Part shown: positions 1-40,647 of the stretch, in pieces | Numbering within the stretch: position 1 is the first letter of the stretch | Layout of the letters: each line of letters starts with the position of its first letter | Source of the DNA: Acidimicrobiia bacterium | Lineage (GTDB): Bacteria > Actinomycetota > Acidimicrobiia > Acidimicrobiales > AC-14 | Direction of reading: 5' to 3' | NCBI GenBank assembly: GCA_023264995.1 | Contig: JAHFUR010000039.1 | Location: 1 to 40,647, forward strand | Length of the DNA: 40,647 nucleotides | Notes under the pieces: generated by a model | Database searches by the model: none | Seen by the model: the letters and a program-made list of their open reading frames with translations, nothing else | What the model was told of the DNA's origin: nothing | Made by a program: the position numbers and the translations under genes

Positions 1-495
1 GTGTACCTCATGGGCCCCAAGGCCCAGGGCGAGGTCCTGTCGGTGGCCTACGCCGGCGCCGGCATGCACCAGGACGCCGGGGCCCAGATGGTCCACGCCG
101 CCCCGGAGACCACCTCCACCATCATCTCCAAGTCCATCTGCAAGGACGGCGGGCGCACGTCGTACCGGGGCAAGGTGCGGGTCGAGCCCGGCGCCTACGG
201 GGCCAAGAGCCACGTGCGCTGCGACGCCCTGATCCTCGACGACGACAGCCGCTCCGACACCTACCCCTACATGGAGATCAACGAGCGCGACGCCCGCATC
301 GGGCACGAGGCCACCGTCTCCAAGGTGGGCGAGGACCAGCTCTTCTACCTGATGAGCCGGGGCCTCACCGACACCCAGGCCATGAGCATGATCGTCAACG
401 GCTTCATCGAGCCGGTGACCCGCACACTGCCCATGGAGTACGCGGTCGAGTGGTCGCGGCTCATCGAGCTGAACATGGAAGGGTCGGTGGGGTAA
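1..495 (+). CDS. sufB: SufB, Fe-S cluster scaffold subunit (3' end only)
   Basis: This is the C-terminal 164 residues of SufB, the core scaffold of the SufBCD iron-sulfur cluster assembly complex in the cytosol. The 5' end lies outside the window; the first GTG is an internal valine codon, not a start. Recognisable family stretches are GPKAQGEVLSVAYAG, the SKSICKDGGRTSYRG strand pair, DDSRSDTYPYMEI, GHEATVSKVGEDQLFYLMSRG and the terminal LPMEYAVEWSRLIELNMEGSVG-type ending, which is typical of SufB rather than SufD. These form the end of the right-handed beta-helix and the C-terminal helical domain. The stop codon TAA (493-495) is followed directly by the ATG of the next gene. In many actinobacterial suf operons sufD comes next, but here it does not, so sufB is probably the last suf gene of this operon or sufD lies upstream. 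Confidence 0.96.
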   Translation: MYLMGPKAQGEVLSVAYAGAGMHQDAGAQMVHAAPETTSTIISKSICKDGGRTSYRGKVRVEPGAYGAKSHVRCDALILDDDSRSDTYPYMEINERDARIGHEATVSKVGEDQLFYLMSRGLTDTQAMSMIVNGFIEPVTRTLPMEYAVEWSRLIELNMEGSVG

Positions 496-696
496 ATGGG
501 TCTGCTGGACAAGGCGAAGGAGCTCCTCGGCAAGCACGAGGAGAAGGTCGAGGACGCCATCGACAAGGTGGCCGACGTGGTCGACGATAAGACGGGCGGC
601 AAGTACGCCGACCAGATCGACAAGGGGGCCGAGGCGGCCAAGGGCCTCGTCGACAGCGATGACGCCGACGACGACCCTGCGCCTCCCGGCCCGTAG
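496..696 (+). CDS. Small charged protein, MT0933/Rv0909-type antitoxin-like
   Basis: A 66-residue acidic and lysine-rich protein (MGLLDKAKELLGKHEEKVED...). The N-terminal amphipathic helix starting GLLDKAKEL and the following DAIDKVADVVDDKTGGKYADQIDKG segment match the MT0933-like antitoxin family (PF14013 type) seen in actinobacteria. No membrane segment, and the tail is Asp/Pro-rich. Its ATG follows the sufB stop with no intervening base, so it is probably translationally coupled to sufB and co-transcribed with it. No toxin-like partner (RelE, PIN, VapC) is visible on either side, so an antitoxin role is doubtful; many members of this family occur alone and have no proven function. Family assignment is by pattern recognition; the role is unknown. 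Confidence 0.8.
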   Translation: MGLLDKAKELLGKHEEKVEDAIDKVADVVDDKTGGKYADQIDKGAEAAKGLVDSDDADDDPAPPGP

Positions 697-710
697 GTAG
701 CGTCGGGCGG

Positions 711-1556
711 GTGACGGCCCGCCGGCTCCCACTCCTCCTCCCGCTCCTACTCGTCGCGGCACTGGCGCTGTCGGCGGCGCCGGCCGGGTCACTCCCGAAC
801 ACCTGCCCCACCTCCGGCCCGGACGCGGGCGTCGTCACCATCACCGAGCCGCCGGCCGGCGCCACCTTCGCCGGGCAGGTGACCGTGCGGGGGAAGGCAT
901 CAGTGGCCGGCGGCTTCACCCGGGTGGAGCTGTTCGTGGGCGACTCGCTCAAGGACTTCCAGCTCTTCGACCCGCCGAGGACCGACGCCGACTACCTCCT
1001 CCGCTTCGACGTGGCCAGCATCGCCTCGGCCAAGGCCACGCTCGTCGTCGTGGCCTGCGGGGCCCGGCCGGGCGCCTCGGTCCGGGGCATCGCGTCGGTC
1101 GACATCGCCGTCGACCGGGCCTCGGTCACCACCGCCCCGCCGGTGACCTTCACCGAGGTGGCCCGAGGCGACGACCGGCCGGGCACCGAGGCTCGGACCG
1201 GGCCGGCGTGGGTCGGGGCCGCCTTCGGCCTGGCCGGCCTGGCCGGGTTGGTGGCCGCCACCCGGGTCAGAGGGGCTCGGAAGCGCCGTCCCACGGGGCC
1301 GGTGGCGGGCCGCTCGGGCCCCGGTCCCCGCTCGAAGGGCCGCTCGGGCCCTGCCCCCCGCTCAGAGGGCCGCTCGGGCCCACCAGCTCGTCCCAGTCGG
1401 GTTCGTCGACGTGGCGGGCGGGCCGTGGCTCCGCCGGCCGCTCCCGGGCCTCGAGCAGAGGAGGAGTGGCCGACGCTGGCCCGCCGGCCGCCACCGCCGG
1501 CGGGCCGGAGCGACCCCTCTGGCGGCGCCGGCGGAGGGCCTGGCCGGCGACGATGA
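711..1556 (+). CDS. Secreted/membrane-anchored Ig-like protein, basic C-terminal tail
   Basis: A 281-residue protein of unknown function starting at GTG 711. An N-terminal signal peptide (basic MTARR, then a leucine/alanine core ending near PAGS) is followed by a beta-rich domain (residues ~38-115, GVVTITEPPAGATFAGQVTVRG...) resembling Ig-like adhesion or sortase-protein folds. A linker follows, then a transmembrane helix at ~166-184 (GAAFGLAGLAGLVAA) and an Arg/Pro/Gly-rich tail of about 95 residues. This predicts an extracellular domain anchored at its C-terminal end. The tail overlaps the 3' end of the convergent YfhO-like gene for 290 bp and includes a 30-bp repeat. The part up to about residue 190 looks like a real protein; the tail may simply be an ORF extending through the opposite gene. 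It lies 14 bp after the preceding gene. Confidence 0.7.
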   Translation: MTARRLPLLLPLLLVAALALSAAPAGSLPNTCPTSGPDAGVVTITEPPAGATFAGQVTVRGKASVAGGFTRVELFVGDSLKDFQLFDPPRTDADYLLRFDVASIASAKATLVVVACGARPGASVRGIASVDIAVDRASVTTAPPVTFTEVARGDDRPGTEARTGPAWVGAAFGLAGLAGLVAATRVRGARKRRPTGPVAGRSGPGPRSKGRSGPAPRSEGRSGPPARPSRVRRRGGRAVAPPAAPGPRAEEEWPTLARRPPPPAGRSDPSGGAGGGPGRRR

Positions 1557-4398
1557 GCAAGGTGGCGGCCGTGATGAGGCGGCCGGTGGCGGCAGCCGGC
1601 GGCCGGTGGTACTCGAGGGTGACCACGTGGTCGCCGGCGTCCACCGGCACACCGAGGAAGGCGCCGTCGGCCTCCACCACCGGGGTCTTGACGCCGTCGA
1701 CGCGGGCTTCCCATCCGGGGAACCAGGCCTCGGCCACGACCACCAGGGCGGGCTTGGCGCCGGCGGTGCGGATCCGCCACCGGCCGGGGCCGGGCTGTGA
1801 GGGCGTCACCGTGGTCGTCGCCGGCGGGTCGACGGCCACCGGGTCGTAGATCGGCGTGAACGCGGCCGACCGGTCGCGGCGCAGCGTGCCGGCCACCAGC
1901 AGGTCGCCCGGCTGGTCCACCGAGTGGCCCACCACCAGGCGGGGGACGCGCTCGGCTGCGCAGCCGGGGCAGGTGAGCACGAACGCGTACTCCTTCCCGG
2001 CCGACCCGGCGATGGGGTCGAAAGTGAAGGCCACGAAGCCGTTCTCGTCGACCCCGACGGCCTTGGCCCGGGCCAGCTCCGGCCCGAGCGAGGTCCCGCC
2101 CGGTAGGACCTCGCGCAGCACGACCTCGGCCCGGTCGGGCAGGCGGTCGAAGTAGGCGGCGATCCCCTGCAGGTGGTCCGCGGTCGACCGGAAGACGGCT
2201 CCGACGCCGTCGCTGATGTTGACCAGGTCCACGCCAGCGAAGAGGGTGCTGACCCAGGAGTGGAGGCCGCAGGCCACGCCGAGCTCGCTGGCCAGGCCCG
2301 GGTCGAGGCTGGCCCCCGAACCGTCGGCGCACGGGGCGAGCGAGCGGACGTCGACCACCGTCGTCGCCGTGAGCGCGGCCGAGCCGGCCGGCGAACCGGT
2401 GAACACCCCGACGTTACGGTGGGCCAGGGCGATGGCCAGCTCAGGGGTGAGGTCGCTCCCGGCCATGGCCACGGTGTGGTTGTAGGCCCGGACCATCGGC
2501 AGGGCCCGCGGGTTGGCGGCCAGCTCGATGGTCGGGACCGCTTCGGCTGCCGTGCCCAGGTCGGTGGGCTTCTCGGTGACCTGGTAGGCCGTCGCCGACA
2601 GGCCGTAGGCCCGCTCGCGGTAGGCGTTCGGGGTCAGGAACGGCTCGGCAGTGAGCCGCCAGATCTGCTTGCTGGCCACGAAATGGGGCCAGCCCACGGT
2701 GAGGTTGCGGCCGGTGTCGAGCAGCGAGTTGACCGCCGCCGGCTGGACTTGGGTCGGCGCGACCCGGGCCTTGCCCGGCACAGATGCCAGCGTGGCGACG
2801 ACCTCGCGGTAGGCGGCCGCCGACGCCGGCGGGCGGATGCGGTAGTAGGAACGGTAGGGCCACACGTCGACCAGGAAGGCGCCGACCACGGCCAGGGCGA
2901 GGGCCGAGGCCAGGGCGGCGGGGAGGGCGGCCGGGCTCGACCGGGCGCGCCGGCGCTCGGCCCACTCCTCGGCCAGGGCCACCGGGTAGGCGGCACCGAG
3001 GGCCAGGGCCAAAGGGGCGACGGTGTAGAAGCGCGGGAACCGGAGGCTCGCGAAGAGCGGGACGACCTTCTGAAGGGTGACGAACGGGGTGAGGTACGGG
3101 ACGGCGGCGAGGAACGCGAAGGCCGAGCCGAGGCAGAGCGGCGCCCACCGGCCCAGGCGCAGCGGGCGCAGGAGGGCGCCGACGAGGAGGCCGGCGGCCA
3201 GGCCGGCGACCACGAACGGGAACACCTGGGTGCGCGACGCCGGCCCGCTCGACGCCAGGGGCACCGCCCCGGTCGACAGCCAGATGCCCAGGGCGGAGGA
3301 CAGCAGGACCGCTGTGAGCGTCCCGTCGTGGTCACGCCGGGAGAGGAAGGCGACGGTGACGAGCGTGAGGGCCAGGCACGCCCAGCCGAGGTGGAAGAAC
3401 AGTGGGAGCAACCCGGTCCGGTTGAACCCGACCGCACCGGTGAGCGCGGCGCTGCGGCCGAAGAACACGCCCAGCTCCCGGCCGACCCGTGCCCCGCTCC
3501 CGTTGAACAGTTCGCCCTGCACCAGTTCCGGCGGCGAGAGGATGAACGACTTTCCCAGGCTGGCGAAGGGCAGGAGCCAGTAGGCGGTGGATCCCACGGC
3601 CACGGCGACGACGGCCGCGGCCCGGGCCACCAACCGGGCCAGGCCGGCCTCGTTCCGGCCGATGCCGGACCGACCCGCCTCGACGGCCAGGAGGCACCCG
3701 CACAGCAGGGCCAGGCCGATGGCGTACTCGGCCTGCATCAGGACGGCGAAGCCGGCGAGGAGCCCCGACACGGCCAGGTAGCCCGGTCCCTCGCCGCGGA
3801 AGCCCTTCCGCAGGGCCCACACCAGCCAGGGTGCGGCGGCCATCACGCCGATGGTGGGCTGGGAGCCGGCCAGGGCGCCGTGGGAGACCACGATCGGTTG
3901 CAGCGAGAAGAGCACGCCGGCGGCCAAGGCGGCGGGGAAGCTGCGCCACAGCGACCGGGCCAGCACGAACGCCCCGCAGGCCCCGAGGACCTGGAAGCCG
4001 AGGACACCGAGCTTCACGGCCACGTCCGGCCCGAGGGCGGTGGCCGGGGCGAGGAGGAGGAAGATCGGCAGGGTGGGCGTGACGGCCCACATGGGCGCGC
4101 CGGCCCAGAGGTCGGGGAGCCAGTACGGAACCCGGCGGTCGGCGCCCAGGTGGTCGAGGGCCATGCGCACGTAGAGCGAGATGCCGGGGCCGTCGAGGAC
4201 CAGGGCGCCGCCCGACCACACGCCCGAGAAGCCCAGCACGGCGAACACGATGACGGCGACGGCCAGCAGCCGCCGGTGCCGCCGGGCCCAGGGCACGATG
4301 CGCCGCCGGCGCCGGGCGGCGACGGGCCGGCTGGCCCGGCGGACGCGCTCGGCCTCGCCGTGGTCGGTCTTCACCCGCAGGGGAAAGTCGAGCGCCAT
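1267..4398 (-). CDS. Large YfhO-like polytopic membrane protein (GT-C-like)
   Basis: A 1043-residue integral membrane protein. After a basic cytoplasmic N-terminus (~45 residues), about a dozen hydrophobic segments fill residues ~45-510, followed by a large extracellular region and a last transmembrane helix near residue 960. The C-terminal stretch AEAWFPGWEARVDG...GVPVDAGDHVVTLEYHRP is a hallmark of the bacterial YfhO family (PF09586). YfhO proteins are GT-C-fold-like and linked to glycosylation of lipoteichoic acid or other envelope polymers using lipid-linked sugars; the substrate here is unknown. The cytoplasmic tail after the last helix is Pro/Gly-rich with GPSGP decapeptide repeats and overlaps the convergent gene. 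The ATG at 4398 lies 52 bp from a divergent methyltransferase operon, suggesting a shared promoter region and an envelope glycan/lipid context. Confidence 0.85.
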   Translation of the reverse strand: MALDFPLRVKTDHGEAERVRRASRPVAARRRRRIVPWARRHRRLLAVAVIVFAVLGFSGVWSGGALVLDGPGISLYVRMALDHLGADRRVPYWLPDLWAGAPMWAVTPTLPIFLLLAPATALGPDVAVKLGVLGFQVLGACGAFVLARSLWRSFPAALAAGVLFSLQPIVVSHGALAGSQPTIGVMAAAPWLVWALRKGFRGEGPGYLAVSGLLAGFAVLMQAEYAIGLALLCGCLLAVEAGRSGIGRNEAGLARLVARAAAVVAVAVGSTAYWLLPFASLGKSFILSPPELVQGELFNGSGARVGRELGVFFGRSAALTGAVGFNRTGLLPLFFHLGWACLALTLVTVAFLSRRDHDGTLTAVLLSSALGIWLSTGAVPLASSGPASRTQVFPFVVAGLAAGLLVGALLRPLRLGRWAPLCLGSAFAFLAAVPYLTPFVTLQKVVPLFASLRFPRFYTVAPLALALGAAYPVALAEEWAERRRARSSPAALPAALASALALAVVGAFLVDVWPYRSYYRIRPPASAAAYREVVATLASVPGKARVAPTQVQPAAVNSLLDTGRNLTVGWPHFVASKQIWRLTAEPFLTPNAYRERAYGLSATAYQVTEKPTDLGTAAEAVPTIELAANPRALPMVRAYNHTVAMAGSDLTPELAIALAHRNVGVFTGSPAGSAALTATTVVDVRSLAPCADGSGASLDPGLASELGVACGLHSWVSTLFAGVDLVNISDGVGAVFRSTADHLQGIAAYFDRLPDRAEVVLREVLPGGTSLGPELARAKAVGVDENGFVAFTFDPIAGSAGKEYAFVLTCPGCAAERVPRLVVGHSVDQPGDLLVAGTLRRDRSAAFTPIYDPVAVDPPATTTVTPSQPGPGRWRIRTAGAKPALVVVAEAWFPGWEARVDGVKTPVVEADGAFLGVPVDAGDHVVTLEYHRPPAAATGRLITAATLLIVAGQALRRRRQRGRSGPPAVAAGGPASATPPLLEARERPAEPRPARHVDEPDWDELVGPSGPLSGGQGPSGPSSGDRGPSGPPPAPWDGASEPL
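1307..1380. repeat. Three copies of a 14-bp core at exact 30-bp spacing
   Basis: The 14-mer GGGCCGCTCGGGCC occurs at 1307, 1337 and 1367. The period is exactly 30 bp (10 codons), so the reading frame is kept. The repeat lies in the overlap of two convergent genes. On the plus strand it encodes RSGP(G/A/P)-type decapeptides; on the minus strand it encodes GPSGP-type decapeptides resembling collagen-like Gly-Pro tails. The 16 bases between cores are only partly conserved. Confidence 0.85.
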
Positions 4399-4450
4399 CG
4401 GGCGGCAGTCTTCCAGGCAGCCCGGAGTGCGTACGATCGCAGCCTTGACG

Positions 4451-5239
4451 ATGCCCGCCGCCGCCCGTGTACAACCCGCGGGGGAGTGGTCAGGTGCCGA
4501 CCCCCGCTACCGCGGCTACCGGGCGGCCAAGGCCGGCGCCCGGCTCGACCATCGCGTCCGCCTCGCCGTCGATCTGGTCCCCGCCGGTGCCCGCCGGGTG
4601 CTCGACCTCGGCGCCGGCGACGGCTTCGTCACCTCGTGCCTGGGGTCGGCGGCGGGCGCCCGGCTGGCCGTCGCCGTCGACGTGGGCGCTCCTGAGCCGC
4701 TCGTGACGCCGGCGTCCGACGTCGCCCACGTCACCGCCCGTCTCCCCGGCCCCCTGCCGTTCCCCGCCGGCGCCTTCGACGTCGTCGTCACCCTCGAGAC
4801 GATCGAGCACGTCCTCGACCCCGACGGCCTGCTCGAGGAGGCCCGCCGGGTGCTGGCGCCCGGCGGCACCCTTGTGCTCTCCACCCCTCGGCTCGACTCG
4901 TTCCTGGTCGTCGCCGCCCTGCTCCTCGGCTTCCAGCCGCCGGCGGTGGAGTGCTCGTCCCGCCGGCGCTACGGCAGCCCGTTCGGCGAGCAGCGCCCGT
5001 CGGGCCACGTCCACCTCTTCACCCGCCGGGCTCTGGCCGAGGCCCTGGCCGCCAACGGCTTCCGGCTCGAGGAGTACCGCGAGGCCCGGTTCAGCTCGAG
5101 CTGGTGGCAGGCCGTGCGTTCCGACCGCCGGCCCCGCCCGCTCGACCTGGCCCTTCGGGCCGCGTTCGCCGTCTACGACCTGGTGCCGTTCCGGAAGGAC
5201 GTGATGGTGGTCCGGGCCACGCGGGCCGGGGGGGACTGA
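4451..5239 (+). CDS. Class I SAM-dependent methyltransferase
   Basis: A 262-residue cytosolic methyltransferase. The SAM-binding motif I is VLDLGAGDGF (~residues 53-62), the acidic end of beta2 is AVAVDVG, and motif post-I/IV is FDVVVTLETIEHVLDPDGLLEEARRVLAPGGTLVLSTPR (split here into its recognisable parts TIEHVLD and RVLAPGGTL). This is the Methyltransf_11/23 layout, often used on small molecules, lipids or sugars. No membrane segment. ATG 4451 was chosen because the open frame further upstream runs antisense to the YfhO-like gene; no clear ribosome binding site is visible. It is the first of three consecutive methyltransferase genes with overlapping ends, divergent from the YfhO-like gene. 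Substrate unknown. Confidence 0.85.
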   Translation: MPAAARVQPAGEWSGADPRYRGYRAAKAGARLDHRVRLAVDLVPAGARRVLDLGAGDGFVTSCLGSAAGARLAVAVDVGAPEPLVTPASDVAHVTARLPGPLPFPAGAFDVVVTLETIEHVLDPDGLLEEARRVLAPGGTLVLSTPRLDSFLVVAALLLGFQPPAVECSSRRRYGSPFGEQRPSGHVHLFTRRALAEALAANGFRLEEYREARFSSSWWQAVRSDRRPRPLDLALRAAFAVYDLVPFRKDVMVVRATRAGGD

Positions 5240-6045
5240 TGCCCGACCAGATCGGCTACCAGCAGGCCGCCTACGACGACCACTACCCGAAGATGGCCGA
5301 GGCCGTCCGTGACCAGCTGGCCCACCCGCTGCTCAACTCCTTCTACGACCGCCTCGCCGGCCTGGTCGTCGATGGCCTCCCCCCCCGAACTGGTGACGAT
5401 CGAACACGTCCCGGCCTGTCGAACCGTCACCGGTTGTTGGAAGCGGGGTGCGGGGAGGGCCTGCTGGCGTCGGCGGTGCGGCGGGTGGCCGACCGCCGGG
5501 GGGTCGACATGGCGTATACGGGCACCGACCTCAGCGCGGCGGGGATCGACCTGGCCCGCAGCGTGGTGGCCGGCGACTTCGTCCGGGGCGACGCCGTCGA
5601 GGTGGTGGCGGGCATGGCCGGCGGGAGCCAGGACCTGGTCTGGGCCAAGAACCTGCTCCACCACCTGGAGGACCCGGCCGAGTTCCTCCGCCAGGCGCTG
5701 CGGGTCGTCGGGGTTGACGGCCGGGTGGTGGTCATCGAGCCTCGGATGTGGTGCCCGGTCCACTGGGTCAACCTGATGTGGTTCCGCCAGGAGCGCTTCC
5801 TGTTCCGGGGCTACCGGCGCAACGTGGCCGCGTTCGCCGCGGCGCGGGCCACCGTCGTGTCGGCCACCGAGTTCGGGTGGCTCCCCTACGAGCTGGCCCT
5901 GGCCACCCGGTTCGGCCTGCCCCGCCGGCTGCTGTCGATGGGGCCGGGGCCGGCCCTCGATGGCATCACGTCGCTGGACGACCGGCTCACCGCCCGGCTC
6001 CCCGACCTCGCCCTGTACATGGTCACCGTCCTCCGTCCCCAGTGA
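5239..6045 (+). CDS. Class I SAM-dependent methyltransferase
   Basis: A 268-residue methyltransferase. The N-terminal helix region (YDDHYPKMAEAVRDQLAHPL) leads into motif I LLEAGCGEGLLA (~residues 60-71) and the acidic loop YTGTDLSAAGIDLAR. Motif IV is DLVWAKNLLHHLEDPAEFLRQ, and post-motif VVIEPRMW follows. The C-terminal part (residues ~165-268) has aromatic and hydrophobic helices and could shape a lipophilic substrate pocket. The ATG overlaps the stop of the preceding gene (TGATG, 5237-5241), so translation is coupled. A run of eight C near 5380 lies in a poorly conserved loop but does not break the frame. Substrate unknown; a tailoring role on a lipid or glycan is an inference from the neighbours. 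Confidence 0.83.
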   Translation: MPDQIGYQQAAYDDHYPKMAEAVRDQLAHPLLNSFYDRLAGLVVDGLPPRTGDDRTRPGLSNRHRLLEAGCGEGLLASAVRRVADRRGVDMAYTGTDLSAAGIDLARSVVAGDFVRGDAVEVVAGMAGGSQDLVWAKNLLHHLEDPAEFLRQALRVVGVDGRVVVIEPRMWCPVHWVNLMWFRQERFLFRGYRRNVAAFAAARATVVSATEFGWLPYELALATRFGLPRRLLSMGPGPALDGITSLDDRLTARLPDLALYMVTVLRPQ

Positions 6046-6674
6046 GGCAACAGCCTCTCAACCCCTGGCTGGAGGAGCGGCTCGACCGGTGGGCCGGTAC
6101 CGGCCCGGTGCTCGACCTGGGCTGCGGCCGGGGCTACTGGATGGAGCACCTGGCCGCCAAGGGCGTGCCGGCGGTGGGCCTGGAGCATGCCCTCGACCGG
6201 GCCGTGCTCGCCGGCCACCACGGCCCGGTTGTGTCGGGCGATGCGGCCCGCCTCCCGTTCGCCGACGCCAGCGTCGGCCTGGTGTGGTGCATCCACGTGC
6301 TCCACCACCTGCCCGAGCCGGCCCTGGTGCTGGCCGAGGTGGCCCGCGTCCTCCGTCCCGGCGGGGCGCTCGTGCTGGCCGAGACGGTGGAGGACAACCC
6401 GGCTCTGCGCCTGGGCCGGCGCATCCACGGATCCTGGGACGGGGTGGGCATCCATGCCCGCTTCACCGGGGCGACGCTCCTCGACGGCGTGGCCGCCGCC
6501 GGCCTCGAGACGGTCGAGCATCGCCAGCACAGCCTGGCGTCGTTCGCGGCGTGGGCGTTGCCGGCGCCGGCCGGCAGGGCGGTCTGGCGCGGCCTGTCGG
6601 CCGTCGAGTCCCGGCTGCCGGCGACCCTCAGTCGGTGGGGGGCGCACCTGGAGTGCCTGGCCCGGCGTCCCTGA
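6042..6674 (+). CDS. Class I SAM-dependent methyltransferase (Methyltransf_11 type)
   Basis: A compact 210-residue methyltransferase beginning at GTG 6042, which overlaps the stop of the preceding gene (GTGA). Motif I is VLDLGCGRGYW (~residues 22-32), followed by the acidic residue in VGLEHALDRA. The Asp in GDAARLPFADASVGLVW marks motif II/IV, HVLHHLPEP is the post-motif, and RVLRPGGALVLAE is motif VI. This is the standard Methyltransf_11 fold. It is the last gene of a three-methyltransferase operon. Its final 47 bp overlap the 3' end of the convergent Clp-N regulator gene. Substrate unknown. Confidence 0.83.
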   Translation: MRQQPLNPWLEERLDRWAGTGPVLDLGCGRGYWMEHLAAKGVPAVGLEHALDRAVLAGHHGPVVSGDAARLPFADASVGLVWCIHVLHHLPEPALVLAEVARVLRPGGALVLAETVEDNPALRLGRRIHGSWDGVGIHARFTGATLLDGVAAAGLETVEHRQHSLASFAAWALPAPAGRAVWRGLSAVESRLPATLSRWGAHLECLARRP

Positions 6675-7371
6675 CGAGGGCCATGACCGCCTCCTGCACG
6701 CGGGGCAGGTCGATCGAGAACTGCTGGACCAGGATCTGGGCGGCCACGCCGTGGCCCTCCCGGACGAGGGCCAGCAGCAGGTGCTCGGACCGGAGCTCGG
6801 CGTCCTGGAGCCGGACCGACTCCCGTACCGCGAGCTCGAGCACCTTCTTGGTGCGCGGGGTGAAGGGCCGGTGGCCCGGCGCGCCGTCGCCCCGCCCGAT
6901 CACGGCGACGACGGATTCCCGCAGCGCGCCTTGGCCGACCCCCAGCGCCCGCAGCGCCGCCGCGGCCCGGCCCGGGCCCTCGCCGAGGGCGAGCAGGAGG
7001 TGCTCGGTGCCGACGTGGTGGTGGCCGAGGGCGGCGGCCTCCTCGCGGGCGCCGATGATCGCCGCCTTGGCCTCCGCCGACCACCGGCCCCGCGGCCGGG
7101 CCTCGGGCCGCCGGCCGAACCGGCCGCGCCGGGCGAGCGGGGCGACGAACGCCTGCTGGGCCGCCTGTTTGGTCACCCCGAGCTGCGTCCCGATCTGGGA
7201 CCAGGAGGACCCCGACTGGCGGGCGGCCTCGACGAAATGGTTGACGACCTGGTCGCCCAGCGTCCCCAGGTCGTCGGCCATGACGGCCGCGGCCCGGACC
7301 CGCTCCAGCTCGGTGACCTCGGCGGCCTCGACGGCGGCGATGAGCTGCTGCGTGGTGGGGAGCGATGACAT
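6628..7371 (-). CDS. Clp N-domain/helix-turn-helix protein, probable autoregulator
   Basis: A 247-residue protein combining a helix-turn-helix with Clp N-terminal repeats. Residues ~54-75 (SSWSQIGTQLGVTKQAAQQAF) form a recognisable HTH. Residues ~95-235 hold two Clp-N repeats, marked by HHHVGTEHLLLALGEG and AELRSEHLLLALVREG. There are no AAA+ Walker motifs, so this is not a ClpC/ClpA unfoldase; it more likely senses or binds through the Clp-N domain and acts as a transcription factor. The start is fixed by a strong promoter whose -10 ends 6 nt upstream of the ATG, implying a leaderless mRNA. Two GTCAAC-N5-GTTGAC palindromes overlap that promoter, suggesting self-repression. The 3' end overlaps a convergent methyltransferase gene by 47 bp. 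Confidence 0.85.
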   Translation of the reverse strand: MSSLPTTQQLIAAVEAAEVTELERVRAAAVMADDLGTLGDQVVNHFVEAARQSGSSWSQIGTQLGVTKQAAQQAFVAPLARRGRFGRRPEARPRGRWSAEAKAAIIGAREEAAALGHHHVGTEHLLLALGEGPGRAAAALRALGVGQGALRESVVAVIGRGDGAPGHRPFTPRTKKVLELAVRESVRLQDAELRSEHLLLALVREGHGVAAQILVQQFSIDLPRVQEAVMALVRDAGPGTPGAPPTD

Positions 7372-7372
7372 G

Positions 7373-7418
7373 CGTCAACTATACGTTGACGCCGAAGGGA
7401 TGTCAACCGGGAGTTGAC
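7373..7418 (-). promoter_or_regulatory. Leaderless promoter overlapped by two palindromic operators
   Basis: On the minus strand TTGACA (7401-7406) and TATAGT (7378-7383) are separated by 17 nt, an almost perfect sigma-70-type promoter. The -10 ends 6 nt before the ATG at 7371, so the transcript probably starts at or next to the A of the ATG. Two inverted repeats share the same arms and 5-nt spacer: GTCAAC-TATAC-GTTGAC (extended by one bp on each side, 7373-7391) and GTCAAC-CGGGA-GTTGAC (7402-7418). Their centres are 28 bp apart. The first covers the -10 and the second the -35, the layout of a repressor operator pair. Confidence 0.8.
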
Positions 7419-7420
7419 GG

Positions 7421-7478
7421 GTTCGTTCCGCGTCCCCCAGACCGCCAAGAACAGGGGTCTCAAGTACGCGGAACGAAC
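7421..7478 (-). terminator. 12-bp perfect inverted repeat downstream of secreted-protein gene
   Basis: GTTCGTTCCGCG (7421-7432) and its exact complement CGCGGAACGAAC (7467-7478) flank a 34-nt loop that itself can form a small AGACC/GGTCT stem. The element starts 6 nt after the stop of the minus-strand gene ending at 7484 and ends just before the operators of the next gene, so a terminator is the simplest reading. There is no T-tract. A protein-binding or RNA regulatory element is the alternative. Confidence 0.5.
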
Positions 7479-7483
7479 GGCGC

Positions 7484-8638
7484 CTACGGGGTGGGTCGCC
7501 GGCGCAGGCGCCGGCCGGCCCAGACCGAGATCAGGCCGCCGCCGCCGGGGATCAGGAGCAGCTTGGCCAGCGGGTTGGCGAAGAAGCCGTTGACCTTGTC
7601 GTCCACGATGTGGAGGACGGGTTGCGGCACGGCGGTCACGTCGATGACCGCCTCGTGGAGCTCCTCGCTCCCGGGCCGGGTCGGCTGGCCGCTCTCGATC
7701 ACCCTGGGAAGGAGGTGGAGGCCGAGCTTCAGGCCCGCTCCGGCCCGGGTCGGCGTCACCTGCCAGCTGAAGGTGAGCACCCGGCTGTCGACGAAGGACT
7801 GCCCGATGGCGCCGGGCGGCGTCACCGTGAAGCCGTCGCCGGCGAGGGTCACATCGACCGTGCACCGCAGGATGTGGAGCTCGACGATCGTCGTCCGGTC
7901 CGGGCTGGGCAGGACGGCTGCGGTCACATCCGGTGCGTCCAGTGCCAGCTTGGCGACAACATCGGTCGGCACGCCCACGGTCATGCGCCGGTTCGGTGCG
8001 TACACGAGCCGGCTGCTGGCTTTGCGGAGCTGGCGCTCGCAGTCGGCCACGTTCTTGGGCAACCCCAGCGTGGTCGCCGGCGCGGCCGACCGGGAGGTCG
8101 TCGGCGAGGTCGCGGTCGTCCCCGTCCCCCGCGTGGTCACCGTCGGCGCCGTGGCCGGGGGCCGGGTGCCGACGGTGGTGGCCGGCGCCACGGTGGTCCT
8201 GGGGACGCTGGTCGCACCGCCGGGGAGCGATGTCGTCGTCACGACCGTCGAGGAGCTCGACCCGGTGGTGACCAGGAAGGGCACCAGGCCGACGACCAGT
8301 TCGGGGGCGGCGGGAGACGCCTGGCAGGTGGCGACCACCGCGTGGCTGACCGGGTCGCTGTCGGGGACACGGAAGGTCACCGTCCCCCGGCCGTCGGCGC
8401 CGCTGTCGGTGCCCAGCAGGGGGCCGGCGGCGTCAGTCCAGCGGAGGCGGTACGTGTCGCAGAGGACGACGGGCTGCTCGGCCAGCACCGTGTCGCCGAT
8501 GTGGCCGAGCGCCGGCAGGAGCACCAAGGTGCCGTCGGCGCCGGCCGGCGCACCCGCAAACACCGACGCGCCGAGGGCCAGCCCGACGCCCACCAGGCTG
8601 GCGCCGACGCGCCGCCGCTGAGATTGATGTTGTTCCAT
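7484..8638 (-). CDS. Secreted Thr/Pro-rich protein with C-terminal membrane anchor
   Basis: A 384-residue exported protein of unknown function. An N-terminal signal peptide (RRR then GASLVGVGLALGASVFAGAPAGA) precedes a beta-rich domain (~residues 35-125) with a Cys pair (C59 and C105 region). A low-complexity linker rich in Thr, Ser, Pro and Val (~126-190) follows, typical of glycosylated cell-wall spacers. A second domain (~195-345) has two Cys (NVADCERQL and HILRCTVDV). Near the C-terminus a hydrophobic segment (FFANPLAKLLLIPGGGGLISVWAG) is followed by an Arg cluster, consistent with a membrane anchor facing outwards. I do not recognise the family. It sits alone between the MarR regulator and the Clp-N regulator, with a 12-bp inverted repeat just after its stop. 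Confidence 0.75.
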   Translation of the reverse strand: MEQHQSQRRRVGASLVGVGLALGASVFAGAPAGADGTLVLLPALGHIGDTVLAEQPVVLCDTYRLRWTDAAGPLLGTDSGADGRGTVTFRVPDSDPVSHAVVATCQASPAAPELVVGLVPFLVTTGSSSSTVVTTTSLPGGATSVPRTTVAPATTVGTRPPATAPTVTTRGTGTTATSPTTSRSAAPATTLGLPKNVADCERQLRKASSRLVYAPNRRMTVGVPTDVVAKLALDAPDVTAAVLPSPDRTTIVELHILRCTVDVTLAGDGFTVTPPGAIGQSFVDSRVLTFSWQVTPTRAGAGLKLGLHLLPRVIESGQPTRPGSEELHEAVIDVTAVPQPVLHIVDDKVNGFFANPLAKLLLIPGGGGLISVWAGRRLRRRPTP

Positions 8639-8707
8639 GCCAGACAGAGCGCGTCGCCGGCAGTTTGAGACGCGACGGCGCCTCCGGCGAGCGAGCCGGT
8701 CTGTGGT

Positions 8708-8727
8708 CCGGCGGCACCGGTCGCCGG
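8708..8727 (-). terminator. Small GC hairpin downstream of the MarR gene
   Basis: CCGGCG (8708-8713) and CGCCGG (8722-8727) can pair around an 8-nt loop, 13 nt after the stop of the minus-strand MarR gene. There is no T-tract, and GC-rich sequence yields such short stems by chance, so this is only a possible terminator. Confidence 0.3.
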
Positions 8728-8740
8728 GCTCAGCGGTCTC

Positions 8741-9220
8741 CTACGGCCCGTCCCCTTCGCAGTCCGGCAGGAGCAGGCCGTCGCGGATGGCGGCGCTGAT
8801 CTCGCCGAGCTGGGCCACCTGCGCGGGCGTGAGCACGTCGAAGACGTGGCGGCGCACCCCCTCGACGTGGCCGGGGGCGGCCGCCTCGATGGCCGCGAAA
8901 CCCTGGTCGGTCATCACGGCCAGCGCGCCCCGTTTGTCGGTGGGGCACGCTTCGCGGCGCACCCAGCCCGCTTCCTCCAGCCGGGTGACGGCATGCGAGA
9001 GGCGGCTGCGGGACGACTGGCACATGTCGGCCAACTGGTTCATGCGCAAGGTGCGGCCGGGCGCCTCGGAGAGGGCGACGAGGATCTCGTAGTAGGTGTG
9101 GGGGATGTCCGCATCACGCTGGAGCTCACGATCGAGCTGGTCGGTCAGCAGGCGCATGGCGGCGAGGAACGCCCGCCAGGTCCGCTGCTCGTCGACGCTG
9201 AGCCACCTCGTCTCCTCCAC
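8741..9220 (-). CDS. MarR-family transcriptional regulator
   Basis: A 159-residue winged-helix regulator. The helical N-terminus (TWRAFLAAMRLLTDQLDREL) and dimer region lead into the wHTH: EILVALSEAPGRTLRMNQLADMCQSSRSRLSHAVTRLEEAGWVRR (~residues 47-91; recognition helix around SSRSRLSHAVTRLE). The beta wing follows with the family-typical DKRGALAVMTDQG. The GTG at 9220 was chosen because it fits the conserved length and a TACCAT -10-like box ends 6 nt upstream. Only 6 bp separate its start from the ATG of the divergent RNA methyltransferase, and a perfect 14-bp palindrome lies just upstream, so autorepression and control of the neighbour are likely. The ligand is unknown; MarR proteins commonly respond to phenolic or oxidising compounds. 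Confidence 0.88.
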   Translation of the reverse strand: MEETRWLSVDEQRTWRAFLAAMRLLTDQLDRELQRDADIPHTYYEILVALSEAPGRTLRMNQLADMCQSSRSRLSHAVTRLEEAGWVRREACPTDKRGALAVMTDQGFAAIEAAAPGHVEGVRRHVFDVLTPAQVAQLGEISAAIRDGLLLPDCEGDGP

Positions 9221-9226
9221 GCCCCT

Positions 9227-10045
9227 ATGGTACCGAGAACGTTGAAGCTTCAACCGGAGCCGGTCGACGACCCCAACGACCGGCGCGTCGCCGACTTCTT
9301 CCGGCTGAGCGACCCCGTCCTGCGCCGGCAGGTGGAGGCCGCGGGCGACGGGTTCTTCGTGGCCGAGGGGGCGCTGGTCATCCGCCAGCTGTTGGCCTCG
9401 CCGTACCCGTTGCGGGCCGTGCTGGTCACCACTCAGGGCCTGGCCGCCCTCGGGGAGGAGCTGGCCGGGGTCGACGCGCCGGTCTACCTGGTGAGCCAGG
9501 CGCTCATGAGCGCGGTCACCGGTTTCCACTTCCACCGGGGCGCGCTGGCCTCCGCCGCCCGCCTCCCCCCGCCGGCCCTGTCCACGGTGGTAGCGGGGGC
9601 CGACCTGGTGCTGATGGCCGAGGGGGTCACCGACAACGAGAACCTCGGCGCGCTCTTCCGCAATGCCGCCGCCTTCGGGGTGGGTGCCGTGGTGCTCGAC
9701 GCCACCACGGCCGACCCTCTCTACCGTCGCTCGGTGCGGGTGTCGATGGGCCAGGTCCTCCGCCTGCCCCACGCCCGGGTGCCCGACGCCGCCGGCGCCA
9801 TCGCCCAGCTACAGGGCCTGGGCTACGAGGTGCTGGCCCTCACGCCGGTCGCCGGCGCCGAGGACGTGCGCTCCGTCAGGCCCCGCCCGATGCAGGTGTT
9901 GCTGGTCGGCGCCGAGGGCCCGGGCCTGACCGAGCCGGCGCTACGGGCGGCTGACCGGCGGGTCCGGATCGCCATGGCCGCCGGCGTCGACTCCCTCAAC
10001 GTCGCCACCGCTGCCGCCGTCGCCCTCCACCACCTGGCCCGCTGA
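9227..10045 (+). CDS. TrmH/SpoU-family RNA 2'-O-methyltransferase
   Basis: A 272-residue SPOUT methyltransferase that would place a 2'-O-methyl group on rRNA or tRNA. The N-terminal part (~residues 15-100; RRVADFFRLSDPVLRR..., FFVAEGALVIRQLLAS) is the substrate-binding domain common to TrmH-like rRNA methyltransferases. The C-terminal knot carries motif 1 NENLGALFRNAAAFGVGAVVL (with Asn and Arg), motif 2 VLLVGAEGPGLT and motif 3 VDSLNVATAAAVALHHLA. ATG 9227 is used here, but TTG 9242 is possible because a palindromic operator overlaps codons 5-10. It is divergent from the MarR gene, and its last 105 bp overlap the convergent TetR gene. The exact target nucleotide cannot be told from sequence. 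Confidence 0.9.
   Translation: MVPRTLKLQPEPVDDPNDRRVADFFRLSDPVLRRQVEAAGDGFFVAEGALVIRQLLASPYPLRAVLVTTQGLAALGEELAGVDAPVYLVSQALMSAVTGFHFHRGALASAARLPPPALSTVVAGADLVLMAEGVTDNENLGALFRNAAAFGVGAVVLDATTADPLYRRSVRVSMGQVLRLPHARVPDAAGAIAQLQGLGYEVLALTPVAGAEDVRSVRPRPMQVLLVGAEGPGLTEPALRAADRRVRIAMAAGVDSLNVATAAAVALHHLAR
9241..9254. promoter_or_regulatory. Perfect 14-bp palindrome, probable MarR operator
   Basis: GTTGAAGCTTCAAC reads identically on both strands. Its symmetric TTGAA/TTCAA halves resemble operators described for several MarR-family repressors. It lies 20 bp upstream of the marR-like GTG, overlapping its probable -35 region, and inside the first codons of the divergent methyltransferase if that gene starts at 9227. 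A shared operator for both genes is an inference. Confidence 0.65.
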
Positions 10046-10675
10046 CCCCGCATACCTCGACAGCAGGCTGATCAGCGAGTCGAGGCCGTGCTCGAACTCG
10101 GCGTCGGCGTCGAACTCGGTCAGGTGGGCACCCATCTCGGCGATCCGGGGCACGGCACTCGGGTCGATGGGCGCCACGTGGGCGCCGGCGGCGACGTCGA
10201 CCGGGCGGAAGAACCCCCCGCACTCCAGGGAGACGAAGCCGATGGCGAACGATGCGGTGAGCCGGTACGCGGTGGCCGTCTGGGCCGGGCTGAGCCCGGC
10301 TCGGCGCAGCGAGTCGAGGGCCGACTCCAGGCTGCGCAGGCCCTCCGACCCGGTGGGCGGTTGGCGCATGGTGAGCGGGACCAGGTTCGGATGGGCCAGC
10401 GCCACCCGGCGGAACTCCCGGATGAGGTGGCGTAGCGCGTCCCAGGGGGGCATCGTCGGGCCCGGCAGCTGGAACTCGCTGACGAGGAGGTTGACCACAC
10501 CCAGGAGCACGTCGTCCTTGTTGTCGACGTGGCCGTAAAGCGACATGGTGGCCACGCCCAGCTGCGTGGCCAGGCGGCGCATCGTGAGGGCGTCGATGCC
10601 CTCGGCGTCCATCAGGCGCAGGGCGGCCCGGTAAATCCCCTCGGCGCTGAGGGGTTCACGCACAAAAATTGTCAT
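9941..10675 (-). CDS. TetR-family regulator (TetR_C_1-like)
   Basis: A 244-residue repressor. The N-terminal HTH spans ~residues 10-57: IYRAALRLMDAEGIDALTMRRLATQLGVATMSLYGHVDNKDDVL, where the YGHVDNKDDLL-type end is characteristic of the branch closest to TetR itself. The C-terminal ligand domain (~75-215; HPNLVPLTMRQPP, AYRLTASFAIGFVSLECGGFF) is helical. The last ~25 residues are Gly/Asp-rich and read through 105 bp of the convergent methyltransferase gene, so the functional protein probably ends functionally around residue 220. A cytosine-rich spacer and an inverted repeat CGTAC-ACC-GTACG upstream suggest an operator. The upstream methyltransferase gene overlaps its start by 20 bp and may be its regulated neighbour. 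Confidence 0.85.
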   Translation of the reverse strand: MTIFVREPLSAEGIYRAALRLMDAEGIDALTMRRLATQLGVATMSLYGHVDNKDDVLLGVVNLLVSEFQLPGPTMPPWDALRHLIREFRRVALAHPNLVPLTMRQPPTGSEGLRSLESALDSLRRAGLSPAQTATAYRLTASFAIGFVSLECGGFFRPVDVAAGAHVAPIDPSAVPRIAEMGAHLTEFDADAEFEHGLDSLISLLSRYAGSAGQVVEGDGGSGGDVEGVDAGGHGDPDPPVSRP

Positions 10676-11378
10676 CTGGGCTCGACAACTCGTACACCGT
10701 ACGTATACTAGTGACGGCGCCCTTCCTCACCCCGTCCGCCGTGGGGTCGAGTGGGGCGCCACTTCTTTTTCCTCGTGGCCCGGGCCCGGCGGGCCGGCGC
10801 CCGAGAAGGGCCCGGTGGAGCACGCCGCCGAACGACTGCGACGTGACCTCCATCCCGGCGAAGCCGGCGGAAACCATCTGGCCCGCCGTTTCCTCGACCC
10901 ACGCCGGCGTGGCGCCGCCCGGAGGGTCGTCGGTGCGGGCCATCAGCACCATGGCCACCCGCCCGCCCGGCGCGAGCACCCGGTGGAGCTCACGCAGGCC
11001 CCGGTCAGGCGGCGACCAGAACTGGAGGGAGTTGAGCGACCCGGCCCGGGTGAAATGCCCGCCGGGGAAGGGCAGTTGGCCGGCGTCGGCGCAGTGGATC
11101 TCGACGCGCCCTTCGCGTACGGCCACCCGGTTCCGGCGTTGGGCATGGCGGACCATCGTCGGCGACGCATCGACGCCGACCACCTGCCCGCGGCTGGCCT
11201 GGGCGGCGAAGGCGACAGCCAGGCCGGGGCCGCAGCCCACGTCGAGCACCCGGTCGTCCGGGCCGACGTCGAGGCAGTCGACCATCCACCGGTTGGCGTC
11301 ACCGGTCAGGCGGGCCACGACGTGGGCGGCCAACCACCCCTTCGGGCCCGTGGGCGATCCGAACTGTGACACCGGCAT
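10656..11378 (-). CDS. Class I SAM-dependent methyltransferase (UbiE-like)
   Basis: A 240-residue methyltransferase with motif I VLDVGCGPGLAVAFA (~residues 45-59), acidic VVGVDASPTMVRHA, motif II/IV ADAGQLPFPGGHFTRA and ELHRVLAPGGRVAMVLMA. The N-terminal SPTGPKGWLAAHVVARLTGDANRWM is typical of small-molecule methyltransferases of the UbiE/Methyltransf_11 class. ATG 11378 is preferred to a further upstream possible start at 11432. The conserved fold ends around residue 205; the last ~35 residues read through the promoter and operator region of the following tetR-like gene and 20 bp into it, so the tail may be non-conserved or reflect a frame problem at the AAAAAG run (10766-10771). Substrate unknown. 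Confidence 0.8.
   Translation of the reverse strand: MPVSQFGSPTGPKGWLAAHVVARLTGDANRWMVDCLDVGPDDRVLDVGCGPGLAVAFAAQASRGQVVGVDASPTMVRHAQRRNRVAVREGRVEIHCADAGQLPFPGGHFTRAGSLNSLQFWSPPDRGLRELHRVLAPGGRVAMVLMARTDDPPGGATPAWVEETAGQMVSAGFAGMEVTSQSFGGVLHRALLGRRPAGPGPRGKRSGAPLDPTADGVRKGAVTSIRTVYELSSPDDNFCA
10691..10703 (-). promoter_or_regulatory. Inverted repeat CGTAC-ACC-GTACG, possible TetR operator
   Basis: A 5-bp perfect inverted repeat around 3 nt lies 15 bp upstream of the TetR start, next to a GTATAC palindrome (10703-10708). The minus strand reads TAGTAT just upstream (10705-10710), a fair -10 box. The position between -10 and start codon suits an autoregulatory operator. Short arms make this tentative. 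Confidence 0.45.
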
Positions 11379-11504
11379 TTTGGGGCCGTTCAGCTCCCCC
11401 GTGCTGGCGGGCGGCGGGCCGGTGCCGGGCACATGCCGACAGTCTGGCCGATGGCGGCCGCCAAGGTGGATCCTGCGGTCCGGTCGCCGAACGGCCGGCG
11501 CCTC

Positions 11505-11933
11505 CTACAGGATGCAGATGCCCGGCGTCTGGGCCACGTTGGAGTTGACCGACCGCCACAGGCTCTTGGAAGCCTGGACGACGTAGTAGTAGGTGCCGGT
11601 GGTGGGCCGGGTGTTGTCGCCCGAGGTGGTCGACTGGCCCGACACCGTGCCGACCGAGGTGAACGGCCCGCTGCTGCTCGTGCCCCGGAAGATCTCGTAG
11701 CCGTCGGCCCAGGTCGACGACGTCGCCGTCCAGTTGAGCCGGATGTGGGTCGGGGTGAGCAGGAAGCAGGAGGCCGACAGGCTGGACGGCGCGGCCAACG
11801 TTGCCGAGGAGACCGACGATGTGGGGTGGGTCGGGTTGGAGGTGAACGTGGCCACGGCCGGCGACGCGGCCGAGGCGGCGGCGAGCATGACGACGGCCAG
11901 GCTGACGACGGCACGCACGAGGGGCCGGCGCAT
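11505..11933 (-). CDS. Secreted fibronectin type III-like protein, SipW-type signal
   Basis: A 142-residue exported protein. The signal peptide (RRPLVRAVVSLAVVMLAAASAASPAVA) is followed by ATFTSNPTHPTSSVSSATL, the T-F/S-N pattern seen after SipW-type signal peptides. The mature part (~residues 45-142) resembles a single FN3 domain: LSASCFLLTPTHIRLNWTAT, then GYEIFRGTSSSGPFTSVGTV and TYYYVVQASKS. Cys55 and the C-terminal Cys140 could form a disulfide. The ATG directly abuts the stop of the signal peptidase gene (TAGATG on the minus strand), so the two are coupled. Likely a minor surface or fibre component processed by that peptidase. The specific role is inferred from synteny. Confidence 0.8.
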   Translation of the reverse strand: MRRPLVRAVVSLAVVMLAAASAASPAVATFTSNPTHPTSSVSSATLAAPSSLSASCFLLTPTHIRLNWTATSSTWADGYEIFRGTSSSGPFTSVGTVSGQSTTSGDNTRPTTGTYYYVVQASKSLWRSVNSNVAQTPGICIL

Positions 11934-12494
11934 CTATGCCGCCACCTCCTCCGGCCCGGCCGGGTGTGGGCCCTCTTCCTCGCGCCAGATGGCGACGACC
12001 CACACCAGCGCCAGCACCGCCGGGACGAGCCGCACCGTCACGGTGTGCAGGAGGGGCGACCGCACCCGGGAGATGAGCCGCCCGAGGCCGGGGACGGCGA
12101 AGCGGGCCCGCCACACGGTGGGGTCGTCGATCCGGGCCAACCAGGGGTCGGGGGCGTTGTTGGCGTCGCCCTGCGTCTGGATGACCGGGTGGGCCGTGCC
12201 CTCACCCTCGACCACGGCGACGACCCGGTGGGACACGATCCGGCGGTCGCCGACGGGCACCTGGTAGGTGACGACCTGGCCGACCCGCACCTGGTCGGGA
12301 CGCTCGGGGGTGATGACGGCCACCGAGCCTTCGGGCATCCCCGGGCGCATGCTGGCGGTCAGGACGGTGACGGTGCGGTACCGCCCGGTCCGGGGGCCGA
12401 TCCCGAGGGCCATCAGCATGGCCACGCTGCCGGCCAGCAGCGCCCACGCGGCCAGGCTGACAAGCCGGGCCGACACTCTTGCGACTGTTCTCAC
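11934..12494 (-). CDS. sipW: SipW-type signal peptidase I (Ser-His class)
   Basis: A 186-residue membrane protease that would remove signal peptides on the outer face of the membrane. A transmembrane helix at ~residues 11-31 is followed by the catalytic Ser48 in TVLTASMRPGMPEGS, His89 in RIVSHRVVAV (replacing the Lys of ordinary bacterial enzymes) and the Asp box TQGDANNAPD (D110, D116). A second hydrophobic helix near residues 150-172 ends the protein. This is the ER/archaeal-like S26B class to which Bacillus SipW belongs. GTG 12494 is chosen because GGGAGG sits 4-5 nt upstream and because a longer reading frame (to 12545) would start inside a strong hairpin. It lies between two proteins with SipW-like signals, its probable substrates. 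Confidence 0.88.
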   Translation of the reverse strand: MRTVARVSARLVSLAAWALLAGSVAMLMALGIGPRTGRYRTVTVLTASMRPGMPEGSVAVITPERPDQVRVGQVVTYQVPVGDRRIVSHRVVAVVEGEGTAHPVIQTQGDANNAPDPWLARIDDPTVWRARFAVPGLGRLISRVRSPLLHTVTVRLVPAVLALVWVVAIWREEEGPHPAGPEEVAA

Positions 12495-12521
12495 GATCCC
12501 TCCCGGTCGCTGGCCGCGCCA

Positions 12522-12552
12522 CGGCGGGGTGGCCGGTGAGGCCACCCCGCCG
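12522..12552 (-). terminator. 13-bp perfect hairpin between TasA-like and SipW-like genes
   Basis: CGGCGGGGTGGCC (12522-12534) pairs perfectly with GGCCACCCCGCCG (12540-12552) around a 5-nt loop. The stem begins 17 nt after the stop of the TasA-like gene and ends 27 nt before the signal peptidase GTG. There is no T-tract. It most likely attenuates transcription or protects the upstream mRNA 3' end, so that the structural protein is made in excess over its peptidase. That functional reading is inference; the pairing is seen directly. Confidence 0.75.
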
Positions 12553-12569
12553 TTGCTCAGCGGTGCTCG

Positions 12570-13178
12570 CTATCGGTTGGTGGCCGTGCGCTGGGTACCC
12601 AGGAACGAGTAGTCGATCACCGACGACAGCGTCTGGAACGTGTTGCCGGCCGTGGACGGCAGGGTCAGCTTGATCCGCAGGTGGGCGGTGCCGGATGCGG
12701 TGAGGATGGACAGGCCGCTCAGGGTTGCACCCGAGCGGATCACGGTGCCGGTCGTCAGGTTGGCCGTCGTCGTCCCTGAGCAGGTGTAGGTGTAGGCCGG
12801 GCTCGAGCCCGACTCGGTCCAGGCCACCGAGCATTCGTCGATGAGCATCTGGAGCCCGTTGGTGGCGTCAGTGTCGAGGAGCGAGGTTGTCGTCGGGGCG
12901 GATGTCGTGAGGGTGACGGACCCGAGACCGTCGGTGCTGGTGCTGATCAGGTCGACGGCGCGCTGGATGGTGTCACCGGGGACGACGTTCGTCGCCGACA
13001 CGCTGAGGCGGTTCGCCGCGCCGGACGCGCCCAGGGCGATGGCCACGGTGCCGCTCGATACCGAATGGGTCGCCGAAGTGGTGCTGGTGAAGGTGGCGAA
13101 GGTGCCCAGTCCGGCAATGGATGCCGTGGTACCGACCGCCGCGATGGTGAGGAGGACTTTCCTGGAGAGGTGCTTCAT
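12570..13178 (-). CDS. TasA/camelysin-like secreted protein (M73 family)
   Basis: A 202-residue secreted protein. The N-terminus MKHLSRKVLLTIAAVGTTASIAGLGTFATFTSTTS is split by a long hydrophobic core and ends in the SipW-type FATFTS pattern. The mature region is Thr/Ser-rich and predicted all-beta: VSSGTVAIALG, VSATNVVPGDTIQRAVDL (the NVVPGD turn is a family hallmark), GSVTLTTSAP, then LQMLIDECSVAW...YTYTC with a Cys pair, and HLRIKLTLPSTAGNTFQTLSSVIDYSF at the end. This matches camelysin/TasA, whose Bacillus members polymerise into biofilm fibres. It is followed by a strong hairpin, the SipW-like peptidase and an FN3-like protein. Whether it forms fibres here is unknown. Confidence 0.82.
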   Translation of the reverse strand: MKHLSRKVLLTIAAVGTTASIAGLGTFATFTSTTSATHSVSSGTVAIALGASGAANRLSVSATNVVPGDTIQRAVDLISTSTDGLGSVTLTTSAPTTTSLLDTDATNGLQMLIDECSVAWTESGSSPAYTYTCSGTTTANLTTGTVIRSGATLSGLSILTASGTAHLRIKLTLPSTAGNTFQTLSSVIDYSFLGTQRTATNR

Positions 13179-13263
13179 GTGCGTTACCCCGTTTCGGCTT
13201 GGGGCCAGGCCGATCGGCGCAGCTCCCTACTCCCGCTATCGGCCGGTCCTGGGGGGACGCGAA

Positions 13264-13279
13264 TGAGTCATGCGACTCA
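13264..13279. repeat. Inverted repeat TGAGTC-ATGC-GACTCA
   Basis: A 6-bp perfect inverted repeat with a 4-nt loop, 23 nt after the FKBP stop and about 85 bp upstream of the TasA-like start. CGAA/TTCG can extend the stem past small bulges. It could end the FKBP transcript or serve as an operator for the TasA-like gene; the sequence does not decide. Confidence 0.4.
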
Positions 13280-13302
13280 ATTCGATCGCACCGTGTGGTG
13301 GT

Positions 13303-13683
13303 TCAGCCCACCCCGAGGAGGTCGACGACGAAGATCAGCGTCTCGCCGCCCTTGATGGCGCCCCGGGCGCCGGCGTCGCCGTAGCCGAGGTGCGGCGGGA
13401 TGGTGATGCGGCGCCGGCCGCCGACCTTCATCCCGGCCACGCCCTGGTCCCAGCCGGCGATGACCCGGCCGGCGCCCAAGGGGAAGCTGAAGGAGCCGGG
13501 CCGGTTCCACGACGCGTCGAACTCCTTGTTGGTGCTCCACGCCACACCGACGTAGTGGACCTGCACGCTCTTGCCGGCGACGGCCTCGGCGCCGTCGCCC
13601 TCGATGAGGTCCTCGGTGACGAGCTCGGTGGGCGGGGCCTGGTCCGGCGGGACCTCGACGTGGGGCTTCTGGGCATCGGTCAT
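13303..13683 (-). CDS. FKBP-type peptidyl-prolyl cis-trans isomerase
   Basis: A 126-residue single-domain FKBP that would catalyse proline cis-trans isomerisation in the cytosol. A Pro-rich N-terminus (~20 residues) precedes the fold: LVTEDLIEGDGAEAVAGKSVQVHYVG, FDASWNRPGSFSFPLGAGRVIAGWDQGVAGMKVGGRRRITIPPHLGYG and GETLIFVVDLLGV, given here as its characteristic segments. The VHYVG, FPLG, VIAGWDQ, IPPHLGYG and FVVDLL elements build the active-site pocket. No signal peptide is seen. ATG 13683 is preferred over an in-frame TTG two codons upstream because AAAGGG lies at good spacing. It sits between the amidase and TasA-like genes; no specific link is visible. Confidence 0.92.
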   Translation of the reverse strand: MTDAQKPHVEVPPDQAPPTELVTEDLIEGDGAEAVAGKSVQVHYVGVAWSTNKEFDASWNRPGSFSFPLGAGRVIAGWDQGVAGMKVGGRRRITIPPHLGYGDAGARGAIKGGETLIFVVDLLGVG

Positions 13684-13695
13684 GGGCAAACCCTT

Positions 13696-14664
13696 TCACA
13701 GCCGGGGGTCGTGGCACGCCGGCGGGGGACCGGCCGCCGGCGGGGGATCGGTGCGGGGGTAGGGGTCGACGAAGCCGGAACCGGGGTCGCGGGTGGTGAG
13801 GTAGCGGACGATGCCGCGCGCCACCGCCTGGCCCTCGGCTCGCTGCACGTCGGGCCGGGCCAGCAGGTCGGCCTCCGACGGGTTGGTGACGAAGGCCAGC
13901 TCGGCCAGCACGCTGACCACGTCGGGCGACTGCCGGAGCACCGCGTAGTAGTCGCCCTGGCTGCCGGTGCGGTACTTGGCGCCGGCGTCCCGGTCGGCCA
14001 CCCACGCGGCCGCGTAGGCCGACAAGGCCCGGACCACCTCCTCGTAGACCAGGCCGGCCAGCCGTTTCGAGCCCGCCGACCCGACCTGGTAGTAGGTCTC
14101 CGACCCCGGCCCGGCTCGCGGCCCGTCGGGGTCGGCGTTGTGGTGAATGGAGACGAACGCCCGGGGAGCCACGGCGCGGGCGATCTCGGACCGGGTGGCG
14201 AGGGACAGGTCGTAGTCGCCGGTGCGGGTGAGCAGCGCCGGCACGCCAGCGGCGGCCAAAGCGGCCTGCGCTTCCCGGGCGACGGCCAGGTTGACCGCGG
14301 CCTCGGTCAGGCCGGCGGGCGAGATGGCGCCGGGCTGAGCCCCCCCGTGGCCCGGGTCGAGCACGACAACCGGCGAGCCCGCCGAGCGGGCTTGGCTGCC
14401 GGTCAGGGTGGCGGTGGCATTGCAGGGCGTGCGGACCGTCCACCCGTCCCCGGCAGGCGAGACCACCGGGACGACGATCCCGGCGGAGGTGACCAGCGCC
14501 CTGGGGGTGCCGTCGCCGCCGGGGGCCGGCGGGGCCGGGAGCAGGCCCGGGGGCGGGGGGGTGCCGGCGGCCCGTCCGACCACGCCGGCGCCCTGCCCCT
14601 GGTCACCGCAGGCCGAGCCGGCCAGCAGGACGACCAGGACCGCGACGGCCGGGCGGAGGCGCAC
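13696..14664 (-). CDS. N-acetylmuramoyl-L-alanine amidase (Amidase_3)
   Basis: A 322-residue exported peptidoglycan hydrolase that cleaves the MurNAc-L-Ala bond. Starting at GTG 14664, it has a short signal sequence (VAVLVVLLAGSACG) whose Cys may be lipidated, although the residue at -3 is not the usual Leu. A Pro/Gly linker follows. The catalytic zinc domain (~residues 110-300) shows VVVLDPGHGG (zinc His), the Glu in GLTEAAVNLAVA (second zinc ligand), FVSIHHNAD (third, His) and the catalytic Glu in VSVLAELAFVTNPSEADLL. The C-terminal ~30 residues are Pro-rich. Its GTG shares one base with the stop of the upstream ABC-F gene, so the two are translationally coupled. Likely role: cell separation or wall turnover. 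Confidence 0.9.
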   Translation of the reverse strand: MRLRPAVAVLVVLLAGSACGDQGQGAGVVGRAAGTPPPPGLLPAPPAPGGDGTPRALVTSAGIVVPVVSPAGDGWTVRTPCNATATLTGSQARSAGSPVVVLDPGHGGAQPGAISPAGLTEAAVNLAVAREAQAALAAAGVPALLTRTGDYDLSLATRSEIARAVAPRAFVSIHHNADPDGPRAGPGSETYYQVGSAGSKRLAGLVYEEVVRALSAYAAAWVADRDAGAKYRTGSQGDYYAVLRQSPDVVSVLAELAFVTNPSEADLLARPDVQRAEGQAVARGIVRYLTTRDPGSGFVDPYPRTDPPPAAGPPPACHDPRL

Positions 14665-16289
14665 TAGCCCAGCTCGACGGTGCGGGTGATCTGCAGCGCT
14701 TCGAGCAGGCGGCGGTCGTGGGTGACGAGCAGGAGGGTGCCCTCGTAGTCGTCGAGCGCCTGCTCGAGCTGCTCGATGGCCGGTAGGTCCAGGTGATTGG
14801 TGGGCTCGTCGAGGACCAGGCAGTTGGCGCCGATGGCCATGAGCAGGGCCAGGGTGGCCCGGGTGCGCTCCCCAGGGGACAGGCTCGACGCCGGCCGGCC
14901 CACGTGGGCCGCGCCCAGGCCGAACTTGGCCAGGAGCGAGCGGCTGGGCTGGGCCAGCAGGCCGGACGCCTTGGTGAAGCCGGCGATCAGCGGCTCGTCG
15001 GACAGGAAGCCGCGCCGGCCCTGGTCCAGCTCGCCGACGACAACTCCCGGGCCCATCCACCGCTCGCCCGAGGTCAATGGCAGCTCGCCGAGCAGGGCGC
15101 GGAGCAGGGTGGTCTTGCCCGAGCCGTTGGGGCCGACGATGGCCAGCCGGTCGGCCCACGCCACCTCCAGCGACAGCGGCCCCAGGCGGAAACTGCCCCG
15201 GTCCACCACGGCGTCGACCAGCCGGGCCACCACGTCGCCGCTGCGGGTGGACGGGGCCAGCTCCAGGTGCAGGTCCCATCCCTCCCACGGCTTCTCGGCC
15301 ACCTCCAGGCGCTCCAGGGCCTTCTCGGTGATGCGGACCTTCGCCGCCTGCTTCTCGGTGCGGTTGACCTTGAACCCCCGCCGGGCCTTGTCGTTGTCCG
15401 GCGGGTGCTTCTTGGCGTTCTTCACGCCGGTGACTGCCCACTGGCGCTGGGTCTGGGCCCGGTCGACCAGGTCGGAACGCTGTGACCGGTACTGGTCGTA
15501 GGCCTCCTCGGCGTGGCGGCGGGCGGTGCGGGTGGCGTCGAGGTAGCCGAGCCAGCCGCCACCAAACTCGGTCGACTTCCGGCTGTGCTCGTCGAGCTCC
15601 ACGACCCGCTCCACGGTGGACTCCAGGAAGGCCCGGTCGTGGGAGACGACGACGAGGGCACCGTCGAGGTCGGCCAGGAACCGCTCGAGCTGGTTGAGGC
15701 CGGCGAAGTCCAGGTCGTTGGTGGGCTCGTCGAGGAGGAGGACGTCGAAGCGGGAGAGCAGGATGGCCGCCAGGGCGGCCCGCGCCGCCTGGCCACCCGA
15801 AAGGGCGAGCAGCTCGACGTGCAGCCGGTCGGCGGGGAGCCCGAGGTCCTCGCACACCTCGGCGGACCGGGGCTCGAGGTCGGGGCCGCCGAGGTGCAGG
15901 TAGCGCTCGAGGGCCACGGAGTAGCGGTCCTCGGCACCGGTGCCGGCATCTCCCAGGCGACTGGCCGCCTCCTCCAGCTCGGCCTCCGCGGCGGCCACGC
16001 CGGTCCGCCGGGCCAGGTAGCCGGCCAGGGTCTCGCCGGCGGTCAGCGCCAGCTCCTGGGGCAGGTACCCGACGTTCAGTGTCGGCGGCGCCAGCGTGAT
16101 GCGGCCCGAGTCGGGCGGTTCGAGCCCGGCCAGGATGCGCAACAGGGTGGTTTTTCCCACGCCGTTCGGGCCGACGATGCCGATCCGTGACCGGGGGCCG
16201 ACCGTCACGCTCACCCCGTCGAGGACGACGAATGCCCCGTGCGACCGGACGATGTCAGTGGCCACCAGCGTGGCGCCGGGCGGCGGCAT
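14664..16289 (-). CDS. ABC-F family ATPase (ribosome-associated type)
   Basis: A 541-residue soluble protein with two ABC ATPase domains in one chain and no membrane segments. Domain 1 has Walker A GPNGVGKTT (~40-48), signature LSGGQAARAALA and Walker B DVLLLDEPTNDLD. Domain 2 has Walker A GPNGSGKTT (~383-391), signature LSPGERTRATLALL and NCLVLDEPTNHLD. The basic, helical linker between them (~residues 235-340) is the P-site tRNA interaction motif region of ABC-F proteins. Family members act on the ribosome as translation factors or give antibiotic resistance by target protection; the subgroup cannot be named from the sequence alone. The first gene of a two-gene operon with the amidase. Confidence 0.92.
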   Translation of the reverse strand: MPPPGATLVATDIVRSHGAFVVLDGVSVTVGPRSRIGIVGPNGVGKTTLLRILAGLEPPDSGRITLAPPTLNVGYLPQELALTAGETLAGYLARRTGVAAAEAELEEAASRLGDAGTGAEDRYSVALERYLHLGGPDLEPRSAEVCEDLGLPADRLHVELLALSGGQAARAALAAILLSRFDVLLLDEPTNDLDFAGLNQLERFLADLDGALVVVSHDRAFLESTVERVVELDEHSRKSTEFGGGWLGYLDATRTARRHAEEAYDQYRSQRSDLVDRAQTQRQWAVTGVKNAKKHPPDNDKARRGFKVNRTEKQAAKVRITEKALERLEVAEKPWEGWDLHLELAPSTRSGDVVARLVDAVVDRGSFRLGPLSLEVAWADRLAIVGPNGSGKTTLLRALLGELPLTSGERWMGPGVVVGELDQGRRGFLSDEPLIAGFTKASGLLAQPSRSLLAKFGLGAAHVGRPASSLSPGERTRATLALLMAIGANCLVLDEPTNHLDLPAIEQLEQALDDYEGTLLLVTHDRRLLEALQITRTVELG

Positions 16290-16329
16290 GGGACCGAACC
16301 TACGGGACCGGCGCGGCCGACGGCGCGCG

Positions 16330-16836
16330 CTATGACGGGTGGCGGGTCACCGAGAGCTGGGGAGGATGGGCGAGGGTCTGGAACACGACGCAGTAGCGCT
16401 CGGTCGTGGCGATCAGGGCGTCGAGGTCCTCGGCCGGGGCGTCGGACTCCAGCTCGAACACCAACCGCACCGACGTGAACCCGACCGCAGCCTGGCGGTC
16501 GACCCCGAGGGTGCCCCGGAAGTCGAGGTCGCCCTCCGCCCGTACCGTGCCCGTCACGGCGAGGCCGCGGTTGGTGGCGACGGCGCGCAGGGTGACGCCG
16601 GCGCAGGCCACCAGGGCCTGCAGCAGCATGTCGCCCGAGCAGGCCAGGGTGCCGTCGCCACCGCTGGCCGGGTGGAGGCCGGCCTCGACGAGCGCCCGCC
16701 CGGTCTGCACCGAGCAGCTCACGCCGCTGCCGTCCAGGGAGCCTTCGGCGTGCAGGGTCACCTCGGCGGCCGACGGCTCAGCCCGGTAGCGCTCCTTCAG
16801 CGGCGCCTGGGCCCGACGTAGCTCCTCTGCGTCCAT
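16330..16836 (-). CDS. OsmC/Ohr-family protein
   Basis: A 168-residue protein of the OsmC family, thiol peroxidases that reduce organic hydroperoxides in the cytosol as dimers. The two redox Cys are in ACSGDMLLQALVACAGVTL (central helix; the catalytic Cys is in VACAG) and ERYCVVF near the C-terminus. HPASGGDGTLACSGD and FTSVRLVFELESDAP are further family segments. Length suits the YhfA-like OsmC subgroup. No good ribosome binding site precedes the ATG at 16836; a 23-codon ORF with a strong one ends 15 nt upstream, so translation may be coupled to it. The peroxide role is from the family; substrate unknown. Confidence 0.88.
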   Translation of the reverse strand: MDAEELRRAQAPLKERYRAEPSAAEVTLHAEGSLDGSGVSCSVQTGRALVEAGLHPASGGDGTLACSGDMLLQALVACAGVTLRAVATNRGLAVTGTVRAEGDLDFRGTLGVDRQAAVGFTSVRLVFELESDAPAEDLDALIATTERYCVVFQTLAHPPQLSVTRHPS

Positions 16837-16851
16837 CGGTTGGCGCGCGCC

Positions 16852-16923
16852 CTACTGCGGCGGCTCGGCCCCGAGCGGGGCCAGCCAGGTCACGCCGTCG
16901 ACGGACTCTCGGGCATCACCCAT
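16852..16923 (-). CDS. Possible 23-residue leader peptide upstream of OsmC
   Basis: An ATG at 16923 opens a 23-codon frame (MGDARESVDGVTWLAPLGAEPPQ, here shown in full up to its Gln) ending in TAG at 16852. A GAGGGGAG Shine-Dalgarno lies 4 nt upstream, far better than that of the osmC-like gene 15 nt downstream. It resembles no known family, is not hydrophobic and is too short for composition tests. It may be a leader that couples or attenuates osmC translation, or a small protein in its own right. Existence as an expressed gene is uncertain. Confidence 0.35.
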   Translation of the reverse strand: MGDARESVDGVTWLAPLGAEPPQ

Positions 16924-16991
16924 CGGTCTCCCCTCTTGAGCCTCAGGCGCGAAACGTACCAAGTCCCGGGAGGCATCAGCCTGGCGCCAAC

Positions 16992-17474
16992 CTAGGCCAG
17001 CCCGGCCTGGTCGATCGCGCTCTGCAGGGACGTGCGGTACCCGTTGGAGGTGTACGTCGCCCCGGAGACCGTGTCGATCCGGGCGCTTTGCGCGGTGAGT
17101 GCTTCCTGGGAGAGCTGCGGGACGGCCCGGGCGTTGATCTGGCGGTCCCGCCCGCTCTGGGTCGGGTAGACGACGGCAGTGGCCGCGGTGATCTGGCCGT
17201 TCGTGACCGTGATCTCGACCTGGACCGGCCCATAGCGGGTCTGAGCGGCGTTGCCGGTCACGATCCTGGTCGTCGCGACCGCGGCCGCGGTCGTCGTGGT
17301 GCTGGGCGGGGCGCCGGCGGCACCGGTGGTCACGGTGGTCGGTGCTGGGGCGGCCGAGGCCTGGCTGATCGCCGACGGGGGCGGGGCCAGGGTGGTGACG
17401 GTCTGCACCTTGAACGTCAGCAGCATGATGAGGCCGGCGATCGTGCCGACGGCCGCGGAGATCACTCGTCGCAA
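16992..17474 (-). CDS. FMN-binding domain protein, extracytoplasmic flavin carrier
   Basis: A 160-residue membrane-anchored flavoprotein. An N-terminal signal anchor (RRVISAAVGTIAGLIMLLTF) is followed by a Thr/Ala/Pro linker (~25-68) and an FMN_bind domain (~75-160). The flavinylation motif DTVSGATYT (residues 134-142) would carry FMN covalently on Thr142 after ApbE action; no apbE is in the window. The start is TTG 17474, supported by GAGGAG with 5-nt spacing; the next GTG is too far from it. It lies 21 bp downstream of the ferric-reductase-like gene and is surely in its operon. The pair would move electrons from NAD(P)H across the membrane to this flavin and an external acceptor; the acceptor is unknown. 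Confidence 0.88.
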   Translation of the reverse strand: MRRVISAAVGTIAGLIMLLTFKVQTVTTLAPPPSAISQASAAPAPTTVTTGAAGAPPSTTTTAAAVATTRIVTGNAAQTRYGPVQVEITVTNGQITAATAVVYPTQSGRDRQINARAVPQLSQEALTAQSARIDTVSGATYTSNGYRTSLQSAIDQAGLA

Positions 17475-17495
17475 TGGGGCTCCTCGTCCTCGTGG

Positions 17496-18878
17496 TCAGA
17501 ACTCGAAGGACTCGTGGTGGATCTGGCGCCGGCGGACACCTGCGGCCCGCAGGGCTTCGGTGGCGGCGGTGGTCATGCCGGCCGGGCCACAGAGGTAGAC
17601 GTCGTGGTCCACGAGGTCGGGGATGTTGGCGGCCAGCGCTCCGGCCGACAGCGGGTCCCAGCCCAGCTCGGCCCGCCGCCCCACGGCGAACCGCAGCCGC
17701 GCCCCACGACGGCGGGCGATGGCCCGCAGCTCGTCGGCGAACACGATGTCGGCCTCGTGGCTGGCCCGGTAGACGAGGGTCAGGTCGCCGGGCGCGGCGG
17801 GGATCGTCTCGAACAGCGCCCGCAGCGGCGTGATGCCGATCCCCCCGCCGATGAGCAGCACCTTCCGGCGCCGGCGGGCGGCGGCGGTGACCGCGCCGTA
17901 CGGGCCCTCGGCGATCACCCGGGTCCCCGGCCGCAGGTCGGCGACGGCCCGGCTGTGGTCGCCCAGGGCTTTCACCGTGACGCGGAACCGGTCGGGCCGG
18001 GGGCCGGCGGAGAGCGAGTACGGCGACGACGTCCACCACAGCCCCTGGCAGAGGAACCGGAACCGGAAGAACTGGCCCGACTCGGCGCCCAGCTCCTCCA
18101 GGTGCTCGCCGCCGATGGTCACACTGACCACGTCGGGGCCCTCAGGTTCGACCGACAGGACTCGCATCCGGTGACGCAGGGCTTGGCGGGCCGGCGTGAG
18201 GAACCGGTACCAGAGGATGGCGGCGGCGGTGCCGGCGTAGAGGGCGCCCCACAGCACTCGGGCGCCGAGGTTGTCGACGAACTCGGCCCCGGTGGCGAAC
18301 TGGTGGCTGAAGGAAAGGGCGACGGCCAGGTACGTGTAGAAGTGGAGGTAGTACCAGGTCTCGTACCGGAGCCGCCGGCGGGCGGCGCGGGCCGAGGAGA
18401 TGCCGACGCCCACGAGGAGCAGGCCGCCGACGGTGGCGGCGAGCACGTCGGGGTAGCTCAGGAGCAGCGTGCTCGTCTGGCTCACCACCGACGTGTGGGC
18501 GGTCACGGCGTAGCCCCAGATGATGAGCAGGCCGTGGGCCACCACCAGGCTGACCGTGTACCGCCCCCCCTTGGAGTGCCACCGGGCCAGGTGGTCGGCA
18601 CCGATGCCGCGTTCCAGAGGAGGGATGCGGGCCATCAGGGCGACAAGCACGACGACGCCGTAGCCGGCGAGGAGGCCGGTGATCCGGCCAGCATTGGTCA
18701 GCCAGTCGCCGAGCCCGTGGATGGCCGGCGTGCCCTGCCACCACAGGATGATCGAGGCGGCAGCCCCGGCGAAGATCGCGGCCAAGACTGCCGCCGGATG
18801 GGCGCGCACCGCCGCCGGAGTGCCCGTCTCGCCGACGACTGCCGGCGCAGGGCGCTCCTGCAGCATCGTGGTCGTCAT
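17496..18878 (-). CDS. Ferric-reductase-like transmembrane NAD(P)H oxidoreductase
   Basis: A 460-residue enzyme joining a membrane heme domain to a cytosolic flavin reductase. Six hydrophobic segments span ~residues 28-215. Paired histidines (LARWHSKGG, VVAHGLL, YYLHFYTYLAVALSFSHQF) are candidate heme ligands as in FRE/NOX proteins. The FAD domain (~220-320) shows the FRFRF and SSPYSLSAGP motifs, and the NAD(P) domain has LLIGGGIGITPLRAL and YLCGPAGM. No 2Fe-2S domain. ATG 18878 has GAGGAG 6 nt upstream. It is followed by the FMN-binding protein gene, forming a unit that resembles flavin-based extracellular electron transfer or methionine-sulfoxide-type reductase systems. The specific acceptor cannot be deduced. 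Confidence 0.88.
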   Translation of the reverse strand: MTTTMLQERPAPAVVGETGTPAAVRAHPAAVLAAIFAGAAASIILWWQGTPAIHGLGDWLTNAGRITGLLAGYGVVVLVALMARIPPLERGIGADHLARWHSKGGRYTVSLVVAHGLLIIWGYAVTAHTSVVSQTSTLLLSYPDVLAATVGGLLLVGVGISSARAARRRLRYETWYYLHFYTYLAVALSFSHQFATGAEFVDNLGARVLWGALYAGTAAAILWYRFLTPARQALRHRMRVLSVEPEGPDVVSVTIGGEHLEELGAESGQFFRFRFLCQGLWWTSSPYSLSAGPRPDRFRVTVKALGDHSRAVADLRPGTRVIAEGPYGAVTAAARRRRKVLLIGGGIGITPLRALFETIPAAPGDLTLVYRASHEADIVFADELRAIARRRGARLRFAVGRRAELGWDPLSAGALAANIPDLVDHDVYLCGPAGMTTAATEALRAAGVRRRQIHHESFEF

Positions 18879-19044
18879 TGCCGGCTCCTCGGGTCGACGG
18901 GTGTGGCCTGCGGACAGACTTGGCCCTGCGGCTTGCATCGACCCCCCTGAAAGCTGGGAACTTGCCCACAATGGCGGGGAGCCGCGACCTACGGATCCCC
19001 TCGGCCGGCCTCGGCGAGCTGACGTCGACGCCGCCCCGGGGCGG

Positions 19045-19050
19045 TAACGT
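19045..19050 (+). promoter_or_regulatory. -10-like box before a probably leaderless gene
   Basis: TAACGT fits the TAnnnT pattern and ends 7 nt before the ATG at 19058, the distance expected for a leaderless transcript. No Shine-Dalgarno is visible. A CTGACG upstream is 20 nt away, too far for a good -35. The rest of the 179-bp divergent region (18879-19057) shows the ferric-reductase ribosome binding site and nothing else clear. Confidence 0.4.
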
Positions 19051-19057
19051 CCGCGTC

Positions 19058-19786
19058 ATGGACGTCACGATCCGTCACAACCCCTCCTTTGCCGCGGCGC
19101 GCATTGCGCTGGCCCCCGGCGAGGAGGTCCGGGCCGAGTCCGGGGCCATGATGGCCACCTCCTACGGGCTGGGGGTGACGTCGAGCACCCAGGGTGGGGT
19201 GATGAAGGGCCTGAAGCGCTCGTTCCTCGGCGGCGAGAGCCTCTTCGTGACCACGTTCACCGCCGGCGCCGGCGGCGGCTGGGTCGATGTGGCCCACCAC
19301 CTGGCCGGCGACATCATCACGACTGGCGTCACCCCCGACCGGCCGCTGTCGATCACCCGCGGCTGCTGGTTGGCGTCGGCCGCCGGCGTCGAGCTCGACA
19401 CCAAATGGGGCGGGTTCAAGAACCTCTTCGGTGGTGAGGGCGGCTTCCTCGTCCGGGCGTCGGGTCAGGGCGCCGTGCTGCTGGCGTGCTACGGCGCCAT
19501 CGACACCATCGAGCTGGCGGCCGGCGAGTCGGTGACCATCGATACCGGGCACGTCGTCGCCTTCGACCCGTCGACCACCAGCGCCATCCGCAAGGTGGCC
19601 GGCGGCATGATCCAGACCCTGAAGTCGGGGGAAGGGTTCGTGTTCGACTTCACCGGCCCGGGCTGGGTCATGACCCAGACCCGGAACCCCTCGGCCCTCC
19701 AGGCCTGGATCCGTCAGATCATGCCCGGCGAGACCGGTGGCGCCTCGGGCGCCGCCGGCGTGCTCGGAGGTCTCCTCGGTCGCTGA
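19058..19786 (+). CDS. AIM24/TIGR00266-family protein
   Basis: A 242-residue protein of the AIM24 (YgiT-like beta-barrel, TIGR00266) family. Diagnostic stretches are FAAARIALAPGEEVRAESGAMMATSYG near the N-terminus, GGESLFVTTFTAGAGGGWVDVA in the middle, LLACYGAIDTIELAAGESVTIDTGHVVAFD and the Gly-rich end TQTRNPSALQAWIRQIMPG followed by GVLGGLLGR. It is a cytosolic all-beta protein related to the TNF-like fold; its biochemical role in bacteria is not established, although the yeast homologue is mitochondrial. The next gene, PEP carboxylase, begins 50 bp before its end in another frame, so the two are probably co-transcribed. Confidence 0.87.
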   Translation: MDVTIRHNPSFAAARIALAPGEEVRAESGAMMATSYGLGVTSSTQGGVMKGLKRSFLGGESLFVTTFTAGAGGGWVDVAHHLAGDIITTGVTPDRPLSITRGCWLASAAGVELDTKWGGFKNLFGGEGGFLVRASGQGAVLLACYGAIDTIELAAGESVTIDTGHVVAFDPSTTSAIRKVAGGMIQTLKSGEGFVFDFTGPGWVMTQTRNPSALQAWIRQIMPGETGGASGAAGVLGGLLGR

Positions 19787-22547
19787 CCAGGCCACGGCAC
19801 TGACCTCGCCGCCGCTCGACGGCGAGGCGCTCAACCGCGACATCAAACTGCTGGTTGGGCTGCTCGGCGCGACGCTCGTCCGCCACGAGGGCGTTGAGGT
19901 CTTCGACCTCGTCGAACGGGTCCGGGCCCTGAGCAAGGCCACCCGCGACGAGACCTCGGCGGCGACGGCCGACAACCTCGACGAGCTGCTGTCCGGCGTC
20001 GACCTCGGCACGGCCACGGTGCTGGTTCGGGCGTTCTCCGCCTATTTCCACCTGGCCAACATCGCCGAGCAGGTCCACCGGGCCGACGAACGGACCCAGC
20101 TGGCCCAGGCCGAGGGGCCGCTGGCCCGGGCCATCGAGGAGATCGCCGCCGCCGGCCTCCCGTTGCAGGAGGTCGAGAGCCTGCTCGACCGGCTGGAGCT
20201 GCGGCTGGTCCTCACCGCCCACCCCACCGAGGCGGTGCGGCAGTCCATCCTGGCCAAGCGACGTCGCATCGCCGAGGTGCTGGAGCGGCGTTCGAACCCC
20301 CGCTGCACCGAGGACGACCGCCGGCGCGACGAGCGGGAGATCGCCGAGGTCGTCGACCTCATCTGGCAGACCGACGAACTGCGCCGGAAGAAGCCGACGC
20401 CAGCCGAGGAGGCCAGCTCGGTCGTCTTCTACCTCGACGACCTGTTCGGCGCCGTCCTCCCCGACCTGCTCGACGACCTGGCCACCCACCTGGCCCGGCT
20501 GGGCATCGAGCTGGCCCCGAGGGCTCGTCCCATCCGCTTCGGCACCTGGGTCGGCGGCGATCGCGACGGGAACCCGCACGTCACCCCCGAAGTCACCCTG
20601 GAAGTCCTCGGCCTGCAGCGCCGGCTGGCCCTACGCCGGCTGACGGCCACCGTGGAGGATCTGGTGGGCACGCTGAGCACCTCGACCCGGGTGGCGCGCA
20701 TCTCGGGGCCGCTGAAGGCCGGCCTGGCCGCCGACCGCACCGTCCTCCCCGAGGTGTTTGCCCGGTACGGCAGCCTCAATGCCGAGGAGCCGTACCGCCT
20801 GAAGTGCTCCTATGTCCTGCAGCGCCTGCGCAACACCCAGCAACGGCTGGCCGAGGGCGCCCCGCCCCGGCCCGGCCAGGAGTACGCCACGACTGGCGAG
20901 CTCCTCGACGAGCTGGAGCTGATGCGGGCATCGATGCTGGAGAACCGCGGCGACCTGGTGGCCCGGGGGAGCCTCGACCGGGTGATCCGGGTGGCCGCAG
21001 CGTTCGGGATGGCGCTGGCGACCATGGACATCCGGGAGCACGCCGACCGCCATCACGTCGCCCTGGCTGCCCTCTTCGACCGCCTGCCCCTCGACCGGCC
21101 CTACGGCAGGCTGTCCCGCGCCGAGCGGTCGCGGCTCTTGTCGGCTGAACTGCAGTCGGCTCGGCCGCTCAAGTCGCCGGCCACCCGGCTCACGGGCGAG
21201 GCCGACGACGTGCTCCGCCTCTTCGAGACCGTCCGCGAGGCGCTCGACGTGTTCGGCGACGAGGCCATAGAGAGCTACATCATTTCGATGACCAAGGGCT
21301 GCGACGACGTCCTGGCCGCCGTTGTGCTGGCCCGGGAGGTCGGCCTGGTGGACCTCACCGCCGGCGTGGGCCGCATCGGCTTCGTACCCCTGTTGGAGAC
21401 GGTCGAGGAGCTGCGCAACGCCGGGCCCATGCTCGACGAGCTCCTCTCCGACCCCGGCTATCGGCGCCTGGTGGAGCTGCGTGGTGGGGTGCAGGAGGTC
21501 ATGCTCGGGTACTCCGACTCCAACAAGGACGCCGGTATCACCACGTCGCTCTGGGAGATCCACCGGGCCCAGCGGGCCCTGCGCGATGTCGCCCAGCGCC
21601 ATCGCGTCCTCCTGCGCCTGTTCCACGGGCGGGGGGGCACCGTGGGCCGGGGAGGCGGCCCCACGGGCGACGCCATCCTGGCCCAGCCGTACGGCACGCT
21701 CGACGGCTCCATCAAGATCACCGAGCAGGGCGAGGTCATCTCCGACAAGTACGGCCTGCCGACCCTGGCCCGGCGGAACCTTGAGTTCGCCAGCGCCGCC
21801 GTGCTGAAGGCCTCGCTGCTCCACCGGGAGTCACGCGTGCCCCACCGCGTGATCGAGGACTGGGACGAGGTCATGACCGTGGTCTCGGACGCGGCCCACG
21901 CGTCCTACCGCACTCTCATCGACGACCCCGGCCTGGTCGACTACTTCCGCTCGTCCACCCCGGTCGAGGAGCTGACCGACCTCAACATCGGTTCCCGGCC
22001 GAGCCGGCGAGCCGGCGGGCGTCTCCACTCCCTCGATTCGCTCCGTGCCATCCCGTGGGTGTTCGGCTGGACCCAGTCCCGCCAGATCGTGCCCGGGTGG
22101 TTCGGGGTGGGCGCCGGCCTCGAGACGGCGCGGGCCGAAGGCCTCTCGGCGCGCCTCGCCGGCATGTACCAGGAGTGGCACTTCTTCCGGGCCTTCATCT
22201 CCAACGTGGAGATGGTCCTGTTCAAGACCGACCTCGACATCGCATGGCGCTACGTTGATCGTCTTGTTGACCCGTCGCTCCACTACATCTTCGAGCGCAT
22301 CGCCGCCGAGCACCGGCGAACGGTCGAGCAGGTGCTGGCCCTGACCGGCCGCGACCGGCTCCTCGACCACCACCCCCTCCTTCGGCGTACCCTCGAGACG
22401 CGTGATGCCTACCTCGACCCGATCAGTTTCCTCCAGGTATCCCTCCTGGCCCGGCTGCGCAGCAGCGACCGGGCCGACCCGGAGCTCCGGCGGGCTCTCC
22501 TGCTCACCGTGAACGGCATTGCCAACGGGCTCCGCAACACGGGCTGA
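19737..22547 (+). CDS. ppc: Phosphoenolpyruvate carboxylase
   Basis: A 936-residue enzyme that carboxylates PEP with bicarbonate to oxaloacetate, refilling the TCA cycle. Full family length. Motifs in order: LTAHPTEAVRQSIL with the catalytic His near residue 162, GTWVGGDRDGNPHVT (~265-279), LGYSDSNKDAGI (~592-603), FHGRGGTVGRGGGPT (~629-643) with the catalytic Gly-rich loop, TEQGEVISDKYG, IGSRPSRR and the invariant C-terminal NTG. GTG 19737 is the only usable start before the conserved region, so the gene overlaps AIM24 by 50 bp. It ends 75 bp before the next gene. Allosteric sites were not examined in detail. Confidence 0.97.
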   Translation: MAPRAPPACSEVSSVADQATALTSPPLDGEALNRDIKLLVGLLGATLVRHEGVEVFDLVERVRALSKATRDETSAATADNLDELLSGVDLGTATVLVRAFSAYFHLANIAEQVHRADERTQLAQAEGPLARAIEEIAAAGLPLQEVESLLDRLELRLVLTAHPTEAVRQSILAKRRRIAEVLERRSNPRCTEDDRRRDEREIAEVVDLIWQTDELRRKKPTPAEEASSVVFYLDDLFGAVLPDLLDDLATHLARLGIELAPRARPIRFGTWVGGDRDGNPHVTPEVTLEVLGLQRRLALRRLTATVEDLVGTLSTSTRVARISGPLKAGLAADRTVLPEVFARYGSLNAEEPYRLKCSYVLQRLRNTQQRLAEGAPPRPGQEYATTGELLDELELMRASMLENRGDLVARGSLDRVIRVAAAFGMALATMDIREHADRHHVALAALFDRLPLDRPYGRLSRAERSRLLSAELQSARPLKSPATRLTGEADDVLRLFETVREALDVFGDEAIESYIISMTKGCDDVLAAVVLAREVGLVDLTAGVGRIGFVPLLETVEELRNAGPMLDELLSDPGYRRLVELRGGVQEVMLGYSDSNKDAGITTSLWEIHRAQRALRDVAQRHRVLLRLFHGRGGTVGRGGGPTGDAILAQPYGTLDGSIKITEQGEVISDKYGLPTLARRNLEFASAAVLKASLLHRESRVPHRVIEDWDEVMTVVSDAAHASYRTLIDDPGLVDYFRSSTPVEELTDLNIGSRPSRRAGGRLHSLDSLRAIPWVFGWTQSRQIVPGWFGVGAGLETARAEGLSARLAGMYQEWHFFRAFISNVEMVLFKTDLDIAWRYVDRLVDPSLHYIFERIAAEHRRTVEQVLALTGRDRLLDHHPLLRRTLETRDAYLDPISFLQVSLLARLRSSDRADPELRRALLLTVNGIANGLRNTG

Positions 22548-22622
22548 CCCTGCGACTGCACCAGACAGGCAACACCGGCTGAACTCAGGATTCGCGAACC
22601 GCACCCGACCGGCAGGAGCACC

Positions 22623-23054
22623 GTGACCACCTACGACGACATGATTGCCTGCGCTGACGAGCACTACGCCCAGGGCCGGTTCAAGGACGCGCACATCCAG
22701 TACGGCAAGGCCGTCTCCGTCGGCAGTACGCGGAACCACTACTGCCGGCAGATGCGGGGCATCTGCTCCCGGCTCGTCGCCGAGGAGCGGTTACAGCTGG
22801 CCGTCGACAACCCGGACATGCGCCAGGACTACCTCGACCAGACCGCTCGGTGGCTGGCCAAGTCCGAGGCCAACCTCGATTCCGCCTTCGACGAGTCGCC
22901 CGAGCTCCAGCTCGGCCATATCCGCATGGAGCAGGCCCAGACCGAGGACCTCATCGCCCGGTTCATGGAGATGTCGGGTGGGAACCCCGAACGCCGGCGG
23001 TCGGCGGCGAAGACCTACCGGGCCGAGGGCCTGGAGCGCCTGGCCCACGCCTGA
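22623..23054 (+). CDS. Small helical repeat-like protein of unknown function
   Basis: A 143-residue soluble, mostly helical protein starting at GTG 22623 with CAGGAG six bases upstream. The first 40 residues (DMIACADEHYAQGRFKDAHIQYGKAVSVG) look like one TPR-type helix pair, followed by charged helices (RLVAEERLQLAVDN, QTARWLAKSEANLDSAFDESPELQLGHIRMEQAQTEDLIARFMEMSGG shown by parts). No signal or membrane segment. I do not recognise a family. It stands 122 bp before a large sensor histidine kinase, in the same direction, with a hairpin between them, so it may or may not be co-transcribed. A partner or scaffold role for the kinase is only a guess. Confidence 0.7.
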   Translation: MTTYDDMIACADEHYAQGRFKDAHIQYGKAVSVGSTRNHYCRQMRGICSRLVAEERLQLAVDNPDMRQDYLDQTARWLAKSEANLDSAFDESPELQLGHIRMEQAQTEDLIARFMEMSGGNPERRRSAAKTYRAEGLERLAHA

Positions 23055-23077
23055 CGGGCTGGCGGGGCCTCGACGAG

Positions 23078-23091
23078 GGCGCGAACGCGCC
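23078..23091 (+). terminator. GGCGCG-AA-CGCGCC hairpin after the 143-aa gene
   Basis: A 6-bp GC stem with outer CGAGG/CCTCG support (23074-23099) lies 23 nt after the stop of the small helical protein gene. It is probably a partial terminator. There is no T-tract. Confidence 0.4.
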
Positions 23092-23149
23092 GTTCCTCGC
23101 TCGACCCCCGGCCTCGGCTCAGGTTCGCGGTCCCCCATGCCGAGAACCA

Positions 23150-23165
23150 CAGGGAGGACTCCCTG
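23150..23165 (+). promoter_or_regulatory. Palindrome CAGGGAG-GA-CTCCCTG before the kinase start
   Basis: A perfect 7-bp inverted repeat separated by GA ends immediately before GGAAAGG, the probable ribosome binding site of the kinase gene. As DNA it could be an operator; as RNA it would form a stem beside the ribosome binding site. No binding protein can be named. Confidence 0.4.
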
Positions 23166-23176
23166 GAAAGGGCGTG

Positions 23177-25657
23177 ATGGGGGAACGACGGACGAGGAAC
23201 GGGCAGTTGCGGTCGCAGGCATGGGTGCTCTATCTCATCGCCGGCGGCCTCGTGACGGCCACCTATTTCACCGTGCCGCATCTTCGAGGCAACGGCCTGG
23301 TCTTTGGGCTGTTGGGGATCTCGGCCGCGGCCGCCATGGTGGCCGGCGCGCTGGCGAGCGGCGGGGCGCCCCGGACGCCATGGATGGTGCTGGCCGTGGC
23401 CCAGCTGCTCTTCGTCCTCGGCGATCTCGTCTATTACGTGTACGACATCAAGTTCCCGAACGTCGGTGACGTCTTCTACCTGGCGTTCTACCCGGTCCAG
23501 GTGGCCGGCCTGCTCCTGCTGATCCGTCGCCGGACGCCCGGCAAGGACCGGGCCAGCCTGCTCGACGCATCGATCATCACTGTCGGGCTCGGCGTCCTGG
23601 CATGGGTCTTCCTGATGCAGCCCTTCGCCCGCCAGGGCGATCTGCAGTTCATCGAGCGCGCCGTGTCGATGGCCTACCCGCTCATGGACGTGCTCCTCAT
23701 CGCCGTCGCCGCCCGCCTGGCGTTCGGTGCCGGCGCCCGGCCGCCGGCGTTCTACCTGCTGGCCGCCGGCGTCGTCAGCCTGCTGGTCACCGATGCGATC
23801 TACGGCTATATCCAGGCCTCCACCGGCTACACCGTGGGCGGCTTCCTCGACGTCGGCTGGATCGTGTTCTACCTGCTGTCGGGCGCAGCCGCTCTGCACC
23901 CGAGCATGGTCTCGCTGTCGGCGCGCGCTCCTGATTACGACAGCAACCTGACCGGCCGGCGCCTTCTGCTGCTCACCGGCGCCACGCTCATCGCCCCGGC
24001 CATGGAGGTGGTCGAGTGGCGGCGGTCCGGCGATCTGAGGGCCCCGGTGCCGGCCATCGCCGCCGCGGTGCTCTTCCTGCTGGTGTTGGCTCGTATGAAC
24101 GGCCTTGTCGGCAGCCTGCGAGCGGCAGTTGCCAGTCAGCGCCGGTCAGTGGAGCGCGAGGCGGCCCTGCGCCGGGCCACCGTCGCCCTGAGTGCCGGCT
24201 CGGACCGCGACGCCATCCGGGCCGCCGCCCTGGATGCGGTGCGGGAGCTCACGTCTGACGTCCTCGGCGTCGAGGTCGACGTCGACCTGGGGGCCGTTCC
24301 CTGCCCCGCGGGCCGCTCGGGCGTGGATGCAGCGGCAGGGATGCCGAGGGCCTCGGCGGTCGCGGTCGTGCCCATGAGCACCCAGACGTCACGGTACGGC
24401 TCGATCTCCGTCGCCGGTGCCGACCGGCTGCCGGGTGAGGTTGTGGACTGCCTCCGGACCCTGGGCTCCCAGGCGGCACTGGCCTTGGAGACCGCGTCCC
24501 TGGCCGAGGACCTGCGCCGGCGGGAGGGCGAGGAACGGGCCGGCGCCCTGGTCCAGCACTCCTCAGACGTGATCACCGTCGTCGACGCCGACCTCGTGAT
24601 CCGCTACGAGAGCCCGTCAGTTCGCCAGGTGCTGGGATATGAGCCGGCTGCGCTCCTCGGGACCCGCCTCATTGACCTGATCGACGGCGGGGACCGGGCG
24701 CAGGCGGAGCCCCATCTGGCCGGTATCGTGGCCAACCCGGGCGCAGGCCCCGTCGTGCGCTGGCGCATCCGGCGGGCCGACGGCTCACTGGTCGACGTGG
24801 AGGCGGTGTGCAACAACCTCCTGCGCGATGCCCGGATCGGCGGCATCGTCGTGACGGTCCGCGATATCAGCGAGCGGATCGCCCTGGAGGAAGGCCTGAC
24901 CCGCCAGGTCGACCAGCTCAGGGAGCTCGACGGCATCAAGACCGACCTGGTGTCGACTGTGTCCCACGAGCTTCGTTCGCCCTTGACGAGCATCATGGGC
25001 AACACCGAACTGCTCATGGACGGCGACGCCGGGCCGCTCACCGCGGACCAGGCTCGGCTGGTCGGGATCATCGATCGCAACGGGCATCGCCTCCTGGCCC
25101 TGATCGAAGACCTCCTCCTCCTGTCGCGGGTCGAGTCGCGCCGCCTGGCGGCCGACATGGTCCCCACCGACGTGGCCGAGGTTGTCGAGAACGTCCGCAC
25201 CGCCATCGTCCCTGCGGTCGCGGCCCGGTCGCAGTCCCTGGCTGTCACCATCGACCCGGAACTCGTCGAGGTCGTTGCCGATGGGCCGCTGATGGAGCGG
25301 GCGCTCACCAACCTCATGTCCAACGCCGTCAAGTTCACGCCGGAAGGGGGGCAGGTGGTCCTGTCGGCGGAACGCCGGGGCGCCGAGGCCGTCTTCACAG
25401 TCAGCGACACCGGGGTCGGGATCGCCGCAGAGGACCAGCCCCGCATCTTCACCCGCTTCTTTCGGTCTGCCTCGGCGACGCTCAACGCCGTTCCCGGGAC
25501 CGGGCTCGGCCTGTCGATCGTCAAGCAGATCGCCGACGAGCATGGTGGGCGGGTGAGCGTGGAGTCGGTCCTCGGCGAGGGTACCGTCGTGTCCTTCGCC
25601 ATCCCCCTCGCCGTCCGCCCGACCCCCGAGCCGGTGCCCGGTTCAGCTCGCCGGTAG
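23177..25657 (+). CDS. Membrane sensor histidine kinase (PAS, HisKA, HATPase_c)
   Basis: An 826-residue sensor kinase. Residues ~10-308 hold about eight transmembrane helices with the LGDLVYYVYD...NVGDVFYLAFYPVQVAGLLLL signature of an actinobacterial membrane sensor module. A cryptic GAF-like region (~325-441) follows, then a PAS domain (~452-570; SSDVITVVDADLVIRYESPS), HisKA with phospho-acceptor His597 in VSHELRSPLTSIMG, and HATPase_c with N box NLMSNAVKFTP, G1 DTGVGI, F box FTRFF and G2 GTGLGLSIVK. ATG 23177 follows GGAAAGG. No response regulator is adjacent, so it is an orphan kinase. The stop region overlaps the convergent metalloprotease gene by 15 bp. Signal unknown. Confidence 0.92.
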   Translation: MGERRTRNGQLRSQAWVLYLIAGGLVTATYFTVPHLRGNGLVFGLLGISAAAAMVAGALASGGAPRTPWMVLAVAQLLFVLGDLVYYVYDIKFPNVGDVFYLAFYPVQVAGLLLLIRRRTPGKDRASLLDASIITVGLGVLAWVFLMQPFARQGDLQFIERAVSMAYPLMDVLLIAVAARLAFGAGARPPAFYLLAAGVVSLLVTDAIYGYIQASTGYTVGGFLDVGWIVFYLLSGAAALHPSMVSLSARAPDYDSNLTGRRLLLLTGATLIAPAMEVVEWRRSGDLRAPVPAIAAAVLFLLVLARMNGLVGSLRAAVASQRRSVEREAALRRATVALSAGSDRDAIRAAALDAVRELTSDVLGVEVDVDLGAVPCPAGRSGVDAAAGMPRASAVAVVPMSTQTSRYGSISVAGADRLPGEVVDCLRTLGSQAALALETASLAEDLRRREGEERAGALVQHSSDVITVVDADLVIRYESPSVRQVLGYEPAALLGTRLIDLIDGGDRAQAEPHLAGIVANPGAGPVVRWRIRRADGSLVDVEAVCNNLLRDARIGGIVVTVRDISERIALEEGLTRQVDQLRELDGIKTDLVSTVSHELRSPLTSIMGNTELLMDGDAGPLTADQARLVGIIDRNGHRLLALIEDLLLLSRVESRRLAADMVPTDVAEVVENVRTAIVPAVAARSQSLAVTIDPELVEVVADGPLMERALTNLMSNAVKFTPEGGQVVLSAERRGAEAVFTVSDTGVGIAAEDQPRIFTRFFRSASATLNAVPGTGLGLSIVKQIADEHGGRVSVESVLGEGTVVSFAIPLAVRPTPEPVPGSARR

Positions 25658-26551
25658 CGGCGGGCTTTTCACACAGCCGGCGGCGGCGCCGAGGTACTGC
25701 AGGCCGGCCAGGTCGGACTTGGAGAACCCCGTCGGGCGGATCGTCTGCTGGGCGGCGTCGGGGTACATGAGCGAGCCCTCCTCCCGGGTGTGGCCGAGCC
25801 CGACAACGTGGGCCAGCTCGTGGAGGATGATCCGGCCCCAAGTGATGTTGTTCCGGCCGATCGGCCCCGTGCCACTGCCGGCCGGCGGGCCGAAGCCGTC
25901 GCCGATGGGGGCCTTGGTGGACTCGTCGTTGTAGGCGTCGACGTTGAAGCGCAGGCGGGCCGACACGTTGACCTCATCGACGCGCATCGGCTGGGTGTTC
26001 CCGAGGATCTGAGACTGGCCCGACGTCTGCTCGGGAGGGAAGTGCTCCCATACGATGAGGATCGGGGCCCACCGGCCGGGGTAGCGCTCAGGGACGTAGG
26101 GCCCACGGCGGGCGTTCTCGTCGGTGAGGCCGTCGTCGATGAAGGTGATCCCCGTCGTCTGGCCCAGGCGTTTGAACGCCTCCCGCACGTTCTCGACGAC
26201 GAAGGAAGGGGCGGCCGCGCCGTTCTGGATGAAGTGCACCGGCTCGCAGGGGTTGAAACGCGACGGCGTGCACTGGTCGGGGGCGACGTGCAGGAACGTG
26301 TAGGTGATCGGCAGGTTGGCGATCTCGGTCGGGGTGAGGCCACGCACGCCGAGGGTGTCCATGTGGCCCTCGGCCGGGCACGCCGCCAGCTTGGGCGCGG
26401 TGGTGTTGGCGGCGAGTGGGTCGGCGCCCCCACCCCCGCCTGACCCGCCACCGCAGGCCCCGAGGGTCAGGGCGGTGACCACTGCCAGGGCGCCGGCACG
26501 CCACCACCGTCCCGCCGGTCTGACTGGTCGCGTGCAGGCGTTCACCGTCAT
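25643..26551 (-). CDS. Matrixin-like zinc metalloprotease lipoprotein
   Basis: A 302-residue exported protease. The signal peptide ends in a good lipobox (ALTLGACGGG), predicting a lipid-anchored protein, followed by a Gly-rich linker. The catalytic domain (~residues 75-290) begins PITYTFLHVAP and includes the extended zinc motif HELAHVVGLGH (His244, Glu245, His248, His254) and the downstream Met-turn in GSLMYPDA. This is the metzincin/matrixin (M10-type) layout. Several Cys (TPSRFNPCEP, terminal AAGC) suggest disulfides outside the membrane. ATG 26551 is 11 nt after a TATATT -10 box. It is convergent with the kinase and divergent from the patatin gene. Substrate unknown. Confidence 0.88.
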   Translation of the reverse strand: MTVNACTRPVRPAGRWWRAGALAVVTALTLGACGGGSGGGGGADPLAANTTAPKLAACPAEGHMDTLGVRGLTPTEIANLPITYTFLHVAPDQCTPSRFNPCEPVHFIQNGAAAPSFVVENVREAFKRLGQTTGITFIDDGLTDENARRGPYVPERYPGRWAPILIVWEHFPPEQTSGQSQILGNTQPMRVDEVNVSARLRFNVDAYNDESTKAPIGDGFGPPAGSGTGPIGRNNITWGRIILHELAHVVGLGHTREEGSLMYPDAAQQTIRPTGFSKSDLAGLQYLGAAAGCVKSPPLPAS

Positions 26552-26562
26552 GGGTCGTGGTG

Positions 26563-26629
26563 AATATATGCCCGGCGCCGCCGGCCGGCATGGTTGTATC
26601 CGAGCGCAGGCGGTCGGGCTCCGTAGACT
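26563..26629. promoter_or_regulatory. Divergent promoter region, metalloprotease and patatin genes
   Basis: On the minus strand TATATT (26563-26568) ends 11 nt before the metalloprotease ATG, so its leader would be only a few bases. On the plus strand TAGACT (26624-26629) could serve the patatin gene; transcription would then start after the ATG at 26630, leaving GTG 26660 as the usable start. Neither has a clear -35. Confidence 0.4.
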
Positions 26630-26659
26630 ATGGGGACAGGCAAGGCGGGAGGGAAGCTC

Positions 26660-29600
26660 GTGGCAGCGGCGACGCCAGTTCGGCCCATGACGGTGCGTGC
26701 CGTGCTGGTCCACGTGGGCATCGCCTTGGCCGGCCTCGCCGTCACCGTGGGGGCGGCGATCTGGAGCCTGAGCGCCGACGCGCACTGCACGGCGCCGCCC
26801 GGCCCGACCCGCACCGCCGCCGTGCGGTTTGCCGGCACCGCGGACCGAGTCGCACAGGCAAAGAGCCAGTGCCCGCAGACGGTGCCCGCCGGCTGGACCC
26901 CTCGCTGGCAGGCGGCCCACGACGCCGGCGTGCTGCACCGGGCCGCGCTCGTCATCGTGGCCGGCGCGCTGACCCTGCTGTGCGGGTGCCGGCTGGCGAA
27001 CGGGATCGTGCGCCGCACCGTCACCCTGGAAGTCGGCCGACGGCTGGCTTTCGGGGTCCTGGCGGTGGCGGCCGTGAACCTCTTCGAGGACATCGTGCTG
27101 GAGGCGATCCTGCGCGACACCCGCTCGGTCCCGGGGTGGGTGATCGGGTTGGTGACCGCGCTGGCGGTGACAAGGGTCCTGGCCCTGGTGGTGATCGGGA
27201 CCTACGCGGTGGCCGGGTTGGCGGCCGGGGTGGCAGTCCTGTTCCGGTCGCTCCTCGGGCTCTCGCTGCTGCCGCAGTTCGACCGGCCCCTTCGGTCGGT
27301 GACCGACCCGGTGGGCGGTATGGCCCGCCGCCTCGAGGATCTGGGCGCCGAGGCACCCCTGCTCGCGCCGCGAGCCGAACGCTTTCTCGCTCCCGACGGC
27401 AGCCCGTGGCGCTCGACCGACGCAACCGATGACGACGACGCCGTCGGCGTCTGCTTCTCCGGTGGAGGGATCCGAGCGGCCAGCTACGCCCTCGGTGCGC
27501 TCCAGGGCTTCCTGGCCGCGGAGGTGCTGTCGGAGGTCCGGTACCTCTCGACGGTCTCGGGCGGTGGCTATACGGGGACGGCCTGGCAGATCGCCACCCG
27601 GGCCGCCTACGACGACCGCCAGGTCGTGCGCCACGGCGTGCCGGGCCCCGGCCAGCGCCCGGCCTCCGTGGCCGTCAACGGCCAGGCCGATACGCCCCCC
27701 CTGGGCGTGTGCTCGCCCGAGGCCAAATGGCTCCAGACCTACGCCCGGTTCCTCTGGCCGCCCGTGCGGACGGCCGAAGGCCATCCCGGCGGGGACACCT
27801 GCCCGGGTGGTCACCACCATCAGGACGGCCGTTGGGCCTCCACCCTGGCCTTCCTAGCCGTGGCGTGGAACGCATTGCGCGGCGTCGTGTTCAACGCCAG
27901 CCTCCTCGTCACCCTCCTCTTCGTCGTCAGCCGGCCTCTCGGTTGGCTGACCCGCACCTGGGCGTTCGGCGGCCTGGGCCCCGACATCGGGATGCTGCGG
28001 CCCTTCTACTCCTGGCAACTGGTGGCGCTCGGATTGCAGACCCTGGCCGTGGTCGTCCTCGCCTTCCCCGTGCTCTGGCGGTGGTGGGGGAAGATGGCGG
28101 CGTCGAAGCTGCGCCGGGTGATCATCGGCGCGGGGACGACCGGCTTCGCGGCGTGGAGCACCTGGACGGTCCTCCTCGTGGACCATCCGATGAGGCTCCA
28201 TCCCCGGGGGAGCACGATGGCCGTGCCGATCGGCTGGTGCTTCGTGATCGTCGGCACGGTCGCATTCGTGACGTGGGCGCGAATGGACCGCCGGTCGGCT
28301 GCCCCCGGCTTCGGCATCGCGGTCATCGGGCTCGGGGTGGCGAAGCTGTGGCTCGATGGAGGGTTCCACACCGGTCCACACGGCCAGGTCGAGCTCGACG
28401 CGGTCAGCGCCGTCTTGCGCATCTGGGCGCTGCTCGGCATGGCCCTGCTGATGCTGGCGGTGCTCAGGCTCCTGGTGAACCCGGGCGACGGCGGCCGTCG
28501 GCAGTCGCGGTTCGTGTTCATCGGTCTGTTGGTGCTGGGCCTGGCCATGACCGCTCTGACCGTCGTGCTCCTCGCTCCTCGCATGGGATGGTGGTCGGTC
28601 CTGGTGGTGGCCGGCCCGCTGGCCATGGGTGGGTACTGCGCAAACCTGCTGACCCGCCTGCCCCCGGACGGCGTGGCCTTCGTGGGCGGGCCGGTGAACG
28701 AGGCCCGGACGATGTTCGCCCTGCTGGCCGCCCTGACCGGGACGATCATGCTCGCTGCCGCCATGTGGGCCCACCGGTGGATCGAGGTCCGCTGGGCGAT
28801 CAGCGATTTCACCCGTTGGCTGGTCCTCGCCGGGGCCGTCCTGGTCGTCTACGCCGTCGTCGACCAGAAGTGGTGGTCGCCGCACGGGTTCTACAAGCGC
28901 CGCCTCTCGGGCACCTTCAGCCCGGTGCGCAGCGCCGAGGTCGACGCCGACGGCCAGAGCATGGTCACGGCGCTCCCCTTGCGGATCAGGACCACCCTCC
29001 ATACCTGGGCGCGGCGGGTCCCGGGCCAGCCCGAGCTCCTGGTCTGTGCCGCCGCCTACGACACCGAGCGCATCTCCCCCGAGGACAACCAGGCCCTGCC
29101 GTTCGTGTTCACCGCCGACTATGTCGGGAGCGCCGACGTGGGTTTCGCCCGCAGTCGCGACTTCGACGCCGTCCTTGGTCGCCAGAACGAGGACTACGGC
29201 ACGCTCCGTGCCGCGGCGACCATCTCCGGGGCCGCGGTCTCGCCCGCCCTCGGGGCGGTCCGGCTGGCATCGCTCTCCCAGATCATGGCCTTCTTCAACC
29301 TCCGGCTCGGCGTCTGGTTGCCGAGCCCGTCGTCGGTCAACGAGCTACGGGCCTTGATGGAGGACCGGCTCAACAGCGACGACACCCTGCGGTGGGTACG
29401 GACCCGCCGCCTCGGGTACCTGCTCAAAGAGCTGATCGGGCGGTATGACACCGAGGACCGGTTCCTGTACGTGACCGATGGAGGCCAGTTCGAGAACCTC
29501 GGCCTCTACGAGCTGCTGGTCCGCAAGTGCCGGCTCATCTACGCGTTCGACGCCTCAGCCGACAAGGGCTCCGTCCGGTCGGTGGTCCACAGCATGCGGA

Positions 29601-30151
29601 TGGCTCACGATCGCCTCGGTGTCGACTTCGGCCCGGTCGGGGGCGGGCCCTTGTCCACCGCCGACCCCAAGGACCTGCCCACCGAGTGGCGGCTCCACCT
29701 GCTCCGCCAGTTGGGCGAGAAGGCGAAGGGCCCGGAGGACGCGAGCTGGCCGACCGGACGGCTCTGGGCCGCCGCCGCCGCCGTGTTCGAGGCCTGGTAC
29801 CCGCCCGAGGTGGCCGGCGGCGAGCGCACGCGGGCGACGGTCGTGTACTGCCAGGCCCGGTTGGCCAGGGACAAGGATGGCGCGCTCCCCGACGCCGTCG
29901 TCGCCAGCTACGCCAAGCTCGACCGGAAGTTCCCGAACAACGGCACGGGCGACCAGTTCATCGACGACGCCCAGTTCGACGCCTACGTCCACCTCGGGCG
30001 GTGGGCGGCCGCCGACGCGCTGCGCCGGCACCCGGTCACCGAGGAGCGGGCGCCCGCTCCGAAACCGGCTCGAACAAGTGCCAACGGTGATGGGCCAGCG
30101 CTGGCGCCACCCGTCGCGGCACGAACCGTTCCCACGACGACAGCCGGGTGA
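26660..30151 (+). CDS. Multispanning patatin-like phospholipase
   Basis: A 1163-residue membrane protein with a split patatin domain. Four or so transmembrane helices lie in residues ~5-215. The first half of the hydrolase follows: oxyanion loop CFSGGGIRAAS (~264-274) and nucleophile Ser300 in YLSTVSGGGYTG, where the first Gly of the usual GxSxG is Thr. About eight more hydrophobic segments (~400-750) are inserted before the second half, which ends the catalytic dyad with Asp in TDGGQFENLGLYELL (~939). Substrate is probably a membrane lipid. GTG 26660 is preferred over ATG 26630 because GGGAGGGA lies 5 nt upstream and a -10-like box abuts the ATG. The 3' end overlaps the convergent gene by 116 bp. 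Confidence 0.85.
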   Translation: MAAATPVRPMTVRAVLVHVGIALAGLAVTVGAAIWSLSADAHCTAPPGPTRTAAVRFAGTADRVAQAKSQCPQTVPAGWTPRWQAAHDAGVLHRAALVIVAGALTLLCGCRLANGIVRRTVTLEVGRRLAFGVLAVAAVNLFEDIVLEAILRDTRSVPGWVIGLVTALAVTRVLALVVIGTYAVAGLAAGVAVLFRSLLGLSLLPQFDRPLRSVTDPVGGMARRLEDLGAEAPLLAPRAERFLAPDGSPWRSTDATDDDDAVGVCFSGGGIRAASYALGALQGFLAAEVLSEVRYLSTVSGGGYTGTAWQIATRAAYDDRQVVRHGVPGPGQRPASVAVNGQADTPPLGVCSPEAKWLQTYARFLWPPVRTAEGHPGGDTCPGGHHHQDGRWASTLAFLAVAWNALRGVVFNASLLVTLLFVVSRPLGWLTRTWAFGGLGPDIGMLRPFYSWQLVALGLQTLAVVVLAFPVLWRWWGKMAASKLRRVIIGAGTTGFAAWSTWTVLLVDHPMRLHPRGSTMAVPIGWCFVIVGTVAFVTWARMDRRSAAPGFGIAVIGLGVAKLWLDGGFHTGPHGQVELDAVSAVLRIWALLGMALLMLAVLRLLVNPGDGGRRQSRFVFIGLLVLGLAMTALTVVLLAPRMGWWSVLVVAGPLAMGGYCANLLTRLPPDGVAFVGGPVNEARTMFALLAALTGTIMLAAAMWAHRWIEVRWAISDFTRWLVLAGAVLVVYAVVDQKWWSPHGFYKRRLSGTFSPVRSAEVDADGQSMVTALPLRIRTTLHTWARRVPGQPELLVCAAAYDTERISPEDNQALPFVFTADYVGSADVGFARSRDFDAVLGRQNEDYGTLRAAATISGAAVSPALGAVRLASLSQIMAFFNLRLGVWLPSPSSVNELRALMEDRLNSDDTLRWVRTRRLGYLLKELIGRYDTEDRFLYVTDGGQFENLGLYELLVRKCRLIYAFDASADKGSVRSVVHSMRMAHDRLGVDFGPVGGGPLSTADPKDLPTEWRLHLLRQLGEKAKGPEDASWPTGRLWAAAAAVFEAWYPPEVAGGERTRATVVYCQARLARDKDGALPDAVVASYAKLDRKFPNNGTGDQFIDDAQFDAYVHLGRWAAADALRRHPVTEERAPAPKPARTSANGDGPALAPPVAARTVPTTTAG

Positions 30152-31772
30152 TCCGGTCCTCCATCGTGGGGTCGTCGCCCTTCAGGTAGGGGAGGATCGA
30201 CCACACCCACGCCTTGCCCTCCGACGCCTGGCCGCGCCGCAGGATCTTGGCGATGGGCACCGACGTGTCGGGGAAGGGGGGGATGTCGAAGAGGCCGGTG
30301 CCGGAGGCGTGCAGCCCGAGGCCGGCGGCCGCCGCCGTGGCCGCGTCGCGATCGAGGGCGTGCTCGTTGAGCTCGGACCGGAACAGCTCCTTGTGCCAGA
30401 GCCGGGCCCGTAGCTGCATGAACACGTTCTTGTTGGGGACACAGCACAACACGCCCTTCTCGGCCCACCGGGCCTGGGCGGCGAGGACGGCCCAGGGGTC
30501 GTCGAACCACCAGAGGGCGGCGAAGCTGAAGGCCAGGTCGTACCGCTCGGGGAGCAGCTCGGGCCAATCGGACGGGTCGGGACCGTCGACGAGATGGAGC
30601 GCCGGGGCGAGGCCAAGCTCGCGCCATTGCCGGCCGACCGCCTCGAGCCGCTCCGCGTCGTAGTCGACGAGACCGACCCGCAGCCCGGCCCGGGCACAGA
30701 ACACGGCGTCGAGCCCGGGGAACCCCATCATCCCGAAGGCCGGCGCGTGGAGCACGCTCGTGGCACCGGTCTTCTCGATGGCCGCCTCGAGGACCTCGCG
30801 CAGGGCGAAGCGCTCGTAGACCGTGCCCAGGCCCTCGTCGGGGTCGTCGACGTAGTTGTGCCAGTCGAACCCGTGGGCCGTCGACCGCTGCTCGGCCAGC
30901 CAGCGGCCGGTTGCGGGTACGCCGATCTCGGCGGCCACCTCCGGTGCCCACCCCAGGTCGGCGGCGGCCCGGCCCCAGTCGTAGGCCCGGTCGCGAGTGA
31001 GCACGTCGACGGAGTGGCGGCCGAGGAACCGGGCGGCGGCCGCTGGCACGCCGAAGGACGGCGACCGCAAACGCGCACCCTGGGCCAGGCCCTCGAAGAT
31101 CCGGGCCGCCGGCGTGGCCTCCGGCCCGCCCAGCACATAGATCCCGTCGCCCCGGTGGCCGAGGAGCACGAGGGCGCGGACGAGGTCGTCGACGTGGAGC
31201 AGGTGGATGCGGTTGCGGCCGTCGCCCGGGAACCAGCGCACGCCCCGGTTCATGAGCTTGACGGCCCGGGGCAGCATGCCGTGCTCGTCGCCCGGCCCGT
31301 AGGTGATGGTCGGCCGCACGATCACCGTCGGCCCGCCGGCCCAGCCCGCGACCAGGTCCTCGGCGGCCAGCTTGGCTCGGCCGTAGGCCGACACCGGCGC
31401 CGGCGGTGACGCGTGGTCGGCGGGCCACGCCTGGTGCCAGCCGTACACCGACGTCGAGCTGACGTAGACGACGCGTGTGCCCGGTGCGAGCACGGACAGG
31501 AGGTTGGCGGTGCCGGTGACGTGGGTGGCGTCGAGCTCGGCATCGTCGCCCCGGTAGCTCCCGGCCAGGTGGAACACCACTTCGGCGCCGGCCGCGGCGC
31601 GCCGCAGGCTCTCGAGGTCGCCCACGTCGCCTAGGACGACCTCGGCACCCGGGGGCCGCCGCCGGCCGCTGGTACCCGGTCGGACGAGCGCCCGGGCGTC
31701 GGCGCCATCGGCGACAAGGGCGGCGACGAGGTGGCGGCCGATGAACCCCGACGCGCCAGTGACGAGGATCAT
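30036..31772 (-). CDS. NAD-dependent epimerase/dehydratase fused to methyltransferase
   Basis: A 578-residue fusion. Residues 1-~310 are an extended short-chain dehydrogenase of the NAD-dependent epimerase type: VTGASGFIGRHL (GxxGxxG), the Ser/Tyr/Lys set in YVSSTSVYG and AYGRAKLAAEDL, and TITYGPGDEHG. Residues ~325-560 are a class I methyltransferase-like domain with FGMMGFPGLD (weak motif I), VGLVDYDAERLEAV and YDLAFSFAALWWFDDPWAV. The order oxidoreductase-methyltransferase suggests consecutive steps on one sugar or polyketide-like substrate. Its ATG overlaps the stop of the radical SAM gene (ATGA). The 3' end overlaps the patatin gene by 116 bp. The methyltransferase half is diverged and could be structural; substrate unknown. 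Confidence 0.85.
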   Translation of the reverse strand: MILVTGASGFIGRHLVAALVADGADARALVRPGTSGRRRPPGAEVVLGDVGDLESLRRAAAGAEVVFHLAGSYRGDDAELDATHVTGTANLLSVLAPGTRVVYVSSTSVYGWHQAWPADHASPPAPVSAYGRAKLAAEDLVAGWAGGPTVIVRPTITYGPGDEHGMLPRAVKLMNRGVRWFPGDGRNRIHLLHVDDLVRALVLLGHRGDGIYVLGGPEATPAARIFEGLAQGARLRSPSFGVPAAAARFLGRHSVDVLTRDRAYDWGRAAADLGWAPEVAAEIGVPATGRWLAEQRSTAHGFDWHNYVDDPDEGLGTVYERFALREVLEAAIEKTGATSVLHAPAFGMMGFPGLDAVFCARAGLRVGLVDYDAERLEAVGRQWRELGLAPALHLVDGPDPSDWPELLPERYDLAFSFAALWWFDDPWAVLAAQARWAEKGVLCCVPNKNVFMQLRARLWHKELFRSELNEHALDRDAATAAAAGLGLHASGTGLFDIPPFPDTSVPIAKILRRGQASEGKAWVWSILPYLKGDDPTMEDRITRLSSWERFVPRRVAPALAHHRWHLFEPVSERAPAPR

Positions 31773-32920
31773 GCGCCGCTCGAGGCCACGACCGGGATCC
31801 GCTTCGGCGCCTTCACCATGCCGGTGGCCATGCGCACCGCGGCCGCCGGCTCAGCCAGCAGGTTGGTGTATGCCGCGTTGGCCAGGGGACAGGCACAGCG
31901 CCGCTCGCGCATCCACGTGCGGAACTCCTCGGCCGCCGGCGAGAACCACACCTTGCGGAAGTCGAAGCCGTGCTCGCGCAGGTTCCCGAACGAGCGGGCC
32001 AGGACGCAGCACGACCAGACGTCGCCGTCGGCGCCGATGTGGACGGAGAGGAAGCCGGCGTGGCAGACGGGCATGGCGGTGACGTCGCCGTCGAGGAACC
32101 GGGTGACGCGGGCGTAGTACTCGTTGCGGATCGTGCGGGCCATGCGGGCGACGGCGCCACTGGCCGCAGCCTCGGCGTCGAGCACGGCGGCCGCGGCCCG
32201 GCCGAAGGTCGACGACCCGGGGGTGATCCCCGTGCCGATGGTCTGCAGCTCGACGCGCTCCTCGGCGGGTTCGGCGATGTAGGAGTCGGCGCCCAGCTTG
32301 GAGAGGCCCTGGGCGATGGCCGGGAAGTCGGCCTCGTTCTCGTTGGACACGACAGTGTGGACGCCCACGGTGAGGTTGGGCATGTTGAGTGCCCGCAGGC
32401 CGGCCAGGGTGTCCATGAGGCGGGTGTACGAACCCTCGGCGCCGCGGATGACGTCGTGGCGCTCGGGCACGTGGTGGTCGATCGACAGGTTGATGACGAC
32501 CTGGGTGCCCGGGCTACCGGTGCAGATGCGCTCGACGCCCGCTACCACCCGTTTGGTGAACCACCCGTTGGTCGGGATGTTGACGACGGCCGGCTGGCAG
32601 ATGCGCACCGCGGACAGGACGATGTCGGGCAGGTCACCCCGCAGGAACGGCTCGCCGCCGCTGAAGGTCATCCACGCCGGCGCCCGGCCGAGCGACTCGA
32701 AGACCTTCGTCCACTCGTCGGCCTCGAGCTCGACGACTTTGCGGTCATAGACGTTGCACGTGAGGCACTTGAAGTTGCAGCGGAAGTTGGTGCTGACCGT
32801 GACGTTGACCGGGAGCAGCCGGGGCCAACCCCGGGCCCGCCAGGAGCTAGCTGTGCCGAAGGCCCAGGCTGTGCGCGTCAGCCGTCGGAGCCTTGGTGCT
32901 CTCGACCATCGCCCAGACAT
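31769..32920 (-). CDS. Radical SAM protein with SPASM-like cysteines
   Basis: A 383-residue radical SAM enzyme. The 4Fe-4S cluster motif CNFKCLTC gives Cys48, Cys52 and Cys55 (CX3CX2C), followed by FSGGEPFLRGDL (SAM-binding GGE) and the barrel strands NIPTNG and VINLSIDHH. Near the C-terminus AMPVCHAGFLSVHIGADGDVWSCCVLAR and RRCACPLAN carry a Cys set and the GxV-type strand of a SPASM/twitch auxiliary cluster domain. Such proteins modify peptides, sugars or cofactors; no precursor peptide is seen nearby. ATG 32920 lies inside the end of the upstream GT2 gene (74-bp overlap), and its stop overlaps the epimerase start. Middle gene of the three-gene operon; substrate unknown. Confidence 0.9.
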   Translation of the reverse strand: MSGRWSRAPRLRRLTRTAWAFGTASSWRARGWPRLLPVNVTVSTNFRCNFKCLTCNVYDRKVVELEADEWTKVFESLGRAPAWMTFSGGEPFLRGDLPDIVLSAVRICQPAVVNIPTNGWFTKRVVAGVERICTGSPGTQVVINLSIDHHVPERHDVIRGAEGSYTRLMDTLAGLRALNMPNLTVGVHTVVSNENEADFPAIAQGLSKLGADSYIAEPAEERVELQTIGTGITPGSSTFGRAAAAVLDAEAAASGAVARMARTIRNEYYARVTRFLDGDVTAMPVCHAGFLSVHIGADGDVWSCCVLARSFGNLREHGFDFRKVWFSPAAEEFRTWMRERRCACPLANAAYTNLLAEPAAAVRMATGMVKAPKRIPVVASSGA

Positions 32921-33833
32921 GGTTTTCCTTCCCCTGGAGGTAATCGAGCCGGGCGAGCAGCCGGGCCCAGGCCTCCATGCCCACTGCTGCAGCGGTCCAG
33001 GCTAGCTGCCGGGGCCGGAGGCCCTTGGGCTCAGTGCGGATATCGGCCCACAGCTCGCGGCCGAGCAGGCCGAGGCGCAGGCTGGGGACGACGTAGTGCT
33101 GGCGCCGGCGCAGCCAGAGATGGCCGGTGTGGATCTGGCGGCGCTGGTGCACGAAGTCGGCGGTCGTGCCCGGGCCGCGGTTCCACACGATGGCGTCGGG
33201 CACATACACGGACCGCCAGCCGGCGCCTTCGAGCAGGGCCTGGAAGCACGCCTCGTCGACGGAGGTACCGGGGAGGGTGACGACCGCCTCGGCCCGCAGG
33301 GCGATCATCTCCCCGAGCTTGGGCCGGTGGAGGGCCAAGCGGTGATGGAGGCGCCAGAGCAGGTGGGCGGCGTGGCCGATGGCCGAGGACGTCGCGTTCA
33401 CCGGCATCGGCCGGCCCCCGGCCAGGCCCACACCCGGCTCGGCCAGCGCGTGGACGACCTTGGCGATGGCGCCGCGCTCGGGGAGCACGTCGCCCGACAC
33501 CACCACCACGACAGGAGTGCCGAGCCGGGCCAGTCCGAAGTTGACGGCCGACACCTTCCCTGACCGCTCCTGCTCGACGTAGAGCCGTACCGTGGCCGGG
33601 TGCGCCGCGGCGATGCGGGTCACGGTGGCGATGGTGCCGTCGTCGCACCCGCTGGCTACCACCACGATCTCGCCGACGTCGGGCTCGTCGAGCAGCCGGC
33701 CCAGCAGGGGGCCGATGTTGGGGCCGTCGTTGTGGGTCGGCACGACGATCCCGGCCGTGCCGGTCCGCGCCGTCTCGGTGCGGGCCGGCAGCGCGGCCTC
33801 CAGCCGCAATTCGGTTTTCAGCTGCTCGGCCAC
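32847..33833 (-). CDS. Family 2 glycosyltransferase
   Basis: A 328-residue GT-A glycosyltransferase. The nucleotide-sugar domain begins GTAGIVVPTHNDGPNIGPLL (~residues 22-41), continues with VGEIVVVASGCDDGT, GKVSAVNFGLARL and VVVVSGDVLPE in the place of the DxD loop, and ends with acceptor-side segments DEACFQALLEGAGWRSVYVPD, WNRGPGTTADFVHQRRQIHTGH. A C-terminal helix around LAWTAAAVGMEAWARLLARL could attach it to the membrane. GTG 33833 has a G-rich Shine-Dalgarno four bases upstream, and TAGTAT (33857-33862) is a fair -10. First gene of the operon with the radical SAM and epimerase-methyltransferase genes, pointing to a glycan or glycosylated metabolite. Donor and acceptor unknown. Confidence 0.87.
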   Translation of the reverse strand: MAEQLKTELRLEAALPARTETARTGTAGIVVPTHNDGPNIGPLLGRLLDEPDVGEIVVVASGCDDGTIATVTRIAAAHPATVRLYVEQERSGKVSAVNFGLARLGTPVVVVVSGDVLPERGAIAKVVHALAEPGVGLAGGRPMPVNATSSAIGHAAHLLWRLHHRLALHRPKLGEMIALRAEAVVTLPGTSVDEACFQALLEGAGWRSVYVPDAIVWNRGPGTTADFVHQRRQIHTGHLWLRRRQHYVVPSLRLGLLGRELWADIRTEPKGLRPRQLAWTAAAVGMEAWARLLARLDYLQGKENHVWAMVESTKAPTADAHSLGLRHS

Positions 33834-33856
33834 GGACCCCCCGTCGAGTCGGCTGC

Positions 33857-33897
33857 ATACTAGATGGCGGTGAGGGCCAGACCGGGCTCCGTAGGAT
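33857..33897. promoter_or_regulatory. Divergent promoters for the GT2 operon and hypothetical gene
   Basis: Minus strand: TAGTAT (33857-33862) lies 23 nt before the GT2 GTG. Plus strand: TAGGAT (33892-33897) ends 7 nt before GTG 33905, the spacing of a leaderless transcript, with a weak GTGAGG -35 16 nt upstream. Both -10 boxes fit TAnnnT; the -35 boxes are poor. Confidence 0.45.
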
Positions 33898-33904
33898 CGC
33901 ACTC

Positions 33905-34537
33905 GTGGCTGACTGGGCGACCATCTCCTCATTGGCCACCGCCGGTGGGACCCTGGTGCTGGCGGTGGCCACGTTCGCCGCCGTGCGGTCGGGCAATCGG
34001 GCGGCCAAGGTCACCGAGCGGGCACTGCTGGTTGGCATCCGGCCGGTCCTGGTCCCGTCGCGCCCCCACGACCCTCCCGAACGGGTCGGGTACGCAGACA
34101 ACCACCGGGTCGAGGTCCCCGGTGGGCGGGCCATCGCCGAGGCGACCGATGAGGCGGTCTACCTGGCCATCGCCTTACGCAACGTGGGGAACGGGTTGGC
34201 CGTGCTCGACCGGTGGGACTTCTACAGCGAACGCCCGAGCGCGGAGGCGGGCCGGCGCGACCCCGGCACGTTCCGGCGCCTTACCCGTGACATCTACGTT
34301 CCCGCCGGCGACCTCGGGTTCTGGCAGGGCGTCTTCCGTGACCCTTTGGAGCCGGAGTTCCGAGCAGCCTCCGAGGCCGTCCGGGAGCGTCGATCGTTCA
34401 CGGTCGACCTGCTCTACGGCGACCACGAGGGTGGCCAACGCACGGTCAGCCGCTTCACGCTGATCCCGGAGGACGACGGCGGGTGGCTGGCGTCGGTGTC
34501 GCGGCACTGGAACCTCGACCGAGCCGACCCCCGCTAG
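33905..34537 (+). CDS. Hypothetical protein with N-terminal membrane helix
   Basis: A 210-residue protein of unknown function. One hydrophobic helix at ~residues 8-29 (SSLATAGGTLVLAVATFAAV) is followed by a basic stretch (RSGNRAAKVTERAL) and a beta-rich soluble part containing LAIALRNVGNGLAVLDRWDFY, RDIYVPAGDLGFWQGVF and FTVDLLYGDHEGGQRTVSRFTL. This pattern occurs in single-gene actinobacterial hypotheticals; I know no function. The basic stretch after the helix suggests that the soluble domain faces the cytosol. GTG 33905 is supported by a -10 box ending 7 nt upstream. A hairpin follows its stop, so it is probably transcribed alone. Confidence 0.75.
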   Translation: MADWATISSLATAGGTLVLAVATFAAVRSGNRAAKVTERALLVGIRPVLVPSRPHDPPERVGYADNHRVEVPGGRAIAEATDEAVYLAIALRNVGNGLAVLDRWDFYSERPSAEAGRRDPGTFRRLTRDIYVPAGDLGFWQGVFRDPLEPEFRAASEAVRERRSFTVDLLYGDHEGGQRTVSRFTLIPEDDGGWLASVSRHWNLDRADPR

Positions 34538-34562
34538 ACCGCGCTGGTCGTCCCCCGGCGGC

Positions 34563-34587
34563 GGCCGGGCCGTTGACGGCCCCGGCC
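34563..34587 (+). terminator. 10-bp hairpin overlapping the next promoter
   Basis: GGCCGGGCCG (34563-34572) pairs with CGGCCCCGGCC (34577-34587) with one bulged C and a TTGA loop, 25 nt after the stop of the hypothetical gene. The loop bases are part of the -35 box of the following promoter. No T-tract. Confidence 0.5.
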
Positions 34588-34601
34588 CCGCGCCGTAGGC
34601 T
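34573..34601 (+). promoter_or_regulatory. Sigma-70-type promoter for the haloperoxidase gene
   Basis: TTGACG (34573-34578) and TAGGCT (34596-34601) are separated by exactly 17 nt. Transcription would begin near 34608, giving a leader of about 50 nt before ATG 34659. Confidence 0.6.
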
Positions 34602-34658
34602 CCCGCCCGACGGCGTCGGCCAATCTCTGGCCCGGCCGGGTGGCGGAGGGTGAGGCGG

Positions 34659-35948
34659 ATGCGGCGTTCCCTGGTCGTTGGTGTGCTCCTGTTCCTGGGG
34701 GCGACGGTCGTCAACCCGGCGGTGGCCGACCCGCCGGCGCCGCCGGCGAGCGTGATCCGGTCATGGAACGACACCGCTCTGCGGACGGTCCGGCTGAAGA
34801 GCGCCAGTGACGCGCAGGCGGCCCGGCTCTACGCGATGGTCAACGTGGCCATGTACGACGCGGTGAACGGCCTGGCCACGAACGCGGCCAACCGGCGGGG
34901 AGAGGCCCTGGTGCCGCCCAGCCGGTCGGCTGTCGGCAGCCCGGTGGCCGCCGCCGCCGGCGCGGCCCACGACGTGCTCGCCGGCCTGTACCCGGACCAA
35001 GCCGCGGCGTTCGACGCCGAGCTGGCCTCGGATCTCGCGGGGATCACGCCGGCGCTCGCCGCGCTGGGGCGGAGCTGGGGCGGCCGGGTGGCCGCCGCGG
35101 TCCTGGCCGCCCGGGCCGACGACGGCTCCAGCCCCAACGCGTCGCAGCCCGGGGGATCCGGCCCCGGCCAGTTCACGGCCAGCTGGTCGGGCGTCCAGTT
35201 CCGCAACCTCAAGCCGTTTGCCATCGCCGACCCGGCGGCGTACGTGAGCCCCGGGCCGCCGGCGTTGACCAGCTTGGACTACGCGGCCGCCTTCGCCGAG
35301 GTGAAACTGCTCGGCAACGCGGCCATCCCCGACGCCGCCAAGCTGGCCACCTTCCAGTACTGGAGCCTCGGCGGGGGGACGAGCCAGCCGCCCGGGGCCT
35401 GGGTGCAGGTTGCATCCGCGGTGTCGGCCAGCCGTTCCCTTTCGCTCGACGACACGGCCCGCCTGTTCGCCCTCGAGAGCATGGCCATGGCCGACACCGT
35501 GGCGCCGACCTACGAGACGAAGTTCGAAACGCACTCCTGGCGCCCGCAGACGGCGATCCGAGGCGCGGAAAGCGACGGGAACCCGGACACCGTCGCCGAT
35601 CCCACCTGGTCGGCCCGGGCCGGGAGCGTGGGGTCCTCGCCTGAGCACTGGTCGGGCCATAGTTCCTTCAGCGCCGCCGCGGCCACGGTGCTCAAGGATT
35701 TCTTCTGCCGGGACGCCATCCCGTTCAGCCTCGTCACCGATTCATCCCCGGGCGGTGCGGCGCGCAGCTACCCGAGCTTCTCCGCAGCCATGGTCGAGGC
35801 CGGCCGGTCGCGTGTGTACGGCGGGTTCCACTTTGAGTTCAGCAACCAGGCCGGGTTGGCCGCCGGGCGCGACATTGCCGCCGAGGTGGTCGCCCACAAG
35901 CTCCTGGTCCTACGAGGGACGACGCACGTGGGCGACTGCCCGCTCTAG
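34659..35948 (+). CDS. Vanadium-dependent haloperoxidase, secreted
   Basis: A 429-residue exported enzyme of the vanadium haloperoxidase/PAP2 superfamily, which oxidises halides with hydrogen peroxide. The signal peptide (RRSLVVGVLLFLGATVVNPAVA) precedes an all-helical body. All vanadate-site residues can be placed with family spacing: Lys288 and Arg295 (KFETHSWR, spacing 7), Ser-Gly-His 332-334 in EHWSGHS, and Arg385 and His391 (SRVYGGFH, spacing 6). Acid phosphatases share this site, but the length and the N-terminal helices favour the haloperoxidase-like group. ATG 34659 is preferred to GTG 34650 because GGAGG sits 9 nt upstream. A terminator-like hairpin follows. Chloro- or bromoperoxidase specificity cannot be told; phosphatase activity is possible. 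Confidence 0.9.
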   Translation: MRRSLVVGVLLFLGATVVNPAVADPPAPPASVIRSWNDTALRTVRLKSASDAQAARLYAMVNVAMYDAVNGLATNAANRRGEALVPPSRSAVGSPVAAAAGAAHDVLAGLYPDQAAAFDAELASDLAGITPALAALGRSWGGRVAAAVLAARADDGSSPNASQPGGSGPGQFTASWSGVQFRNLKPFAIADPAAYVSPGPPALTSLDYAAAFAEVKLLGNAAIPDAAKLATFQYWSLGGGTSQPPGAWVQVASAVSASRSLSLDDTARLFALESMAMADTVAPTYETKFETHSWRPQTAIRGAESDGNPDTVADPTWSARAGSVGSSPEHWSGHSSFSAAAATVLKDFFCRDAIPFSLVTDSSPGGAARSYPSFSAAMVEAGRSRVYGGFHFEFSNQAGLAAGRDIAAEVVAHKLLVLRGTTHVGDCPL

Positions 35949-35950
35949 CG

Positions 35951-35986
35951 CGGGCGCATCCCGGCGCCCGGGTCGGCGCCGATTTT
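35951..35986 (+). terminator. Hairpin and T4 tract after the haloperoxidase gene
   Basis: CGGGCGC (35951-35957) pairs with GCGCCCG (35964-35970), 3 nt after the stop codon. A second symmetric element TCGGCGCCGA (35973-35982) is followed directly by TTTT (35983-35986). Together they form a plausible factor-independent terminator. Confidence 0.6.
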
Positions 35987-36051
35987 CCTCGCCGCCCAGA
36001 GCTTTGACACCATGGGGGGTCGCCACTTCCCCGGCGTTGGAGGTCCCCCCG

Positions 36052-38298
36052 ATGCCCGCTCTCCTGTCCCGTGCCCGGTTCGCGGCCGTCCGCCGCCTCT
36101 GCACGAGGATGGCCACGGCGTCGGCGGCCACCACCCTGGTGGCGACGGGGGCGGTGGCCCTGCCCGCCCACGGCGACCTCAAAGCCGTCATCGCCGACAA
36201 AGTGCAGACCCTGACTGCGGGCGCAGTCGACGTCGGCTGGCTGCGTACCGCCGATACGGGCCACCCCACGGAGCTGGTCGGTTTCGAGTGGGACGGGTCA
36301 CGGGCCGGTGCTGTCGACGTGCGGGCGAAAGGCCCCGATGGTTGGACCGACTGGCAGCGGGCGGAGGGTGACCCGGCGGAAGGGCCCGATATCGGGTCGC
36401 CGGAGCATCACGACCGGACGACGGCAGGGCCGGTGTGGGTCGGCCGCAACGTCCGGCAGGTCCAGGTCCGGGTGGCCGAGGGGACGTTGTCGGGCCTCAA
36501 GCTCCACGCCCTGCGGTCCGAGGACCCGCCGGCCGGCGCTCGCCTCGGGGGGGCCAAGCCGGCGGGAGCGGCGCCGGCCCAGCCGGGCATCGTGAGCCGG
36601 CTGTCGTGGGGCGCGGACGAGACGTACCGCACCATCAACGCCGGCTGCAGCCAGCCGCTCTACGCGTCGAGCCTTCGGTACGCCGTCGTGCACCATACGG
36701 CCAGCACGAACACGTACACGGCGGCCGACTCGGCGGCGATGGTCCGCGGGATCTACTACTTCCACACCCACACCAACAAGTGGTGCGACATCGGGTACAA
36801 CTTCCTCGTCGACCGGTTCGGCACGGTGTTCGAGGGCCGTTTCGGCGGGACCACCCAGGCCGTGGTCGGTGCCCATGCCGAGGGGTTCAACACGGGCAGC
36901 ACCGGTGTGGCCGTGCTCGGCACCTTCTCGTCCGACCCCGTCCCGTCGGCGGCCTACAGCGCCCTTCGGGGCCTGTTGGCGTGGAAGCTGGCGCTCCACG
37001 GGGTCGACCCCAACGCGACGATCACGGTCGGCACCACGGTGGTCCGGACCATCACCGGCCACCGCGACCTGAACTCCACTGAGTGCCCCGGGGCCATGGG
37101 CGAGGCCGTACTGCCGTCGTTGCGGGCGGACGTGGGCGTGACCATGGGGTCGACGTACCACCCGCTGCCGCCGGCCCGCGTGCTCGATACCCGCACCAAT
37201 GTCGGCACGCTGCTGGGAGTGGGGCCGGGAGGGGCCCTCGACGTCAAGGTGGCAGGGGTCGGGGGTGTGCCCGCGGCCGGCGTGACCGCGGTGACCCTCA
37301 ACGTCACCGTCACGAACGCCACGGCGCCGGCGAGCTACCTGACCGTGTGGCCGAAGGGAGCGGCCCGGCCGTTGGCGTCCAACCTCAACTTCTCGGCCGG
37401 CGTGTCGGTGCCCAACCTGGTGACGGCCAGGGTGGGCGTCGACGGCAGCGTGTCGATGTACAACCTGGCCGGCACGGTCGCGGTCGTGGCCGACGTGCAG
37501 GGTTGGTACTCCGACTCCGCCCCGCTGGCGTCGTCGTACGTGCCGGTCAACCCGGCCCGTATCCTCGACACCCGCTATGGGCTCGGCACCGGCGGGACGG
37601 CCGCGCCCCTCGGCGCCGGCGCCGTCCTCCAGCTCGGGGTGACGGGCACCGGCGGCGTCCCGTCCAGCGGGGTGGCGGCCGTCGTCCTCAACATGACCGT
37701 CGACCGGGCCACCGGCCCCGAGAGCTATCTCACCGTGTGGCCGTCGGGCGCGTCTCGACCGACGGCGTCGAACCTGAACTTCTCCAGCGGGCCGGCCTCC
37801 ACCAACCTGGTCGTGGCCCAGGTGGGCGCCGGCGGCATGGTGTCGATCTACAACAACGTGGGCTCGGCCGACGTGATCGCCGACGTGGCCGGGTGGTACA
37901 CGGCGCCGGCGGCCGCGCCCACCGCCTCGACCTACTTCGCCATCAGCCCGGCCCGGGCCCTCGACACCCGCTACGGCACCGGGACAGGTGGCGCCGCTGG
38001 TCAGCTCGGCGCCGGCCGCACCATCGACCTCACCGTGGCCGGCGTGAACGGCGTGCCGGCCACCGGCGTGACGTCGGTGGTCCTCAACGTCACCGTGACC
38101 GACGTCACCGGTCCCGACAGCTACCTCACCCTGTTCCCGGCGGGCACGGCCCGGCCGATGGCGTCGAACCTCAACGTGGTGGCCGGCAAGACTGTGGCCA
38201 ACCTGGTGATGGTCCGCGTGCAGAACGGCAAGGTTTCGATCTACAACAACCTGGGCTCGGTGAGCGTGATCGCCGACGTCCAGGGCTGGTTCAGCTAG
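36052..38298 (+). CDS. PGRP/Amidase_2 peptidoglycan amidase with three repeats
   Basis: A 748-residue secreted wall hydrolase. After a signal peptide (~1-40) comes a beta-rich domain (~55-165; LVGFEWDGSRAGAVDVRAKG) and then a PGRP/T7-lysozyme-type amidase domain (~185-350). The zinc ligands are His214 in VVHHTAS, His337 in TGHRDL and Cys345 in STECPG, and the catalytic Tyr lies in IGYNFLVDRFG. Three C-terminal repeats of ~115-120 residues (~373-487, 496-616, 629-748) each begin ARxLDTR and end with ADVxGWY/F; they contain VTAVVLNVTVT, SYLTVWP and SNLNF. These are common surface repeats in actinobacteria, probably binding the wall. ATG 36052 has GGAGG 8 nt upstream. Its stop overlaps the DNA methyltransferase stop by 8 bp. 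Confidence 0.92.
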   Translation: MPALLSRARFAAVRRLCTRMATASAATTLVATGAVALPAHGDLKAVIADKVQTLTAGAVDVGWLRTADTGHPTELVGFEWDGSRAGAVDVRAKGPDGWTDWQRAEGDPAEGPDIGSPEHHDRTTAGPVWVGRNVRQVQVRVAEGTLSGLKLHALRSEDPPAGARLGGAKPAGAAPAQPGIVSRLSWGADETYRTINAGCSQPLYASSLRYAVVHHTASTNTYTAADSAAMVRGIYYFHTHTNKWCDIGYNFLVDRFGTVFEGRFGGTTQAVVGAHAEGFNTGSTGVAVLGTFSSDPVPSAAYSALRGLLAWKLALHGVDPNATITVGTTVVRTITGHRDLNSTECPGAMGEAVLPSLRADVGVTMGSTYHPLPPARVLDTRTNVGTLLGVGPGGALDVKVAGVGGVPAAGVTAVTLNVTVTNATAPASYLTVWPKGAARPLASNLNFSAGVSVPNLVTARVGVDGSVSMYNLAGTVAVVADVQGWYSDSAPLASSYVPVNPARILDTRYGLGTGGTAAPLGAGAVLQLGVTGTGGVPSSGVAAVVLNMTVDRATGPESYLTVWPSGASRPTASNLNFSSGPASTNLVVAQVGAGGMVSIYNNVGSADVIADVAGWYTAPAAAPTASTYFAISPARALDTRYGTGTGGAAGQLGAGRTIDLTVAGVNGVPATGVTSVVLNVTVTDVTGPDSYLTLFPAGTARPMASNLNVVAGKTVANLVMVRVQNGKVSIYNNLGSVSVIADVQGWFS

Positions 38299-39739
38299 GG
38301 CGCCGGCGGGCCAGGTCGGCAGTCGTCCAGTAGCCGGGTTCGGCACGACCGGTGCGCCCCCCGCCGGCGTACAGGCCGAGCCGGCGCCGGCCGTCGGCGG
38401 AGAGCAGGTCGACGGCGTCGAAGAAGGCGTCGGGGCCGGCGGCCCGGAGGGCGGTGTCGCCCTCGCTCGGGCGGCGGGGGAGGTCGGTGGTGAGCACGAC
38501 CAGCGGCGGCCTGGCGGCGCCCTGGCCGCGGAGCGCGTGGGCCCGGCCGAGGGCCTTCCAGACGGCGTCGGTGCGGACCAGGCCGCCGCGGTGGGTCCTG
38601 AAGGGGCCGGCGACGTCGAAATGCCACTCGGCCCCCCGGGCGTCGGTGGCGACGAAGGACACCGTCACGCCGGCCTTGGGGATGCGCCGCTTCCGGCCGG
38701 TGAGGACGAACCCGGCCTCGACCAGGGCCTCCTCGGCGACCCGCAGCGCCGGCTTGCCCTCCCGCCGGGCGCCGGCGCCGGCCTCGTCATCGGCCGGGAG
38801 CAGGGACGCGCTGGCGTTCCGACCCTCGGCCTCGGCCACCCGCCGGCGGGCCAGGGCCACGTAGGACTCCTCAAGGTCGTAGCCGACGTAGCGCCGGCCG
38901 AGCCGGGCCGCGGCCACCAGGGCCGACCCGCTGCCCATGAACGGGTCGAGGACCAGGTCGTCCTTGAACGTGTACAGGCGGATGAGCTGCTCGGGCAGCT
39001 CGACGGGGAAGGGCGCGGGGTGGCCGACCTTGCGGGCGCTCTCGGTCGGCATCTCCCAAAGGTCCAGGGTGAGGGCCATGAAGTCCTCGGTCATGAGCGT
39101 GCTCTCGTGGGGCAGACCGGCGGCAGCCCGGTCCTTGGCCGAGCGGGCCCGGTCGAAACGGCCCTTGCTGGCCACCACGACCCGCTCGGTGATGTCGCGC
39201 AGGACGGGGTTGGTGGCGCTCCGGAACGAGCCCCACGCGCACGAGCCGGTGGCGCCCTCGCCCTTCTGCCAGATCAGCTCGCCCCGCAGCAGCAGGCCCA
39301 GGTCGTCCTGGAGGATGCGGATCACGTCGGCAGCCAGGCTGCGGTAGGGCTTGCGGCCCAGGTTGGCGACGTTCACCGCAATGCGCCCACCGGGCTCCAG
39401 CGTGCGGGCACACTCGGCGAAGACGTCCTCGAGCAGCGCCAGGTACTCGAGGTAGGACGACGGGATGCCTTCCCTTTCGACCTCCTCCTCGTACTGCTTG
39501 CCGGCGAAGTAGGGCGGGGAGGTGACGACCAGGGCCACCGAGCCGTCGGCCACCGTGGTCATCGACCGGGCGTCGCCGCAGACGAAAGGCTCGGCGACGG
39601 GGGTCGGGGCCAGCACGGTGTCGTCGTCGGACAGCTCGGGTACGTGGAACCGCTGGTAGAACGCGGACGCATCGTGGCTCTCCCGCTTGGACACGCCGAA
39701 GTTCGATGTCGTCGTCGGCCGGCGTTCCTTCATCGTCAT
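38291..39739 (-). CDS. Beta-class DNA methyltransferase with C-terminal extension
   Basis: A 482-residue site-specific DNA methyltransferase that transfers a methyl group to adenine N6 or cytosine N4. Motif order IV then I marks the beta group: catalytic TSPPY (residues 73-77), target-recognition region ~100-230, and DPFMGSGSALVAAARLGRRYVGYDLEESYV (~263-292; shown by its parts DPFMGSG and GYDLE). After residue ~320 an unusual domain of about 150 residues follows (GKPALRVAEEALVEAGF, WHFDVAGPFRTHRGGL, VWKALGRAHAL, PLVVLTTDLP). It has the strand-helix pattern of a nuclease-like fold, but no catalytic set is certain. The ATG overlaps the hrpB stop (ATGA), so the genes are coupled. No restriction gene is adjacent; orphan methyltransferase or fusion. 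Confidence 0.88.
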   Translation of the reverse strand: MTMKERRPTTTSNFGVSKRESHDASAFYQRFHVPELSDDDTVLAPTPVAEPFVCGDARSMTTVADGSVALVVTSPPYFAGKQYEEEVEREGIPSSYLEYLALLEDVFAECARTLEPGGRIAVNVANLGRKPYRSLAADVIRILQDDLGLLLRGELIWQKGEGATGSCAWGSFRSATNPVLRDITERVVVASKGRFDRARSAKDRAAAGLPHESTLMTEDFMALTLDLWEMPTESARKVGHPAPFPVELPEQLIRLYTFKDDLVLDPFMGSGSALVAAARLGRRYVGYDLEESYVALARRRVAEAEGRNASASLLPADDEAGAGARREGKPALRVAEEALVEAGFVLTGRKRRIPKAGVTVSFVATDARGAEWHFDVAGPFRTHRGGLVRTDAVWKALGRAHALRGQGAARPPLVVLTTDLPRRPSEGDTALRAAGPDAFFDAVDLLSADGRRRLGLYAGGGRTGRAEPGYWTTADLARRRPS

Positions 39740-40647
39740 GGTCTAGCCCCGCCGCGACGGGGCGCGGCATGGAGCGGGTCGGCGGGCCAGGAGTGCTTCG
39801 GGTAGCGGCCGGCCATCTCCTTGCGCACCACGGCCCACGACCCGGCCCAGAAGCCGGGCAGGTCGGCGGTGACCTGCACCGGCCGGCCGGCGGGGGAGAG
39901 GAGCTGCAGGACGACGGGGACCGCGCTCCCGGCCACCGTCGGGTGGACGGCGGTGCCGAAGAGGTCCTGCACCCGCACCGAGGCGATGGGACGGTCGCCT
40001 CTGTAGTCGATGGCCGGGTGGCGCCCGCCGGCCAGGGCCAGGCTGGCCGGCGCCACCCGGTCGAGCTCCCGGGCCAGGTGGTGGCCGAGGGTGGCCTTGA
40101 GCGCCCCGCCGACGTCGACCGCCTCCAGGTCGGCCCGGCCGGTGGCGCCGGCCAGCAGGGGGGCCAGCCAGTCGTCGATGGACGCCAGCAGGGCGGTGTC
40201 GGACAGGTCGGGCCACGTGCCGCCCAGCACGCGCCGGGCGAAGGCGGCCCGGGCCTGGACGGCGCGGGCGCCGTCGGTCCAGTGCAGGGCGGCCAGCCGC
40301 GTAGCCCGGGCCCGGGCCACGAGGGCCCCGGTGGTGGCCGGCCCCGCCGGCGCCGGCGTGTCGGTGGCGAAGAGCACAAGGGACCCGAGCCGGCGCTCGG
40401 CTCGCGCCCGGAGATCGTCGCGCGCCGCGTCCCAGCTCACGGTGACCGACTCCTCCGCCCCCTCGGCGGCCCGCTCGATGTCGGCCGGGTCGAGGCCGGC
40501 GGCCAGGCGGATCCGGCCGTCACCCCGGCCGGCGTCGAGCTCGGCGATGGCCAGGAAGGCCTCACCGGCCAACGGGTCGCCGGCGGGGAGCCAGGCGCCC
40601 GACCCGTTGCGCAGGCGGAACCGGGCACCGCCGCGGGCCTGGGCCAG
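39736..40647 (-). CDS. hrpB: ATP-dependent helicase HrpB, C-terminal part
   Basis: The last 303 residues of an HrpB-type DEAH/RHA helicase; the motor domains lie beyond the right edge of the window. The C-terminal HrpB-specific domain is clear: FRLRNGSGAWLP at the edge, AIAELDAGRGDGRIRLA, DWLAPLLAG, HPAIDYRGDRPIASVRVQDLFG, LQLLSPAGRPVQVTADLPGFW and the family ending WAVVRKEMAGRYPKHSWPADP. HrpB is a putative RNA helicase of unclear role in most bacteria. The frame stays open to position 40647, so the gene is truncated by the window and not by mutation. Its stop overlaps the ATG of the DNA methyltransferase. Confidence 0.95.
   Translation of the reverse strand: MAQARGGARFRLRNGSGAWLPAGDPLAGEAFLAIAELDAGRGDGRIRLAAGLDPADIERAAEGAEESVTVSWDAARDDLRARAERRLGSLVLFATDTPAPAGPATTGALVARARATRLAALHWTDGARAVQARAAFARRVLGGTWPDLSDTALLASIDDWLAPLLAGATGRADLEAVDVGGALKATLGHHLARELDRVAPASLALAGGRHPAIDYRGDRPIASVRVQDLFGTAVHPTVAGSAVPVVLQLLSPAGRPVQVTADLPGFWAGSWAVVRKEMAGRYPKHSWPADPLHAAPRRGGARP

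What the first reader, a model, noticed from the sequence alone, without database searches (positions are those of the whole stretch)
30036..33833. Coupled GT2, radical SAM/SPASM and epimerase-methyltransferase fusion operon
Three genes overlap (74 bp and 4 bp) and encode a glycosyltransferase, a radical SAM enzyme and a two-domain oxidoreductase-methyltransferase. The set could build an unusual modified sugar or glycolipid. I do not recognise a described pathway with this gene order, and there is no visible RiPP precursor, so this is the best candidate for an undescribed system here.
Basis: partly seen in the sequence, partly recalled or inferred. Interest (0 to 1): 0.6.

Follow-up and report, generated by a model that had tools for sequence, protein, structure and literature searches.

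The report
Conserved glycosyltransferase–radical SAM sugar module
Three overlapping genes encode a sugar-transferring enzyme, a radical-chemistry enzyme and a fused sugar reductase/methylating enzyme; they are the actinobacterial form of a gene partnership of unknown product found in many bacteria and some archaea, which probably makes an unusual sugar on a lipid carrier.

Summary
In detail: GT2 (32847-33833, -), radical SAM/SPASM (31769-32920, -) and an SDR-methyltransferase fusion (30036-31772, -) overlap by 74 and 4 bp. The same order, overlaps and fusion recur in another genus of the family and in another order of the class. In 41 relatives searched, GT2 and rSAM occur in the same two genomes.

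The trio belongs to a much wider, unnamed set. rSAM relatives (about 40-51% identity) occur in Cloacimonadota, Calditrichota, Chloroflexota, Eisenbacteria, Omnitrophota and some archaea. The same narrow GT2 family lies next to the rSAM in 56 of 80 loci and is in 23 of 24 rSAM genomes tested. The fused MT domain exists elsewhere as a stand-alone protein. In some lineages the neighbours are polyprenyl-phosphate-sugar-synthase-like proteins (in three genomes fused to the GT2), GT-C transferases, polyprenyl synthase, UbiA, geranylgeranyl-reductase-family or isopentenyl phosphate kinase genes.

Best reading: an uncharacterised module that builds and modifies a lipid-linked or surface sugar. Chemistry, substrate and product are inferred. 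No NCBIfam model fits the rSAM, and no paper in my searches describes the set.

The parts
32847..33833 (-). GT2 glycosyltransferase, GTG start at 33833 (frame open to 33932)
   Evidence: PF13641 58.0 bits; 63-64% identical in L025 and L059; conserved D98, D148, PKLGE, VDE and QRRxI-x-x-GH, numbered from the 33932 start
31769..32920 (-). Radical SAM/SPASM enzyme
   Evidence: PF04055 and PF13186 above cut-off; CxxxCxxC plus five further cysteines invariant or nearly so in 76 aligned rows; predicted structure pLDDT 89.8
32847..32920 (-). 74-bp overlap of GT2 and rSAM genes
   Evidence: Long overlaps also in L025 (146 bp) and L059 (89 bp); the rSAM N-terminus in the overlap is conserved
30888..31772 (-). 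SDR (epimerase/reductase-like) half of the fusion protein
   Evidence: PF01370 124.1 bits; TGASGFIG and YGRAK motifs seen in the sequence
30036..30887 (-). Methyltransferase-like half of the fusion protein; its family also occurs as stand-alone proteins of 255-300 aa
   Evidence: Iterated HMM, 15 members; class I MT fold
1267..4398 (-). YfhO-like membrane protein, possible but unproven GT-C partner
   Evidence: PF09586 29.9 bits of 28.5; homologues near the trio in L025 and L059; but found without the trio in G001, G002 and G005
5239..6674 (+). Two class I methyltransferase genes, homologues of genes beside the trio in L059; weak candidates
   Evidence: 41-46% and 57% identical to L059 genes; Pfam Methyltransf_11

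Best explanation
The trio is the actinobacterial form of an uncharacterised module for a modified, probably lipid-linked, sugar. Shown by sequence: a dedicated GT2 and a radical SAM/SPASM enzyme that occur together across bacteria and archaea, with an SDR and a distinctive methyltransferase as recurrent partners, here fused into one protein. Inferred: the GT2 attaches a sugar from an NDP-sugar to a polyprenyl-phosphate, or to a glycan growing on one; the rSAM makes a radical at a sugar carbon and epimerises, oxidises or removes a group; the SDR reduces or epimerises a keto intermediate; the MT caps a hydroxyl; a membrane GT-C then moves the product to a surface glycan or glycolipid. The overlaps and the fusion suggest translational coupling.
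For: Trio in the same order in three genera, two orders. GT2 and close rSAM in the same 2 of 41 relatives. Narrow GT2 family directly upstream of the rSAM in 54 of 80 loci and directly downstream in 2; in 23 of 24 rSAM genomes, each at E <= 1e-115, including 8 of 9 without an adjacent copy. MT family within 11 of 80 loci and full length (E < 1e-40) in 18 of 24 rSAM genomes, including 8 of the 14 without it in the rSAM locus, against 1 of 396 genomes in the phylum draw. A DPM1/AglJ-like domain is fused to this GT2 in L140, L141 and L076 and lies within two genes of the rSAM in L066, L091, L097, L127 and L129. GT-C proteins recur. Carrier-lipid genes: polyprenyl synthases near the MT in L140-L142, UbiA in L140, L091, L097, L129, isopentenyl phosphate kinase beside the MT in L146 and L147, GG-reductase-family genes directly upstream of the rSAM in 8 Calditrichota-group loci. 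BlsE, which acts on a sugar ring (PMC3715490, abstract), is among the closest folds.
Against: No chemistry, product or carrier was shown. The carrier-lipid genes are not in the window genes I scanned, and the near GG-reductase cases come from one group. In 24 of 80 loci no GT2 is adjacent; the Methanomassiliicoccales genome (L063) lacks the GT2 altogether. Six of 24 genomes lack a full-length MT. The SDR search was generic, so some SDR neighbours may be unrelated. About half of the 80 loci are Cloacimonadota, where GT2 and rSAM simply keep one place. The YfhO-like protein of the window occurs without the trio. Peptide maturases SkfB and SuiB are as close in fold as BlsE.
Confidence: 0.5

Rival explanations
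1. The module acts on an isoprenoid lipid rather than on the sugar: the rSAM and MT modify a polyprenyl chain or ether-lipid head group, and the GT2 glycosylates that lipid.
For: UbiA, polyprenyl synthase, GG-reductase-family and isopentenyl phosphate kinase genes near module genes in some lineages; several hosts are archaea or from the FCB group, which has been proposed to make archaeal-type lipids (PMC7852524, listing with abstract and title only); GDGT-MAS is among the fold matches (Z 16.3).
Against: Fold match to GDGT-MAS is weaker than to SkfB, SuiB or BlsE; no such genes seen among the window genes scanned; the term search in PMC7852524 found no radical SAM, glycosyltransferase or methyltransferase; GT-C and DPM1-like neighbours fit sugar transfer as well.
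Confidence: 0.2
2. A soluble NDP-sugar or small-molecule pathway, as in antibiotic clusters: the rSAM tailors an NDP-sugar or nucleoside, the GT2 attaches it to a secreted metabolite.
For: BlsE and DesII folds match (Z 22.7 and 19.1); SDR and MT are typical deoxysugar tailoring enzymes (recalled).
Against: Very wide distribution incl. archaea and a fixed chromosomal place in Cloacimonadota; membrane GT-C and DPM1-like neighbours. PKS/NRPS genes were not searched for.
Confidence: 0.15
3. A RiPP pathway of mycofactocin type: the rSAM modifies a peptide and the GT2 glycosylates it.
For: Best NCBIfam match of the GT2 is MftF (48.5 bits); SPASM rSAMs are often peptide maturases (recalled); SkfB and SuiB are the closest folds.
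Against: Scores far below cut-offs (MftF 48.5 of 280; mycofactocin rSAM 49.2 of 265). No convincing conserved short ORF of 20-120 aa near the trio: one 11-residue match at E 0.01 between L025 and L059, none with the window. RRE domains were not specifically tested.
Confidence: 0.07
4. The three genes are only loosely related neighbours in a general polysaccharide region; order and overlap reflect descent, not joint function.
For: Patchy occurrence (2 of 10 genomes of the family incl. the window); many loci are from one phylum.
Against: GT2 and rSAM co-occur even where not adjacent (8 of 9), MT likewise (8 of 14), across phyla and domains.
Confidence: 0.08

Closest known systems
BlsE, cytosylglucuronate decarboxylase (blasticidin S pathway)
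   Same: Radical SAM core and similar fold (Z 22.7, 291 residues, rmsd 3.4); CxxxCxxC and GGEP motifs; BlsE acts on a sugar ring (PMC3715490, abstract)
   Different: 16% identity; NCBIfam BlsE 30.0 bits of 400; no GT2 partner known to me (recalled)
SkfB and SuiB peptide maturases
   Same: Closest folds, Z 23.8 and 23.0
   Different: 20% and 14% identity; no peptide precursor found near the trio
Mycofactocin system (MftC rSAM, MftF GT2)
   Same: Also pairs an rSAM/SPASM with a GT2; MftF is the best NCBIfam match of the GT2
   Different: Both far below cut-off (49.2 of 265; 48.5 of 280); no precursor found
CsbB-YfhO / GtlA-GtlB three-component glycosylation (PMC5836110, passages)
   Same: GT2 proposed to load undecaprenyl-phosphate, membrane GT-C proposed to transfer outside; window and L025/L059 have a YfhO-like protein
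   Different: No rSAM, SDR or MT is mentioned in the passages seen; YfhO-like gene here is not tied to the trio
B12-rSAM / GT2 / rSAM / GT-C cassette in other actinobacterial lineages (L048-L054)
   Same: rSAM (about 28-32% identical) beside a GT2; in L050 and L052 also beside a PMT_2 GT-C
   Different: GT2 outside the narrow family here, extra B12-binding rSAM (Pfam-checked in L050 and L047 only); no SDR or MT of this kind seen in those stretches; the one rSAM checked, L050, does not match the SPASM model

Membership tests
Radical SAM superfamily | CxxxCxxC motif and core domain | tested here: met
   PF04055 51.2 of 29.5 bits; C48, C52, C55 in all 76 rows
SPASM rSAM | SPASM domain model | tested here: met
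   PF13186 38.2 of 21.5 bits
SPASM rSAM | Canonical seven-cysteine auxiliary pattern (recalled) | tested here: not met
   Only five conserved auxiliary cysteines: C286, C304, C305, C342, C344
Mycofactocin system | MftC and MftF equivalogs | tested here: not met
   TIGR03962 49.2 of 265; TIGR03965 48.5 of 280 bits
Mycofactocin or other RiPP | Precursor peptide next to the rSAM | tested here: inconclusive
   No convincing conserved short ORF near the trio in three genomes; an unconserved or distant precursor cannot be excluded
BlsE cytosylglucuronate decarboxylase | NCBIfam equivalog TIGR04466 | tested here: not met
   30.0 of 400 bits
ScmE (SynChlorMet cassette) | NCBIfam equivalog TIGR04250 | tested here: not met
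   64.3 of 400 bits
HpnA hopanoid-associated sugar epimerase | NCBIfam TIGR03466 | tested here: not met
   102.1 of 367.65 bits for the fusion's SDR half
Extended SDR family | Epimerase domain, glycine-rich motif, YxxxK | tested here: met
   PF01370 124.1 of 20.9 bits; motifs seen in the translation
Class I methyltransferase | Fold | tested here: met
   Model m5436d9ef562b, best match CmoM E 4.4e-9
Class I methyltransferase | Pfam model above cut-off; usual GxGxG motif I (recalled) | tested here: not met
   Methyltransf_11 18.6 bits in the full protein, 20.6 for the domain alone, cut-off 21.2; motif region reads HAPAFGMMGFPG
GT2 glycosyltransferase | Pfam model and acidic catalytic residues | tested here: met
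   PF13641 58.0 of 27 bits; D98, D148, E208, D226, E227 conserved in 56 of 56 rows
CsbB-YfhO type system | GT2 genetically tied to a YfhO-like GT-C | tested here: inconclusive
   YfhO-like gene on the trio's contig in L025 and L059 and in the window (about 26 kb away), but also in G001, G002, G005 without the trio
Activity on a lipid-linked sugar | Enzyme assay | not testable with these tools
   Needs biochemistry

The most novel reading that the evidence does not exclude
A radical-SAM-made, methylated sugar on an isoprenoid carrier is a shared and so far unseen cell-envelope building block of many deep bacterial lineages and some archaea, made by one GT2-rSAM pair that has stayed together across domains; the window shows a condensed three-gene form.
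Probability: 0.2. Interest if true: 0.85.

Novelty: new variant of a known kind. Interest (0 to 1): 0.62.

Why it matters
The sugar-acting radical SAM enzymes I know of come mostly from antibiotic pathways (recalled). A conserved GT2-rSAM pair in bacteria and archaea, with methyltransferase and reductase partners and, in some lineages, carrier-lipid genes around it, points to an undescribed envelope sugar or glycolipid. It gives named gene sets, including one in a named strain (Ktedonobacter robiniae: rSAM in L136, GT2 elsewhere in that genome), on which substrate and product can be tested.

Tried and rejected
Mycofactocin or another RiPP: disfavoured on scores and lack of a convincing conserved short ORF. 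HpnA/hopanoid: rejected on score. Defence: PADLOC pVip (viperin) matches the rSAM core at 36.4 bits and nothing matches the GT2 or fusion. Virus carriage: one viral-contig scan found no relative. Empty site: of the two flank genes tried, one (34659-35948) has a 73% homologue in G001, but no other window gene called by my gene finder matches that 15.5-kb stretch, so no insertion site could be shown. YfhO-like gene as an obligate partner: rejected, since it occurs without the trio. FCB archaeal-lipid paper: a term search found no radical SAM, gene cluster, glycosyltransferase or methyltransferase. The first genome-contig scan used poor patterns and found nothing; the second found 155 relatives, best 80 kept. 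Gene calls in the loci come from my own simple caller; in the window it missed the fusion gene, whose 116-bp convergent overlap exceeds the caller's limit. Rows dropped: one search left out rSAMs under 350 aa and L056, L059; the tree left out those under 330 aa and L059. The 24 genomes were chosen by me from the 80 loci for spread, and include all ten stand-alone-MT loci, so 8 of 14 and 8 of 9 are the fairer counts. Families that VIA-align did not list are not excluded by it.

Full report
What is there. The three genes are real and correctly placed. The rSAM start is supported by conserved N-termini in three genera. The GT2 starts most plausibly at the GTG at 33833. The fusion carries an SDR with its nucleotide-binding glycine motif and YxxxK, and a methyltransferase-like half that Pfam barely sees (18.6 bits, cut-off 21.2) but whose predicted structure is a class I methyltransferase.

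Distribution near the window. Among the window genome and 40 relatives, close rSAM homologues occur only in G000 and G006 (74%; the 11 other genomes listed there have matches no better than E 6e-11). The GT2 (E <= 1e-20) occurs only in the same two. The two other genomes of the genus lack both. In the order draw (397 genomes, E <= 1e-15) four match: G000, G006, G461 (46%) and G632 (30%). In the phylum draw (396 genomes, E <= 1e-20) 11 match, all but the window at 28-41% identity. In the class draw (395 genomes, E <= 1e-40) the fusion protein is found in G000 and G915 (61%). G006 and G915 carry the complete trio in the same order with the same fusion. G461 carries GT2-rSAM-SDR (36, 45 and 32% identical) without the MT match. 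The trio is patchy but present or absent as a block where tested.

A wide family. A scan of named genomes with a four-sequence rSAM alignment found 155 relatives; the best 80 were kept (L060-L139). About half are Cloacimonadota; others are Calditrichota, Chloroflexota, Eisenbacteria, Omnitrophota, Nitrospirae, a deltaproteobacterium and archaea (Methanoperedens, Methanothrix, Methanomassiliicoccales, Diapherotrites). In 76 aligned rows seven cysteines are invariant and an eighth is present in 75; A219, E220, R222, E224, L225 and T227 are invariant too. No NCBIfam model fits: the best for the window protein is ScmE, 64.3 of 400 bits. In the rSAM tree (85 rows) the window, L025 and L060 form a fully supported group on a long stem; its link to a Chloroflexota group, two of whose rows carry an adjacent stand-alone MT, is not firm (86/89). 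L055 (G461) instead groups with soil Chloroflexi rows, so the family probably entered this order more than once (inference).

Partners. With a narrow HMM of the window's GT2, a member is immediately upstream of the rSAM on the same strand in 54 of 80 loci and immediately downstream in 2; of the 54, 19 overlap and 48 lie within 30 bp. In 24 rSAM genomes that I picked for spread, the GT2 family is in 23, each at E <= 1e-115, including 8 of the 9 with no adjacent copy (one of these, L066, has it three genes away); the Methanomassiliicoccales genome (L063) has none. The MT family, iterated from the fused domain, stays at 15 members. It lies within the fetched locus in 11 of 80 loci and is full length (E < 1e-40) in 18 of the 24 genomes, including 8 of the 14 where it is not in the rSAM locus; three more have only weak partial matches and three none. 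In two Calditrichota genomes the MT cluster seems to lie about 22-25 kb from the rSAM on the same contig (equal contig lengths). In the phylum draw the MT occurs in 1 of 396 genomes, the window's own; this control is from one phylum and not matched to the 24. An SDR is within three genes in 12 of 80 loci, by a generic SDR search. The fusion in the window therefore joins two proteins that are separate neighbours elsewhere, for example in L127, L129 and L084.

Towards a function. A domain like polyprenyl-phosphate sugar synthases (in L141 it matches AglJ, an ArnC model and dolichyl-phosphate hexose transferase, all below cut-off) is fused to this GT2 in L140, L141 and L076 and lies as a separate gene within two genes of the rSAM in L066, L091, L097, L127 and L129. 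GT-C proteins recur (PMT_2 in L055; HMM hits). Near MT loci that are away from the rSAM lie polyprenyl synthases (L140, L141, L142), UbiA (L140) and, beside the MT, isopentenyl phosphate kinase (L146, 202.4 of 120 bits; L147 by HMM). UbiA also lies in L091, L097 and L129, more than three genes from the rSAM. GG-reductase-family genes are 15 of 447 genes within three of the rSAM and 4 of 623 farther ones; the 15 all come from ten loci of the Calditrichota group, in eight of which one is directly upstream of the rSAM. DUF362 (5 of 80 loci) and LPG_synthase_TM (4 of 80) proteins recur as well. None of these carrier-lipid genes was seen among the window genes that I scanned with Pfam, which were not all of them.

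Structure. The rSAM model (pLDDT 89.8) is closest to SkfB (Z 23.8), SuiB (23.0) and BlsE (22.7), then viperin-like enzymes (21.5 and below), PqqE (19.6), DesII (19.1) and GDGT-MAS (16.3). These top values are close, so fold alone does not choose between peptide, nucleotide and sugar substrates.

Judgement. That GT2 and rSAM act together is well supported by co-occurrence; that the MT belongs is supported; the SDR less so. That the product is a modified sugar on a lipid carrier is my best inference (0.5); the reaction is open. Seven literature searches aimed at the set gave no description in their listings; three others looked at neighbouring subjects. Only open-licence papers are held. Beyond listings I saw passages of PMC5836110, the abstract and outline of PMC3715490 and a term search of PMC7852524. 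I rate the trio as a new variant of a known kind, radical SAM tailoring with its own glycosyltransferase; the wide family behind it is the more interesting find.

Noticed in passing
L048-L054 (other actinobacterial lineages): Recurrent order of a long ORF like a B12-binding rSAM, a GT2, an rSAM and a membrane GT-C; all four checked by Pfam only in L050, parts in L052, L047 and L044. Looks like a parallel rSAM-GT2 glycan cassette.
   Followed up: partly
L094 and other Cloacimonadota loci: GT2-rSAM follows two short genes whose sequences look like lumazine synthase and NusB (recalled; not searched) and is often followed by a beta-propeller-like protein and a DUF4159 protein.
   Followed up: no
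window 25643-26482 (-): Matrixin (M10) type metallopeptidase, 36.1 of 24 bits.
   Followed up: no
window 34659-35948 (+): Protein with a sub-threshold PAP2 match (22.3 of 27.2 bits), 73% identical to one in G001.
   Followed up: no
window 26630-30151 (+): 1173-aa protein with many hydrophobic stretches by eye and a sub-threshold patatin match (22.9 of 27.7 bits); its 3' end overlaps the fusion gene by 116 bp.
   Followed up: no
window 4451-6674 (+): Three consecutive methyltransferase-domain genes, two of them homologous to genes beside the trio in L059.
   Followed up: partly
L145 (1-3245): Three members of the MT family in tandem.
   Followed up: no
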